NCBI GenBank assembly: GCA_945860725.1
Contig: CAMAQZ010000010.1
Coordinates: 1-58,663, forward strand
Direction of reading: 5' to 3'
Length of the DNA: 58,663 nucleotides
Source of the DNA: Klebsiella pneumoniae
Lineage (GTDB): Bacteria > Pseudomonadota > Gammaproteobacteria > Steroidobacterales > Steroidobacteraceae
Part shown: positions 1 to 58,663 of the stretch, piece by piece
Layout of the letters: the number at the start of each line of letters is the position of its first letter
How positions within the stretch are numbered: the first letter of the stretch is position 1
Notes under the pieces: model-generated
The model's input: only the letters and a program-made list of their open reading frames with translations
Told to the model about the DNA's origin: nothing
The model's database searches: none
Made by a program: the position numbers and the translations under genes

Positions 1-1553
1 ACCAATCGATCGCCTTGCTCGAGGTCGGCCTTTCACAGCATCCGACCAACGACCGGCTGCTGGGGGTGCTCTGCGAGGTGTTGGCGGTACGACGCGAGTG
101 GGGGCGGCTCGGCACCACGGCGCGCGCTTGGGCGGATGCCCGTCCCGAATTGCCGGATCCCTGGAAACAGCTCTCACGCGCGGCGTTCGAGCTCGGCCGC
201 ATGACCGATGCGGTGCAGGGGTTTTCGAATTATTTGATGCGTGGACGGCACGACGCCACCGATCTCGCGGCTTATGCGAGCCTGTGTCTTCACGCGCTCG
301 ACTTCGGGGCTGCCGAGACGGCGCTTGTGGCTGCTGAGGAACTCGACGCGGATCATCCCGAGGTGTTGGCGCGGCGGGCGTTGCTGCACATGTACCTCGG
401 TCGCTTCGATGCCGCCGCCGATGCGGCGCAGCGCTGTCTCGAGCGGCAGCCGGACAATGTCGCCGTCTACACCGTGCTCAGTCGCCTGCAGCAGGGCAGG
501 TTGGACGACGCGCAATGCGAGCGATTGCAGGCGATCGCGTCACGGTCGGCGGCGCCGTTCGACTACCGGATCCCGGCAGCGTTCGCGATCGCACATGCTT
601 TGGATGCGCGCGCGATGGGCAGTGCCGAGACCGAGCGTGCCTCGGCGGAGGTCGCGCTCGCGTTCGAGGCCTACACGCAGGCCCACGACCTCGCGCTTGC
701 ACGCGACTCCGCGGAGGGTCGCAGCTTCGATCGCGGCGGACAGTCGAAGCGCACCCAGCGCTTGGAGGTGCTGTTCCCGCGCGGCGGGTCGGTCATCGCC
801 CTGCCGCCGTCGCCGGTGCCGCGCCGACCGGTGTTCATCGTCGGCATGCCGCGCTCCGGCACGACGCTGGTCGAAGCCGTGCTCGGCGCCCATCCGCGCG
901 TGCACGCTTGCGGCGAGCGCGGCGCGATGCAGCGGATGTTGGGCAATTTCGTGTCGCTCGCGGATGAGGGTCGGGCGCCGGATGAGGCGATGCTCGCCAA
1001 GTGGGCGGCCGGGTATCTCGCCGAGCCCGCCGCCCCGGCGGGACGCGATGTCCTCACCGACAAGCAACCGCTCAATTTCAGCGCGGTGGGCCTGATCGCG
1101 CAGCTGTTCCCGGATGCCGTGATCCTGCATGTGCGTCGTGATCCGCTCGAGACTTTGCTGTCGATATGGCGCCAAGAGTTCGCGAAGTCCTGGGCCTTCA
1201 CCCATCGGCTCGAGGATCTCGGCCACTACTACGGCGAGTACGCACGCTTGATGGCGCATTGGGAGCAGGTGTTACCGGGTCGCCTCATCACGCTGCACTA
1301 CGAAGATTTCGCCGCCGATCTTGCAGCCTCTGCGCCGCGCCTGCTCGAGGCGTGTGGCCTGATCTGGGAGCCGCAGGTGCTCGACTACGCTTCGCTCGAG
1401 CGTCCGATCGCCACCTTCAGTGCGGTCGATGCGCGTGGACCGGTCGCGGTGCGCCGCGGCCGCGCTGCACGGTATGCGGCCCATCTGGCGCCCTTGGTCG
1501 ATTCGCTGCGCGCGGCGGGCGTCGATCCGACGACGGGGGCGCTCGCCGAATAA
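1..1553 (+). CDS. TPR-repeat sulfotransferase, 5' end cut by the window edge
   Basis: The N-terminal 260 or so residues are helical repeats of tetratricopeptide type (alternating A/L/Y-rich pairs). They are followed by a sulfotransferase domain. The PAPS 5'-phosphosulfate loop is visible as FIVGMPRSGTTLVE near residue 274, and the 3'-phosphate region as HVRRDPLETLLSIWRQEF near residue 371. The family transfers sulfate from PAPS to protein tyrosines or other acceptors; the acceptor here is unknown. The first codons of the window are open in this frame and the sequence begins inside a TPR repeat, so the true start lies upstream. It converges on a second TPR-sulfotransferase with one base between the stops. 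Family assignment is firm, substrate is not. Confidence 0.85.
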   Translation, partial: QSIALLEVGLSQHPTNDRLLGVLCEVLAVRREWGRLGTTARAWADARPELPDPWKQLSRAAFELGRMTDAVQGFSNYLMRGRHDATDLAAYASLCLHALDFGAAETALVAAEELDADHPEVLARRALLHMYLGRFDAAADAAQRCLERQPDNVAVYTVLSRLQQGRLDDAQCERLQAIASRSAAPFDYRIPAAFAIAHALDARAMGSAETERASAEVALAFEAYTQAHDLALARDSAEGRSFDRGGQSKRTQRLEVLFPRGGSVIALPPSPVPRRPVFIVGMPRSGTTLVEAVLGAHPRVHACGERGAMQRMLGNFVSLADEGRAPDEAMLAKWAAGYLAEPAAPAGRDVLTDKQPLNFSAVGLIAQLFPDAVILHVRRDPLETLLSIWRQEFAKSWAFTHRLEDLGHYYGEYARLMAHWEQVLPGRLITLHYEDFAADLAASAPRLLEACGLIWEPQVLDYASLERPIATFSAVDARGPVAVRRGRAARYAAHLAPLVDSLRAAGVDPTTGALAE

Positions 1554-1554
1554 T

Positions 1555-3096
1555 TCAGCGGCCGGTGGTCGCAGCGTCGATCGCTTCGGGGTCGAGGCCA
1601 CCGGCTTCGAGCGCCGCGCGCAGCGGGGCGAGGTGGGCCGCGTACTGCCGCCAACGGCCGGAGGCGCTTTGGTAAAGCGGCCGCCGCACCTGCCAGACGC
1701 TGGCGGTGCGTACCGCGCCTGCCGTGGCATGGAAGTCGAGGCAGCCCTCGTGCCAGAGCAGGCCACAGTGGTTGAGCAACGCAGCCAGCGTCTCGCGCGG
1801 TGCCTGCACCAGCGCATCGTAGTCGAGTGTGTGCACGGCCTCACCGAACAGCCGGTCCCAGTGCGCCATCAGTCGCCGTTGCTGAAGGAGGTAGTGGGCG
1901 ATGTCGAGGAGGTCGGTGGCGTAGGGCATGCCGTGGTCGAGGTGTAGGAACCACACCGACAGGCAGTTATCGAGCGGCCGTCGGCGCGTGTGGATGATGC
2001 GTGCGTCGGGGAACAGCGCACGCGCCACGCCGAGATACAAAAAATTGTCTGGCCGCTTGTCGGTGAGTACACCGCCTTGCGGGAACGTGGCGGTGCTGAG
2101 CGTCTCGTAACGCGCGGCGAGCGCTGCGCTGCGTGCGCCGTCGAGCGCGCCCAACGCAGCCGGGAAGGGCGCAAGCTCGCGCCGCACCATCGACGGCAGC
2201 CAGCTGAGCTCGCCGCCTGCCGTGACGCCGGGGTGTGCCGCGAGCATGCGCTCCGTGAGTGTCGAGCCGGAGCGGAACATGCCGCAGATGAAGAGCGGCG
2301 GCGGCGGGGCGGATGCATTGGCCTCGCGGCGCCGCAGTGTACGCGCAAAGAAATCGGTATCGCAGCGCCGGATGATGTCGTCGATGAAGCGCACATGCGC
2401 GTCGCGATCGTAGCGTGGGGTGCCCGGCGGTGCGCTGTCGCGGCTCGCGTGGTTGGCCGCGGTATAGGCGTCCCAAGCGGCCTCGTGGTCGCCGCCGGCA
2501 TCGAGCGCGCGACCGAGCGCGAAACCGAGGCCCGCACGCGCTTCGGGCGGCAAGCCTCGCCGCGCCAAAGCTGAACGCAGACGGCCGATCATCGGATCGT
2601 CGGCGTGCACGATCTCGCAGGCATTGGCCGCGCGCGCCAAGGCCTCGGAGTGCGCGGGGTCGAGTGTCAGCACACGCTCGTAGAGGGACTGCGCGGCGGT
2701 GCGTCGACCCGTGTCCTCGTGCAGGTTGGCGAGGTTGAGCAGCGCCGGTACATAGTGAGGTGAGTAGCGCAGCGCGGCTTCGTACTCGCGCGCGGCGTCA
2801 TCCGGGCGTTGCAGATCCTCGGCGAAGATGACGCCACGGTTGAGGTGGATCTCCTCGGGTCCGGCAGCGCCCCGCGCGAGCGCCTCGCGATAAGCGTCGA
2901 GCGCCGCCTCGGTGCGGCCGAGATGACGGCGCCGCAAGCCGAGGTTGTACCAGCTGTCGGCGAGATCCGGCGAGCGGCGCAGCGCGTCTTCCAGTACCCG
3001 TACGGAGTCCTCGAGACGCCCGGCGGCTGCGAGCGCGTCGGCCTCGGCGATCAGCGCTTGGACGATCAGGGTCTGTGCGGTCTCGGTTGGCCTCAT
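1555..3096 (-). CDS. TPR-repeat sulfotransferase (second paralogue)
   Basis: This 513-residue protein has about 240 residues of TPR repeats (for example SWYNLGLRRRHLGRTEAALD) and then a sulfotransferase domain with a PAPS loop LFICGMFRSGSTLTERML and a second binding segment HTRRRPLDNCLSVWF. It has the same architecture as the gene it faces at 1-1553, so the two are probably paralogues, inverted tail to tail. Its ATG lies 4 bases after the stop of the GloB-like gene on the same strand, so the two are probably co-transcribed. In the family such proteins sulfate proteins or small molecules; the acceptor cannot be told from sequence. Confidence 0.85.
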   Translation of the reverse strand: MRPTETAQTLIVQALIAEADALAAAGRLEDSVRVLEDALRRSPDLADSWYNLGLRRRHLGRTEAALDAYREALARGAAGPEEIHLNRGVIFAEDLQRPDDAAREYEAALRYSPHYVPALLNLANLHEDTGRRTAAQSLYERVLTLDPAHSEALARAANACEIVHADDPMIGRLRSALARRGLPPEARAGLGFALGRALDAGGDHEAAWDAYTAANHASRDSAPPGTPRYDRDAHVRFIDDIIRRCDTDFFARTLRRREANASAPPPPLFICGMFRSGSTLTERMLAAHPGVTAGGELSWLPSMVRRELAPFPAALGALDGARSAALAARYETLSTATFPQGGVLTDKRPDNFLYLGVARALFPDARIIHTRRRPLDNCLSVWFLHLDHGMPYATDLLDIAHYLLQQRRLMAHWDRLFGEAVHTLDYDALVQAPRETLAALLNHCGLLWHEGCLDFHATAGAVRTASVWQVRRPLYQSASGRWRQYAAHLAPLRAALEAGGLDPEAIDAATTGR

Positions 3097-3100
3097 ACGG

Positions 3101-3898
3101 CTACCAGGTGTTGCGCAGTTCGCGCAGCTTGCGGAACACCTGCCGCGGATCGGGGCGTGTCGGCATCTCTGGAAATCTTTGACGTAGGCGGTCTATGAGC
3201 TCCGGGCTGCCGAGCCGGAAGAAAGCGTTGATGCGACGCTCGTCGCCGAGCGTGGTGACGGGGGCATCGGCGCCGTCGCCCGTCGTGTCCGTGACCTGCG
3301 CGAGCAGCGCCGCCGCGGCTGCGTTGCCCGGCTCCATCTCGAGCGTGAAGGCGAGGTTGCGCGCGAGGTAGTCATGACCGGGGTGTACGGCCACCGAGTC
3401 CGGCAAGCGCGCGAACTGTCCGGCGAAGGTGTCGTAGAGCAGGTCAGGATCGCCGCCGTTGTGGCAGTTGCCGGCGCCCGCGTTGAAGAGCGTGTCGCCG
3501 CAGACCAGCGCCGGCTGGTCGCCGTGCGCCAGCAGGCAGACATGCGCGCGCGTATGCCCGGGCGTATCGAGGCATTCAAGTTCGACGCTGCGGCCGATGC
3601 GGATGATGTCGCCCTGACCCACCGCCCGGTCGAGCGCGCTCAGCTTCGGCCCGGCGCCTGCGTGCGCCAGCACCCGCGCGCCGGTGGCCGCGCGCAGCCC
3701 GTCGTTGCCGCCGATATGGTCGCCATGCTCGTGGGTGTTGAGGATGTGGGTGATGGTCCAGCCGTTACGCAGGGCGGCGGCGTGTACCGACTGCCAGTCG
3801 AGGGGGTCGACCGCCATAGCCTCGCCGGTCTCGCTGCAGGCGATGAGATAGTGGAAGTTGCGCCAGGCGTTCCCCGGCCAGATGCGCTCGATGATCAT
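3101..3898 (-). CDS. gloB: GloB-like hydroxyacylglutathione hydrolase (glyoxalase II family)
   Basis: A metallo-beta-lactamase-fold hydrolase of 265 residues, the usual glyoxalase II length. The metal motif THEHGDHIGGN is near residue 54, with further ligands in GHTRAH, GDTLFNAG and the C-terminal HPGHDY. Glyoxalase II hydrolyses S-D-lactoylglutathione and other hydroxyacyl thioesters of glutathione. The segment after GDTLF (GAGNCHNGGDPD) differs from the common CGRFFEG form, so this may be a subfamily with another thioester substrate. The ATG has a good ribosome site (GGAGGA about 8 bases upstream). It is divergent from the propionyl-CoA synthase gene and upstream of a sulfotransferase gene. 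Confidence 0.8.
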   Translation of the reverse strand: MIIERIWPGNAWRNFHYLIACSETGEAMAVDPLDWQSVHAAALRNGWTITHILNTHEHGDHIGGNDGLRAATGARVLAHAGAGPKLSALDRAVGQGDIIRIGRSVELECLDTPGHTRAHVCLLAHGDQPALVCGDTLFNAGAGNCHNGGDPDLLYDTFAGQFARLPDSVAVHPGHDYLARNLAFTLEMEPGNAAAAALLAQVTDTTGDGADAPVTTLGDERRINAFFRLGSPELIDRLRQRFPEMPTRPDPRQVFRKLRELRNTW

Positions 3899-4044
3899 GC
3901 TCTCATCCTCCGGCGTCGATGCCCGTTCGTCGCTGATTATTCGCTATCTCCGGCTGTCGCAGAGAATCTATCAGGAGTGAATTTTCACATGCGGCATTTC
4001 ACTCAGACGGGGTGTACGATTTGGGGGGGAGCGGAGTGCATTCG
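3899..4044. promoter_or_regulatory. Divergent intergenic region upstream of the propionyl-CoA synthase gene
   Basis: These 146 bases separate gloB (minus) from the propionyl-CoA synthase gene (plus) and must hold the promoter of both unless the large genes are expressed from elsewhere. The middle (about 3935-4000) is more AT-rich than the coding flanks. A run of seven G lies at 4023-4029 and a GGAG ribosome site at 4033-4036, 8 bases before the ATG at 4045. I see no convincing spaced -35/-10 pair and no clear operator. Confidence 0.4.
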
Positions 4045-7000
4045 ATGTCCAGTTCAAACGGAGCCATGGAATCGGTTCCGGCGTTGGCGGCTGTTGCCCC
4101 TGCGTCGGCCGTCGTCAATACCCTCACCTCGCGGGCGGCGTGGCAGCAAGCCCGTGACGCCTGTACGCGCGACCCCGGTGCCTACCACGCTGAACACGCG
4201 CGCCGCGATCTGCACTGGTTTGAACCGACCGTCGGGCTCCACGGCGCCTGGCTGTCTTTCGACGCCGCCGCAGGCCACTGGCGAGGGTGGGATGCGAAGA
4301 CCGCGGCACCGGTCGCGCCTGCGCTCGCGCCGGACTACGCCCCTTGGCGCACCGCGCTCGATGCGAGCGACGCGCCCTTCTACCGCTGGTTCGACGGCGC
4401 TCTCACCAACGCCTGCTTCAATGAAATAGATCGGCATGTGCTCGCCGGTCACGGCGCGGAGACTGCGTTCTTCTTCGAGGGTGATCGCTGGGACCAGTCC
4501 CTCGACGGCGGCCGCGGCGGTCCGGTGACCTCGTTCGGCGTGTCGCGCCGTCGGCTGCTGCTTGAGACGGTGCGTTGCGCGCTCGCGCTGCGGCGTCTCG
4601 GTCTCGCGATCGGCGACCGCGTCGCCATCAACCTGCCGAACATCCCGGAGCAGCTCTACTGGACAGAAGCCTGCAAGCGGCTCGGCCTCGTCTACACGCC
4701 GGTGTTCGGCGGCTTCAGCGACAAGACGCTCTCCGACCGCATCCATAACGCCGGTGCGCGCGTGGTGATCACCGCTGACGGCGGCTACCGCAACGCCCAG
4801 GTCGTGGCATTCAAAGAAGCCTATACGGACCCTGCACTCGACGGCTATGTCCCTGCCGAAACCGCGGTCGACGCTGTGGCCAGCGCCTTGACCACGCTCG
4901 GGCTCGCCCCGGCGCAGGCCGAGGCGATCCTCGCTGGCGCCCGTGCTGCCACCGCGAACGAGATCACGCTCGAGCGCTCGGATGTCATGCGCGGCGTCGG
5001 TCGCGCGCTCGAGGCGCAGGCCGGCATCGGCTCCGCTGAGGCGAGCCGCATCCGCACCGCCATCGCGTCGGCGCTGGTGACCGTGCCACCGCGGATCGAC
5101 ACCGTTATCGTGGTACGCCACGCAGCGCTGCCCGGGCTGCTGTGGCGGCCAGAGCGGGACCGCTGGGGTCACGAACTCACCGACGCCGCCACCCTCGAGA
5201 TCCTCGCCGCAGCGCGGGCTGCCGGTTTCGCCGTAGATTCCGAGGACGCGTTGCTCGCACTGCCCGACGCCTCGCTGGTCGCTGCGCTGTGGGCTGCGGT
5301 GCCGCCGGAGCCGCTCGACGCCGAGTTCCCGCTGTTCTTCATTTACACCTCCGGTTCGACGGGCAAGCCCAAGGGCGTGGTGCATGTGCACGGCGGCTGG
5401 GCGGCGGGTGTCGCGCACACCATGCGCGTCGCCTTCGACGCCCGTCCGGGCGATGTCATGTATGTCGTCGCCGACCCAGGCTGGATCACCGGCCAGAGCT
5501 ACATGTACTGCGGTGCGCTCACCACGCGCGTGACCACCGTCATCGCCGAGGGTGCACCGGTGTTCCCCGGCGCGGGCCGCTTCGCCAGTATCATCGAGCG
5601 CTACCAGGTCAATATATTCAAGGCCGGCGTCACCTTCCTCAAGACCGTGATGACCGATCCCCAGAACGTCGAGGATGTGCGCGCGTACTCGCGCAGCTCG
5701 TTGCGCGTCGCGACCTTCTGCGCCGAGCCGACCTCGCCGGTGGTGCAGCAGTTCGGCATGGAGCTCGTGACCCCCTGGTACATCAACGCCTATTGGGCGA
5801 CCGAGCACGGCGGCATCGTCTGGACGCACCACTTCGGCAACGGCGACTTCCCGTTGCGCGCCGACGCCCACACCTACCCGCTGCCCTGGATCGCAGGCGA
5901 TGTCTGGGTCGCCGACGGCGAACCGGATGGCGCGGGCGCCGTCGTGGCCCGTCCGGCCGAGGTCGGCGAAAAAGGCGAAATCGTGATCGCCGCGCCGTTC
6001 CCCTATCTGTGCCGCACCATCTGGGGCGATGAGGGCGAGTTCCGCGTCGAGGGGCGTCGAGTCGCGCGCAGCTGGCGTGGCGACTTCGAGCGCTACCGCA
6101 AGACCTACTGGACACGTTGGCAAGGCCGGCTCGCCTACACGCAGGGCGACTTCGCGTTGAAGTATCCCGACGGCGGCTTCTCGCTGCACGGCCGCTCCGA
6201 TGATGTCATCAATGTCTCCGGTCACCGTCTCGGCACCGAGGAGATCGAGGGTGCAATCCTTCGCGATAAGCAGATCACCCCGGATTCGCCGGTCGGCAAC
6301 GTGATCGTGGTCGGCGCGCCCCACGCGCAGAAAGGGCTCACGCCGCTCGCCTTCGTGCGTCCCGCGCCCGGCCGCAAGCTCGCCGCTGAGGACCGACGAC
6401 GGCTCATTGAGATCGTGCGCCAGGAAAAAGGCCAGGTCGCGGTCCCCGAAGATTTCATCGAGGTCGCGCAGTTCCCGGAGACCCGCAGCGGCAAGTACAT
6501 GCGGCGCATGGTGCGTGCGCTGGTCGAAGGGCAGGATGTGGGCGACACCTCGACGCTGCGCAACCCCGAATCGATCGGCGAGCTGCGTCGCGCGATCGAT
6601 GAGTGGCAGGAGCGTCAACGCGTCGCCGACGAGCAGCGCCTGTTCGAGGATTTCCGCTACTTCCGCATCCATTACCACGCGCTCGGGCCACCGCGCCGCC
6701 GCCGCAGCGCCCGCGCCCCCGACCGCATCGCCTTGGTGACGGTCACTAACCCACCGGTCAACGCGCTCAACGAGCGCGCGCTCGACGAGCTCAACATCGT
6801 CATCGACCACGTTTCGCGGCGCGACGATGTAAAGGCAGTGGTGTTCACGGGTCAAGGCTCAGCGGCGTTCGTCGCCGGCGCCGACATTCGCCAGCTGCTC
6901 GAGGATGTGCACACGCTCGAGGAGGCGTTGCCGCTGCCGAACAACGCGCACCTCGCGTTCCGCAAGATCGAGGCGATGGACAAGCCCGCCATCGCCGCCA

Positions 7001-9597
7001 TCAACGGCGTCGCGCTCGGCGGTGGCATGGAGTTCGCGATGGCCTGCCATGTCCGTGTGGCCGAGCCGCTCGCGAGCTTCGGACAGCCCGAGGTGAGATT
7101 GAACCTGTTGCCGGGGTACGGTGGCACACAAAGATTGCCGCGGCTGCTCGAAGAAGCCGGACATGCGGCGCCGCTTGCCCGCGCGCTTGAGATCATCATG
7201 GGCGGGCGCACGGTCACGGCGGAGGAGATGCTCGCCGATGGTCTGCTGCACGCCGTGGCGGGCAACGGCACGGAGGGCGCACACCCGGGCGAGGATGTGG
7301 TGTCGCTCGCCACGCGCCTCGCGGCGCGATTCGTCGCCGCCCCTTCAGGACGTAACCTGGTCGCGCGCGCGTTTGCGGCGCGTAAAGCCGCGAACACCGC
7401 CTGGCAACGACCGGGGTGCGATGCACTCGAGGCGACGCTGCAGAAACCAGAGGTGATGCGGTTACTCGCGCAAGCCGAGCGTGTCGGCCGTGGACCGACT
7501 TCGGCGCGGATCCTCGATGCCGTGCGCACCGGCTGGGAGCAGGGGTTCGCAGCGGGATTGGCGCGCGAGGCGCAGTTGTTCGCCGAGGCGGTGATCGATC
7601 CGCAAGGCGGAAAAGCCGGGATCCAGGCCTTCCTCGACAAGCACAGCGCACCCTTGCCGGTGCGCAGTACGACTGACCCGTCGATCGATGACGAGCGCGC
7701 CATCGCAGCGATGGTGCGCCGGGGCGAACTGCTGCCGGTCGGCGCAGCGTTCTTCCCCGGACTCACGCCACTGCCCAGTTGGCAGTACGGTCACGCCGTC
7801 ATACGCGACCCGGCGACCGGCGCGCCGGCGCACGGTCTGCCGCAGGACTCGGAGCGCCAGATCCTGTTGCCGGTCCCGCATCCGGAGCCGAACGAGGCAC
7901 TGGTCTATGTGCTCGCGTCCGAGGTCAACTTCAATGATATCTGGGCGCTTACCGGTATCCCGGTGTCGCCGTTCGAGAATCACGACCTCGACCATCAGGT
8001 GACCGGTTCGGGCGGCGTCGCCCTCGTGGCGGCGGTCGGCAGCGAAGTGAAGCGCGAGGGCCGTATCAAGGTGGGCGACCTGGTCACGGTGTACTCGGGT
8101 CAGAGCGACTTGCTCTCGCCGCTCGCGGCGCGCGACCCGATGTACGCCGGGTTTTCCATCCAAGGCTACGAGACCGACACCGGCAGCCATCAGCAGTTCC
8201 TGGTCGCACAGGGGCCGCAGCTGCATCCTTTGCCGCCGGACCTCACGCTCGAAGCGGCCGGTTCTTATGTCCTCAACTTGGGCACCGTGGTGCGCGCGCT
8301 GTTCACCACGCTGCGCATCCGTTCGGGCAAGACGCTCTTCGTCGAAGGCGCAGCGACCGGCACCGGATTCGAGGCGCTCAAGAGCGGCGCCCGCAACGGT
8401 CTCGCTGCGGTCGGGCTCGTCTCGAGCCCGGAGCGTGCAGCGTTCATCCGGCGCCATGGCGCGACCGGTGCGCTCGATCGGCGCGATTCGCGCTGGGCCG
8501 CAGCATTCACGCCGGTACCGGCATCACCCGAGGCGATCGCGGCCTGGGAGCGCGCCGGTGAGCCGCTGCTCGCCGAGATGCGCGCGCAGACCGGCGGCCG
8601 TCTCGCGGACTACGCGGTCTCGCACGCCGGACAGGAATCCTTCCCGCGCTCGTTCCAGCTGCTTGCCGAGCACGGCACGCTGACCTTCTACGGCGCGACC
8701 AGCGGCTACTGGTTCTCGTTCGCCGGCAAGCCGGGCGAAGTCCCGCCCGAGGAGATGCTGCGCCGCGCCGGCCTGCGGGCGGGTGAGGCGGTGTTGCTCT
8801 ATTACGGTGTCGTCCCCGGTGATGATGGCCGCACGGGCGTCGGTCATGGTGCATTGCTCGACCCCGTGGGTCTCGAGGCCATCGAAGCGGTGCGTGCCGC
8901 TGGTGGCCGGCTCGTCGTGGCGACCCTGAGCGATGCGCAACGCGAGTTCGTGCAGTCGCTCGGCTTCGGTGACGCGGTGCGCGGCGTGGTATCGCTCGAG
9001 GAGATCCGCCGCAAGGAAGGGGCGGACTTCGATTGGCCGGAGGCGCTGCCCGCGATGCCGGACGCTAAGCGCGAGACCGGCCGGTTCAAAGAATCGGTCC
9101 GGCAGTTCCAAGACCGGACGATGAAACCGCTGGGCAGCGCGGTCGGCCGTTGGTTACGCTCCGCCGACAATCCACGCGGCTACCCGGACCTCGTGGTCGA
9201 GCGTGCAGGTCACGATGCGCTCGCTGCCTCGACCTCTTTGGTGAAGCCGTTCACCGGTCGGGTGGTGTACTGCGAGTCGATGCAAGGGCGGCGATACACC
9301 TTCTATGCACCGCAGGTCTGGATGCGGCAACGGCGCATCTTGATGCCGACGGCGACCATCGCGGGCACCCACCTCTGCAACGCCTACGAAGTCGCGCGCA
9401 TGAACGACATGATCGCCGCCGGACAGCTGGAGGTCAGCCCGCCGACGATGGTGCCTTGGGAGGCGCTCCCGCAGGCGCATCAATCGATGTGGGACAACAC
9501 CCACGCGGGCGCCAACTATGTGGTCAACCATGCCTTGCCGCGCGCCGGTTTGCGCAGCCGTGACGAACTTTTCCAGGAATGGGGAGCCCGCCCGTGA
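4045..9597 (+). CDS. pcs: Trifunctional propionyl-CoA synthase (ACS-ECH-ECR fusion)
   Basis: This protein of 1850 residues has three catalytic domains in the order known from Chloroflexus propionyl-CoA synthase (about 1820 aa). (1) Acyl-CoA synthetase, about 20-860: P-loop YTSGSTGKPKG at 434-444 and C-terminal catalytic lysine in TRSGKYMRR (K817). (2) Enoyl-CoA hydratase, about 885-1150: NGVALGGGMEF and GQPEVRLNLLPG, giving the crotonase glutamates E996 and E1016, 20 apart as expected. (3) Medium-chain enoyl-CoA reductase, about 1230-1850, related to crotonyl-CoA carboxylase/reductase: VEGAATGTGFEALKSG at 1433. Predicted reaction: 3-hydroxypropionate + ATP + CoA + NADPH to propionyl-CoA via 3-hydroxypropionyl-CoA and acryloyl-CoA. 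I chose ATG 4045 for its GGAG site; an in-frame GTG at 4012 is weaker. An arginine-rich linker (PPRRRRSARAP) joins domains 1 and 2. Confidence 0.93.
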   Translation: MSSSNGAMESVPALAAVAPASAVVNTLTSRAAWQQARDACTRDPGAYHAEHARRDLHWFEPTVGLHGAWLSFDAAAGHWRGWDAKTAAPVAPALAPDYAPWRTALDASDAPFYRWFDGALTNACFNEIDRHVLAGHGAETAFFFEGDRWDQSLDGGRGGPVTSFGVSRRRLLLETVRCALALRRLGLAIGDRVAINLPNIPEQLYWTEACKRLGLVYTPVFGGFSDKTLSDRIHNAGARVVITADGGYRNAQVVAFKEAYTDPALDGYVPAETAVDAVASALTTLGLAPAQAEAILAGARAATANEITLERSDVMRGVGRALEAQAGIGSAEASRIRTAIASALVTVPPRIDTVIVVRHAALPGLLWRPERDRWGHELTDAATLEILAAARAAGFAVDSEDALLALPDASLVAALWAAVPPEPLDAEFPLFFIYTSGSTGKPKGVVHVHGGWAAGVAHTMRVAFDARPGDVMYVVADPGWITGQSYMYCGALTTRVTTVIAEGAPVFPGAGRFASIIERYQVNIFKAGVTFLKTVMTDPQNVEDVRAYSRSSLRVATFCAEPTSPVVQQFGMELVTPWYINAYWATEHGGIVWTHHFGNGDFPLRADAHTYPLPWIAGDVWVADGEPDGAGAVVARPAEVGEKGEIVIAAPFPYLCRTIWGDEGEFRVEGRRVARSWRGDFERYRKTYWTRWQGRLAYTQGDFALKYPDGGFSLHGRSDDVINVSGHRLGTEEIEGAILRDKQITPDSPVGNVIVVGAPHAQKGLTPLAFVRPAPGRKLAAEDRRRLIEIVRQEKGQVAVPEDFIEVAQFPETRSGKYMRRMVRALVEGQDVGDTSTLRNPESIGELRRAIDEWQERQRVADEQRLFEDFRYFRIHYHALGPPRRRRSARAPDRIALVTVTNPPVNALNERALDELNIVIDHVSRRDDVKAVVFTGQGSAAFVAGADIRQLLEDVHTLEEALPLPNNAHLAFRKIEAMDKPAIAAINGVALGGGMEFAMACHVRVAEPLASFGQPEVRLNLLPGYGGTQRLPRLLEEAGHAAPLARALEIIMGGRTVTAEEMLADGLLHAVAGNGTEGAHPGEDVVSLATRLAARFVAAPSGRNLVARAFAARKAANTAWQRPGCDALEATLQKPEVMRLLAQAERVGRGPTSARILDAVRTGWEQGFAAGLAREAQLFAEAVIDPQGGKAGIQAFLDKHSAPLPVRSTTDPSIDDERAIAAMVRRGELLPVGAAFFPGLTPLPSWQYGHAVIRDPATGAPAHGLPQDSERQILLPVPHPEPNEALVYVLASEVNFNDIWALTGIPVSPFENHDLDHQVTGSGGVALVAAVGSEVKREGRIKVGDLVTVYSGQSDLLSPLAARDPMYAGFSIQGYETDTGSHQQFLVAQGPQLHPLPPDLTLEAAGSYVLNLGTVVRALFTTLRIRSGKTLFVEGAATGTGFEALKSGARNGLAAVGLVSSPERAAFIRRHGATGALDRRDSRWAAAFTPVPASPEAIAAWERAGEPLLAEMRAQTGGRLADYAVSHAGQESFPRSFQLLAEHGTLTFYGATSGYWFSFAGKPGEVPPEEMLRRAGLRAGEAVLLYYGVVPGDDGRTGVGHGALLDPVGLEAIEAVRAAGGRLVVATLSDAQREFVQSLGFGDAVRGVVSLEEIRRKEGADFDWPEALPAMPDAKRETGRFKESVRQFQDRTMKPLGSAVGRWLRSADNPRGYPDLVVERAGHDALAASTSLVKPFTGRVVYCESMQGRRYTFYAPQVWMRQRRILMPTATIAGTHLCNAYEVARMNDMIAAGQLEVSPPTMVPWEALPQAHQSMWDNTHAGANYVVNHALPRAGLRSRDELFQEWGARP
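9581..9597 (+). promoter_or_regulatory. Ribosome site and 4-bp coupling junction between the two giant genes
   Basis: GGGGAG at 9581-9586 lies 7 bases before a GTG at 9594. That GTG overlaps the TGA stop of the upstream gene as GTGA (9594-9597). This arrangement favours translational coupling and roughly equal synthesis of both enzymes. The in-frame ATG at 9579 has no better ribosome site and would only add five residues. Confidence 0.55.
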
Positions 9598-12500
9598 GTC
9601 CTACCGCCCAGAAAACTGCCGCCAAAAAGACGGCCATAAAGAAGCCGGTCGCAAAGAAGACCGCGGCCCGACCCGTCACGGCGGTCCTGCGTCCCGGCCG
9701 TCTCATCGGTAAGGTCGCGATCGTCACCGGCGCCGCAGGCGGCATCGGCCAGGTGATTGCGCGCCGTTATCTCGAGGAGGGTGCGACGGTCGTGCTCACC
9801 GGTCGCAGCCGCGAAAAACTCGACGTCCTGCGCGTGTCCCTGCTGGCGGCGACGGGTGCGCCCGCTGCGGATGTGATGACGCTGGCGTTCGACGCCGCCG
9901 ATCCGGGGCAGGCGCGTTTCGGCGTCGAGGCGGTGATGCGCGAGTACGGCCGCATCGATATCCTCGTCAACAACGCCGGATCCGCGGGTCCCAAGCAGCC
10001 GATCTTCGAGCAGCCGCTGACGCGCGAGGAACTCGAGGCGCAGCGCGCGGCCGGTTCCACCGACATCGAGACGGTGCGCGATGCCGCCGGCAACCTGCTT
10101 GGTCTCGCCTGGAACATGGTGCGGGCCGTCGCGCCGCACCTCGGTCGCGGCTCGAGCATCATCAATGTCTCGACCATCTTCTCGCGGACCAAGTACTACG
10201 GCCGGTCGGCGTATGTGATGCCCAAGGCTGCGCTCAGCGCGCTCTCCAAGCAGCTTGCGCTGCAGCTCGGCGCCAACGGCATCCGCGTCAACACGGTGTA
10301 TCCGGGCCCCATTGAAGGCCCGCGCATTCGCAATGTGTTCAGCGCTATGGACAAGGTGCGCAACACGTCGCAGGGCACCACCACCAACGACTTCCTCTCG
10401 GTGATGGCGCTGTCGCGGCGCGATGAGACCTCGGGCGAGGACTACACCTTCCCGACCATCGACGATGTCGCCAACTCCATCGTGTTCCTCGGCAGCGACG
10501 AGTCGCGCGCCTTCAGCGCGCAGGGCTTCGAGGTCACCAACGGCATGCAGGTGCCGCATGAGTCGCGTTCCACCTGGGCGTCGCGTCCGGAGCTGCGCAC
10601 CGTCGACGGCACCGGTTCAACGGTGCTGGTCGCCGCGGGCGACCAAGTCGCTGATGCGCTCGCCATCGCGCGTGCGCAGGCGGGCTGCGGCGCGCAGGTC
10701 ATCCTCGGCCTCGGCTCCGAGGAGTCCGTTGAGGCGGCGCGTGCGGGATTGCGCGACAGCGAGGTCGATGCGCGCATCCGGCCAGAACTCTTCGACCGTC
10801 GCCGTCCGGAGACGCTCGTCAACGCGCTGCAGACCATCACCCAAGATCAGCCGCTGCACGGTGCGATCGTGTTGCCCGCCTTCGGCACCTGGCGTTTCCA
10901 TGCGCCGCTCGCCGAGGCCAGCGACGCCGATGTCGACGCCTTCCTCGGCGCCGAGCTCACGGGCGGGCTGGCTGTGGCGCGCGCGCTGTCCCGTCTCTGG
11001 CGCGAGCGCTCGACGCCCGATTCCTGGCTGCGGGTGATCTTCCTGTCGAACGGCTCGGACGGCGCGGGCAACGTCTACGCCGATATCCTGCGCGCCGGGC
11101 TCGAGCAGTTGATTCGCGTCTGGCGCGATGAGAGCGAAGTGCAGTGGCGCGCTGGTGTGCGGCCGGTCGCCACTTGGTCGAATCAGGTCGTGCGCTGGGG
11201 CAACGAAGAGGACCACAGCCTCGCCTTCGCCGCGAACCAGGGCGCACGCCTGCTCTTCACCCAGCGTCGTGTGCCGCAGATCAATCTCTATGTGCCCGCC
11301 ACACTGGTCGATGCGACCGGCTCGACGCGGCCGGATTTCGGCTGGATCGAATCCTTGATGGGCCTGCATCTCGGCAAGTGCGTGTTGGTGACGGGCGGTT
11401 CCGCCGGCATCGGCGGCCAGCTCGCGAGGCTGCTCGCGGTGTCGGGCGCGCGCGTGATGCTGGCCGCACGCCGTGAAGGGCCGCTCAAGACGCTGCGCGA
11501 CGAGATCGTGCGCGAGCTTGAAGAGATCGGCTACAACCGGCCGAAGGATCGCGTGCGCCTGCTCGCCGACATCGATGTCGCCGATGAAGCCGCGCTCGGC
11601 AAGGCGGTCGCCGAGACGCTGCGGGCGTTCGGTCGCATCGACTACCTCATCAACAATGCGGGCGTCTCCGGCGCCGAGCAGATGGCAGTGGACATCCAGC
11701 CTAGCGACTGGCGTAACACCTTGAACGCCAACCTCACCTCCAACTATTCCCTGATCGAGAAGGTCGTGCCGCTCATGAAGCGGCAAGGCTCCGGCTATAT
11801 CCTCAATGTCAGCTCCTATTTCGGCGGCGAGAAGTACATCGCGGTCCCGTATCCGAACCGCTCGGATTACGCGGTCTCCAAAGCAGGTCAACGCGCGCTG
11901 GTCGAGAACCTCGCGCGCTTCGTCGGACCCGAGATTCAGATCAACGCCATCGCGCCGGGTCCGGTCGAGGGCCAACGCCTGAAGGGCAAGGACGGCAAAG
12001 CTGGGCTCTTCGACCGTCGCGCCAAGCTGATCCTCGAGAACAAGCGCTTGAACCTGGTGCACGACGCGGTGCTGCGCACCCTCGCCGAAGGCGGGCGTCT
12101 CGATGACGTACTCGCAGCGCTCGAGCCCAATGACGTCGGGCTGTTGCAAGCGCCGCAGGTGCCGGCGCCGCTGCGTGCGGCGGGCGTGCAGATCCGCGGT
12201 GCGGTACATCATCTGGAGGAGGCCGCGCACTCTTCTTTAAAGCATGTGATGACGCGGGTGATGGCGATGCGCCTGATCGCCCGCTTGCGCAACGGCTGCG
12301 TGCTGCTCGATCCCGAGGCCTGTGCGCGTGCCGAGGCTTGGGTCCTGCGTCTGCCTGAGCCTGCAGAGCCGTTCGTCGATCCCTTGCGCATCGACGAGGA
12401 TGCCGGTCGCATCCGTGACGGTGTGCTCGGTATGTTGCACCTGCATCGCATGCCGACCGAGCTCGATGTCGCGGTCGCCACCGTGTTTTTCATGGCAGAT

Positions 12501-13337
12501 CGCGCGATCTCCGGTGAGACCTTCGAGCCCTCGGGTGGCCTGCAGCAGGAGCGTACCATCACCGAGCGTGAGCTCTTCGGTCGGGCCAAGCCCGAGCGCG
12601 TGCAGCGCATGGAAGGCGAGACGGTCTGGTTGATCGGCGAGCACATGGCCGAGCCGCTCGTCGCCGTGGCGCGGCTGTTCCTTGCGGAGGGCCATGTTGG
12701 CAGCATCGTCACGCTCACCCGCACCGTAGAGGCCGGTGAGAAGATCCGCACCCTGCTCGGCCGCGCGCTGGGCCACGATCGCGTGTCCTATCGGACCGTG
12801 GGGGATGATGGCCTGGAGGCCAGCATGGACGCGGCCTATGCAGAGGGCGGTGCGCCCGCCGCGGTCATCTCGACGCCGCTCGCGCCGATCCCACAGGCCT
12901 TGTTCGGCGTCGCCGGCAAGGATCACCTTGATGCGACCGGATTTGCCGAACTGGTCGAGACCAACCTGACGCACCACTTCCGCGTCGCGCGTAAAGTCTC
13001 GCTGTTCAAGGGTGCGAGGCTGATCCTCGTGTCGCCTGATGTACCGGTGGGCGGCACGCTACCGCAGTTCGCCATGGCGAACTTCGTCAAGACCACGTTG
13101 CACGCCTTCACCGCGACCCTCGGTGTCGAGAACGAACGGCTGCCGACCGGGGTCCCCGTGAACCAGGTCAACCTGACGCGGCGTATGCGCAGCGAGGAAC
13201 CGCGTGATGCGGCCGAGCAGGTCGAAGAGTACCAACGCTTCGCGCATGCGGTGCTGCTGGCTGCGGCGCCGATCGTCGAGGCAACGGAGAGCCGCTACCG
13301 CGCACGGATCTACCGCGGCCTCGCGATCACGGTCTGA
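9594..13337 (+). CDS. mcr: Bifunctional malonyl-CoA reductase (tandem SDR domains)
   Basis: This 1247-residue protein is close to Chloroflexus malonyl-CoA reductase (about 1220 aa). The N half begins with an SDR fold: TGAAGGIG at 45-52 and catalytic YVMPK (Y207, K211). The C half repeats this: TGGSAGIG at 600-607 and YAVSK (Y759, K763). After each active SDR comes a second Rossmann-like stretch without these motifs (about 335-570 and 1005-1240), matching the four-SDR layout of the family. In known enzymes the C half reduces malonyl-CoA to malonate semialdehyde and the N half reduces that to 3-hydroxypropionate, both with NADPH. The product feeds the enzyme encoded just upstream. A lysine/alanine-rich N-terminal tail (about residues 6-26) is unusual. 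Confidence 0.92.
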   Translation: MSPTAQKTAAKKTAIKKPVAKKTAARPVTAVLRPGRLIGKVAIVTGAAGGIGQVIARRYLEEGATVVLTGRSREKLDVLRVSLLAATGAPAADVMTLAFDAADPGQARFGVEAVMREYGRIDILVNNAGSAGPKQPIFEQPLTREELEAQRAAGSTDIETVRDAAGNLLGLAWNMVRAVAPHLGRGSSIINVSTIFSRTKYYGRSAYVMPKAALSALSKQLALQLGANGIRVNTVYPGPIEGPRIRNVFSAMDKVRNTSQGTTTNDFLSVMALSRRDETSGEDYTFPTIDDVANSIVFLGSDESRAFSAQGFEVTNGMQVPHESRSTWASRPELRTVDGTGSTVLVAAGDQVADALAIARAQAGCGAQVILGLGSEESVEAARAGLRDSEVDARIRPELFDRRRPETLVNALQTITQDQPLHGAIVLPAFGTWRFHAPLAEASDADVDAFLGAELTGGLAVARALSRLWRERSTPDSWLRVIFLSNGSDGAGNVYADILRAGLEQLIRVWRDESEVQWRAGVRPVATWSNQVVRWGNEEDHSLAFAANQGARLLFTQRRVPQINLYVPATLVDATGSTRPDFGWIESLMGLHLGKCVLVTGGSAGIGGQLARLLAVSGARVMLAARREGPLKTLRDEIVRELEEIGYNRPKDRVRLLADIDVADEAALGKAVAETLRAFGRIDYLINNAGVSGAEQMAVDIQPSDWRNTLNANLTSNYSLIEKVVPLMKRQGSGYILNVSSYFGGEKYIAVPYPNRSDYAVSKAGQRALVENLARFVGPEIQINAIAPGPVEGQRLKGKDGKAGLFDRRAKLILENKRLNLVHDAVLRTLAEGGRLDDVLAALEPNDVGLLQAPQVPAPLRAAGVQIRGAVHHLEEAAHSSLKHVMTRVMAMRLIARLRNGCVLLDPEACARAEAWVLRLPEPAEPFVDPLRIDEDAGRIRDGVLGMLHLHRMPTELDVAVATVFFMADRAISGETFEPSGGLQQERTITERELFGRAKPERVQRMEGETVWLIGEHMAEPLVAVARLFLAEGHVGSIVTLTRTVEAGEKIRTLLGRALGHDRVSYRTVGDDGLEASMDAAYAEGGAPAAVISTPLAPIPQALFGVAGKDHLDATGFAELVETNLTHHFRVARKVSLFKGARLILVSPDVPVGGTLPQFAMANFVKTTLHAFTATLGVENERLPTGVPVNQVNLTRRMRSEEPRDAAEQVEEYQRFAHAVLLAAAPIVEATESRYRARIYRGLAITV

Positions 13338-13364
13338 CGGGGCGATCAGCGGTATCATCGTCGC

Positions 13365-14015
13365 ATGCGTCTCGAAGTCGTCCCGGTTACGCCGTTCCAG
13401 CAGAACTGCTCAGTGCTGTGGTGTGAGGCCACCCGCCGGGCGGCGGTGGTCGACCCGGGGGGCGAGATCGACCGTCTGCTCGCGGTGGTGGCGAAGCATG
13501 GGCTGACGCTCGAGAAGATCCTCATCACCCACGCCCACCTCGACCACGCGGGCGGTACCGCCGAGCTTGCCCGTCGCAGCGGTGTGCCCATCGAGGGTCC
13601 GCAGCAGGACGACCAGTTCTGGATCGAGCAGATGCCGGCCCAAGCCCGGATGTTTGGCTTTCCGCCGAGCGAGGCGTTCATCCCGGACCGTTGGCTGCAG
13701 CACGGCGATCGGGTGACGGTGGGTGAACTCGAGTTCGAGGTCTTGCACTGTCCGGGTCATACGCCCGGTCATGTGGTGTTCTTCCAGCGCGCGGCGCACT
13801 ACGCGATCGTCGGCGATGTGATCTTTGCGGGTTCCATAGGCCGCACAGATTTTCCGCGTGGCGACCACGCACAATTATTGTCTTCGATCCGCGAGCGGTT
13901 GTTCCCGCTCGGCGATGACATCACGTTCCTGCCAGGCCATGGGTCCGAGTCGACCTTTGGCGAGGAACGCCTTCACAACCCGTTCGTCGCCGATCGGCTG
14001 TTCGCTGGCCGTTGA
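13365..14015 (+). CDS. gloC: GloC-like metallo-beta-lactamase-fold thioester hydrolase
   Basis: A short (216 aa) metallo-beta-lactamase-fold protein. Metal ligands are in THAHLDHAGG (near residue 56), HCPGHTPGH, the aspartate of VGDVIF and the C-terminal LPGHG. The size and motifs fit the YcbL/GloC type II glyoxalases, which hydrolyse S-lactoylglutathione and related thioesters. It starts 27 bases after the malonyl-CoA reductase stop on the same strand and could be the third gene of that operon. This is the second glyoxalase-II-type gene next to the 3-hydroxypropionate pair. Substrate preference cannot be read from sequence. Confidence 0.8.
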   Translation: MRLEVVPVTPFQQNCSVLWCEATRRAAVVDPGGEIDRLLAVVAKHGLTLEKILITHAHLDHAGGTAELARRSGVPIEGPQQDDQFWIEQMPAQARMFGFPPSEAFIPDRWLQHGDRVTVGELEFEVLHCPGHTPGHVVFFQRAAHYAIVGDVIFAGSIGRTDFPRGDHAQLLSSIRERLFPLGDDITFLPGHGSESTFGEERLHNPFVADRLFAGR

Positions 14016-14046
14016 GCTGCGGACCCGTCCGCCTAAGAGTCCCGCC

Positions 14047-15663
14047 ATGCCAGATGCACGATCCTTGACCACCGTGATCGCCGCGCTCTGTCTCGCCGGC
14101 TGTGCCGCATCCTCGTCCGTGGTGCCGATCGAGCGAAGAGTGGTCGATGTCGTCGAACTGTCAGTGTCCGAGGCCGCTGAGCGGCTCGCCGACGGACGGC
14201 TGACGTCGGTCGAGCTGACGCGCGCTTACCTTGCGCGCATCGCTGCGGTGGATGACGACGGGCCGACCCTCGATGCGGTGATCGAACTCGATGCGGCCGC
14301 GCTGGCCGTGGCCGCCGAGCGCGACCGTGAGCGGGCCGTCGGCGAGGTCCGTGGACCGCTGCACGGCATCCCGGTACTCCTGAAGGACAACATCGACGTC
14401 GTCGGCCTCGTCAACTCGGCGGGGTCCTTGGCGCTCGCCGAGCACCGCCCGAAGACCGATGCGTTCCTCGTCACGCGCCTGCGGCAGGCAGGTGCGGTGA
14501 TTCTCGGCAAGACGAACCTCTCGGAGTGGGCCAACTTCCGCTCTGATCACTCGATCTCCGGTTGGAGTTCCCGGGGTGGTCAGACCCGTAATCCGTACGT
14601 GCTGGACCGTAATCCTTGTGGTTCGAGTTCGGGGACGGGATCGGCGATCGCCGCGAGTCTCGCCGCCGTCGGCGTGGGTACGGAGACCGACGGCAGCATC
14701 ATCTGTCCTGCTGCAGTGGCGGGATTGGTCGGGCTGAAGCCCACGGTCGGCGTGGTGAGTCGTCGCGGCATCATCCCGATCTCCGTGTCGCAGGACACGG
14801 CGGGGCCGATGGGTCGCAGCGTGCGCGATGTGGCACTGCTGATGGATGCATTGGCGGGCGTGGACCTCGCTGATCCCGCCGGTGCAGCGGCGCAGGGTCG
14901 CATCGCCGCCGACCATGGTTCGGGGCTGACGGCCGATGCGCTGCGCGGACGCCGGATCGGCGTGCTGCGTCAGGCGATGGGCTTCCATCCCGGTGTCGAT
15001 GCGGCGATGGACCGCTCGATCGAGTTGCTGCGTGCAGCCGGTGCCGAGGTGGTCGACGCCACCGTCGAGGGCTACCGCAGCTGGAGTGCCCATGAGTTCG
15101 AGGTGCTGCTGTACGAGTTCAAGCACGGACTGGACGATTATCTGCGTGAGAGTGGCGCGCCGATCGGCTCGCTCGCCGCGCTCATAGAGTGGAATGCACG
15201 CCATCGGTCGACCGTGATGCCGCTCTTCGGCCAAGATATCTTTGAGAAGGCACAGGCCAAGGGACCACTCACTGAGCCTGCGTATCTGCAGGCCAAGGAA
15301 TCCGCGCGGCGTCTGGCGGGTGAAGCAGGCTTATTAAAGACGCTCGATGGCGCCCGGCTCGACATGCTCATCGCGCCGAGCACCGCGCCCGCTTGGATCA
15401 TCGATCCGGTGCTCGGGGATCATTTCTTGGGCGCAGGCTATGGGATGGCGGCCGTGGCGGGTACACCGAGCCTGACGGTGCCGATGGGCGAAGTGAGCGG
15501 ACTCCCGGTGGGTCTGACCTTTATGGCCCGCGCCTATGCGGAGGCGGACCTGCTCGCGTGGGGCTACGCCTTCGAGCAGGTGTCACGTTCGCGACGGGCT
15601 CCGACCTATCGCTCGACCGTTCCCCTGAAACCGCAGGTCGAAGCCGTCAATCAGGGGCCGTAG
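14047..15663 (+). CDS. Amidase-signature family lipoprotein
   Basis: A 538-residue amidase-signature enzyme. The Ser-cisSer-Lys triad is visible: lysine in [10 protein letters not shown], the glycine/serine-rich loop [12 protein letters not shown] and the nucleophile in TETDGSI. The start at ATG 14047 gives a short hydrophobic signal ending in a lipobox, LAGCAAS, so the mature protein is probably lipid-anchored facing the periplasm. Family members hydrolyse amides or amidated peptides; this is not GatA, which is cytoplasmic and has partners. The last 13 bases overlap the end of ctaB on the other strand. The open frame continues upstream of 14047 into gloC, but without a signal that makes sense. 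Confidence 0.85.
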
Positions 15664-16637
15664 ATCTGCGGGCCGGTACCGGGCAGCGGCGGGGTCGGTA
15701 GCTGTGTGGTCGGGATGTAGTGATCGAGCAGCAACGCCGCGAACAGCCACATCAGGTACGTGATCGAATAACGGAACACCTGCATCGGCAGTTCGGTGCG
15801 GTCGGTGAACTTGAGCGCGAGCGCGAAGTAGAGGAAGCGTGCATTCAGGACCAGCGCTGCGGCGAGATAGACGAGCCCGCTCATGTGCGTCACCCAAGGC
15901 ATGAGCGCCACCAGCACCAGCAACACCGTGTAGAGCAGCACTTGTAGACGGGTGTAGGGCACGCCGTGAGTCACCGGCAGCATTGGGATGCCGGCGCGCG
16001 CGTACTCGTCCTTGCGGGCGATGGCGAGCGCCCAAAAATGCGGTGGCGTCCAGATGAAGATGATGAGGAACAACAGCAGTGCGTTCGGTTCGATGGAGTT
16101 GGTGACCGCCGCCCAGCCGAGCACCGGAGGTGCAGCGCCCGCAGCGCCGCCGATCACGATGTTCTGCGAGGTCGCGCGCTTGAGGAACACGGTGTAGACG
16201 ACGGCGTAGCCGATCAGCGAGGCGAAGGTCAGCACCGCGGTGAGCGGATTGACGAGCCACCACAGCACGAGCATCGACACCACGCCGAGCACGCCGGCGA
16301 ACACCAGCGCCTGGTATGCCTTGAGACCGCCGGTCGGTAACGGCCGACCACGGGTACGCGACATCTGTTCGTCGATCTTGCGGTCGAGCACGTGGTTGAT
16401 GGTCGCCGCGCAGCCGGCGGCGAGCGCGATGCCGAGATTGCCCCACACCAATGCTGCGAACGGTGGCCAACCTGGGCTCGCGAGCAGCGTACCGACGATC
16501 GCCGTGAAGACGATGAGCGCGACGACTTTGGGCTTGGTCAGTTCGAGGTAGAGCCGCCAGCGCGCCGACCCGTGGCTGCTGACCGGCTCGGCTGCGACTG
16601 CAGCGGGTCGCGGCAGAGGGTGGTCATCGTTGGCCAT
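15651..16637 (-). CDS. ctaB: Protoheme IX farnesyltransferase (heme O synthase)
   Basis: An integral membrane prenyltransferase of 328 residues. The UbiA-family aspartate-rich motif [21 protein letters not shown] is near residue 88, followed by about eight hydrophobic segments. It adds a farnesyl group to heme B to make heme O, which the neighbouring CtaA oxidises to heme A for the aa3 oxidase encoded in the same operon. It starts 3 bases after the ctaA stop and is the last gene of the cox operon. No sco gene follows, although one often does in related operons. An N-terminal soluble stretch of about 30 residues precedes the first membrane segment. Confidence 0.93.
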
Positions 16638-16640
16638 CGA

Positions 16641-17711
16641 TCATGCCTCGCGCAGTCGGCGGTTGAGCACCAGCATCGCGAGCAACAGCAGCGCCGCACC
16701 TGCGTTGTGTGCGGTGGCGAGCCACAGCGGGAAAGCCTTGAGGATCATAGAAAAGGCGATCAGCAGTTGCAGCGACAAAGCGCCCACGGCCCAATATCCG
16801 GCGTTGCGCGTGAGCGTTGTCGGTGCGTGGCGGATCGCGAGCCATGCTGCGAACAGCACGGCGAGGGTCGCGATGATCGCGCCCAAGCGGTGCGAGAAGT
16901 GGATCGCGACGCGTGCGGGATGCTCGAGCACGCCACCCGTGTAGTTGATGTCGAGGCCGCGCCAGAGCACGAACGCGTCCTTGAAATCCATACCTTCAGG
17001 CCACCATTGACCTTGGCAGGTCGGCAGGTCCGGGCAGGCGACCGCAGCATAGTTGGTGCTGGTCCAGCCGCCCAGCAAGGTCTGCAGACCGACCACGACG
17101 GTGGCGACTATGGCCGCGGTTCGCGCGCGATCGAGCGCGGCGATGCGCGTCGCTCCCGGAACGGGCTGTACGACGCGGGTGGTTCGGCGCATCGAGAGCC
17201 AGAGCCAGAACAGCAGCGACAGGGTCGTGAGTCCACCGGCCAGATGCAGTACGACCACCAAGGGTTTGACCAGCCACCAGACTGTGAATGCTCCGAGCGT
17301 CCCTTGGAAGACCACGGTGGCGAGCAGCACGACGGCATAGACGACGCTCACGGGCCGTTCGCGGCGATACGCGATGGCGATCGCGGTGATCAACACGATG
17401 CAGAGACCGAGCGCGGTCGCGGCGTAGCGGTGGATCATCTCGCGCCAGGCTTTGCCGGAGTCGTAGTCCCAACCGGGTGAGAAGGACTCGATCTTGCCAT
17501 CGTTCTTTTCGGCGCCCGCCGGCGTGACATGGCCATAGCAGCCCGGCCAGTCGGGACAACCGAGACCGGCATCGGTGAGCCGCACCCAAGCACCGAGGAT
17601 GATGACGGTGAGGCACAGCAGCACGCTGCCGAAGGCGAGGCGACGCAGGGCCACAGCGCCCGCCGGCGGCGCGGAGGCGGAGAGAGCGGTCTGGGGACGG
17701 GGGTCTGTCAT
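16641..17711 (-). CDS. ctaA: Heme A synthase (COX15/CtaA family)
   Basis: A 356-residue protein with about eight membrane segments and conserved histidines in its helices. The first loop carries a cysteine pair (GCPDWPGCYG near residue 58), and a second (ACPDLPTC) lies in the other half, as in bacterial CtaA. It oxidises the heme O methyl group to give heme A. I favour ATG 17711; a TTG at 17720 would add three residues and overlap the upstream stop by 4 bases. It lies between the small assembly gene and ctaB. Confidence 0.92.
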   Translation of the reverse strand: MTDPRPQTALSASAPPAGAVALRRLAFGSVLLCLTVIILGAWVRLTDAGLGCPDWPGCYGHVTPAGAEKNDGKIESFSPGWDYDSGKAWREMIHRYAATALGLCIVLITAIAIAYRRERPVSVVYAVVLLATVVFQGTLGAFTVWWLVKPLVVVLHLAGGLTTLSLLFWLWLSMRRTTRVVQPVPGATRIAALDRARTAAIVATVVVGLQTLLGGWTSTNYAAVACPDLPTCQGQWWPEGMDFKDAFVLWRGLDINYTGGVLEHPARVAIHFSHRLGAIIATLAVLFAAWLAIRHAPTTLTRNAGYWAVGALSLQLLIAFSMILKAFPLWLATAHNAGAALLLLAMLVLNRRLREA

Positions 17712-17716
17712 GATGA

Positions 17717-18343
17717 TCAACTGGTCCGATAAAGTTTCAGTAATTTTTTGAGGTCGGCCTTCAAACCTTTGGGGTTTTGGCGCAGGTCAAAACGCATCAT
17801 GAGGTTGCCGATCGGGTCGATGATGAACACATGAGGCACGCCTGCCTCGCGCGGAAATCCGGCGATCCATGCCTGGTCGGCAGAACGGGTGGCAGGTGGC
17901 GCGAGCACCTTCAAGTCAGGATGTTCGCGCTCGAGGAACGCCCGGTCGCAGCAGCCTGTCTCCGCGACGAAGACGCGCTGCACGCGGTCCATGTCCGCGG
18001 TGAGCAGCAGCCGCGTCTGGCGCAAGGTCCAGAGCGCCTTGCGGCATTGCGGGGTCGCGCAGGCACCGTCGTCGATATAGAGCAGTGTCCATTTACCGGC
18101 AAACAGCGCGGGCGGCGTGGGCGTCCCGTCGAGTTGCAGCAGCGGCGCCTCGGCCAAGGGTCTCGCCGGGAGCACCAGCTCGCCGTGGTTGGTGTAGCCG
18201 GACGGCTGCCAGCCGCCCGAGTAATAGAGCCAGGCGGCGCCGAGCGCCGGCGCCAGGAAGAGCGCAGCCAGACCGAGCAGCGTGGCACGACCCGAGGGTG
18301 GGCGTTCTTTGGGCAGGTTCCCGGAGTCACGGTCGGTCGTCAT
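17717..18343 (-). CDS. Membrane-anchored thioredoxin-fold-like protein of the cox operon
   Basis: This 208-residue protein has one N-terminal membrane helix (LLGLAALFLAPALGAAWLYY), then a periplasmic domain reminiscent of SCO/thioredoxin folds: KWTLLYIDDGACATPQCRKAL and a later AETGCCDR. The usual SCO CxxxC copper site is altered to CATPQC, and the C-terminal part keeps the thioredoxin-like GVPHVFIIDPIGNLMMRF. Genes like this sit between SURF1 and ctaA in many gammaproteobacterial cox operons and are taken as oxidase assembly factors, but the exact role is not established. It overlaps the SURF1 stop by 4 bases (ATGA). Confidence 0.75.
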   Translation of the reverse strand: MTTDRDSGNLPKERPPSGRATLLGLAALFLAPALGAAWLYYSGGWQPSGYTNHGELVLPARPLAEAPLLQLDGTPTPPALFAGKWTLLYIDDGACATPQCRKALWTLRQTRLLLTADMDRVQRVFVAETGCCDRAFLEREHPDLKVLAPPATRSADQAWIAGFPREAGVPHVFIIDPIGNLMMRFDLRQNPKGLKADLKKLLKLYRTS

Positions 18344-19080
18344 GCGTCATCCCTTCTCTTCGTATTCAAGACTACATACAGCACCAGCAGCAGCACACCG
18401 AAACTCCACCACTGCAGGGCGTAGCCAAAGTGCATCTCTGGTCCTCTGCCAAAAGGCCGCCAATCGCGCCGGTAGCCGGTCGGTTCCGCCGCATCCATCA
18501 GCAACACCCGCGGTTCCAACCGCGACCCCGCTGCCGCTTCGAGCTCCGTCGGCGACGGAAAGCTCGTCACGCGCGGCCACGCGCCGGTCAGCGCCGGCGC
18601 GGCGCGGCCGCTCGCGAGCCCTGCCGTCGGCAGTTCGTCGAGCCGACCCCGCACCGTCACCGAGACCGTGGGCAGTCCGCTCGCCACTTCCGGCAACGTG
18701 TCCCGTCGTCCGCTGAACGGTATCCAACCACGGTTGACCAGCACCTCGCGGCCATCCTCGAGCTGCAACGACGTCAGCACTTCGTAGCCGGCGCGCCCGT
18801 CGCGCGTTCGGTTGTCGAGCAGGAACTGCCGGTCGGCCACCCACACGCCGCGTACGCGGACTTGGGTGTAGCGCGGCAGATCGCGGGTGCCTTGCGGACC
18901 GAGATCCGTCACGGCATCCCCGCCCTGAGCGAACTGTGACGCTAACGCATCTTTGCCCACCCCCCGGTCCCATTGCCAACGGCCGAGCGCGATGAAGGCG
19001 AGCAGCGCAGCGGCAGTGAGCAGGGTCATCCACCAGGACGGCGAGAACTCCCGACGACCGATGGCGATACGCAGGGCCAC
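18340..19080 (-). CDS. SURF1-family cytochrome oxidase assembly protein
   Basis: A 246-residue protein with the SURF1 plan: an N-terminal membrane helix followed by the WQWDRG motif (residue 36), a periplasmic beta-rich domain with LVNRGWIPF, and a C-terminal helix with HFGYALQWWSFG. SURF1 proteins help insert heme A into subunit I of cytochrome c oxidase. The start is a GTG at 19080, 20 bases from the divergent start of the small DUF2909 gene. The next gene downstream overlaps it by 4 bases. Confidence 0.9.
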   Translation of the reverse strand: MALRIAIGRREFSPSWWMTLLTAAALLAFIALGRWQWDRGVGKDALASQFAQGGDAVTDLGPQGTRDLPRYTQVRVRGVWVADRQFLLDNRTRDGRAGYEVLTSLQLEDGREVLVNRGWIPFSGRRDTLPEVASGLPTVSVTVRGRLDELPTAGLASGRAAPALTGAWPRVTSFPSPTELEAAAGSRLEPRVLLMDAAEPTGYRRDWRPFGRGPEMHFGYALQWWSFGVLLLVLYVVLNTKRRDDA

Positions 19081-19100
19081 AGGCTTATGATACTCGCAAC

Positions 19101-19313
19101 ATGGACATCTTTCGGACCCTCGTCGCCGTCGTCATGATCGGCATCGTGCTGAGCCTCGGCTCGGCGTTGTTCCACCTCATGACCGACAAGGGCAACTCCA
19201 AAAAGATGGTCCGCGCGCTCACATGGCGCGTCGGGTTCTCGGTGGCGCTGTTCCTGTTGCTGATGGCCGCTTGGGCGGCCGGTTTGATCGAGCCGCTCGG
19301 CGCAGGGCGCTGA
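19101..19313 (+). CDS. DUF2909 small twin-transmembrane protein
   Basis: A 70-residue protein with two predicted membrane helices (about 5-26 and 47-66) joined by a short basic loop containing DKGNSKKM. It matches the DUF2909 twin-transmembrane family found in proteobacterial cox gene clusters. It faces the opposite way to the whole operon, fitting between the coxC stop (22 bases away) and the SURF1 start (20 bases away). A role in oxidase assembly is inferred from context only. Confidence 0.85.
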   Translation: MDIFRTLVAVVMIGIVLSLGSALFHLMTDKGNSKKMVRALTWRVGFSVALFLLLMAAWAAGLIEPLGAGR

Positions 19314-19335
19314 GCGCCGCCGCTCTGCGCTGCCG

Positions 19336-20235
19336 TCAGACCCAGTAGACGAACACGAACAGTCCGAGCCAGACCACATCCACGAAGTGCCAGTACCAGG
19401 CCACCGCTTCGAAGCCGAAGTGGCGCTGGGGCGTGAAATGTCCCTTCATGGTGCGTAACCAGATCACGAGCAGCATGATCGCACCGAGCGTCACGTGCAG
19501 GCCGTGAAAGCCCGTCAGCATAAAGAACGTTGAACCGTAGATGCCGGTGGAGAGTTGTAGGCCGAGTTCTTGGTAGGCGTGGGAGTATTCCCACATCTGT
19601 AGACCCAAGAAGGTGAAGCCGAGCAGGAAGGTGACGGCGAGGAAGATGTTGAGGATGCGGCGATTGCCTTCCTGCAGCGCGTGGTGGGCGATGGTGAGCG
19701 TCACGCCCGAGAGCAGCAGGATGGCGGTGTTGATCGCGGGCAGACCGAAGGCCGGTATGGTCTCGAAGCTGCCATCGTCGCGCGGGCCGAGGGCCTGCGG
19801 TCCGTTGGTCGGCCAACCGGCATCGTAGGCACCCTGCCAGAGGAGCAGGTTGTTGAAGATCTTGACGCCTTCGCCGCCCGCCCAGGGCACGGAGAGATTC
19901 CGGGCATAGAACAGCGCGCCGAAGAACGCTGCAAAGAACATCACCTCGGAGATGATGAACCACATCATCCCCAGGCGGAACGACTGGTCGACTTGCAGGT
20001 TGAACATGCCCTTCTGGTGCTCGTCGATGACGACGCTGAACCAGCCGACGAACAACCCGATCAACATCACCGCGCCGATTGCGAAGATCCACGGGCCATA
20101 CCACTCATTGAGCCAGCCGCAGAGGCCAAACATGAGCACGAACAGCGTCGCGGAGCCGTAGATCGGCCACGGGCTCAGGTGCGGGATGTAGTATTTATCG
20201 TCGGTGGAGTGGGTGGAAGCGTGGGCGTTGGCCAT
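19336..20235 (-). CDS. coxC: Cytochrome c oxidase subunit III
   Basis: A 299-residue membrane protein with seven hydrophobic segments typical of heme-copper oxidase subunit III, including WFIISEVMFFAAFFGALF and HGLHVTLGAIML, with conserved Glu and His residues. The subunit stabilises the catalytic core and proton uptake. It begins 4 bases after the ctaG stop. The C-terminal end HFVDVVWLGLFVFVYWV is a classic ending of the family. Confidence 0.95.
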   Translation of the reverse strand: MANAHASTHSTDDKYYIPHLSPWPIYGSATLFVLMFGLCGWLNEWYGPWIFAIGAVMLIGLFVGWFSVVIDEHQKGMFNLQVDQSFRLGMMWFIISEVMFFAAFFGALFYARNLSVPWAGGEGVKIFNNLLLWQGAYDAGWPTNGPQALGPRDDGSFETIPAFGLPAINTAILLLSGVTLTIAHHALQEGNRRILNIFLAVTFLLGFTFLGLQMWEYSHAYQELGLQLSTGIYGSTFFMLTGFHGLHVTLGAIMLLVIWLRTMKGHFTPQRHFGFEAVAWYWHFVDVVWLGLFVFVYWV

Positions 20236-20239
20236 GGTG

Positions 20240-20842
20240 TCAATCCTTCAGCGCGGCGACCCGCGTCGAGTTGTCGTGGAAAACATAGGAAAGCGTGATT
20301 CGGTCGATGCTCTTCGGCAGGTTCGGGTCGACGACGAAGCGCACCGGCATCACGCGCTCCTCGTCCTTGGCGAAGTGCTGCGGCACGAAGCAGAAGCACT
20401 CGGTCTTGCGGAAGAACGCCGTCGCCTTGCCGGGCGCGACATTCGGGATTGCATTCGCGACGGTGTCACGGCCGGTGAGGTTGTGGGCGACATAGTTGAT
20501 CTCGTAGAGGCGGCCCGGGTGGACCTTCATCTCTGCGATCACCGGTCGGAACTCCCAATTGCCGACCGAGGGCAGATCGGCCACGAACTCGATGGTGACG
20601 AGTCGTGAGTCATCGGCTGCGGGCGTCACCGCAGGATCGACGAACGAGGCCCGCAGCAGGTCTTTCGGATTGCCGACGCCCGTGACATCGCAGAGGACAT
20701 CGTAGAGTGGCACCAGCGCGAAACCGAAACCGAAAGCACCGAGCGCGAAGCCGATCAGCTTGAGCATCAGGCGCGAGTTGGCCCGCTCGCGGATCGAGCC
20801 CACGGGCGGCTCCGGCGTCGTGGGGTGCTGCGGCGTGTTCAT
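20240..20842 (-). CDS. ctaG: Cytochrome c oxidase copper-assembly protein CtaG/Cox11
   Basis: A 200-residue protein with one N-terminal membrane helix ([23 protein letters not shown]) and a periplasmic immunoglobulin-like domain carrying the copper motif ECFCFVPQ. Cox11/CtaG delivers copper to the CuB site of subunit I. It starts one base after the stop of a tiny membrane gene and is followed by coxC, as in other proteobacterial cox operons. Confidence 0.93.
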
Positions 20843-20843
20843 G

Positions 20844-20962
20844 TCAACCGCGCAACCCCAGTACCGCCATCAGGATGAACGCCGCATAGAACGCGAACGC
20901 CACCAGCCCGAGCAGGACGGCGCTGCGCTTCACGCGGCGTGCGCGCTCGGCGTCGATGGCCA

Positions 20963-20963
<1 letters not shown>
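20844..20963 (-). CDS. 39-residue single-helix membrane protein between coxA and ctaG
   Basis: A frame of 39 codons begins with ATG at 20963, which overlaps the coxA stop as TGATG, and ends one base before ctaG. The product has a basic start ([10 protein letters not shown]) and one hydrophobic helix ([21 protein letters not shown]), so it should sit in the inner membrane with its N terminus inside. Position and composition match the small cytochrome oxidase assembly proteins encoded at this spot in other proteobacteria. The tight coupling to both neighbours argues that it is real. Too short for a firm family match by eye. Confidence 0.7.
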
Positions 20964-22570
<1,607 letters not shown>

Positions 22571-22603
22571 GTCTTATCGCTCTGTTGCGTGGTGCTGTTC
22601 GAG

Positions 22604-22624
22604 GTGTGCGGTGTGCGGTGTGCG
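22604..22624. repeat. Three tandem copies of GTGTGCG
   Basis: The heptamer GTGTGCG is repeated three times without gaps in the 62-base spacer between coxB and coxA, just after the coxB stop. It could be a slippage product; I see no hairpin or T-run that would make it a terminator. Confidence 0.8.
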
Positions 22625-22632
22625 GTCAGGCG

Positions 22633-23538
22633 TCAGCCGGCCGGTGCTGAATCGGCGGCCGTTGAAGCCGCGGTCGCCGGCATCGTGGTGTCGACCTCCG
22701 GTTCGGCGGCGTCGGCCGACTGTGCCGGCGCTTTCTGCGCGGCGAGCCAAGCGGCGTACTCTGCTTTGGTGACGACCTTCACCACCACCGGCATGAAGCC
22801 GTGGTCGCGGCCGCAGAGTTCGGCGCACTGGCCGCGGTAGATGCCCGTCTTGCCTTTGTCGACCTTGAACCACAATTCATTGACGTTGCCGGGGATGGCG
22901 TCCTTCTTCAGGCCGAAGTCCGGCACCCACCAGGCGTGGATGACGTCCTGGGCGGTGAGCAGCATGCGCACCTTGGTGTCCTCCGGGACGACGAGCGGCT
23001 TGTCGACATCGAGGAGGTATTCGGGTACCGACTTCGGGTCGATGCCGGATTGCAGCTGGCGGGCCTCGTCGCTCGCGCGGGCGAGCGCTGAGAAGAACTT
23101 CACATCTTCACCCAGATACTCGTACTGCCATTTCCACTGGTGACCGGTCGCCTTGATGCTGATCTCGGTGTTGCGGGTGTCCTCGATGGCGATCAGCGTG
23201 CGCGCCGCCGGGATCGCCATCAGCACTAGGATCACGACCGGGATCACGGTCCAGATGATCTCGGCTTTAGTGCTGTGGAGCATGGTGGTGTCCGGCTTCG
23301 CGCCCTTGGACTTGCGGAACGCCACCAACGACCAGATCATCCAGCCGAACACGACCACGCCGATCCCGACGCACCACCAGAAGATGGTCATGTGCAGATC
23401 GTAGATCTCGCGCGACAACGGCGTGACGCCGACCCGCATGTTGAGGTTGCCCCACTCGGCCTGCGCCGTGAGCGGCGCGAGGGCGGCGAGCGTGAGGCCG
23501 ATGAGGGAGCAGAAGGTCTTGCGGTTATAGAGGGTCAT
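22633..23538 (-). CDS. coxB: Cytochrome c oxidase subunit II
   Basis: A 301-residue protein with an N-terminal signal (MTLYNRKTF... ending LTAQA before EWGNL), two membrane helices and a cupredoxin domain carrying the CuA site CAELCGRDHGFMP. It takes electrons from cytochrome c. There is no fused cytochrome c domain. The C-terminal 35 residues are an Ala/Ser/Asp-rich tail with no clear function. I chose ATG 23538 because it gives a clean signal peptide; an upstream in-frame TTG at 23565 would add nine residues. Confidence 0.95.
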   Translation of the reverse strand: MTLYNRKTFCSLIGLTLAALAPLTAQAEWGNLNMRVGVTPLSREIYDLHMTIFWWCVGIGVVVFGWMIWSLVAFRKSKGAKPDTTMLHSTKAEIIWTVIPVVILVLMAIPAARTLIAIEDTRNTEISIKATGHQWKWQYEYLGEDVKFFSALARASDEARQLQSGIDPKSVPEYLLDVDKPLVVPEDTKVRMLLTAQDVIHAWWVPDFGLKKDAIPGNVNELWFKVDKGKTGIYRGQCAELCGRDHGFMPVVVKVVTKAEYAAWLAAQKAPAQSADAAEPEVDTTMPATAASTAADSAPAG

Positions 23539-23631
23539 GCTGGTGTCCAACTGTCTGGTGTTCAACGGTCGTTCAATGATTCAAGGCCCGTCGCCGGGCG
23601 GCATACGCGGTCACCGCGCCGGCTGCCGCGT

Positions 23632-24123
23632 TCAAGCGGAGCCACCGAGGGACAACGGGGGTGATTCGTTGACCTGCCCGATCAAACGTCGGAGCCTGCT
23701 CGCGAGGCTGAGCCGTTCCTGTTCGTTCAGGAACGCTCCGATCTCGTGACGGCGTCCGTGCGATTCGACGGTCAGTCGGATCGGCTGCAGCGGTGAACCC
23801 CCATCACGGATTCTAACTTGCGCCCAGTGTCGCGGGAACACGACGCGATCGAATCGTGGCGGTTCGCAGTACTCGATGGCGATCGTGTCCTCGGTGACCG
23901 TGATGATCTGGCGGTGGTCGCCGCGGGCGAGGCTCCCTCGCAAGGCCCACCACAGCAGCCCGAGCTCGAGTCCTGCAAAAGGCAACACCGGCCAATAGCC
24001 CATCAGCGTCAGCGGCAGCACGATCGCGAGCATGCCGGCACACAGGCTGCCGAAGAACTTGCTCGCCCCGCGCGGGCTCAGCGAGCAGTTGGGTGTTATC
24101 TCGATCCGGGCGGCGTCGGTCAC
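23632..24123 (-). CDS. DUF2244 family membrane protein
   Basis: A 163-residue protein with two hydrophobic segments forming a hairpin (about 22-65: FFGSLCAGMLAIVLPLTLMGY and LPFAGLELGLLWWALR), followed by a soluble beta-rich domain with FPRHWAQVRI. This is the DUF2244 pattern; members are commonly the first gene upstream of coxB. The function is unknown but context suggests oxidase biogenesis. The start is a GTG without a strong ribosome site. The 65 bases up to bioD contain an AT-rich stretch that may hold the cox operon promoter. Confidence 0.82.
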   Translation of the reverse strand: MTDAARIEITPNCSLSPRGASKFFGSLCAGMLAIVLPLTLMGYWPVLPFAGLELGLLWWALRGSLARGDHRQIITVTEDTIAIEYCEPPRFDRVVFPRHWAQVRIRDGGSPLQPIRLTVESHGRRHEIGAFLNEQERLSLASRLRRLIGQVNESPPLSLGGSA

Positions 24124-24188
24124 GGGTGGGTTGGTGCGCGAAGGGAGGATTGCTCATTTTACAACGCTTTGCGCACTTTAGAAAGAGT

Positions 24189-25585
<1,397 letters not shown>

Positions 25586-25586
25586 C

Positions 25587-27164
25587 TCAGGGTGCCGCGT
25601 CGCTGGACGCCGCGTCCTCGAATCCGAACGATATCTGCTCCGGTGCGATCACCCGCCCGGCGCGACGCAGCGGTACCGCTCGATTGGCTTGTCCACGACG
25701 CGTGCGCTGCCGATCGCGGCTGCCGAGTCTGCGCAGCACGCCCTTCGCCGCCTCGCGGAACCCCTCGCCCTGCCGATAAGGCGTCATGCGCAGACGCGCT
25801 TCGCGCGCGGCCTGCTCGTGGTCGACGACCGGTGGCGGGTAGTCCCGCGGCGGTGTGTCGAGCCGCCACGGCTCGTGTAGCGCCGCGACCGGCAGATCGC
25901 GCAGTTCCGGCAGGTAGCGGCGGATGAACTTGCCGTCGGAGTCGTGGTCCAAAGATTGCTTCACCGGGTTGTAGATCCGCACGGCGTTGATACCCGTCAC
26001 ACCCGACTGCATCTGGAATTGGCTGTAGTGGATGCCGGGCTCGTAGTCGGTGAAAAGCTGCGCGAGGACCGGTGCCGTCCGACGCCAATCGAGCCACAGA
26101 TGGTAGCTTGCGAACGCGACCAGCATGGCGCGCATGCGGAATGTGATCCAGCCGTTCGCGTGCAACGAGCGCATGCAGGCGTCGACGAGCGGATAGCCGG
26201 TACGGCCGTCACGCCAAGCGTTGAAGAGCGCTTCACGATGGTCGGCCTCGCGCATCCCCTCGAACGCGGGATGCATGCAGCGGAATTCGATCGACGGCTG
26301 TTGATCGAGCTTCTGCACGAAGTGGCAATGCCACGCGAGGCGCGAGCGGAAGGCCCTCAGTTGACGTGCCCAGTCCGCCCCGCCGGGATCGCCCGCGCCC
26401 TGCAGCGCATCGATGCGCGCCGCTGCCGCCTGATCGACCTCGCGCACCGAGAGGGTGCCGTAGGCGATGTGCGCGCTCAGCCGTGAACAGTGACGCGCCG
26501 AGATGCCGGGCTTGGAGATCGTGCGCATATAGCGGCTGGAGCGCGAGTCGAGGAAGGAGTCGAGCACGGTCAGACCTTCGCGGCGTCCACCGCGCTGCAC
26601 CGAGGCTGCCGCAGGGCTCGCCAACGGGTCGAGCGTTCCGTCGGTCAGGGCGGCAGTCGAAACGGCGGACAGCGGCGCGAAATGGATCCGGCGTGGCTGC
26701 GGACGTTGCGGTGTGCGCATCACCCCATCGCGCCGCGCGGCCCAACCATCGCGGTTGCCGAGGCGCCGCACCACGCCGTTGGCAGGGGATTCGGTCCAGA
26801 CGACACCGCGCTCGCGGCACCATGCGGCGACCTTTTGATCGCGCCGGAAGGTCCAGTCGTTGCCGGTCTCCTCGTGCGACCAGAGCGCGAAGCGGCCGAG
26901 GGTGTGCTCGAGTTCCGTGAGCGTCTCGAGGATGTCACCGCGGCGCAGCACGAGCCCGCCGCCGATCCTACGTAATCCGTCAGCGAGATCGGTGAGCGAA
27001 TCGCGGAGGAAACGCCAGTGGCGGAACGAGGCATCGTGCTGGCGCCAAAGATCCGGTTCGACCACATAGAGCGGCACCACCGGGCCGCGTTCCGCTGCAT
27101 CGCAGAGCGGCGCGTGGTCGTGCAGACGCAGATCGCGTTTGAACCACACCACCTGTGGCGTCAT
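25587..27164 (-). CDS. Cryptochrome/photolyase-family flavoprotein
   Basis: A 525-residue protein with an N-terminal photolyase alpha/beta domain (VVWFKRDLRLHDHAPL) and a C-terminal helical FAD domain (GYPLVDACMRSLHANGW, RIYNPVKQSLDHD, FIRRYLPEL). Classical photolyases use light to split pyrimidine dimers. Differences from E. coli PhrB are plain: HNRLR becomes TFRMR after the GW, and the GTDAAPYFRIFNP flavin loop is replaced by a shorter TGINAVRIYNP. So this is a divergent subgroup with untested activity. It overlaps bioF by 4 bases and precedes bioC by one base, so it is embedded in the biotin operon. Confidence 0.85.
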   Translation of the reverse strand: MTPQVVWFKRDLRLHDHAPLCDAAERGPVVPLYVVEPDLWRQHDASFRHWRFLRDSLTDLADGLRRIGGGLVLRRGDILETLTELEHTLGRFALWSHEETGNDWTFRRDQKVAAWCRERGVVWTESPANGVVRRLGNRDGWAARRDGVMRTPQRPQPRRIHFAPLSAVSTAALTDGTLDPLASPAAASVQRGGRREGLTVLDSFLDSRSSRYMRTISKPGISARHCSRLSAHIAYGTLSVREVDQAAAARIDALQGAGDPGGADWARQLRAFRSRLAWHCHFVQKLDQQPSIEFRCMHPAFEGMREADHREALFNAWRDGRTGYPLVDACMRSLHANGWITFRMRAMLVAFASYHLWLDWRRTAPVLAQLFTDYEPGIHYSQFQMQSGVTGINAVRIYNPVKQSLDHDSDGKFIRRYLPELRDLPVAALHEPWRLDTPPRDYPPPVVDHEQAAREARLRMTPYRQGEGFREAAKGVLRRLGSRDRQRTRRGQANRAVPLRRAGRVIAPEQISFGFEDAASSDAAP

Positions 27165-28309
27165 GACAGCGCCGCCTCCAGTGCGGCGAGCAGTGAATCG
27201 ACCTGCTGTGCCGTGTGTGCGGCGGACAGCGTGACGCGCAGACGCGCCGTACCTTCCGGCACGGTCGGCGGACGGATGGCCGTCACCCGGTGGCCCGCCG
27301 CGGCGAGCCGGCGGCTCGCCTCGAGCGCGGCGGCCGGACTGCCGAGGATCAGCGGCTGGATCGGCGTCGTCGAGGGTGTCACGGCGAGACCGCGCTTCGC
27401 GGCGCCCTCACGGAACTCTGCGATGCGTGCCTGCAGGCTCTCGCGCCGCCAGGGTTCCTCGCGCACGATGCGCAGCGCACGACGGGTCGCTGCGGCGACC
27501 GGCGGGGGCAGCGCGGTCGTGTAGATATAGGTGCGTGCGCGCTGGATCAGGAGCTCGATGATGTCGTCGTCCCCTGCGACGAACGCGCCGAAGGTCCCGA
27601 GCGCCTTGCCGAAGGTGCCGATCAGCACCGGCACATCGCGTGCATCGAGACCGAAATGTTCGCAGCAGCCGCCGCCGGTCGCACCGACGACCCCGAAGCC
27701 ATGCGCGTCATCGACCACCAACCAGGCGCCGTGGGCTCGCGCGGCATCCGCGAGCGCGGGCAGCGGGGCGAGGTCGCCATCCATACTGAACACCCCGTCG
27801 GTGATGAGGAACGCACCGGCAGCTTGCGCAGCGTGAGCGTCGTACGCTGCGAGCGCTGCGCGGGCGGCTGCGGCATCGCCGTGCGCATAGCGCTGCAGGT
27901 GAGTGCTGCGCACCAGCCGGGCGGCGTCGATCAGCGAGGCATGGTTCAGCTCGTCGCCGAGCAGCAGGTCGTCGCGACCGGCGAGTGCACCGAGCACCCC
28001 GAGGTTCGCCATATAGCCGGTGGAGAACACCAGGGCACGGGCACGACCGGTGAACTCAGCGAGTTCACGCTCGAGAGCCTCGTGTTCGGCGCCGTGTCCG
28101 CTGACGAGGTGAGAGGCCCCGGCGCCCGCACCGTAGCGCTGCGCCGCTTCAGCCATCGCAGCGGCGACCCCAGGGTCGCGGGCGAGGCCGAGATAGTCGT
28201 TGCTGCAGAAATTGACGCGGCCGTCCTCGGCCGGCGTGCGGCGCCGGCGCAAGTTGCGCTCGTCGAGGTCGCGCAGCGCAGCGGCGCGCGCCTCAGGCGT
28301 GCAGCGCAC
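27161..28309 (-). CDS. bioF: 8-amino-7-oxononanoate synthase
   Basis: A 382-residue PLP enzyme of the alpha-oxoamine synthase family. Recognisable blocks are [11 protein letters not shown] near residue 33, [12 protein letters not shown], the aspartate of [10 protein letters not shown], and [13 protein letters not shown], which holds the PLP lysine. It condenses pimeloyl-ACP with alanine. The GTG start at 28309 overlaps the end of bioB by 17 bases, and its own end overlaps the photolyase start by 4. Confidence 0.95.
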
Positions 28310-29267
28310 CGGGCGCTCCCACAGCGGTGCGCATGCCGAGCCGCGTCAACAACGCCCGGTCGTGCTCGACATCGGGGTTGCCGGTGGTGAGCAGCTTCTC
28401 GCCGTAGAAGATGGAGTTCGCACCGGCGAAGAACGCGAGCGCCTGCAGTTCGTCGGACATCTGCTCGCGTCCCGCCGAGAGCCGTACCGCCGCGTGCGGC
28501 ATGAGGACGCGCGCGACCGCGATGGTGCGGACAAAATCGAACGGATCGATCGGCGCCTGACCAGCAAGCGGCGTACCGGGCACGGCGACCAACTGATTGA
28601 TCGGGACGCTCTCGGGGTGATGCGGCAGGTTGGCGAGCACCTGCAGCATGCGCGCACGGTCGCGCACCGTCTCGCCCATGCCGACGATGCCGCCGCAGCA
28701 GACATTCATCCCCGCCTCGCGTACTGCCTCCAGCGTATCGAGCCGGTCCTGGAATACGCGGGTGGTGATGATCTCGCCGTAGAACTCGGGCGAGGTGTCA
28801 ATGTTGTGGTTGTAGTAGTCGAGCCCGGCCTCGCGTAATTCTTTGGCTTGCTCGAGTGTGAGCATGCCGAGCGTGGCGCAACTCTCGAGGCCGAGCGAGC
28901 GCACCTCACGGATCATCGCCGACATCACCTCGATGTCGCGTTTCTTGGGCGAGCGCCAGGCGGCACCCATGCAGAAGCGCGTGGCGCCCGCCTCGCGTGC
29001 GGCCTTGGCACGCGCGGCGACATCGGCCACCGCCATCAGCGTCTCACGCTCGAGACCGGTGTCGTGGCGGATGCTCTGCGGGCAATACGCGCAGTCCTCC
29101 GGGCAGGCCCCCGTCTTCACCGACAACAGCGTGCTCATCTGCACCGTGTTCGCCGGTTGGTGGGCGCGGTGGACGCACTGCGCCTCGAACAGCAGGTCTT
29201 GGAACGGCAGCGCGAACAGCGCTTCGACCTGTTCGGTCGTCCAGTCGTGGCGGGCGGCTGCGGTCAT
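28293..29267 (-). CDS. bioB: Biotin synthase
   Basis: A 324-residue radical SAM enzyme. The cluster motif is [10 protein letters not shown] near residue 52. The [2Fe-2S] ligands are seen in SCATLGML, in [10 protein letters not shown] and in the downstream arginine/cysteine blocks. It inserts sulfur into dethiobiotin. I chose ATG 29267; the frame is open further upstream but the extension does not resemble BioB. It is the first gene of the operon bioB-bioF-photolyase-bioC-bioD. Confidence 0.96.
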
Positions 29268-29340
29268 GGGGCATTTCTCTGCGTTTGCGGGCGATAGACG
29301 GCGGGTGTTCCGCCGCTGACTGTGGCGCAATGCCGGGCTG

Positions 29341-30255
29341 ATGTTGGTGGTCGGCGTGGGGTGTGTCAACTTGACGGGGTCCGTAGAGTCGACAATCGGG
29401 GCAGCTGCGGGGCTCGGTGCCTGGTTACGGGGGCGCTCGACCCGGTTGCCGTGGCTCGTGCGGGCGGGTTTCGTCTGTCTGCCGCCGCGCTGCGTGTTCT
29501 GCGGTGGGCAGGGTGACCTCGGTGCGGTCGATCTGTGCTCGCTGTGCCTCGAGACGCTGCCCTTCGACCCGATGATCGGGCGCGGCGGGGGCGTCGGGCA
29601 GACGGCGGTGCTGGCACCGTTCACCTACGACGATCCGGTCGGCAGCGGGCTGCGGGCGCTCAAGTTCCAAGGTGACCTGCGCCCCGCGCGGCTGTTCGGG
29701 GCGTTGCTGGCCGCGAGCGCCGCCCGCCAGGGGGCGGCGATGCCGGGTACCGTGCTGCTGCCGGTGCCCTTGCACCCCAAGCGTCATGCCGAGCGCGGAT
29801 TCAACCAAGCCGAGACGATCGCGCGTCATGCGGCGCTTTGGCTCGGTCTGCCGGTGCGGGCGGATGGCTTGGTGCGTCGACGCGATACCGCGCCGCAGAC
29901 CGCATTGCGCGGTGCGCAGCGGCGCCGCAACCTCGCGCAGGCGTTCGCGCCTGCGGCGATGTTGGGCGTGGCCGACTCGAGCGCATCGGCTGGCGCGGCG
30001 ATCCCAGCGCGGTTCGTGCTGGTCGATGATGTGCTGACCACCGGGGCGACGCTGGCGGCAGCCCGCGCGGCCTTGCGCGAAGCCGGCTTCGATGCGGCGG
30101 GGGTATGGGTGGTGGCGACCGCTCGGCGTCGCGGGTCAGTTCGTGCGCAGCGCGTGATCGAGCACGATGCCGGCGAAGACCGCCATACCGACCCAATTGT
30201 TGAGGCGGAACGCGCGCAGGCAGTCAGCCGGCTTGCGGTCGCGAGCGATCCATAA
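29341..30255 (+). CDS. comF: ComF-family phosphoribosyltransferase-like protein
   Basis: The protein has a CxxC pair zinc ribbon (CVFCGG...CSLC), the ComF block [20 protein letters not shown] and the PRPP motif [14 protein letters not shown] near residue 222. ComF/GntX proteins are linked to DNA uptake and DNA processing; the enzymatic reaction is not established. The frame gives 304 residues, about 60 more than typical. Roughly 40 N-terminal residues precede the usual start region, so a downstream GTG or TTG (29446-29460) may be the real start. The last 40 codons run antisense through the 3' end of ubiA. Confidence 0.82.
29363..29395 (-). promoter_or_regulatory. Possible BirA-like operator and promoter for the biotin operon
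   Basis: An imperfect inverted repeat, GTGTCAACT-N15-AGTCGACAA, resembles the BirA operator TTGTAAACC-N15-GGTTTACAA (6 of 9 matches per arm, correct spacing). On the minus strand its distal arm contains a perfect TTGACA -35 hexamer (29364-29369). A weak CAACAT -10 candidate follows 17 bases on (29341-29346), about 75 bases upstream of the bioB ATG. It lies within the first codons assigned to comF, whose true start may be further in. Suggestive, not proven. Confidence 0.3.
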
Positions 30256-31011
30256 CTGCCCTATGAACAGCCCCGTCGCCGCAACGAGACCGGCGAGCCA
30301 CGCGAGACCGAACCCGGCTTGTTGGCCGACGAGCCACAGCCCGAAGATCATCAGCCCTTGCAGACAGCCGACGGCGAGCAGGTCCATGCTGCCGAACAGC
30401 AGCGCGGTCGAACGCATTCCCAGGCGGCGGTCATCCTCGCGGTCGGCCATCGCATACAGCGTGTCGTAGACACAGGCCCACACCACGGTCACGAGGAACA
30501 ACAACCACGCCACGCGTGGGATGTCGCCGAGGGTTGCCATGAACGCCATCGGCACCGCCCAGCCGAAGGCGACGCCGAGCCAGGCCTGCGGCGCCGGGAA
30601 GAACCGCTTGAAGAGCGGATAAGAGACCATCAGCGCCGCCGCCACGAACGCCAGCCGCACGGTGGTCGCATCGAGCAGCAGCACGAGTCCGAACGCGCAG
30701 AGCATCAGCACTGCGAACAACACGAGCGCCTCCTGCGGGGACACACGCCTCGAGGCGAGCGGCCGCTCGCGCGTGCGTTGCACGAACGGGTCGATGTCAC
30801 GGTCGAGCAGGTCGTTGATGATGCAGCCTGCCGAGCGGGTGAGGACGGTACCGAGCACGAAGACCCCGAGCAAGAGGCCCGAAGGCCAGCCGCCTGCGGC
30901 GATCCAGAGCGCCCACAGCGTCGGCCAGAGCAGCAGCAGGATGCCGATCGGCCGGTCGAGCCGCATCAACAGCGCGTACTCGCGCATGCGGCGGCGCAAC
31001 GCGGGCTTCAT
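30136..31011 (-). CDS. ubiA: 4-hydroxybenzoate polyprenyltransferase
   Basis: A 291-residue membrane prenyltransferase with the aspartate motif NDLLDRDIDPFVQRTRERPL near residue 66, the second Asp-rich block DTLYAMADREDD, and about eight hydrophobic segments. It attaches the polyprenyl tail to 4-hydroxybenzoate in ubiquinone synthesis. The ATG overlaps the ubiC stop by 4 bases. Its 3' end overlaps the comF frame by 120 bases on the other strand. Confidence 0.95.
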   Translation of the reverse strand: MKPALRRRMREYALLMRLDRPIGILLLLWPTLWALWIAAGGWPSGLLLGVFVLGTVLTRSAGCIINDLLDRDIDPFVQRTRERPLASRRVSPQEALVLFAVLMLCAFGLVLLLDATTVRLAFVAAALMVSYPLFKRFFPAPQAWLGVAFGWAVPMAFMATLGDIPRVAWLLFLVTVVWACVYDTLYAMADREDDRRLGMRSTALLFGSMDLLAVGCLQGLMIFGLWLVGQQAGFGLAWLAGLVAATGLFIGQLWIARDRKPADCLRAFRLNNWVGMAVFAGIVLDHALRTN

Positions 31012-31574
31012 GCCTCACCGCCCATACCGGGCAGGAACACTTCATAGAGCTCGAAAGGCGCGCCGTCCGCACGGAACACCGAGTGTCGTACCCAAAGATT
31101 TTGCGCGGGCAGCTGGGCGTGCGTGAGCGCCCGGCTGACGAGCCAGGCGTCCGCGCCGAACATCGCGTAGCAGAGCGGTTCGCGTTCGAGCGTGGCGTCG
31201 TGCGCCGCGAGCGCCTCGCCGAGCGTGCCCGTACCGACCGAGCCGAGCCAGGGCTGCGCTGCGAGCGTCGCGGCCGGCACGCGCGTGTGGGCGAACAGCC
31301 AGACCTCCGGCCCGCAGCCCATGTCGATCTCGCGCACATGGGTTCCATCGGCGGAGGCTGTGCCTTCCTGCAGCACATGCATCGCGAAGCGCGGGCCTGC
31401 GGCCTCGCGGATGCGCTGCGTCAGTAGCCCTGGCGTCAACAGCCAGTCGCGGCGCACGGCGTCGGACTCGTAGCAGCCGAGAGCGCTGCCCGGCAACCAC
31501 AAGGCAGCCGGTGGCACGGCCGGTGGCAGGGCCGAGGTGGGTAGCGGGGCTGCGGAGTCAACCGATGCGGCCAT
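31008..31574 (-). CDS. ubiC: Chorismate lyase
   Basis: A 188-residue protein with the UbiC pattern: a W-L-x-x-PGLLTQRI segment, REIDMGCGPEVWLFAHTRVP, LGTLGEAL-type and the C-terminal RHSVFRADGAPFELYEVFLP. It releases pyruvate from chorismate to give 4-hydroxybenzoate, the substrate of UbiA encoded next. I chose ATG 31574, which overlaps the recG stop by 17 bases; the longer open frame upstream lies inside recG in another frame. Confidence 0.88.
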   Translation of the reverse strand: MAASVDSAAPLPTSALPPAVPPAALWLPGSALGCYESDAVRRDWLLTPGLLTQRIREAAGPRFAMHVLQEGTASADGTHVREIDMGCGPEVWLFAHTRVPAATLAAQPWLGSVGTGTLGEALAAHDATLEREPLCYAMFGADAWLVSRALTHAQLPAQNLWVRHSVFRADGAPFELYEVFLPGMGGEA

Positions 31575-33639
31575 ATCTGTCGTCGTTGCCGATCCAGCGG
31601 GCGGTGAGGGGGGGGATTCTATCCGTATGGCGCTCGAGCAGCGCTTCGGCAGCCCGTTGCACGAGCGGCAGCATCGCCGCATCCCGCACGAGGTCAGCGA
31701 CCCGCATCCGCGCAAGGCCGGTCTGACGGGTGCCGAGCAACTCGCCCGGGCCGCGCAGTTCGAGGTCGCGCTCGGCGATGGCGAACCCGTCGTTGGTGTC
31801 GCGGATGGCGTTGAGCCGCGCGCGTGCGAGCGGGCTGAGCGGCGCGCGATAAAGGAGCACACAGCCGCTCTCGTGCGTGCCGCGACCGACCCGGCCGCGC
31901 AGTTGATGCAGCTGCGCGAGCCCGAGCCGCTCGGCGTTCTCGATCACCATCAGCGTGGCGTTCGGCACATCGACGCCCACCTCGATCACGGTGGTGGCGA
32001 CCAACAGCTGGATGCGGCCCGCCTGGAACTCGAGCATCGCCGCGTCTTTGGCGCGTGGCGGCATGCGGCCATGCACCAACCCGACGCGCAAGTCCGGCAA
32101 CGCAGCGGTGAGCGTCGCAGCGGTCTCCTCGGCGGCTTGGCAGCGCAGCTCCTCGGATTCGTCGATCAGCGGACAGACCCAGTACGCTTGCCGACCCTCG
32201 CGACAAGCAGCCTCGATGCGCGCCACCACCTCGTGACGGCGGGTCTCGGCGGCGACCACGGTGCGCACCGGTGTGCGTCCGGGCGGCAGCTCGTCGATCG
32301 CCGAGACATCGAGGTCGGCGTAGGCGGTCATCGCGAGCGTGCGCGGGATGGGCGTCGCGGTCATGATCAGCTGGTGCGGTAAGCGCCCTTCGCGCTCACC
32401 CTTCTGCGCGAGCCGCAGCCTTTGTTGCACGCCGAAGCGGTGCTGCTCATCGACGATCACCAACGCGAGGTCGTGGAATTCCAGTCCGTCCTGGAAGAGC
32501 GCATGGGTGCCGACCACCACCTGCGCTTCGCCCGAGGCCACCAGTGCGAGGGCGCTGCGCCGGGTGCGCGCCGGTTGTGAGCCGCTCACCGACGCCACGG
32601 TTACGCCGAGCGGGCGGAACCAGGCCTCGAAGTTGCGCCGGTGCTGTTCGGCGAGCAGTTCCGTCGGCGCCATCAGCACCGCTTGGCGGCCGCTGCCCAC
32701 GGCACGCGCCGCCGCTGCCGCGGCGACCACGGTCTTGCCGCTGCCGACATCGCCCTGCACGAGTCGCACCATCGGCTGGTCGAGCGCGAGGTCGGTGTCG
32801 ATGTCGGTGAGCGTGCGCCGCTGCGCACCGGTCAGTGCGTAAGGCAGGCTGGCGACGAAGCGGGCCTCGAACCCGGCGGGATCGGCGAGCGGCCAGGCGG
32901 GGTCGTGGTGTGCGTTGGCGCGCAGCCGCCGCATCACCACCTGGTGTGTCAGCAGTTCCTCGAAGGCGAGCCGCTGTTGCGCCGGGTGGCTGCCCGCGTC
33001 GAGCTCATCGAGCGGGGCGTCGAGCGGTGGCCGGTGCACGAAGCGCAGGGCGTCGCGCAACGACGGCAAGCCGGGTGGCAGCGGCAAGTCGGGCGGCAGC
33101 CAGTCGCGCACCCCCGCGGTCTCGAGTTCGTGCAGCGCCTCGCCGATCAGCATCCGCAACCGGCCCTGTGTCACGCCCTCGGTCATCGGATAAATCGGCG
33201 TCAGCGCATCCTCCGGCGGTCGTTCGTCGGGCGCGACGCGCCGGTACTCGGGATGCACCATCTCGAGTCCGATCGGACCCCGGCGTACCTCACCGAAGCA
33301 GCGGATGCGTGTCCCGCGCGCGAGGCCTTGCTGCTGTGCCGCGGAAAAATAGAAGAAGCGCAGCGTCAGGAAGCCCGAGCCGTCAGCGATACGGCATATG
33401 AGTTGGCGACGACGACGGAAGGTGATCTCGGTGAGCTGCACCTCGCCCTCCACCACGCCGCGAGTGCCGCCGATGAGCCCGCCGATCGGCAGCACACGGG
33501 TGCGGTCTTCGTAGCGCGTTGGCAGCACGAAGAGGAGATCCTGCACCTGCTCGACACCGAGCACCGTCAACCGCGAGGCGAGTGCCTCGCCGACGCCGCG
33601 CAGTGCGGTGACGGGTCGTTGTTCGCGCGGCTCGCTCAT
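31558..33639 (-). CDS. recG: ATP-dependent DNA helicase RecG
   Basis: A 693-residue superfamily 2 helicase. An N-terminal wedge (OB-fold) domain is followed by Walker A VQGDVGSGKTVVAAA, DEQH box VIVDEQHRFGVQQR, TATPIPRTLAM, and the C-terminal RGRVGRGTHESGCVLLY. RecG reverses stalled replication forks and processes recombination intermediates. The length is as expected. A run of eight C (31608-31615 on the plus strand as G) lies 17 codons before the stop. Confidence 0.97.
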   Translation of the reverse strand: MSEPREQRPVTALRGVGEALASRLTVLGVEQVQDLLFVLPTRYEDRTRVLPIGGLIGGTRGVVEGEVQLTEITFRRRRQLICRIADGSGFLTLRFFYFSAAQQQGLARGTRIRCFGEVRRGPIGLEMVHPEYRRVAPDERPPEDALTPIYPMTEGVTQGRLRMLIGEALHELETAGVRDWLPPDLPLPPGLPSLRDALRFVHRPPLDAPLDELDAGSHPAQQRLAFEELLTHQVVMRRLRANAHHDPAWPLADPAGFEARFVASLPYALTGAQRRTLTDIDTDLALDQPMVRLVQGDVGSGKTVVAAAAAARAVGSGRQAVLMAPTELLAEQHRRNFEAWFRPLGVTVASVSGSQPARTRRSALALVASGEAQVVVGTHALFQDGLEFHDLALVIVDEQHRFGVQQRLRLAQKGEREGRLPHQLIMTATPIPRTLAMTAYADLDVSAIDELPPGRTPVRTVVAAETRRHEVVARIEAACREGRQAYWVCPLIDESEELRCQAAEETAATLTAALPDLRVGLVHGRMPPRAKDAAMLEFQAGRIQLLVATTVIEVGVDVPNATLMVIENAERLGLAQLHQLRGRVGRGTHESGCVLLYRAPLSPLARARLNAIRDTNDGFAIAERDLELRGPGELLGTRQTGLARMRVADLVRDAAMLPLVQRAAEALLERHTDRIPPLTARWIGNDDRYGRIG
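31608..31615. repeat. Homopolymeric G8/C8 tract in the 3' end of recG
   Basis: Eight consecutive G on the plus strand encode Ile-Pro-Pro near the RecG C terminus and lie 34-41 bases upstream of the ubiC ATG. Tracts of this length can slip; a one-base change would alter the last 17 residues of RecG. Confidence 0.7.
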
Positions 33640-33696
33640 CGAGGTTCGCTCATCGAGACTCGCTGACGGGCGGCGAGGGCGCGCCCGGCGGGCGCG

Positions 33697-34080
33697 TCAG
33701 TCGAGGTGGAGGATGCAGTCGATCTCGACGCGCGCGCCGCGCGGCAGCTGCGAGACGCCGACGGTGACCCGCGATGGCCACGGCTGCGGCAGGACCTGCG
33801 CCATGATCTCGTTGACCTTGCCGAAGTTGCCGAGATCGGTGAGGTAAATGGTGACGCGCACGGCGTGCGCCAAGGACCCGCCTGCGGCGGTGGCGACGGC
33901 CTTGAGATTGTCGAACACGCGACGGATCTCGAGCTCGATGTCACCGGTGACCAATTGGCCGGTGACCGGATCGAGCGGGATCTGTCCGGAGATATAGACC
34001 ATGGAGCCGACGCGCACGGCCTGGGAGTAGGTGCCGATGGCGGCTGGTGCGTCGGGGGTGCTGATGATCTGGCGGGTCAT
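33697..34080 (-). CDS. ridA: RidA-family enamine/imine deaminase
   Basis: A 127-residue RidA protein starting at ATG 34080. Family blocks are GTYSQAVRVGSMVYISGQIPLDP at the start and the C-terminal RVTVGVSQLPRGARVEID, including the active-site arginine. RidA hydrolyses reactive enamine/imine intermediates made by PLP enzymes and so protects other enzymes. It sits between spoT and recG, where E. coli has trmH. The gene is 10 bases from the spoT stop, so it is likely in the same operon. Confidence 0.93.
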   Translation of the reverse strand: MTRQIISTPDAPAAIGTYSQAVRVGSMVYISGQIPLDPVTGQLVTGDIELEIRRVFDNLKAVATAAGGSLAHAVRVTIYLTDLGNFGKVNEIMAQVLPQPWPSRVTVGVSQLPRGARVEIDCILHLD

Positions 34081-34090
34081 GTCGGAAGCC

Positions 34091-36280
34091 TCATTCGTCA
34101 AGGGACCGGGTCGCCAGTGTACGCGACAGGCGCAGCACATCGGGCATGCGCCGGACGACGCGAATCACCTGGGCGAGATGCCGTCGGTCGCGCACCCGCA
34201 CCTCGAACATGAGTTCGGAGGTCTCGCTGTCGCGTTCGTTCAGCTCGACATTGTCGATGTTGGTGTTGGTACCGGCGATCGCGGCGGCCACGGCAGCGAG
34301 CACGCCCACGCGGTTGGCGACCTCGAGGCGTAGGCCCGATGCGAACTGCTTCGCCCCGTCCGGGTCCCACGTGACGGACAGCCATTTCTCGGGGTGGCGC
34401 CGGTAATCCTCGACGTTGGCGCATTCCTCGCGGTGCACCGTGATACCGCGCCCGGCGGTGAGGAAGGCCATGATCGGATCGCCCGGGACCGGATAACAGC
34501 AGCGTCCGTAGGCCACGAGCATGCCCTCGGTGCCTGCGATCGCGAGCGGCGCAGGCGGGGCGCCCGTGGCGTGCTCGTCACCCGCCGCGCCAGCCGTCGC
34601 CGAGGAGCCGAGGCGGTGCGCGATCAGCGGCGCGAGACGCTCGCCGAGGCCGACCTTCTCGAAGAGTTCGTCGGCATCGGCCATGCCGAGCTCACTGGCC
34701 GTCGCGGCGAGCGTCATGGGCGTGATGTCGCTGAGCGACAGGCGCAGCTCCGCGAGCGATTGGTTGATCAGGCGCTGGCCGAGCTCGATCGCGTCGGAGC
34801 GGCGCAGGCCCTTCAGGTATTGACGGATCGCGGCGCGCGCTTTGGCGGTGACGACGAAGTTGACCCATGCCGGGTTCGGGATGGCACCCGGCGAGGTGAT
34901 GATCTCGATCGTCTGGCCGTTGCGCAGCTCGGTGCGCAGCGGCGCAAGTCGTCGGTCGATCTTGGCGGCGACGCAGCGGTTGCCGACGTCGGTGTGGACG
35001 GCGTAGGCGAAATCGACCACGGTGGCGTTGCGCGGCAGACGCAGGATGCGGCCCTTGGGCGTGAACACGTAGACCTTGTCGGGGTACAGATCGACCCGGA
35101 CGCTCTCGAGGAATTCCTCCGAAGAGCCGCTCTCCTGCATCGCGACGAGGTTTGTGAGCCATTCGCGCGCCTGCGCAGGGCCTGCGCCGCTGCCTGGTTC
35201 GCCGGCCTTGTATTTCCAATGGGCGGCGATGCCCGACTCGGCGACGAGGTGCATGTCGCGGGTGCGGATCTGCGCCTCGATTGGCAGGCCGTTCGGCCCG
35301 AACAGCGTGGTGTGCAGCGACTGATAGCCGTTGACACGCGGGATCGCGACATAATCTTTGAAGCGGCCGGGCATAGGCCGGAACGCCGCATGCACCACGC
35401 CGAGCGCGCGGTAGCAGGCGCCAGGTCCTTCGACGATGACGCGCAGGCCATAGACATCGATGATCTCGTTGAGCGCCACGCGCTTGCGCAGCATCTTGCA
35501 GTAGATGCTGTAGAGATGTTTCTCGCGCGCGTCCACTTCGGCGTCGATGCCGGCGCGCTTGAGCGCTTCGGCCAACTGCGTGGCGATGCGGGTCAGGAAC
35601 TCGCGCTGGTTACCGCGGGCGCGCTTGAGCGCTTTCTCGAGCACGCGGTGGCGCTGCGGATAGAGCGCCCGGAAGCCTAAGTCTTCGAGCTCGAGCTTCA
35701 TGGCGTAGAGACCGAGACGCTCGGCGAGCGGCGCGTAGATGTCGAGGGTCTCGCGCGCGATCGCACGGCGGCGGACCGTGCCCATGCCCTCGATGGTGCG
35801 CATGTTGTGCAGCCGGTCGGCGAGCTTCACGAGGATCACGCGCAGGTCGCGCACCATCGCGAGCAGCATCTTGCGGAACGACTCCGCTTGCGCTTCCTCG
35901 CGGTTCTTGAACTGGATCTGGTCGAGCTTGGTGACGCCGTCGACGAGCTCGGCGACCGGCGCGCCGAAGCGTGCCGCGAGCTCTTCTTTGGCGATCGGTG
36001 TGTCTTCTATGACATCGTGGAGGATCGCTGCGACGATGGTGTCGGCATCGACGCGCAGCTCCGCGAGGATCTCGGCGGCGGCGACCGGGTGGGCGATGTA
36101 GGGTTCGCCGGTCTTGCGCTTCTGGCCGCGGTGCGCCTCGGCGCCGAACTCGGCGGCTTGGCGGATGCGCTCGACCTGGTCGGCGGGAAGATACGCCTCG
36201 GCGGCGCTCAGGAGGTCCTTGAGACCCGGGGTCCGGCGGGAGCCGGGCAGCAGCCCGAGCAGCCTGTCGGCGTAGTCCAC
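34091..36280 (-). CDS. spoT: Bifunctional (p)ppGpp synthetase/hydrolase
   Basis: A 729-residue Rel/SpoT protein with all domains: HD hydrolase (HRGQKRKTGEPYIAHP, ILHDVIEDT), synthetase (GRFKDYVAIPRVNGYQSLHT), TGS (VYVFTPKGRILRLP) and C-terminal ACT. The synthetase carries RFKD, the RxKD form of bifunctional enzymes, rather than the ExDD of RelA. It sets the level of the stringent-response alarmone. The start is a GTG at 36280, 28 bases after the rpoZ stop. The gene order gmk-rpoZ-spoT is conserved in gammaproteobacteria. Confidence 0.96.
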   Translation of the reverse strand: MDYADRLLGLLPGSRRTPGLKDLLSAAEAYLPADQVERIRQAAEFGAEAHRGQKRKTGEPYIAHPVAAAEILAELRVDADTIVAAILHDVIEDTPIAKEELAARFGAPVAELVDGVTKLDQIQFKNREEAQAESFRKMLLAMVRDLRVILVKLADRLHNMRTIEGMGTVRRRAIARETLDIYAPLAERLGLYAMKLELEDLGFRALYPQRHRVLEKALKRARGNQREFLTRIATQLAEALKRAGIDAEVDAREKHLYSIYCKMLRKRVALNEIIDVYGLRVIVEGPGACYRALGVVHAAFRPMPGRFKDYVAIPRVNGYQSLHTTLFGPNGLPIEAQIRTRDMHLVAESGIAAHWKYKAGEPGSGAGPAQAREWLTNLVAMQESGSSEEFLESVRVDLYPDKVYVFTPKGRILRLPRNATVVDFAYAVHTDVGNRCVAAKIDRRLAPLRTELRNGQTIEIITSPGAIPNPAWVNFVVTAKARAAIRQYLKGLRRSDAIELGQRLINQSLAELRLSLSDITPMTLAATASELGMADADELFEKVGLGERLAPLIAHRLGSSATAGAAGDEHATGAPPAPLAIAGTEGMLVAYGRCCYPVPGDPIMAFLTAGRGITVHREECANVEDYRRHPEKWLSVTWDPDGAKQFASGLRLEVANRVGVLAAVAAAIAGTNTNIDNVELNERDSETSELMFEVRVRDRRHLAQVIRVVRRMPDVLRLSRTLATRSLDE

Positions 36281-36308
36281 GGCGTTCCCGACCGCGGCGA
36301 CGGCCGGA

Positions 36309-36599
36309 TCAGTCTCCGAGGCCGTACTGTGGCGCGCGGAAACCCGGGTCGGGTTCCGTGATGTCCGGCAACAGGTTCGGCGGCGGCGCGGGCTCGGGCT
36401 CCGGCTCGAGCAGCATGTCGCGGGTGATGTGGCCGGCGGCGATCTCGCGCAGCGCTACGACGGTCACCTTGTCGTTCTCCCAAGGGACGAGCGATTCGGC
36501 GCCGTTCGAGAGGCGACGGGCGCGCTTCGATGCGAGGAGCACGAGCTGGAAGATGTTGTCGACGTTCTGGAGGCAGTCTTCGACGGTAATTCGGGCCAT
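36309..36599 (-). CDS. rpoZ: RNA polymerase omega subunit
   Basis: A 96-residue protein with the omega signature [24 protein letters not shown] and [14 protein letters not shown]. It aids assembly of RNA polymerase and forms part of a ppGpp site; the ppGpp enzyme is encoded directly downstream. The C-terminal 30 residues are Pro/Glu-rich ([14 protein letters not shown]), a variable tail. Confidence 0.95.
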
Positions 36600-36673
36600 G
36601 GGATGTGCCTTTTTGCGAGCAGTCGTACCGGGTCGGTAAGTGTAGCCGACCGGGGCGGTGTCCGCCAGCCGCT

Positions 36674-37324
36674 TCAGTCCGCCAGCCGGTCTGCCAGCAG
36701 GTCCGCGAGCAGCGGCGTGAGCGCTCGCCGACCGCCGCGCAGCGCATCGCCGCGCCCGGCGAGGATGGCCTGCAGGTCGGCGACCGCCTGCCCGAAGTCG
36801 TCGTTGACGACCACGAAGTCGAACTCGGCGTGGTGGTTCATGTCGTCGACGGCATCGCGCAACCGCCGCGCGATCACCGCGTCGTCGTCGGTGCCGCGGC
36901 CGCGTAGACGCGCCTCGAGCGCGCCCCGCGAGGGCGGCAGGATGAAGATGCCGGTGCAGCCGGGCAGGCCGGTGGCAGCGTCGTGGGTCCGCTCGCGCAC
37001 TTGCCGCGCTCCCTGCCAGTCGATCTCGAGGATCACATCGTGGCCCGCGCCGAAGGCGGTCGCGAGTGCGCCGCGGCTCGTGCCGTAGTAGTTGTCGAAC
37101 ACCTTAGCCCACTCGAGGAAGCCGTCGGCAGCGACCAAAGATTCGAATGCGGGCACCGTGACGAAGTGGTAGTCGCGGCCGTCGACCTCGTTCGGCCGCT
37201 GCTTGCGCGTGGTGTGCGAGACGCAGACGCGCAGGTTCGGTTCGCGCGCGAGCAGTTCGCGCACGAGGCTGGTCTTACCGGCGCCCGAGGGCGCGGCGAT
37301 GACGAAGAGGCGTCCGCCGCTCAT
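36674..37324 (-). CDS. gmk: Guanylate kinase
   Basis: A 216-residue kinase with P-loop [15 protein letters not shown] at residue 6, the GMP-binding [20 protein letters not shown] and DIDWQG-like [12 protein letters not shown]. It phosphorylates GMP to GDP. The ATG overlaps the yicC stop by 4 bases (ATGA), and rpoZ follows 74 bases later. Confidence 0.96.
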
Positions 37325-38202
37325 TCGATGTTCTGCACCTGTTCGCGCAGCTGCTCGATCAGCACCTTCATGTCGACGGCGAGGCGCGTCGAGTCGAGCT
37401 CCTGCGACTTCGAGGAGAAGGTATTCGCTTCGCGGTGCAGCTCCTGCATCAGGAAATCGAGTCGTCGCCCGCCGGCCTCCTCGCCATCGAGCACGCGGCG
37501 GATCTCGGCGAGGTGGGCATCGAGGCGGTCGAGCTCCTCGTCCACATCAGCACGCTGCAGCAAGAGCGCGACCTCCTGCTCGAATCGCGTGGCCTCGACG
37601 GTGGCGCCGAGCTCGGCGAGCCGAGTCTGTAGGCGCTGGCGCGCACGATCGCGCAGTTCGGGCAGCTGGGCGCGGGCCGATCCGATCAGACCGACGAGCG
37701 CCTCGCAACGCTGCAGCACGAGATCGCGAAGGCGCTCCCCCTCACGGGCGCGCATCGCGACGAGTTCGCGCACGCTGTCCGTGAACAGCGCGCGCGCGGC
37801 AGCGGTGAGGGCGTCGTTGTCGGGCGCGCTGTCCTGCAGCACACCGGGCCAGCGCAGCACATCGATGGGGTTGATCTGCACGCCGCGGCCGAGGGGGATG
37901 CCAGGGATGCGATCGGCGATGTCACACACTCGCGTCAGCAGCCGCGCGAGCGTCGCCTCGTCGACCTGCAGCTCACGCTCCGCTCCGCGAGTGACGCGCA
38001 GATGCACGGTGCAGTCGACTTTGCCGCGGCGCAGCAGCTTCGGCAGCGTCTGGCGCAGCTCGCCCTCGAGGCCGCGCAGTTCCTCGGGCAGCCGGAACCC
38101 CGGTTCGAGGTAGCGGTGGTTGACGCTGCGCACTTCGCAGGTCAGTTGGCCCCAAGGGCCACTGGTCTCGCGCCGCGCGAAGCCGGTCATGCTGTGGATC
38201 AT
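37321..38202 (-). CDS. yicC: YicC-family endoribonuclease
   Basis: A 293-residue protein beginning MIHSMTGFARRE at ATG 38202 and ending with the conserved block [29 protein letters not shown], both hallmarks of YicC. E. coli YicC is an endoribonuclease acting on small RNAs. It heads the yicC-gmk-rpoZ-spoT-ridA operon and is divergent from rph, another RNA-processing gene. A longer open frame upstream crosses the intergenic region and has no family support. Confidence 0.92.
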   Translation of the reverse strand: MIHSMTGFARRETSGPWGQLTCEVRSVNHRYLEPGFRLPEELRGLEGELRQTLPKLLRRGKVDCTVHLRVTRGAERELQVDEATLARLLTRVCDIADRIPGIPLGRGVQINPIDVLRWPGVLQDSAPDNDALTAAARALFTDSVRELVAMRAREGERLRDLVLQRCEALVGLIGSARAQLPELRDRARQRLQTRLAELGATVEATRFEQEVALLLQRADVDEELDRLDAHLAEIRRVLDGEEAGGRRLDFLMQELHREANTFSSKSQELDSTRLAVDMKVLIEQLREQVQNIE

Positions 38203-38265
38203 CGGTGTGTCTCGCGTGGATACGGGGCGGAGTGTATAAAGCGCCCAGTGTAGCCGACGCCATAG

Positions 38266-38292
38266 CCCACGCCCCCACACCCCCACGCCCCC
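38266..38292 (-). other. Four-run G-quadruplex motif between yicC and rph
   Basis: On the minus strand the sequence has runs of 5, 5, 5 and 3 G separated by three loops of exactly three bases (CGT, TGT, CGT). This satisfies the intramolecular quadruplex pattern; the plus strand is the matching C-rich i-motif. As DNA it is a tandem 8-mer, CCCCCAC(G/A). It lies 13 bases upstream of the rph ATG and about 64 bases upstream of the yicC ATG, so it could affect transcription of either gene. Folding is predicted from pattern alone. Confidence 0.65.
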
Positions 38293-38305
38293 GAGGCTCC
38301 CAGTT

Positions 38306-39064
38306 ATGTTCATCCGACCGAGCGGCCGAGCCGCAGATGTGCTCCGCCCCGTGACCTTCGCCCGCGCCTTCACCCGCCATGCCGAAGGCTCGGTGCTGGT
38401 GTCCTTCGGCGACACGCGGGTGCTGTGCACCGCGAGCATCGAGGACGGCGTGCCGGGCTTCCTGCGCGGTCGCGGTCAGGGCTGGGTGACGGCGGAGTAC
38501 GGCATGCTGCCGCGCGCCACGCACACCCGTTCGCCGCGCGAAGCCGCCAAGGGCAAGCAGACGGGTCGCACGCAGGAGATCCAGCGGCTCATCGGCCGCA
38601 GCCTGCGCGCGGTGATGGACATGAGCGCGCTCGGCGAGCGCACGGTCACGCTCGACTGTGATGTGCTGCAGGCCGATGGTGGCACGCGCACCGCGGCCAT
38701 CACCGGCGCCTATGTCGCCTTGGTCGATGCCTGCGCGGCGCTCGTCGCGCGCGGTGCGCTCGCGACCTCGCCGCTGCACGGGCAGGTGGCGGCGGTGTCG
38801 GTCGGCATCTGCGGTGGTGTGCCGCTGCTCGATCTCGATTACGCCGAGGACTCGCAGGCCGAGACCGACATGAATGTGGTGATGAAGGACGGCGGTGCCT
38901 TCGTCGAGGTCCAGGGTACGGCCGAGGGCCACGCGTTCCGGCGCGATGAGCTCGACGCGTTGCTGACGCTTGCCAGCGAGGGCATCGCGCGTCTGCACGC
39001 CGCGCAGGCTGAGGCGCTCGCTGTACCGCTCGCGCTGCCGCCGCCACCGCCAAAGAAAAGATGA
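38306..39064 (+). CDS. rph: Ribonuclease PH
   Basis: A 252-residue phosphorolytic exoribonuclease. Family blocks are [15 protein letters not shown] at the start, [16 protein letters not shown], the phosphate-binding [14 protein letters not shown] and [13 protein letters not shown]. It trims tRNA 3' ends. The ATG lies 13 bases after a C-rich tract. The last codons overlap rdgB (ATGA). Confidence 0.96.
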
Positions 39065-39711
39065 CCCTGCGCCGTATCGTCCTCGCCACCGGCAACGCCG
39101 GTAAGCTGCGCGAGTTCGCGCAGCTGCTCGCGCCCGCGGCGTTCACCTTCGAGCCGCAGTCCGCGTTCGGCATCGAGCCGCCCGAGGAGACCGGCGACAC
39201 CTTCCTCGCGAACGCGCTGCTCAAAGCCCGCTACGCGGCGCAGCTGTCCGGCTTGCCGGCGATGGCGGATGATTCGGGGCTCGAGGTCGATGCGCTCGGC
39301 GGCGCACCCGGCGTGCGTTCGGCGCGCTACGCCGATGACCCGGTCGCAGCCCAGGCTGCGTCCGCCGCCACGATGCCCCGCGACGAGGCCAACTGGCGCA
39401 AGCTCCTTGCGGCGCTCGAGGGTGTGCCGGAGGCCGCGCGCACGGCGCGTTTCCGTTGCTGCATCGTGCTGGTGCGCGATGCAGATGATCCCGCGCCGGT
39501 GGTCGGCGAGGGGGCTTGGGAAGGCCATATCCTCCGGGTGGCGCGCGGTACGGGCGGTTTCGGTTACGACCCGGTCTTGGCGCCGCGCGGCGCGCAGTTC
39601 GGTGGCCGCAGCGTCGCCGAGCTCGATGCCGTCGCCAAGAACCTCCACAGCCATCGCGCCGCGGCACTGCGTGCGCTGCTCGCCGCCTGGCAGGCCACGG
39701 GCGCGTCGTGA
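39061..39711 (+). CDS. rdgB: XTP/dITP pyrophosphatase
   Basis: A 216-residue Ham1-type enzyme with [13 protein letters not shown] at the N terminus, [24 protein letters not shown] and FGYDPVLAP. It removes non-canonical purine nucleoside triphosphates. It overlaps rph by 4 bases and hemW by 4 bases (GTGA at 39708-39711), forming a tight three-gene operon. Confidence 0.96.
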
Positions 39712-40871
39712 TCACGCCGCCCCCGCTCGGGGTCTATGTGCATTTCCCGTGGTGCGTGAGCAAGTGCCCGTATTGCGACTACAACTCGCATGCCATGAAG
39801 GAGGCTATCCCCGAGCGGCAGTACCTCGAGGCGCTGCGCCGTGATCTCGAACACCAGCTCGCTTTGCCCGTTGCAGCGGACACGCGACCCGTGGTGTCGG
39901 TGTTCCTGGGCGGCGGCACGCCGAGCCTGTTCTCGCCGCAGGTCATCGGCGAGGTGCTCACGATGCTGCGCGTGGCGTTACCGTTCGCAGCGGACGCCGA
40001 GATCACGATGGAGGCGAACCCCGGCACGATCGAGCGCGGGCGTTTCGCCGAGTACGCCGCCGCCGGCGTGAACCGTGTGTCGCTCGGCGCGCAGAGCTTC
40101 GATGACGGGGCGTTGCGCCGTCTCGGCCGTGTCCACACCGCCCGTGAGACCCACACTGCCGCAGCGGAACTGCACGCCGCAGGGCTCGCGAACTTCAACC
40201 TCGATGTGATGTACGGCCTGCCGGGACAGGATGCCGCAGGCGCGCTCGCCGACATCGATGCGGCGCTCGGGCTTGCGTCGGCGCAGGTCTCGCACTACCA
40301 GCTCACGCTCGAGCCCGGCACTTCATTCGCCGCGAAGCCGCAGCCTGCGCTCCCCGACGACGAGGTCACCGAACGCATGCTCGAGGGCTGCCAGTCGCGC
40401 CTCGACGCGGCGGGCTACCTGCGTTACGAGGTGTCGGCTTATGCACGACCCGGGCGCGAGTGCGTGCATAACCTCGGGTATTGGCGTTTCGGCGACTATC
40501 TCGGGCTCGGCGCTGGCGCGCACGGCAAGCGGAGCGTGCTCGATGCAGCGGGGCGCGTGCGCAGCATCCACCGTACCGAGCAGGTGCGCGAGCCGCGCCG
40601 CTACCAACGCGATCCCGCCGCGACGCTGAAGGTCCACGAGGTCGAGTCCGCACAACGTCCGTTCGAGTTCATGCTGAACGCGCTGCGACTCACCGGCGGT
40701 ATCGAACAGGGTTTGTTCGAGGCGCGCACCGGTCTGCCTTGGGCGACGATCGCCCCGAAGGTCGAACAGGCGATCGCCGCGGGTGATCTGGAGAACAAGG
40801 GGGGAGTTTTCCGGGCGACGCCTCAGGGAATGCGATACCTGAACGATCTGCTGGTCGAATTTCTGCCCTGA
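39708..40871 (+). CDS. hemW: HemW heme chaperone, radical SAM protein
   Basis: A 387-residue protein starting at GTG 39708. The N-terminal cluster motif is CVSKCPYC, with FLGGGTPSLFSP, LGAQSFDDGALRRLGR and the HemN C-terminal domain region. The CxxxCxxC followed by D-Y-N-S-H fits HemW rather than coproporphyrinogen oxidase HemN. HemW binds heme and can pass it to respiratory proteins. It is the last gene of rph-rdgB-hemW. Confidence 0.93.
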   Translation: MITPPPLGVYVHFPWCVSKCPYCDYNSHAMKEAIPERQYLEALRRDLEHQLALPVAADTRPVVSVFLGGGTPSLFSPQVIGEVLTMLRVALPFAADAEITMEANPGTIERGRFAEYAAAGVNRVSLGAQSFDDGALRRLGRVHTARETHTAAAELHAAGLANFNLDVMYGLPGQDAAGALADIDAALGLASAQVSHYQLTLEPGTSFAAKPQPALPDDEVTERMLEGCQSRLDAAGYLRYEVSAYARPGRECVHNLGYWRFGDYLGLGAGAHGKRSVLDAAGRVRSIHRTEQVREPRRYQRDPAATLKVHEVESAQRPFEFMLNALRLTGGIEQGLFEARTGLPWATIAPKVEQAIAAGDLENKGGVFRATPQGMRYLNDLLVEFLP

Positions 40872-41071
40872 AGCCGCAGTGATCATGCACAGCCGGGGAA
40901 AAACCTATATCTGGTGCCGAGAAACACGCGTTTCTTCACAGCTTGATCGAGTTTTGAATTACAACCTATTGATCTGTAACGGTTAAATGTCGTTGGCATT
41001 TGGGGGTGTTCCGCATCAAAAGGCGGAATTCCTGCGGAAAAGCGGCACTTTCTGCTCAAGGTTCCACAGAG

Positions 41072-41080
41072 TTATCCACA
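41072..41080 (+). promoter_or_regulatory. Perfect DnaA box TTATCCACA
   Basis: The nonamer TTATCCACA matches the strongest DnaA site exactly. It lies in AT-richer intergenic DNA, about 40 bases upstream of the proposed rpmE promoter. One box alone does not make an origin; it could titrate DnaA or regulate rpmE. Confidence 0.5.
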
Positions 41081-41118
41081 GATGACGCGGGCGACGGGAC
41101 CTGCGGACTCAGCGGTGC

Positions 41119-41147
41119 TTGTGAACCCACAGCCCTGTCGTTAGACT
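41119..41147 (+). promoter_or_regulatory. Predicted sigma-70 promoter of rpmE
   Basis: TTGTGA (41119-41124), a 17-base spacer and TAGACT (41142-41147) form a good sigma-70 promoter, 40 bases upstream of the rpmE ATG. The spacing is ideal, and both hexamers differ from consensus at two positions. Confidence 0.45.
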
Positions 41148-41187
41148 GCGCGACCATTTTTCTCTTGTACGCCCCGGAAGTCTGGCC

Positions 41188-41400
41188 ATGAAAGCGTCGG
41201 TTCACCCCGAATACACTGAAATGACGGTTTCCTGCTCTTGCGGGAACACCTTCAGCACCCGATCCACCCTCGGCCAGAACCTGCAGGTCGAAGTCTGCTC
41301 GAGCTGCCACCCGTTCTACACGGGCAAGCAGAAGATGCTCGACACCGCGGGTCGCGTCGACAAGTTCCGTAAGAAATACGCCGCCGCTGCGGCGCGCTGA
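41188..41400 (+). CDS. rpmE: Ribosomal protein L31 (zinc-binding form)
   Basis: A 70-residue L31. Cysteines in SCSCGNTF and [13 protein letters not shown] form the zinc site, so this is the C+ form rather than the zinc-free paralogue. The end ([16 protein letters not shown]) is normal. It has its own promoter candidate upstream. A GC-rich hairpin (GCGGGG-ATC-CCCCGC, 41409-41423) follows the stop but lacks a T-run. Confidence 0.97.
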
Positions 41401-41464
41401 GACCGTTCGCGGGGATCCCCCGCCGACCGGGAACTTTGGTAGCGTGGGCCACTCCCATCTACCG

Positions 41465-42913
41465 ATGAACACCCGCATGCGCCGCCTGTTTCTCTCGCTT
41501 CTTGCCGCGTTCGCAGTCGTGGCCGCGCCCATCGCGACCCCGCAGACTGCGAAGACCAGTTCCGCCTCGCGGAAGGCGCACGAGCAGATCCTTAAAGCCT
41601 ATGGCGTCTACGCCGACCAGGGGCTGCAGGACTACATCAACGAACTCGGTCAGCGCATCGCGCGCCGCAGCACGCTGCCGGACGCCGAGTGGGTGTTCGT
41701 CGTGCTCGACGACGACTCCATCAACGCCTTCACCACCGGTTGCTGCTTTATCTATCTGCATCGCGGCCTGTTGATGCACCTGAACTCGGAGGCCGAGCTC
41801 GCCTCGGTGATCGGCCACGAGATCGCGCATGTCACGCAGAAGCATCCGCAGAAGCGCCAGACGCAGGGCATCCTCGCCTCGCTCGGTGTGCTGGCCACGG
41901 CGGTGCTGACCGGATCGGGTGCCTTGGCCAACCTCGCCGGCGTTGGTGCGCAGTTGGGGATGCAGGGCTACGGCCGCGACAACGAGATGGAAGCCGATCG
42001 GGTCGGGCTCTTGTTCTCCACCGCCGCCGGCTACCGGCCCGAGGCGATGGCCGAGGTGTTCGAGATGTTCAAGCGCGGTGAGCGCTTCGAGATCGATCGC
42101 GCGCGCGCCGAAGGCCGCCAGCCGCAGGTCTATCACGGGCTTTTCTCCTCGCACCCCGCGCCCAACGCCCGCGCCATCCAGGCCGCCAAGGCCTCGGCCA
42201 AGCTCGAGCAGGGTCCGCCCGGCGGCTGGATCGACAACCGCGAGGCCTACCTGCGCCGCATCGACGGCATGACCTACGGCTCGAGCCGCGCCCAAGGCCT
42301 CGTCCGCGACAACCGCTTCTATCATGCGGAGCTCGGCATCACCCTCGCCGTGCCGCGCGGTTGGACCCTCGACAACCAGCGCGATCGGCTGATCGCCTAC
42401 ACCCCGACGCGCGACACCTTCATGCAGGTGACGGTCGAGGCCGTACCGCCCACCCAGGGACCGCGGGAGTTCCTCTACACCCAGCTCAAGGGCGCGAATG
42501 TGCGCAGTACCGAATCCTTCACCGCGAATGGTATGCAGGGCTTTACGGCCGTCACCTCCTCGGGCTCGCCGCTCGACAACGGCGCCGGCCCCGTGCGATG
42601 GGCCGTGCTTTACCGCGGTAATTCAGCCTATCTCTTCGCCGGTGCGAGCCGCGCGTCAGCCCGCGGCGTGCCGGAGGCCGATGGTCTCTTCAAGTCGGTG
42701 ATCGAGACGTTGCGGGGGCTGAAGCCCGCGGAGTTCCCGCTGGCCGAGCCGTTCCGGGTGAAGATCCGCACCGCTGATGCGAGCACGCGCCTCGAGGACT
42801 ACGCGGCGGCCGTACCGGTCGAGCGCTTCCAGAAGGAAGAGCTGCAGCTCATCAACGGGCTTTATCCGAACGGTGCACCGAAGCCGGGGAGCCTCTACAA
42901 AGTGGTCGAGTGA
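41465..42913 (+). CDS. Secreted M48-family metalloprotease (BepA/YfgC-like)
   Basis: A 482-residue protein with a signal peptide ([21 protein letters not shown]) and zinc motif HEIAH at 118-122, plus the third ligand in [10 protein letters not shown]. This is the periplasmic M48 group of which BepA checks outer-membrane protein assembly. After the protease domain the protein has a beta-rich C-terminal region ([21 protein letters not shown]), not the TPR array of E. coli BepA, so its partner may differ. I chose ATG 41465; an upstream GTG would add seven residues before the signal. Confidence 0.87.
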
Positions 42914-43040
42914 GCCGATAGCGGGGGATCTGCAACACACCGCCTTGATTCCGTCACGCGCTCGTGTCAAGTTTCCACTACGCCGTTGCGCGTTTGCGAC
43001 GACTACCCCACACGACGATTCCACACAACGACGCGACACC

Positions 43041-44336
43041 ATGGCCAACAAGACCTTCGAACTGCTCGACACCGCCTCCGGCAAGAAGTCCACGCTGCCG
43101 GTCCGCTCCGGCACCGTCGGCCCTGATGTCATCGACATCGGCGCCCTCAACAAGGACCACGGCGTCTTCACCTTCGACCCGGGCTTCATGGCCACGGCGA
43201 GCACCGAGAGCAAAGTCACCTACATCGACGGCGATGCGGGCGTCCTGCTCTATCGCGGCTACCCCATCGAGCAGCTCGCGGCGCAGAGCTCGTTCGTCGA
43301 GGTCGCCTACTTGCTGAACTACGGCGAACTGCCGGATGCGAAGCAGCTCGCGGATTTCACCGGCAGCATCCAGCGGCACACGATGATCAACGAGTCGTTG
43401 CTGCGCATGTACAACGGCTTCCACTACGACGCGCACCCGATGGCGATGGTGAGCGCGATCGTGGCCTCGATGTCGGCGTTCTATCACGACTCGATGGACA
43501 TCAATAATCCGCGGCACCGCGAGATCTTCATGCACCGCATCATCGCCAAGCTGCCGACGATCTCGGCGGCGGCGTACAAGCGGGCGCTCGGCCAGCCGTT
43601 CATCTATCCGCGCAACGATCTCGACTACTGCGGCAACCTGCTGCACATGTTCTACGCCGTGCCGTGCGAGCCGTATCACATCGATCCGCTCGCCGTCCAG
43701 GCGCTCGACCTGTTGCTGATCCTGCACGCCGACCACGAGCAGAACGCCAGCACTTCGACCGTCCGCCTTGCAGCCTCCACCGGTGCGAACCCTTACTCCG
43801 CGATCTCAGCGGGCGTCTCGGCGCTGTGGGGTCCCGCGCACGGCGGCGCGAACGAGGCCGTGCTCGAGATGCTCGAGGAGATCGGCAGCGTCGAGAACAT
43901 CCCGAAGTTCCTCGCGCAGGTGAAGGACAAGGCGAGCAATGTGCGTTTGATGGGCTTCGGCCACCGCGTCTACAAGAACTTCGACCCCCGCGCCACGATC
44001 ATCCGCGAGATGTGCCACAAGGTGCTCGCGAAGATGGGCCGCTCTGACAATCCCTTGCTCGAGCTCGCGCAACGACTCGAGGAGATCGCGCTGAAAGATG
44101 AGTATTTTGTCTCCCGCAAGCTCTACCCGAATGTCGACTTCTACTCCGGCATCATCTACAGCGCGCTCGGCATCCCGCGCTCGATGTTCACGGTGATGTT
44201 CGCGATCGCGCGCACCGCGGGCTGGGTGGCGCACTGGCAGGAGATGATCAGCGACCCGGGCATGAAGATCGGTCGGCCGCGCCAGCTCTACACCGGTCCG
44301 GTCAAGCGCGAGTACACGCCGATCACCAAGCGCTGA
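43041..44336 (+). CDS. gltA: Citrate synthase
   Basis: A 431-residue type II citrate synthase. Catalytic blocks are [29 protein letters not shown] and [14 protein letters not shown], supplying the two His and the Asp. It joins acetyl-CoA and oxaloacetate at the head of the TCA cycle. ATG 43041 starts [10 protein letters not shown]. The 127 bases upstream presumably hold its promoter. It converges on a small gene of unknown function 40 bases away. Confidence 0.97.
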
Positions 44337-44376
44337 ACGGGGCGCAGCTGCCCGGTCCGGTTCCGTTCAGTCCGCG

Positions 44377-44985
44377 TCAGGCCACGTTGATGAGCGCGGC
44401 GACCTCCGCCGCGTCGGCGCGGCGCATCGGTTTGCCGTCGACCGGTGACACCGGCGACTGGCGGATGCCATCGAGCGGGAACACTGCGATCTCTACCGGC
44501 TGGTCATCGACCGCGAGACGCAGCGCGGGCTGTTGCACGACACGCTCGGCGGTGTAGCGCAGGCGCCGCTCGCCCACCTCGAATGGGATGCGCTCGTCCA
44601 TCAGGCGCAGGCTGAGGGTCTCGACGCGCTCGGCGAAGGCGTGCAGCAGCACGTCGTCGTGCTGGGTCGCGGTGCCGGCGAGCACCGGCCCGACGAGCCG
44701 TGGCTGGAAGTCGCGCAGCCGTTGCATGACATCGAGCGCCACGAGGCGCTGTGCGAGCAGCGACTCCACATGCGATTCACCGCCGAACAGGCGTTGGTAT
44801 TCCTGCAGCGCCTCCTCGATCTCGATGTTGCGCGGCAGCAAGGAGCCGTCGACGATGCCGAAGCGTTCGGCGGCTTTGCGCTTGGCGAAGAGGAAATCAC
44901 GCACCCCGTGTTCGGACATCACCCGCGCCGCTTCCTGTGCCACGGCGCGACGCAGGTGCTCCGCGCGCGGCGAGGGCTTCTTCAA
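44377..44985 (-). CDS. Conserved protein of unknown function downstream of mrcA
   Basis: I do not recognise a firm family. The 202-residue product is soluble. Its N half is helical and basic (FLFAKRKAAERFG, IEIEEALQEYQRLFG). Its C half is strand-rich with RLVGPVLAGTATQHDDVLLHAF and a run resembling nucleotidyltransferase-type active regions (G, D, D), but this is weak. The start is a TTG overlapping the mrcA stop (TTGA), so it is probably translated with mrcA. It may be related to proteins annotated as nucleotidyltransferase-like in gammaproteobacteria. Confidence 0.7.
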   Translation of the reverse strand: MKKPSPRAEHLRRAVAQEAARVMSEHGVRDFLFAKRKAAERFGIVDGSLLPRNIEIEEALQEYQRLFGGESHVESLLAQRLVALDVMQRLRDFQPRLVGPVLAGTATQHDDVLLHAFAERVETLSLRLMDERIPFEVGERRLRYTAERVVQQPALRLAVDDQPVEIAVFPLDGIRQSPVSPVDGKPMRRADAAEVAALINVA

Positions 44986-47453
44986 AAGATTGGCTCGGCA
45001 GTGGTGGGGTCGACGGTGCCGACGCCCGAAGTGCCGACACCGGCCATCTCGTTGCCGCCGAGGATGCCGCCGGTCGGCATGCGATCGAGCATGAAGGTCT
45101 CGAAGATGCCGTCCGGGTCATCGACGCTCGCCAGTGCGCCGGTTTCGAGCGAGACCCGTGCCTGCACCAGACCTTCCGGCATCGGCCAGCCGCGCTGCGG
45201 CACACCGGCGAGCGCGTCGCGCATGAAGTCTATCCAGATCGGCACTGCGGTACGGCTGCCTTCCTCGCCTTCGCCGAGGGGTTGGGCCTGGTCGAAGCCC
45301 ACCCACACGGTCGCGACGACACTACGGCTGTAGCCGTTGAACCAGGTGTCGCGTGATTCGTTGGTGGTGCCGGTCTTGCCGGCGATGTCGCTGCGGCCGA
45401 GTGCGCGCGCACGCACGCCGGTGCCGCGCGCGATCGCTTCGCGCATGAAGTCGGTCATCAGCCACGCATTCCCCGCGCTGATGGCGCGCGGCGCGCGCAG
45501 CGCTTCGGGCAGGTTGCAGCCCGTTGCGCCTGCCGCGTTGTCCTCTGCATCGCAGCCCGCGCGGCGCGGCGCAGCCTGGAAGACGACCTCGCCCTTCGGG
45601 TCCTCGATGCGGTCGATGAACCAAGGTTGCACGCGGTAGCCGCCGTTCGCGAACACGGCGTACGCCGTGGCGACCTGCAGCGGTGTCGCGCTGTTGGTGC
45701 CGAGCGCGAGTGTGAGGTTGCGCGGCAGCCGGGCGCGCTCGAAGCCGAACCGTTCCGCCCAGGCCATGGCCGGTGACATCCCGACCGCCTGCAGCAGCCG
45801 GATTGATACCAGGTTGCGGGATTTCACCAGCGCCTCGCGCAGCCGCGTCGGGCCGTAGAATTCGCCGCTCGAGTTCTCCGGCCGCCAGGCCTCTTCCATG
45901 CTCGTATCGTCGATCACGAATGGGGCATCGAGGATCAGCGAGGCCGCTGTGAAGCCGTTCTCGAGCGCCGCCGAGTACAGGAACGGTTTGAAGCCCGACC
46001 CTGGCTGGCGCTGCGCCTGCGTGGCACGGTTGAACTTGCCGGACTTGGCGTCGAAGTAATCGAAGCCGCCGACCAGCGCGAGGATGGCGCCATCGTTGGG
46101 CCTCAGCGCGACCAGCGCCGAGGCGGCCTCGGGCATCTGCGCGAGCCGTGCGTTGAGCGACGGCGGCGTGGCATCCGTCGCGCCCTCTTTGCCCGTGGCC
46201 TTGGTGGCCGTGAGCGTCACGTAGACTAGATCGCCCCGCGCCACGATCTCGCTCGCGGCCTTGGGCGCTGCGCCCGTGCCGCTGCCGATCTTGCGCCGGG
46301 CCCAAGACAGTCCCTCCCACTCGATGTTGGCGTAGCCCTTGCCCCGCACATAGACCCGCGCCGCTTTCGGCCCGACCTGAACCACCACCGCAGGCAGCAA
46401 CGGGTCGCTTGACGGACGGCCGATCAGCAGCTCTTCGAGCATGTCCTCGGCGTCCGTCCCCTGCAGCGTGACCCGTTCGACGCCGCCGCGCCAGCCGTGG
46501 CGGCGGTCGTAGTCGATGAGCCCCGCACGCACCGCGCGGTTGGCTGCGGACTGCATGCGTGGGTCGACGGTCGTATATATTTTGAAGCCCTCGTTCTGCG
46601 CAGCAGCCCCGAGCCGCTTCACGAGCTCGAGTCTCGCCATCTCGGCGAGGTAGGGCGCTTCGACATCGAAACTCTGGGCGTGTTCGCGCGCCCACACCTT
46701 CTCGGCAATCGCACGCTGCTCAGCGGCTTCGTCGATGAGGCCGATCTCGCGCATGCGCCGCAGCACGTAACGGCGTCGCTCGGCCGCCGCTTCAGGGTTG
46801 CTGATGGGGTTGTAGCGCGACGGTGCCTGCGGCACGCGGGCAAGCGTCGCGGCTTCGGCCAAGGTGAGTTTGTCGAGGTCCTTGCCGAAGTAATAGTCCG
46901 CCGCGGCGGCCACGCCATAGGTGCGCTTGCCGAAGCTGATGACATTGAGATAGAGCCCGAGGATCTCCTGCTTCGAGAACTCGCGCTCGATGCGGTAGGT
47001 GAGGAACATCTCCTGCACCTTGCGCCGCCAGGTGCGATCCTGCGTCAAAAACAGGTTGCGGGCCGTCTGTTGGGTGATCGTGCTCGCGCCCTGCAGCCGT
47101 CGGCCCGGTACGACATTCACCAGCAGCGAGCGTGCGATGCCGGGGTAATCGAAGCCCGAGTGCTGGAAGAACTGGTCGTCTTCGGCGGCGATGAAGGCCT
47201 GCCGGACCATCTCCGGGACCTCGTCGTAGGTCACCGGGATGCGCCGCTGTTCGCCGATCTGCGCGATCAGCTTGCCGTCGCGCGAGTAGACCCGCAGCGG
47301 CACTTGCAGTTCGATCTGACGCATCACCTCGACGCTCGGCAGCGAGGGCTGCACGAACACATAGGCACCCGAGATCAGGGTGGCGACGACGAGCGCCAGC
47401 ACGGCGAGCGCCGCGCCGGCCCAGAGGGCCAGTTTCTGGAAGGAGAATTTCAC
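44982..47453 (-). CDS. mrcA: Penicillin-binding protein 1A
   Basis: An 823-residue bifunctional peptidoglycan synthase. An N-terminal membrane helix is followed by the transglycosylase motifs EDDQFFQHSGFD and GASTITQQTARNLFL. The transpeptidase motifs are SGFK (S*xxK), SRN and KTGTTNE. An OB-like domain lies between the two (about 300-420). It polymerises and cross-links the cell wall. The start is a GTG, 90 bases from the divergent aroK. In many relatives the pilMNOPQ genes lie between mrcA and aroK; they are absent here. Confidence 0.95.
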   Translation of the reverse strand: MKFSFQKLALWAGAALAVLALVVATLISGAYVFVQPSLPSVEVMRQIELQVPLRVYSRDGKLIAQIGEQRRIPVTYDEVPEMVRQAFIAAEDDQFFQHSGFDYPGIARSLLVNVVPGRRLQGASTITQQTARNLFLTQDRTWRRKVQEMFLTYRIEREFSKQEILGLYLNVISFGKRTYGVAAAADYYFGKDLDKLTLAEAATLARVPQAPSRYNPISNPEAAAERRRYVLRRMREIGLIDEAAEQRAIAEKVWAREHAQSFDVEAPYLAEMARLELVKRLGAAAQNEGFKIYTTVDPRMQSAANRAVRAGLIDYDRRHGWRGGVERVTLQGTDAEDMLEELLIGRPSSDPLLPAVVVQVGPKAARVYVRGKGYANIEWEGLSWARRKIGSGTGAAPKAASEIVARGDLVYVTLTATKATGKEGATDATPPSLNARLAQMPEAASALVALRPNDGAILALVGGFDYFDAKSGKFNRATQAQRQPGSGFKPFLYSAALENGFTAASLILDAPFVIDDTSMEEAWRPENSSGEFYGPTRLREALVKSRNLVSIRLLQAVGMSPAMAWAERFGFERARLPRNLTLALGTNSATPLQVATAYAVFANGGYRVQPWFIDRIEDPKGEVVFQAAPRRAGCDAEDNAAGATGCNLPEALRAPRAISAGNAWLMTDFMREAIARGTGVRARALGRSDIAGKTGTTNESRDTWFNGYSRSVVATVWVGFDQAQPLGEGEEGSRTAVPIWIDFMRDALAGVPQRGWPMPEGLVQARVSLETGALASVDDPDGIFETFMLDRMPTGGILGGNEMAGVGTSGVGTVDPTTAEPIF

Positions 47454-47543
47454 GGCACGCCGATATTACCGGATTGCAGGGGTCCGCTGACGACGCGGCC
47501 GTCCCGCGGGCGGCGGCGCCCCCGGCTGGGATATCCTGCGGGT

Positions 47544-48119
47544 ATGGGGGATCTGCGGAACATCTTCTTGGTAGGCCCGATGGGTTCGGGCAAGACCGCC
47601 GTGGGCAAACGGCTCGCCCGTCGGCTGCGATTACGGTTCGTGGACTCGGACCTCGAGATCGAGCGTCGCACTGGGGCTGACATCACGCTCATATTCGAAA
47701 AAGAGGGCGAGGCGGGGTTCCGCGTCCGTGAGTCGGCGGTCATCCTCGATCTGGTCACGCTGCCGGGTCTCGTGATCTCGACCGGCGGTGGCGCGATCCT
47801 GCTGCCCGAGAACCGCGCGGCGTTGCAGTCGAGCGGAACGGTGGTCTACCTCGAGACTTCGGTCGCCCGGCAGGCCGAGCGTGTGCGGCGCAGCGTCCAC
47901 CGGCCGTTATTGGCGGGTGCCATCGATCTGACGGCCCGCCTGGCCGAGCTGATGGCGTATCGTGCGCCGCTTTATGCGGAGGTCGCGCATCTCACGGTCC
48001 GGACCGACGGCAGTCGCGTGCAGGACATCGTCGAGCGCATCGTCGCAGCCTTGCCGGGTTTCGCCCCGGACGACGCACCGCCACCGCCCGACGTCGGCGG
48101 TCCGGGCCGTATACTCTGA
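47544..48119 (+). CDS. aroK: Shikimate kinase
   Basis: A 191-residue kinase beginning MGDLRNIFLVGPMGSGKTAVGK, with Walker A at residue 11, shikimate-binding DSDLEIERRTG and the STGGGAI block. It phosphorylates shikimate in the chorismate pathway. The start at ATG 47544 fits the family; the frame is open far upstream but runs antisense through mrcA. aroB follows after 2 bases. Confidence 0.94.
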   Translation: MGDLRNIFLVGPMGSGKTAVGKRLARRLRLRFVDSDLEIERRTGADITLIFEKEGEAGFRVRESAVILDLVTLPGLVISTGGGAILLPENRAALQSSGTVVYLETSVARQAERVRRSVHRPLLAGAIDLTARLAELMAYRAPLYAEVAHLTVRTDGSRVQDIVERIVAALPGFAPDDAPPPPDVGGPGRIL

Positions 48120-48121
48120 CC

Positions 48122-49231
48122 GTGGACCTGCCCGCTCCAGCCCTCACGGTGCCCTTGGGCGACCGCTCGTATCCGATCTACATCGGCGAGGGGTTGCTGC
48201 ACAACGCCGCGCTGTTGGCGGCGCTGCTGCCCGCGCGTCAGGTCGCAGTGGTCACCAACGACATCGTTGGTCCACTGTATGCACCGCGTCTGCAGGCGGC
48301 CCGCGCAGCCGCCGTCGGCACCGCGGCCGCGCCGCTGCTCGAGATCGTGCTGCCCGACGGGGAGCGCCACAAGACGCTGCCCACCGTCTCGCGCATCCTC
48401 GATACCCTGGTCGCCAACCGTTTCGCGCGCGATGACCTCGTGGTCGCGCTTGGCGGCGGCGTGGTCGGTGACATGACGGGTTTCGCCGCCGCGTGCTACC
48501 AGCGCGGCGTCGGTTTTCTGCAGGTGCCGACCACGCTGCTCGCGCAGGTCGACTCCTCGGTCGGCGGCAAGACCGGCGTCAACCATCCGGGTGGTAAGAA
48601 CCTGATCGGTGCTTTCCACCAGCCGCTCGCAGTGCTCGCCGATACCGCGACACTCGTGACGCTGCCGCCGCGCGAACTGCGCGCCGGTCTCGCCGAGGTG
48701 GTGAAGCACGCGCTGATCTGCGATGCGGATTTCTTCGCTTGGCTGGAGGTGAGCGCCGACGCCTTGCTCGCGCTCGACCCCGCAGCGCTCGCGCACGCGG
48801 TGCAGCGCTGCTGCGCCATCAAGGCGGGCGTGGTCTCGCGCGACGAGCGCGAGACCGGTGAACGGGCGCTCCTCAACCTCGGCCACACTTTCGGTCACGC
48901 CATCGAACAGGTGACCGGGTTCGGTCCTTGGTTGCATGGCGAGGCGGTGGGCGTCGGACTTGCGATGGCGGCGGGGATGTCGCAGCGCGCCGGTTGGTTG
49001 CCCGCGGCGGATACGGCGCGTCTGGATTCTTTGCTGGCACGGCTCGGGCTGCGTACCGAGGCGCGCGGTGCCGTGACGCCTGACGCCGCGCGTGCCGCGA
49101 TGCAGCTCGACAAGAAAGTCCAGGGTGGCAAGCTGCGGCTCGTGCTGCTCAAAGGCATCGGTCGCGCGTTCGTCACCGCCGACTGGCCATCGGATGCCTT
49201 CGAGGCAACGCTCGTGGCCCATCTGTCATGA
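48122..49231 (+). CDS. aroB: 3-dehydroquinate synthase
   Basis: A 369-residue enzyme with NAD- and metal-binding blocks [37 protein letters not shown] and [11 protein letters not shown]. It makes dehydroquinate from DAHP. The GTG start is 2 bases after the aroK stop, and its end overlaps dgt by 4 bases, so aroK-aroB-dgt is one unit. damX, found here in enterics, is missing. Confidence 0.95.
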
Positions 49232-50415
49232 CCACGGCGGCCCTGACCGGCGCGGCCCTGAACGACGCACCGCTCGCGCCCTACGCAGCGCACGACACCA
49301 CGAGCCGCGGTCGCCGCGTCCCGGAGCCCCCGCCTGCGACCCGCGGGGAGTTCCAGCGCGACCGCGACCGCATCATCCACTCCAATGCCTTCCGCCGCCT
49401 CGTCTACAAGACACAGGTGTTCGTGAACCACGAAGGCGACCTCTACCGCACGCGCCTCACGCACTCGATCGAGGTCGCGCAGATCGGTCGTAGCATCGCC
49501 CGCGCCCTGCAGCTTAACGAGGCGCTCACCGAGGCCATCTGCCTCGCGCACGACCTCGGCCACACCCCCTTCGGTCATGCCGGGCAGGACGCGCTCAACG
49601 AGTGCATGCGCGAGTACGGTGGCTTCGAGCACAACCTGCAATCGCTGCGCGTGGTCGATCTGCTGGAGGAGCGCTACGCTGATTTCGACGGATTGAACCT
49701 CACCTATGAGACGCGCGAGGGCGTCCTCAAGCACTGCTCGGCGGCCAATGCCCGCAGCTTGGGCGACATCGGCGAGCGGTTCCTGCGGCGTGAGCAGCCC
49801 TCGCTCGAGGCGCAGCTCGCGAACCTCGCCGATGCGATCGCCTATAACAACCACGATGTCGACGACGGACTGCGCTCAGGTCTCATCGAGGTCGAGGCGC
49901 TGCGCGGCACGGCGCTGTTCGGCAGCGCCTACGACGAGACGCTCGCCGCGCACCCCGGGCTCGCTGGCCGACGCCTCGTGCACGAGACCATCCGCCGCAT
50001 GATCGGCAGGGTGGTGGGGGATGTGATCATCGCCACGCGAGCGCGCATCGCGGCCGCGTCGCCGGCGTCGATCGACGAAGTGCGTACGCAGCCCGCACCG
50101 CTGGCGGCGATGAGCGAGGCGGTGTACGCGGCGCACACCGAGCTGAAGCAGTTCTTGAACACCAACCTCTACCGCCACAGCCGCGTGCTGCGCATGACCG
50201 AGCAGTCACGTCGCATGCTGCGGGAGCTCTTCGAGGCGCTGCTCACGGACATTGATCTGCTGCCCGCCGAGCACCAGCGCGCGGCGCGGGACGCCGAAGC
50301 CGCGGGTGGCCGCGCGGGCCGCGCCCGCGTGGTGGCGGACTATGTGGCCGGGATGACGGATCGCTTCGCCATCCTCGAGCATGGACGCCTGTTCGACCCC
50401 GACGCCCAGCCCTAG
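49228..50415 (+). CDS. dgt: dGTP triphosphohydrolase-like protein
   Basis: A 395-residue HD-domain protein with [32 protein letters not shown] and [15 protein letters not shown], the metal-binding histidines and aspartates of Dgt. The length fits the shorter dGTPase-like group, which hydrolyses dNTPs to nucleosides and triphosphate. The last stop shares the palindrome CTAG with the fadD stop on the opposite strand. Confidence 0.9.
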
Positions 50416-52091
50416 AGCTTCGCCGCCTCGTCGCGTAGTTCGCGGCGCAGGATCTTGCCGACATTGGTCTTCGGCAGTTCCTTCCTGAAATAGACATGCT
50501 TCGGCAACTTGTAGCCCGTGAGCGCAGTACGGCAGTGCTCGATGACCTGCTCCTCGGTGAGCGTCGGGTCCTTGCGGACCACGAACAGCGCGACCGCTTC
50601 GCCCGATTGCTCGCTCGGCTGCGCCACCGCGGCGGCCTCGAGGATGCCCGGATGCGTCACTGCGACGCTCTCGACCTCGTTCGGGTACACATTGAAGCCG
50701 GACACGTTGATCATGTCCTTCTTGCGGTCTTCGATGTAGACGAAGCCGCGGGCGTCGATGCGACCGATGTCGCCGGTGCGCAGCCAGCCGTCCGGCAACA
50801 TGACCTTGGCGGTCTCCTCGGGACGGTTCCAATAGCCCACCATGACCTGGGGTCCGCGCACGCAGATCTCGCCCGATGCGCCGATCGCCAGCATCGCACC
50901 GTCGTCGTCGGCGATGCCGATCTCGGTCGAGGAGATCGGCAGTCCGATCGAGTCGTTGAAGTCCTCGGTGATGGGGTTGATGCAGGCCGCGGGCGAGGTC
51001 TCGGTGAGACCCCAGGCCTGGGTGAGGATGCAGCCCGTCACCTGCTTCCAACGCTCCGCGACGGTGCGCTGCACGGCCATGCCGCCACCGAGTGTGCAGC
51101 GCAGCGCACTGAAGTCGATCTTCTCGAAGCCCGGCGTGTGCAGCAGCGCATTGAACAGCGTGTTGACGCCAGAGATGAAGGTGAACTTGTGCTTCGCGAG
51201 TTCTTTGACGAAGCCCGGAAAATCACGCGGGTTGGTGATCAGGACATTGGTCCAGCCGATGCGCAGGAACAGGATGCAGTTCCCGGTGAGCGCGAAGATA
51301 TGGTAGAGCGGCAGCGCGGTGATCGCGATGCCCGCTTGGTCCTGCGGCCAGGCAGGCTCGGTCCAGGCCGTGGATTGCAGCACATTAGCCGCGATGTTGC
51401 CGTGGCTCAGCATCGCACCTTTGGAGACGCCGGTCGTGCCGCCGGTGTACTGCAGGAAGGCGAGATCGTCGTGGCCGAGGTCAATCTGCTGCAGCGTATG
51501 GCGCGCGCCGACGGCGAGCACATCGAGGAAGCGGTGGTGGCCCGGGAGCGACCATGCGGGGACCTGCTTGCGTACGGTACGCACCACGAAGTCGACGATG
51601 GCGCTCTTCGGGAAGCCGAGCAGCTCGCCGACACTGGTCACCACCACATGCTTCACCTGCGTGCGGCCGATGACCTCCTGCAGCACATGGGCGAAGTTCT
51701 CGAGGATCACCACCGTCTCGGCGCCCGAGTCCTTTAGCTGGTGCTCGAGCTCGCGTGCGGTATAGAGCGGGTTGGTGTTAACCACCGTACCGCCGGCGCG
51801 CAGCACGCCGAGAAGTGCGATCGGGTACTGCAACAGGTTCGGCATCATGATGGCGACGCGGCCGCCGCGCTTGAAGCCGGTGTGCTGCTGCAGCCATGCG
51901 CCGAACGCGCGAGTCTGCGTGTCGAGCTCGCGATAGGTGATGTTGCGGCCCATCTGCACGAACGCGACCCGGTCGGCGAAGCGCGTGAAGCTCTCTTCGG
52001 CGAGATGTACGACGGAGGAGATCTGCAGCGGGTCGATGTCAGCCGGCACGCCGGCGGGGTAGGAGTCGAGCCAGTGGCGAGGGATTGTCAT
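50412..52091 (-). CDS. fadD: Long-chain fatty acid-CoA ligase
   Basis: A 559-residue AMP-forming ligase with P-loop [49 protein letters not shown] and [20 protein letters not shown]. It activates imported fatty acids with CoA and feeds beta-oxidation. The length and motifs match proteobacterial FadD closely. It is a single gene with tesA 20 bases upstream on the same strand, so the two could share a transcript. Confidence 0.94.
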
Positions 52092-52111
52092 GCCCTGACT
52101 TTAGCGCGGGG

Positions 52112-52747
52112 TCAGCGTTGCAGCAATGGACGCAGCGCCGGCCACATCGTCTCGAGCATCATGGGCTGGGCTTTGGCCGTGGGGTGCAGACCGTCCGCTT
52201 GGATCATGCCCGGCTCCAGCACTATCTTTGACAGGAAGAACGGCTCGAAGGCGAGCCGGTGCTGGCGGGCGAGGTCGCGGAATACCTTCTCGAAGCCTTC
52301 CGAGTACCGCGCCCCGTAATTCGGTGGGATCTTCATGCCGAGCAGCAGCACTTGGGCGCCGGCGTCCTTGGAGAGAACGATCATCCGTTCGAGGTTGGCG
52401 CGAGAGGTCTCGAGGGGCAGCCCCCGCAGCCCATCGTTGCCGCCGAGCTCGAGGATGACGATGGCGGGACGGTGTACGGAGAGCGCTCGGGGTAGCCGCG
52501 CGAGGCCCCCGGTCGTGGTCTCGCCGCTGACGCTGGCATTGACCACGCGGTACCCGTAACCTTGTACCTTCAGGCGGCTTTGTAGGAGGGTGACCCAGCC
52601 CTCTTTGGCCGTCAACCCATACCCTGCGCTGATGCTGTCGCCGACCACTAAAATAGCAGGGGCGGGCGTGGCAGCGGGTGACGCAGCGGCCGGTGCCATC
52701 GACAGCAACAGTCCAACGGATAGGGAAGCGATCAGTTTGAGCAACAA
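52112..52747 (-). CDS. tesA: Secreted GDSL-type esterase/thioesterase I
   Basis: A 211-residue SGNH hydrolase with a signal peptide (LLKLIASLSVGLLLSMAPAAA). Catalytic blocks are GDSISAGYGL (Ser), the glycine of ETTTGGLARL, GGND (Asn) and DGLHP (Asp/His). TesA-type enzymes hydrolyse acyl-thioesters, esters and lysophospholipids in the periplasm. I chose TTG 52747 because GAGGA lies 8 bases upstream and the product has a full signal peptide; ATG 52699 would cut it. The first bases overlap the divergent ybbA start. Confidence 0.88.
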   Translation of the reverse strand: MLLKLIASLSVGLLLSMAPAAASPAATPAPAILVVGDSISAGYGLTAKEGWVTLLQSRLKVQGYGYRVVNASVSGETTTGGLARLPRALSVHRPAIVILELGGNDGLRGLPLETSRANLERMIVLSKDAGAQVLLLGMKIPPNYGARYSEGFEKVFRDLARQHRLAFEPFFLSKIVLEPGMIQADGLHPTAKAQPMMLETMWPALRPLLQR

Positions 52748-52760
52748 AGAAATAGTCCTC
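52722..52760. promoter_or_regulatory. Overlapping head-to-head starts of tesA and ybbA
   Basis: The ybbA TTG (52737, preceded by AGGGAAG) and the tesA TTG (52747 on the other strand, preceded by GAGGA) overlap by 11 bases. Each gene's ribosome site lies inside the coding start of the other, so promoters must lie within coding DNA. Confidence 0.5.
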
Positions 52761-53417
52761 GAGGCACAAGAGCTGGGTAAGGAGGTTAGCAGTCCGGAGG
52801 GGCCGCTCGCTATCGTCCGCGAGGTGTCCTTCCAGGTGCGGGCCGGAGAATCGGTCGCGATCGTCGGCGCCTCGGGCGCAGGCAAGTCTACGCTGCTCGC
52901 TTTGCTCGCCGGGCTTGACCTGCCGAGTTCCGGCCGGGTGCTACTCGCTGGAGAAGACCTGAACTCGCTCGACGAGGACGGCCGCGCCCGGCTGCGTGCC
53001 GAACGGGTCGGCTTCGTGTTCCAGTCCTTCCATCTCGTGCCGGCGCTGACGGCGCTCGAGAACGTGATGCTGCCGCTCGAGCTCGCCGGTCGGCGCGACG
53101 CCCGTGCGGGCGCTCGCGAAGCCCTCGAGCATGTCGGCCTCGGCAGCCGCGTCGGTCACTATCCGCGCCAGCTCTCGGGCGGCGAACAACAGCGCGTCGC
53201 CATCGCCCGCGCGTTCGTGGTGCGTCCGGCGGTGTTGTTCGCGGACGAGCCCACCGGCAACCTCGACACGGTCACCGGTGGTCGCATCGCCGACCTGTTG
53301 TTCGATCTCAACGCGAGATCCGGTACCACGCTGCTCCTTGTGACCCACGACCGCGACCTCGCCGTACGGTGTGGTCGCATGCTCGTCATGGAGGCGGGGC
53401 GGCTCGCCCCCGGCTGA
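52737..53417 (+). CDS. ybbA: ABC transporter ATPase YbbA (LolD-like)
   Basis: A 226-residue ATPase with Walker A GASGAGKS at 44-51, signature LSGGEQQRVAIARAF at 146 and Walker B LFADEPTGNLD (D170, E171), typical of the LolD/MacB group. It energises the permease encoded 3 bases downstream. The start is TTG 52737, with AGGGA 10 bases upstream; the open frame extends back through tesA antisense. Confidence 0.92.
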   Translation: MSNKEIVLEAQELGKEVSSPEGPLAIVREVSFQVRAGESVAIVGASGAGKSTLLALLAGLDLPSSGRVLLAGEDLNSLDEDGRARLRAERVGFVFQSFHLVPALTALENVMLPLELAGRRDARAGAREALEHVGLGSRVGHYPRQLSGGEQQRVAIARAFVVRPAVLFADEPTGNLDTVTGGRIADLLFDLNARSGTTLLLVTHDRDLAVRCGRMLVMEAGRLAPG

Positions 53418-53420
53418 ACC

Positions 53421-55919
53421 ATGGCCACTGTTAACGCCATCCCGCTCGCCCTGCGTCAGCTCGCCCGTGAGTGGCGTTCAGGCGAACTCGGCATCCTGCT
53501 GCTCGCGTTGACGGTCGCGGTCGCCGCACTCACCGGCGTCGGTTTCCTCGTCGATCGCATCAAACAATCGGTCGCGCTGCAGGCCAACGAGGTGTTGGCT
53601 GCCGACCTGCGCCTCGAGTCACCGCGCCCCATCGGGAATGCCTACGAGACCGAGGCGCGGCGTCGAGGCCTCACCGTCGCGCGCTCGACCTCGGTGCTCA
53701 GCATGGCGCAGTTGGGCGAGGCGACCCAGCTCTCCAATGTGCGCTTCGTTGGCGACGGCTACCCGCTGCGCGGCACGGTCGGCGTCTCGGGGACCGCCTT
53801 CGGCGCGCCGGTCGCGGTGTCCGCTGGGCCGCCGCGCGGCGAGGTCTGGCCAGACTCGAAACTGCTCTCCACGCTTGGCGGCGAGGTCGGCGCAACGCTG
53901 ACTGTGGGCGAGCTGAGCTTGCGTGTCAGCCGCGTGCTCATCACCCGTCCCGATCAGGGCGGCGGTTTCGCCGAGCTCGCGCCCTCGATGCTGGTGCACC
54001 GTGACGATCTCGAGGCCGCGAAGCTGCTGCAGCCCGGTTCGCGCGCGAGCGAGGCCGTGCTGTTCGCGGGCGAGACGAAAGCGGTCGCCGACTTCAAAAA
54101 ATGGCTCGACGGTACGCGCCAACGCGGCGAACGGCTGCTCGATGTCAGCGAGGCCAGTCCGCAGATCCAGACCGCGACCGACCGCGCGGGGCGGTTCCTA
54201 TCGCTCGCGAGCCTGGTCGCCGTGCTGCTCTGCGCGGTCGCGGTCGCGATGGCCGCGCGGCGCTATGTGCAGCGTCATCTCGACTCGGTCGCGCTCCTCA
54301 AGACCCTGGGCGCGAGCCGCATGTTCACGCTCACGGTGTCGCTGGTACAGCTCTTTGTGATCGCGGTCGCGGCCTCGTTGCTCGGTGCCGCCATCGGCTA
54401 CCTCGCGCAGGAATGGTTGTTGCGGGCGCTGCAGGGGCTGTTGCGTACCGATCTTCCGCCCGCGGGCTTTGCGCCGCTCGGCTTGGGCTTCATGACCTCG
54501 ATCGCGCTGCTCGCGGGTTTCGCGCTACCGCCGCTGCTGCAGCTCTCGCGCGTGCCCGCCATCCGCGTGCTGCGTCGCGATATCGGTGCGCCGACGCCGC
54601 TCGTCTGGCTCGCCTTCGGCCCCGCCGTGCTCGCGGTCGCGTTCCTCGTGTGGTGGGTGGTGCGCGAGCCGCGCCTCTTCGCCGGCTTCATCCTCGGTCT
54701 TGCGATATTTTTGAGTGTGCTCGCGGTCGCTGGTTGGCTGCTGGTGCGCGTCGCCGGATCGCTCCGGGGTACGGTGGGCGTGTCCTGGCGCTACGGCATC
54801 GCCAACCTGAGCCGGCGTCGCGGCGAGAGCATCGTGCAGATCGTCGCCTTCGGTTTAGGCCTGATGGTGCTGCTGCTGCTCGCCGTGGTGCGCAACGACC
54901 TGTTGGCGGATTGGAAGCGCAGCCTCCCCGAGAACCTGCCCAACTTCTTCTTCATCAACATCCCGCCCGATGTGCAGGCCGAGTTCCGCAGCTTTCTCGA
55001 GGCGCGCGGCGCTGAAACCTCGCGTGCGCTACCGATGATCCGCGCCCGTCTTACGGATATTAACGGACGGTCGGTGACCGACCTTAAGTTCAAGGACGAT
55101 CGCGGCGAGCGTTTTGCCAACCGCGATCAGAACATCACCTGGCAGACGGACCTCGGCGACGACAACAAGGTCATCGAGGGCCGTTGGTGGACGAAGGCCG
55201 ACCACGGAAAGCCTTTGGTCTCGATCTCCGATGAGTACCAGCAGGAGCTCGGCCTCAAGATCGGCGACCGCATGACCTTCGACATCGCGGGCGAGACGCT
55301 CGAAGCCGAAGTGGCGAGCGTGCGTAAGATCGAGTGGGACAGCTTCCAGCCGAACTTCTTCCTCGTGTTCCCGCCGGGGCTGCTCGATGAACTCGCCGGA
55401 ACCTGGATGACGAGCGCGTACTTGGATAAGGGCGAGGGACAGGTGGTCGCGGAGCTCGTGCGGCGCTATCCGAGCGTCTCGGTGTTCGACCTCGATGACA
55501 TCCTCACGCAGGTACGCGGCGTCATCGACAAGGCTGCCCTTGCCGTGCAGAGCGTGTTCCTCTTCACGCTCTTGGCGGGCATCGTCGTGCTGCTCGCCGC
55601 CGTGCAGGCGACGCGCGATGAGCGTCGTTACGAAAGCGCCATGTTGCGCACGCTCGGCGCGAGCCGCAGCACCGTCGCCCGCGGCATCCTCGCCGAGTTC
55701 ACCGCGCTTGGGCTGCTGTCGGGCTTGCTCGCCGCGATCGGCGCGACGCTCGCGGGGTACTTCATCGCGCGTGAGTTCCTCGAGGTGCAGTACAGCTTCG
55801 ATGCGACGCTGTGGGTGGTCGGACTCTTGGGCGGCGGCGCGTTGGTGGCCGCCAGCGGTTGGCTCGCCACGCGCTCGGTGCTGAAACAACCGCCGGCCAG
55901 CACTCTGCGCGGCGGCTGA
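53421..55919 (+). CDS. ybbP: ABC transporter permease YbbP, FtsX-like
   Basis: An 832-residue membrane protein with two FtsX-type domains: an N-terminal helix, a large periplasmic part, helices around 262-410, more helices at 415-510, a second periplasmic part (about 520-690) and four terminal helices. This is the plan of YbbP, partner of YbbA. It is a mechanotransmission-type permease, and export of lipids or periplasmic action with TesA has been suggested; the substrate is not known. It follows ybbA by 3 bases. Confidence 0.9.
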   Translation: MATVNAIPLALRQLAREWRSGELGILLLALTVAVAALTGVGFLVDRIKQSVALQANEVLAADLRLESPRPIGNAYETEARRRGLTVARSTSVLSMAQLGEATQLSNVRFVGDGYPLRGTVGVSGTAFGAPVAVSAGPPRGEVWPDSKLLSTLGGEVGATLTVGELSLRVSRVLITRPDQGGGFAELAPSMLVHRDDLEAAKLLQPGSRASEAVLFAGETKAVADFKKWLDGTRQRGERLLDVSEASPQIQTATDRAGRFLSLASLVAVLLCAVAVAMAARRYVQRHLDSVALLKTLGASRMFTLTVSLVQLFVIAVAASLLGAAIGYLAQEWLLRALQGLLRTDLPPAGFAPLGLGFMTSIALLAGFALPPLLQLSRVPAIRVLRRDIGAPTPLVWLAFGPAVLAVAFLVWWVVREPRLFAGFILGLAIFLSVLAVAGWLLVRVAGSLRGTVGVSWRYGIANLSRRRGESIVQIVAFGLGLMVLLLLAVVRNDLLADWKRSLPENLPNFFFINIPPDVQAEFRSFLEARGAETSRALPMIRARLTDINGRSVTDLKFKDDRGERFANRDQNITWQTDLGDDNKVIEGRWWTKADHGKPLVSISDEYQQELGLKIGDRMTFDIAGETLEAEVASVRKIEWDSFQPNFFLVFPPGLLDELAGTWMTSAYLDKGEGQVVAELVRRYPSVSVFDLDDILTQVRGVIDKAALAVQSVFLFTLLAGIVVLLAAVQATRDERRYESAMLRTLGASRSTVARGILAEFTALGLLSGLLAAIGATLAGYFIAREFLEVQYSFDATLWVVGLLGGGALVAASGWLATRSVLKQPPASTLRGG

Positions 55920-55932
55920 GGCGGATCAGACG

Positions 55933-57615
55933 ATGCGCGAACCCCCCGTCCCGACCAAGCAAGCCAAGATGGTCGGCTGGTATAACGCCGATGTGCTCGC
56001 GCAGTCGGCGTGGATGATGACCGTCGCCAATCTCTTCGGCCGGCATTCGGACTCCCGTCTCATCGAGGCGCTCTCCAACCAGCCGCAGGGCGTGTTCCGC
56101 TTCGAGACCGACGCACCGGACGGCGAATTCTGGTTCGATTTCGTGAGCGATGTCGGTGATGGCTTCAACCCGACCTACACCGTGGCGCGCGGCATCGCCG
56201 CCGCGGAGCTCGATGTCGAGGGCGCGGACGGCGCCGTCGTGCACACCCGCGCGGGCAGCGTGCTCGTGTTCGGAGGTGATCAGGTTTACCCGTATCCCAC
56301 GCGCGGCGCCTACGAAGAGCGCACCGAAGCCCCTTACGCCGCAGCCTTCGCCGCCGCCGGCCGTACGCCCAAAGTATTTGCAGTGCCCGGAAACCATGAC
56401 TGGTTCGACAGCCTGATCGCGTTCTCGCGGCTCTTCTGCCGTCCCGAGCGCGGCTTCGCAGGTTGCGCCACCGGCCAGACCCGCAGCTACTTCGCGCTGC
56501 AGCTGCCCGGGGACTGGTGGCTCTGCGCTGTCGACCTGCAGTTCGGTTCCGAGATGGACGAGCCGCAGGAGCGTTATTTCCGTGATGTCTCGGCGCGTAT
56601 GCCCCCGGCAGCGAACATCATCCTCTGCGCGCCGAGTCCGCAGTGGATCTATGCCGAGAGCTATCCGGCGTTCGCCGGCTACTCCGACGATTCCTTGTGC
56701 GATCTCGAAGAGCGTGTCCTCGGCCGCAAGGTCGCCGTGTTCCTCAGCGGCGACCTGCACCACTACAAGCGCCACGAGAGCGCCGACGGCCAGCAGAAGA
56801 TCGTCTCCGGCGGCGGCGGAGCGTTCCTGCATCCGACGCATGTGCCCGCGGGCGACACACTGCGCACCGGCCACAAACTGCGCGCCACCTTCCCCGATGC
56901 CGACACCTCGCGCAGCCTAACCTGGCGGACCCTCCTTTTTCCCTGGCTCAACCCCGGATTCTTGGGCCTCGTTGGTATCTTTTATCTGTTGTCCGCGTGG
57001 TTCGCTTCGGCGACCTTCGGACCGGAGGATCTGACCTCGCTGCCGGCTGCGCTGTTGGCGGCGCTCGAAGGCGCGCTGCGCGAGCCGGTGAATGGTTTGT
57101 GGCTTCTGATGTTCGTCGCCGCGATCATCTTCTTCACCGATACCCATTCCAAGTGGTACCGCCTCGTCGGCGGTTTTGCGCACGCCTGCGCGCACCTCGC
57201 CGCGGCGTTCTTCTCGGGTTGGTTGTCGCTGTGGTTCACGACGCAGGTGCTGGGGTTCACCTTTGGCTCGCTGCCACAGATGGCGCTCGCCGGCCTCATC
57301 ACTTTCACCGTCGGTGCGTTCGCCGGTGCCCTCGTGATGGGCGGGTATCTTTTCCTGTCGCTGCGGTTCTTCGGTCGCCACGCCAACGAGGCGTTCTCCT
57401 CGCTGCGCGTCCAGGACTACAAGCAGTGGCTGCGGCTGCGCATCGACGCCGCGGGTGCGCTGACCATCCACGCTATCGGCATCGACCGCGTGCCGCGCCG
57501 CTGGCGCGGTCCTGTCAAGCGGCCAGAACCTGATGACCCGCGCGCGACCGCGCCGCGCCTCATCGACCGCGTGACCCTGCGGCCGCTGGGGCAGGGAAGG
57601 TATGGAGTGGGGTGA
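55933..57615 (+). CDS. Membrane-anchored calcineurin-like metallophosphoesterase
   Basis: A 560-residue protein. The N-terminal phosphoesterase domain (about 40-330) carries metal motifs SDVGDG, FGGDQVYP, PGNHDWFD and SGDLHHYKRH in the normal order. The C half has about five hydrophobic segments (for example LVGIFYLLSAWF and GLWLLMFVAAIIFF), then a short cytoplasmic or periplasmic tail. The family cleaves phosphoester bonds; the substrate is unknown. The first motif has D-x-G in place of the common D-x-H. It lies 13 bases after ybbP on the same strand and may be in the same transcript. Confidence 0.8.
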   Translation: MREPPVPTKQAKMVGWYNADVLAQSAWMMTVANLFGRHSDSRLIEALSNQPQGVFRFETDAPDGEFWFDFVSDVGDGFNPTYTVARGIAAAELDVEGADGAVVHTRAGSVLVFGGDQVYPYPTRGAYEERTEAPYAAAFAAAGRTPKVFAVPGNHDWFDSLIAFSRLFCRPERGFAGCATGQTRSYFALQLPGDWWLCAVDLQFGSEMDEPQERYFRDVSARMPPAANIILCAPSPQWIYAESYPAFAGYSDDSLCDLEERVLGRKVAVFLSGDLHHYKRHESADGQQKIVSGGGGAFLHPTHVPAGDTLRTGHKLRATFPDADTSRSLTWRTLLFPWLNPGFLGLVGIFYLLSAWFASATFGPEDLTSLPAALLAALEGALREPVNGLWLLMFVAAIIFFTDTHSKWYRLVGGFAHACAHLAAAFFSGWLSLWFTTQVLGFTFGSLPQMALAGLITFTVGAFAGALVMGGYLFLSLRFFGRHANEAFSSLRVQDYKQWLRLRIDAAGALTIHAIGIDRVPRRWRGPVKRPEPDDPRATAPRLIDRVTLRPLGQGRYGVG

Positions 57616-57629
57616 GTCCCCCCTCGGGT

Positions 57630-58663
57630 TTACTTGATCAGACCAATCCCTATGACGGGCTTGCCGTTCTCCAGCTCCGGCCATACGACAAGACCTCGGG
57701 TGCCGTCGCCCGCAATCCTCGGGAATCCCGTAGCTCGACCACGCAACCGCGGCTCTATGAACGGCGGAGCGAGTGTGGCGTTGCCTGAAGCGTCGATCGT
57801 CGCCATGTCGATAGAGGGGCTGTCCTGCGCTCGACTTACCCATATCAGCAAAAACCCATCTCGCCAAGGAATGGCGTCGACACGACCTGAAGGAGACTTT
57901 GCCGAGGCGAGCACTCGCACTTTTGATTCTTCGACTGGACTAGAGCCAGCAGCAAAAATTTTATACCGCAGCTCCATCGAGTCATCGACGACTGTCGGCC
58001 AGAAAACAAGGCTACGCGCGCCATTGATAGCCAGTGCAGGTCCGTTGACCGGACAGCCTTCAATTCTCCATCCGTCTTCGTGCACAGGCTCCGGTTCACT
58101 CCATGGATGATCGGCTATTCTCCGACTGATCGAGATATCGCGTATCTCATCCTTGCTGCGATCCCTGTAGGCAAGTAGCGTCATATTGCCAAAACGGGCC
58201 AGATCGGTCTGGCAGCAGCTGCAGGTCTGGCTATCAATCAATGATTCTTTGATGATCTCGTTGTCCCCGTTGATCACTGCCGATCGTAAGGCCATCGCTG
58301 CCAAATCGTGGTTGTGTGGGTTGGTGGTGACGATGGGCGTAGCGGATACCGCGGCAAGTCGTCCATCAAGCCATACGATCAAGACTCGATCTTCCCCATC
58401 TGGGATCAGCGATACAAATCCATGCTGAGTATTTGTGCCGTCGCGGTGGGGTGAGACCGGTAAAGACCATGTCCGGCCCCTATCTTTGGATCGCACCAGC
58501 TTGATGTCATACCCTTCCGGGGATTCAGAGTCGTGTCTTTTGAGCCAAAATGCCACCCAGTCACCATTGTCCAAGACCGCCAGCGCTGGTGTATCAGCCC
58601 AGTTCACGAACCAGTCGTCACCCCTAGAGATAACGCCCTCGGCGGTGCGTTCGCCCTCGAGAT
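57630..58663 (-). CDS. Sialidase-like beta-propeller protein, 5' end beyond the window
   Basis: The frame is open to the window edge and the visible part is about 344 residues. It carries an Asp-box (SKDRGRTWS), a DSQTCSCCQTD motif and repeated W-P/G blade sequences (DEIRDISISRR, GWRIEGCPVNGPA). This is a well-spread bacterial family annotated as exo-alpha-sialidase, but sialidase activity is not shown and the CSCC cysteines suggest a disulfide or metal site. Base composition is clearly lower in GC than the rest of the window, with A/T at many third positions, which suggests later acquisition. The internal GTG at 58607 is not the likely start. Confidence 0.8.
   Translation of the reverse strand, partial: LEGERTAEGVISRGDDWFVNWADTPALAVLDNGDWVAFWLKRHDSESPEGYDIKLVRSKDRGRTWSLPVSPHRDGTNTQHGFVSLIPDGEDRVLIVWLDGRLAAVSATPIVTTNPHNHDLAAMALRSAVINGDNEIIKESLIDSQTCSCCQTDLARFGNMTLLAYRDRSKDEIRDISISRRIADHPWSEPEPVHEDGWRIEGCPVNGPALAINGARSLVFWPTVVDDSMELRYKIFAAGSSPVEESKVRVLASAKSPSGRVDAIPWRDGFLLIWVSRAQDSPSIDMATIDASGNATLAPPFIEPRLRGRATGFPRIAGDGTRGLVVWPELENGKPVIGIGLIK

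Follow-up and report, generated by a model that had tools for sequence, protein, structure and literature searches.

Propionyl-CoA synthase (PCS) and malonyl-CoA reductase (MCR), together with the general idea of their role considered below, are already in print for Erythrobacter NAP1, Porphyrobacter, and Burkholderiales and Gemmatimonadota MAGs. The source organism of the solved PCS 6eqo we take to be Erythrobacter sp. NAP1, and structure 8hi4, judged by its residue numbering, is presumably the MCR of Roseiflexus castenholzii. The catalytic or binding residues given for the Roseiflexus enzyme are T165, Y172, R175, Y178, K182, S731, Y743, R746, Y749, K753, R785, L795 and R799 (PMC10470521). 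A figure legend sets out the 3-hydroxypropionate (3HP) bicycle pathway in Chloroflexus aurantiacus (PMC8307300), and excerpts of a study of Porphyrobacter ULC335 report that 3HP bicycle genes are up by day and propose CO2 co-assimilation (PMC10674011). Excerpts of a further study describe Burkholderiales MAGs with photosynthesis genes that pass a bicycle completeness threshold and two Gemmatimonadota MAGs with all bicycle genes, and name Steroidobacteraceae in a passage on the Calvin cycle (PMC9802188).

We compared these systems with a pcs-mcr pair in the window, by which we mean the whole stretch of DNA analyzed (58,663 nt). When 84,980 species genomes were scanned at E 1e-3, a relative of the query was encoded in 310 stretches, some of which may not be PCS; the best 80 were kept. 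The PCS of Erythrobacter sp. NAP1 (L085; 6eqo) is, like that of the window, a three-domain fusion, with 61.7% identity and the three catalytic residues; mcr lies directly behind pcs with a 4-nt overlap and the genome contains PF00124, but this PCS belongs to another clade of the PCS tree and to an alphaproteobacterial host. The MCR of R. castenholzii (PMC10470521; 8hi4), as well as 8hjw, shares the full-length tandem-SDR architecture of the window's MCR, in which all 13 Roseiflexus catalytic or binding residues are identical. The host phylum differs, however, and mcr was not found behind pcs in any of the 10 Chloroflexota loci with room (best 80 of 310); L079, of this phylum, has mcr just before pcs. 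Like the C. aurantiacus bicycle, the window's genome has both key enzymes and the half leading from acetyl-CoA to succinyl-CoA; Mct, part of the former, was not found in the latter. Phototrophic Porphyrobacter sp. ULC335, in the excerpts of PMC10674011, also has key 3HP enzymes and no complete fixation pathway, but it is an alphaproteobacterium, and the Porphyrobacter loci L061 and L101 have accA behind mcr whereas the window does not. The Burkholderiales and Gemmatimonadota MAGs, as the excerpts of PMC9802188 present them, resemble the window in that the key enzymes occur in hosts other than Chloroflexota, with phototrophy predicted for the Burkholderiales MAGs, and differ from it in a bicycle that is above the completeness threshold or gene-complete.

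The pcs-mcr gene pair and its products

The pcs gene, for a trifunctional PCS of 1850 aa, occupies positions 4045..9597 of the forward strand (ATG 4045 to TGA 9597). On the same strand, mcr, for a bifunctional malonyl-CoA reductase / 3-hydroxypropionate dehydrogenase, occupies 9594..13337 (1247 aa from GTG 9594; an alternative in-frame ATG at 9579 would give 1252 aa). As read from the sequence, the mcr start lies on the pcs stop in a forward-strand GTGA overlap (9594..9597), an arrangement that may couple the translation of the two genes. An earlier note on this DNA had described an ACS-ECH-ECR fusion followed by a GTGA-overlapping tandem-SDR MCR and had named seven residues, K817, E996 and E1016 in PCS and Y207, K211, Y759 and K763 in MCR; both open reading frames were found where that note had placed them, both are complete, and all seven residues are present. 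When the start codon closest to the pcs stop was taken, which is a mechanical choice, a 4-nt overlap resulted at 21 of 55 pcs-mcr junctions (best 80 of 310 loci; the 55 include L056, which has no measurable junction), those of Erythrobacter NAP1 and a Gemmatimonas MAG among them. The pair is not on a stray contig, because its GC content (68.4% for pcs and 67.1% for mcr) agrees with the 67.0% in the rest of the window and the contig also holds housekeeping genes; these observations and the genus-wide conservation likewise rule out contamination or a recent gain by this genome alone.

Pfam identified AMP-binding, ECH_1 and ADH_zinc_N in the single PCS chain, whose domains are 3-hydroxypropionyl-CoA synthetase, dehydratase and acryloyl-CoA reductase, and a phmmer alignment with 6eqo covered residues 28-1848 of 1850 (2438 bits). 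K817, presumably the synthetase lysine, and E996 and E1016, presumably the two hydratase glutamates, are invariant in 72/72 full-length PCS rows, including that of the window. Identity ranges from about 74 to 98% across the loci of the window's genus and two sister genera. In a tree built from PCS rows only, midpoint-rooted with no outgroup, the window occupies a clade of its own on the Chloroflexus side of the root, and Chloroflexus islandicus and Erythrobacter NAP1 lie on opposite sides.

Two SDR stretches were found in MCR by Pfam. Its phmmer alignment with 8hi4 (residues 36-1247, 1173 bits) covers both the N and C reductase halves, and the matches to 8hi4 and 8hjw start at residue 36 or 34 and reach the C-terminal end. 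The window's sites are T194-Y207-K211 in SDR1, S741-Y759-K763 in SDR3, and R809. Mapped by hand through the 8hi4 alignment, with R1164 left out, 12 of the 13 Roseiflexus-listed sites are invariant across 52 MCR rows, and Y172 is found in 51/52. The MCR tree, with no solved MCR and one Chloroflexota row only, is a weaker family test than the PCS tree; 35 of 46 splits are common to the two. Since both phmmer matches are near full-length at such scores, the identities of the two proteins are far beyond chance. Both assignments made by the earlier note were upheld at the sequence level: the window's PCS is a member of the PCS family by its nearly full-length match, its residues and its tree position among PCS rows, those of Chloroflexus and Erythrobacter NAP1 included, and its MCR is a member of the bifunctional MCR family by its nearly full-length match and residues.

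Distribution, neighboring genes and reaction centers

Directly behind pcs, mcr was found in 54 of the 55 Pseudomonadota and Gemmatimonadota loci with room (best 80 of 310). The range of "a few marine proteobacteria" given in the earlier note proved too narrow, the pair being present in 54 named loci (best 80 of 310) that include Sphingomonadales, Burkholderiales, Steroidobacteraceae and Gemmatimonadota. Several carriers bear pond or lake names, and the window's host is a lake-type gammaproteobacterium. PCS was found in 2 of 398 drawn Pseudomonadota genomes, the window's own being one, and in 21 of the 24 searched genomes of the window's Steroidobacteraceae genus. Two Aneurinibacillus isolates have PCS with neither an adjacent mcr nor a puf match; at one locus, L094, the PCS gene is flanked on each side by uracil-DNA-glycosylase-family genes, with a xanthine/uracil permease behind it, and a clear 3-hydroxypropionate source was not found among the Aneurinibacillus neighbor genes.

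An MBL-fold hydrolase gene (13365..14015, forward strand; Pfam Lactamase_B) follows mcr at 27 nt. It is possibly a member of the operon near the window's lineage only, as its counterpart occurs behind mcr in 8/80 loci (best 80 of 310), in every one of which the PCS shares at least 78% identity with that of the window. Upstream of pcs and divergent from it lies a GloB-like hydrolase gene (3101..3898, reverse strand; TIGR03413, 172.9 bits, under the cut-off of 200.8), which is likewise a neighbor in 8/80 loci (best 80 of 310) and kept near the window's lineage only. The window also contains cytochrome oxidase genes. Among neighbors kept across phyla in the best 80 of 310 loci, accA alone stood out, in Alphaproteobacteria only: in 18/31 alphaproteobacterial mcr loci it follows the mcr match at a distance of 0-64 nt, a position that points to acetyl-CoA as the feed. 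For two of these 18 loci, L049 and L073, the genome gave no puf match. The window and the Erythrobacter NAP1 locus lack an accA adjoining mcr, as does every kept locus outside Alphaproteobacteria (best 80 of 310).

The search for pufLM that the earlier note had proposed turned up reaction-center genes in the window's genome, as two PF00124 matches on one contig (G000:C2), the second of which runs off the end of the contig. By its pufL and pufM the host, known here as a genome bin, would be an aerobic anoxygenic phototroph. PF00124 is present in 20/24 genomes of the genus (G195 with a single match), and in genomes at least 90% complete PF00124 was found in 13/13 and PCS in 12/13; the two PCS genomes of the genus without puf, G189 and G199, are both 77% complete. 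The pcs-mcr module is dispensable, because G196 has puf, MCM and PccB and PCS was not found in it. Across the Steroidobacteraceae, PF00124 occurs in 21/23 PCS genomes vs 17/194 without PCS, the latter being 17 phototrophic genomes that lack it (Fisher p 7e-17); this statistic comes mostly from the window's genus, outside which only 2 PCS genomes were found (p 0.008), and related genomes are not independent. Outside the genus, with PCS carriers alone counted, PF00124 was found in 45/50 PCS genomes (best 80 of 310 loci): Pseudomonadota 35/37, Chloroflexota 6/6, Gemmatimonadota 4/5 and Bacillota 0/2. This test used 50 of 67 listed loci, 17 having been dropped by hand, most of them related to rows that were kept; the dropped loci include L037 and L038, whose genomes (G140 and G165) contain PF00124.

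Carbon route in the host and the rest of the bicycle

The window's genome is 98.85% complete. One mcm-meaB-pccB-pccA-epimerase-type cluster lies on its contig C8, away from pcs-mcr, so the propionyl-CoA carboxylase, epimerase-type and methylmalonyl-CoA mutase genes that the earlier note had wanted sought are all there, and a path from acetyl-CoA to succinyl-CoA is encoded. The mutase scored 1264 bits vs a cut-off of 876, and the carboxyltransferase (pccB) 768 bits on the mmdA model, under its cut-off of 998.8; the biotin carboxylase (pccA) passes the accC cut-off, yet carries PCC_BT and a biotinyl domain, and the epimerase-type gene (Glyoxalase_4) is an epimerase by Pfam family only. Matches fitting AccA and AccD, names given from region and length, are on C45 and C63. 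MCM-type and PccB-type matches were found in 20/21 PCS genomes of the genus, three from split or partial matches; in G205 (100% complete) pcs-mcr and puf are present, and canonical MCM and PccB were not found. RuBisCO was found in 0/24 genomes of the genus, which rules out the Calvin cycle there. Isocitrate lyase is present in the window's genome, so mcr-pcs need not be the sole acetyl-CoA refilling route and its candidacy as the only acetate route is weakened; a full isocitrate lyase was not found in five PCS genomes, of which two are 96% and 93% complete.

No Mct-type protein, as looked for on the suggestion of the earlier note, was found among the six CoA-transferase III (CoA_transf_3) proteins of the genome, which either scored no more than 80 bits on TIGR04253 (cut-off 725) or fell short of E 1e-20. 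The single HpcH_HpaI protein has citrate lyase 3qll as its best PDB match (133 bits), followed by the malyl-CoA lyases 5ugr (109 bits) and 4l9y (101 bits), with 56 bits for 4l7z/4l80; the RipC and CitE models were under cut-off, and no malyl-CoA lyase model matched at E 1e-20. An aldehyde dehydrogenase gene, which does not belong to the bicycle, lies next to its own. Three CoA-transferase III genes are clustered on G000:C14 and in relatives, and in five genomes (G185, G188, G196, G200 and G203) an HpcH/HpaI gene lies between or beside them. This cluster was considered as Mct, SmtAB and Mcl; Mct was ruled out by best scores of 82 bits in G193 and 80 bits in G000 (cut-off 725). Genes for acyl-CoA dehydrogenases, for an SDR and for a sulfatase lie beside the cluster of G193, and the lyase of G196 scored 225 bits as a CitE-like protein but 85 bits on a malyl-CoA lyase model (cut-off 500).

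Proposed role of the pair

We consider it probable that pcs-mcr is a genuine operon and, in this phototrophic Steroidobacteraceae lineage, part of a RuBisCO-free half of the 3-hydroxypropionate bicycle, used for light-supported CO2 co-assimilation. The gene content, residues, synteny and reaction-center association on which this proposal is based were observed directly, and from them we infer catalytic activity, flux direction and coupling to light. MCR would reduce malonyl-CoA to 3-hydroxypropionate with 2 NADPH, and PCS would convert the latter to propionyl-CoA with 1 NADPH and the cleavage of ATP to AMP. The "1 ATP" given in the earlier note is, in the PCS step, ATP to AMP + PPi. The pair would most likely join acetyl-CoA carboxylase to the pcc-epimerase-mcm cluster, for a net conversion of acetyl-CoA + 2 HCO3- to succinyl-CoA. 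During growth on organic carbon, such a half bicycle would replenish the TCA cycle at the cost of ATP and reductant derived from light.

A complete autotrophic bicycle, in which acetyl-CoA is regenerated via malyl-CoA, mesaconyl-CoA and citramalyl-CoA steps, would account for the joint presence of MCR, PCS, ACC-type, PCC and MCM genes and for the malyl-CoA lyase matches of the sole HpcH/HpaI protein, and the excerpts of PMC9802188 offer precedents in Burkholderiales MAGs with photosynthesis genes past the threshold and two gene-complete Gemmatimonadota MAGs. We nevertheless regard it as highly improbable: autotrophy is not supported, because Mct was not found in this nearly complete genome and the HpcH/HpaI protein matches both malyl-CoA lyases and a citrate-lyase-type chain, the latter best; the adjoining aldehyde dehydrogenase gene also speaks against it.

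The pair may instead serve the assimilation of 3-hydroxypropionate, whether external or released in the breakdown of beta-alanine, uracil or acrylate, with PCS as the main enzyme and MCR acting as a 3-hydroxypropionate dehydrogenase. The Aneurinibacillus isolates, with their solitary PCS and the uracil-related genes at L094, fit this explanation; it is unlikely for the window, given the near-constant position of mcr behind pcs in Pseudomonadota and Gemmatimonadota, the splits common to the two trees, the intact MCR residues for malonyl-CoA reduction and the alphaproteobacterial accA genes, which point to malonyl-CoA synthesis (all loci from the best 80 of 310). Equally unlikely is a role in which propionyl-CoA is made as a building block for odd-chain lipids or polyhydroxyalkanoate, or its synthesis is a pure sink for excess NADPH, without onward carboxylation. 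The 3 NADPH used, known from the pathway, and the gene content of G205 are in its favor, but MCM-type and PccB-type matches are kept in nearly all PCS genomes of the genus.

What deserves notice is the close association of PCS with light-harvesting bacteria across three phyla. On a wider view, which we hold to be evenly balanced between right and wrong, mcr-pcs would be a transferable carbon-capture add-on of type II reaction-center phototrophs in at least three phyla, forming a RuBisCO-free half bicycle paid for by light and having its own accA behind mcr in many Alphaproteobacteria; most carriers would use it for CO2 co-assimilation and only some for autotrophy. With an mcr-pcs operon fixed in a phototroph lineage free of RuBisCO, and with PCS linked to reaction centers in three phyla, CO2 uptake gains a specific, testable gene pair, and the wider pool of PCS and MCR sequences is of interest for synthetic CO2 fixation.

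The pcs–mcr gene pair

The propionyl-CoA synthase (PCS) gene, pcs (4045–9597, + strand), encodes a protein of 1850 aa in which AMP-binding, enoyl-CoA hydratase and zinc-type reductase domains are carried on a single chain. Residues 28–1848 aligned with chain 6eqo (2438 bits, phmmer), which is named in the PDB as acetyl-coenzyme A synthetase and which we take to be the PCS of Erythrobacter NAP1; the window's PCS and that encoded at the NAP1 locus (L085) are 61.7% identical. The bifunctional malonyl-CoA reductase (MCR) gene, mcr, runs on the same strand from a GTG at 9594 to 13337 (1247 aa; alternative start ATG 9579), and the GTG falls within the TGA stop of pcs, giving a GTGA overlap. MCR aligned from residue 36 to its C-terminal end with 8hi4 and from residue 34 with 8hjw; these two chains, labelled in the PDB as SDR proteins, are MCRs of full length. 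The domains and the near end-to-end alignments to 6eqo and 8hi4 bear out the earlier note, which had described a PCS fusion followed by a GTGA-overlapping MCR, and all seven key residues that it named were confirmed in the two proteins. Thirteen residues are given as catalytic or substrate-binding for the Roseiflexus MCR (PMC10470521). Mapped by hand via the above alignment of the window's MCR to the family structures, with R1164 left out, all 13 were present; 12 are invariant across 52 rows and the thirteenth is kept in 51 of the 52. The observation is correct and, as judged from sequence, the identification of the pair as pcs–mcr is firm; the pair belongs to an already known kind of system. 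Two convergent TPR-sulfotransferase genes (15–3096) lie near the operon.

Distribution, gene order and descent

The window is one contig (C10) of a 2.15 Mb genome that is 98.85% complete. PCS was present in 21 of the 24 genomes of its Steroidobacteraceae genus, genes split over two contigs being scored as present, and was not found in G185, G191 and G196. In 19 of 21 loci taken from the search of relatives and from a draw of Pseudomonadota genomes, the window itself (L001) included, mcr follows pcs; the two without a visible mcr, L018 and L019, end at a contig edge. Several isolate names of relatives seem to point to lakes. PCS is rare in Pseudomonadota at large, since only two of 398 drawn genomes carried it, the window's own and one other. 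G185 and G191 are small (1.4 Mb, 83% complete), and no PCS, reaction-centre genes, PccB (propionyl-CoA carboxylase subunit), canonical mutase or full isocitrate lyase was found in them, as if the module and phototrophy had been lost jointly or were located on missing contigs.

Across 84,980 species genomes, 310 stretches encoded a query relative at E 1e-3; the best 80 of the 310, which were kept, are full or truncated PCS genes at 59–98% identity. Within these best 80, 67 loci extend 1500 nt or more past pcs; mcr lies immediately downstream in 54 of the 67, the other 13 being from Chloroflexota (10), Aneurinibacillus (2) and a MAG titled Rhodocyclaceae (1); one Chloroflexaceae MAG (L079) has the reversed order, mcr to pcs. 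A PCS tree (72 rows, FastTree, no outgroup) placed the window within a Steroidobacteraceae clade, into which the Rhodocyclaceae-titled MAG also falls, near Gemmatimonadota and other gammaproteobacterial rows and apart from the Erythrobacter/Sphingomonas and Chloroflexus clades. On this tree the Gemmatimonadota rows require four changes, of which starred branches force three or more, a placement that suggests, but does not prove, transfer. For the 49 loci common to the PCS and MCR trees, 35 of 46 splits are shared, against a maximum of 3 in 200 label shuffles; pcs and mcr have for the most part travelled as a pair.

Several loci have features of their own. The Rhodocyclaceae-titled MAG (L039:9977–15445) has a Steroidobacteraceae-type PCS (78% identical) with no mcr behind it, a FAS1-type dehydratase gene before it and a BglII-type restriction endonuclease gene after it; a misnamed bin or a rearrangement is possible. 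The Aneurinibacillus isolates (L094, L055) have PCS without adjacent mcr or a reaction-centre match, and in L094 two uracil-DNA-glycosylase-family genes flank PCS and a xanthine/uracil permease gene follows. In Sphingomonas psychrolutea (L056:10001–19319) and in a Steroidobacteraceae MAG (L038:15532–19193), the mcr match is spread over two reading frames, and the pcs of L056, translated from the match start, stops after 3 residues; these broken frames reflect either decay or sequencing errors. Behind mcr in a Gemmatimonas MAG (L043:19228–24299) are tightly ordered lysine-pathway-type genes (M20 peptidase, semialdehyde dehydrogenase, amino-acid kinase with ACT domain, dapB, dapA).

A proposed carbon route and the remaining bicycle steps

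On another contig of the window's genome (C8), a single strand encodes a methylmalonyl-CoA mutase (1264 bits, above cut-off) and MeaB, together with a carboxyltransferase, a Glyoxalase_4 protein (the epimerase family) and a biotin carboxylase that has a biotinyl domain as well as PCC_BT, a propionyl-CoA carboxylase domain. NCBIfam naming is less clean: the carboxyltransferase scores too low for mmdA's cut-off, whereas the score of the biotin carboxylase exceeds an accC cut-off. Together with AccA- and AccD-type matches elsewhere in the genome, these genes encode a route from acetyl-CoA to succinyl-CoA with two carboxylations. Mutase-type and PccB-type matches occur in 20 of the 21 PCS genomes of the genus, one or the other being partial or split in G186, G190 and G199; neither was found in G205. 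The window's genome also has isocitrate lyase, for which five PCS-bearing genomes of the genus (G190, G192, G194, G199, G202) yielded no full-length copy. The two carboxylases in the proposed route both need biotin, and biotin-synthesis-type genes share the contig with pcs–mcr: at 24189–29624 lie an AAA_26 gene (possible bioD), a bioF-type aminotransferase and a bioB-type radical SAM gene, names being inferred, together with a DNA photolyase gene.

A complete autotrophic 3-hydroxypropionate (3HP) bicycle is not supported by the gene content: none of the six CoA-transferase III proteins found in the genome comes close to mesaconyl-CoA C1-C4 transferase (Mct), and RuBisCO was found in none of the 24 genomes of the genus. 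The sole HpcH/HpaI protein best matches a citrate-lyase-type chain (133 bits) but also matches malyl-CoA lyases (101–109 bits), and may be of either kind. A CoA-transferase III cluster conserved in the genus (L116:8180–9151, L118:5307–16270) looks initially like the glyoxylate cluster of the bicycle but is not Mct; acyl-CoA dehydrogenases lie alongside it, as seen in G193, and a CitE-like lyase in five genomes.

In Alphaproteobacteria, accA lies 0–64 nt past the end of the mcr match in 18 of 31 mcr loci; the Pfam assignment was checked for L048, to which the others are 60–73% identical, and L052 runs off the contig end. In a nineteenth locus (L080) accA is 2 kb further on, and it is absent from twelve, NAP1 included, over the 5–6 kb covered behind mcr. 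None was seen behind mcr in any examined locus outside Alphaproteobacteria, and the window has an MBL-fold gene in this position. The presence of accA behind mcr in the alphaproteobacterial relatives is the clearest sign of what feeds the pathway.

Association with reaction-centre genes

A PF00124 search of the family's 217 genomes found reaction-centre genes (pufLM) in 38. PCS and puf occurred together in 21 genomes, PCS alone in 2, puf alone in 17 and neither in 177 (Fisher p 7e-17, kinship ignored), the signal coming mostly from the window's genus. In the family outside the genus, both PCS genomes are puf-positive, against 18 of 193 genomes overall (p 0.008). Among all tested PCS genomes outside the genus, 45 of 50 had puf (35/37 Pseudomonadota, 6/6 Chloroflexota, 4/5 Gemmatimonadota, 0/2 Bacillota), a raw share. 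No match was found in the other five, which comprise one MAG each of Novosphingobium and Sphingomonas, a Gemmatimonadetes MAG from groundwater and the two Aneurinibacillus isolates. PCS and puf are strongly associated, uncorrected for relatedness.

We recognised no report of mcr–pcs in Steroidobacteraceae, or of a pcs–puf association, in the open-access papers searched, most subscription papers lying outside the search. Porphyrobacter ULC335 is described as having, like Erythrobacter NAP1, key 3HP enzymes in an incomplete pathway, with CO2 co-assimilation proposed and bicycle genes up by day (PMC10674011). According to PMC9802188 (section 7), Burkholderiales MAGs for which photosynthesis is predicted exceed that study's completeness threshold for the bicycle, and Gemmatimonadota MAGs are reported to contain every gene of it; the mention of Steroidobacteraceae there concerns the Calvin cycle. 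Gammaproteobacterial symbionts are described as the reverse case, with most of the bicycle and without mcr and pcs (PMC6593406), and a boreal lake study gives almost full 3HP pathways with no mcr (PMC6094481). An estuary study gives low-level, night-only expression of the 3HP gene K14469 with no organism named (PMC12694420), which counts against a simple daylight reading. The best-supported role for pcs–mcr is light-supported CO2 co-assimilation via half of the bicycle. The earlier note had left the role wide; what exceeds its reading is the tie to phototrophy in three phyla, together with the accA linkage.
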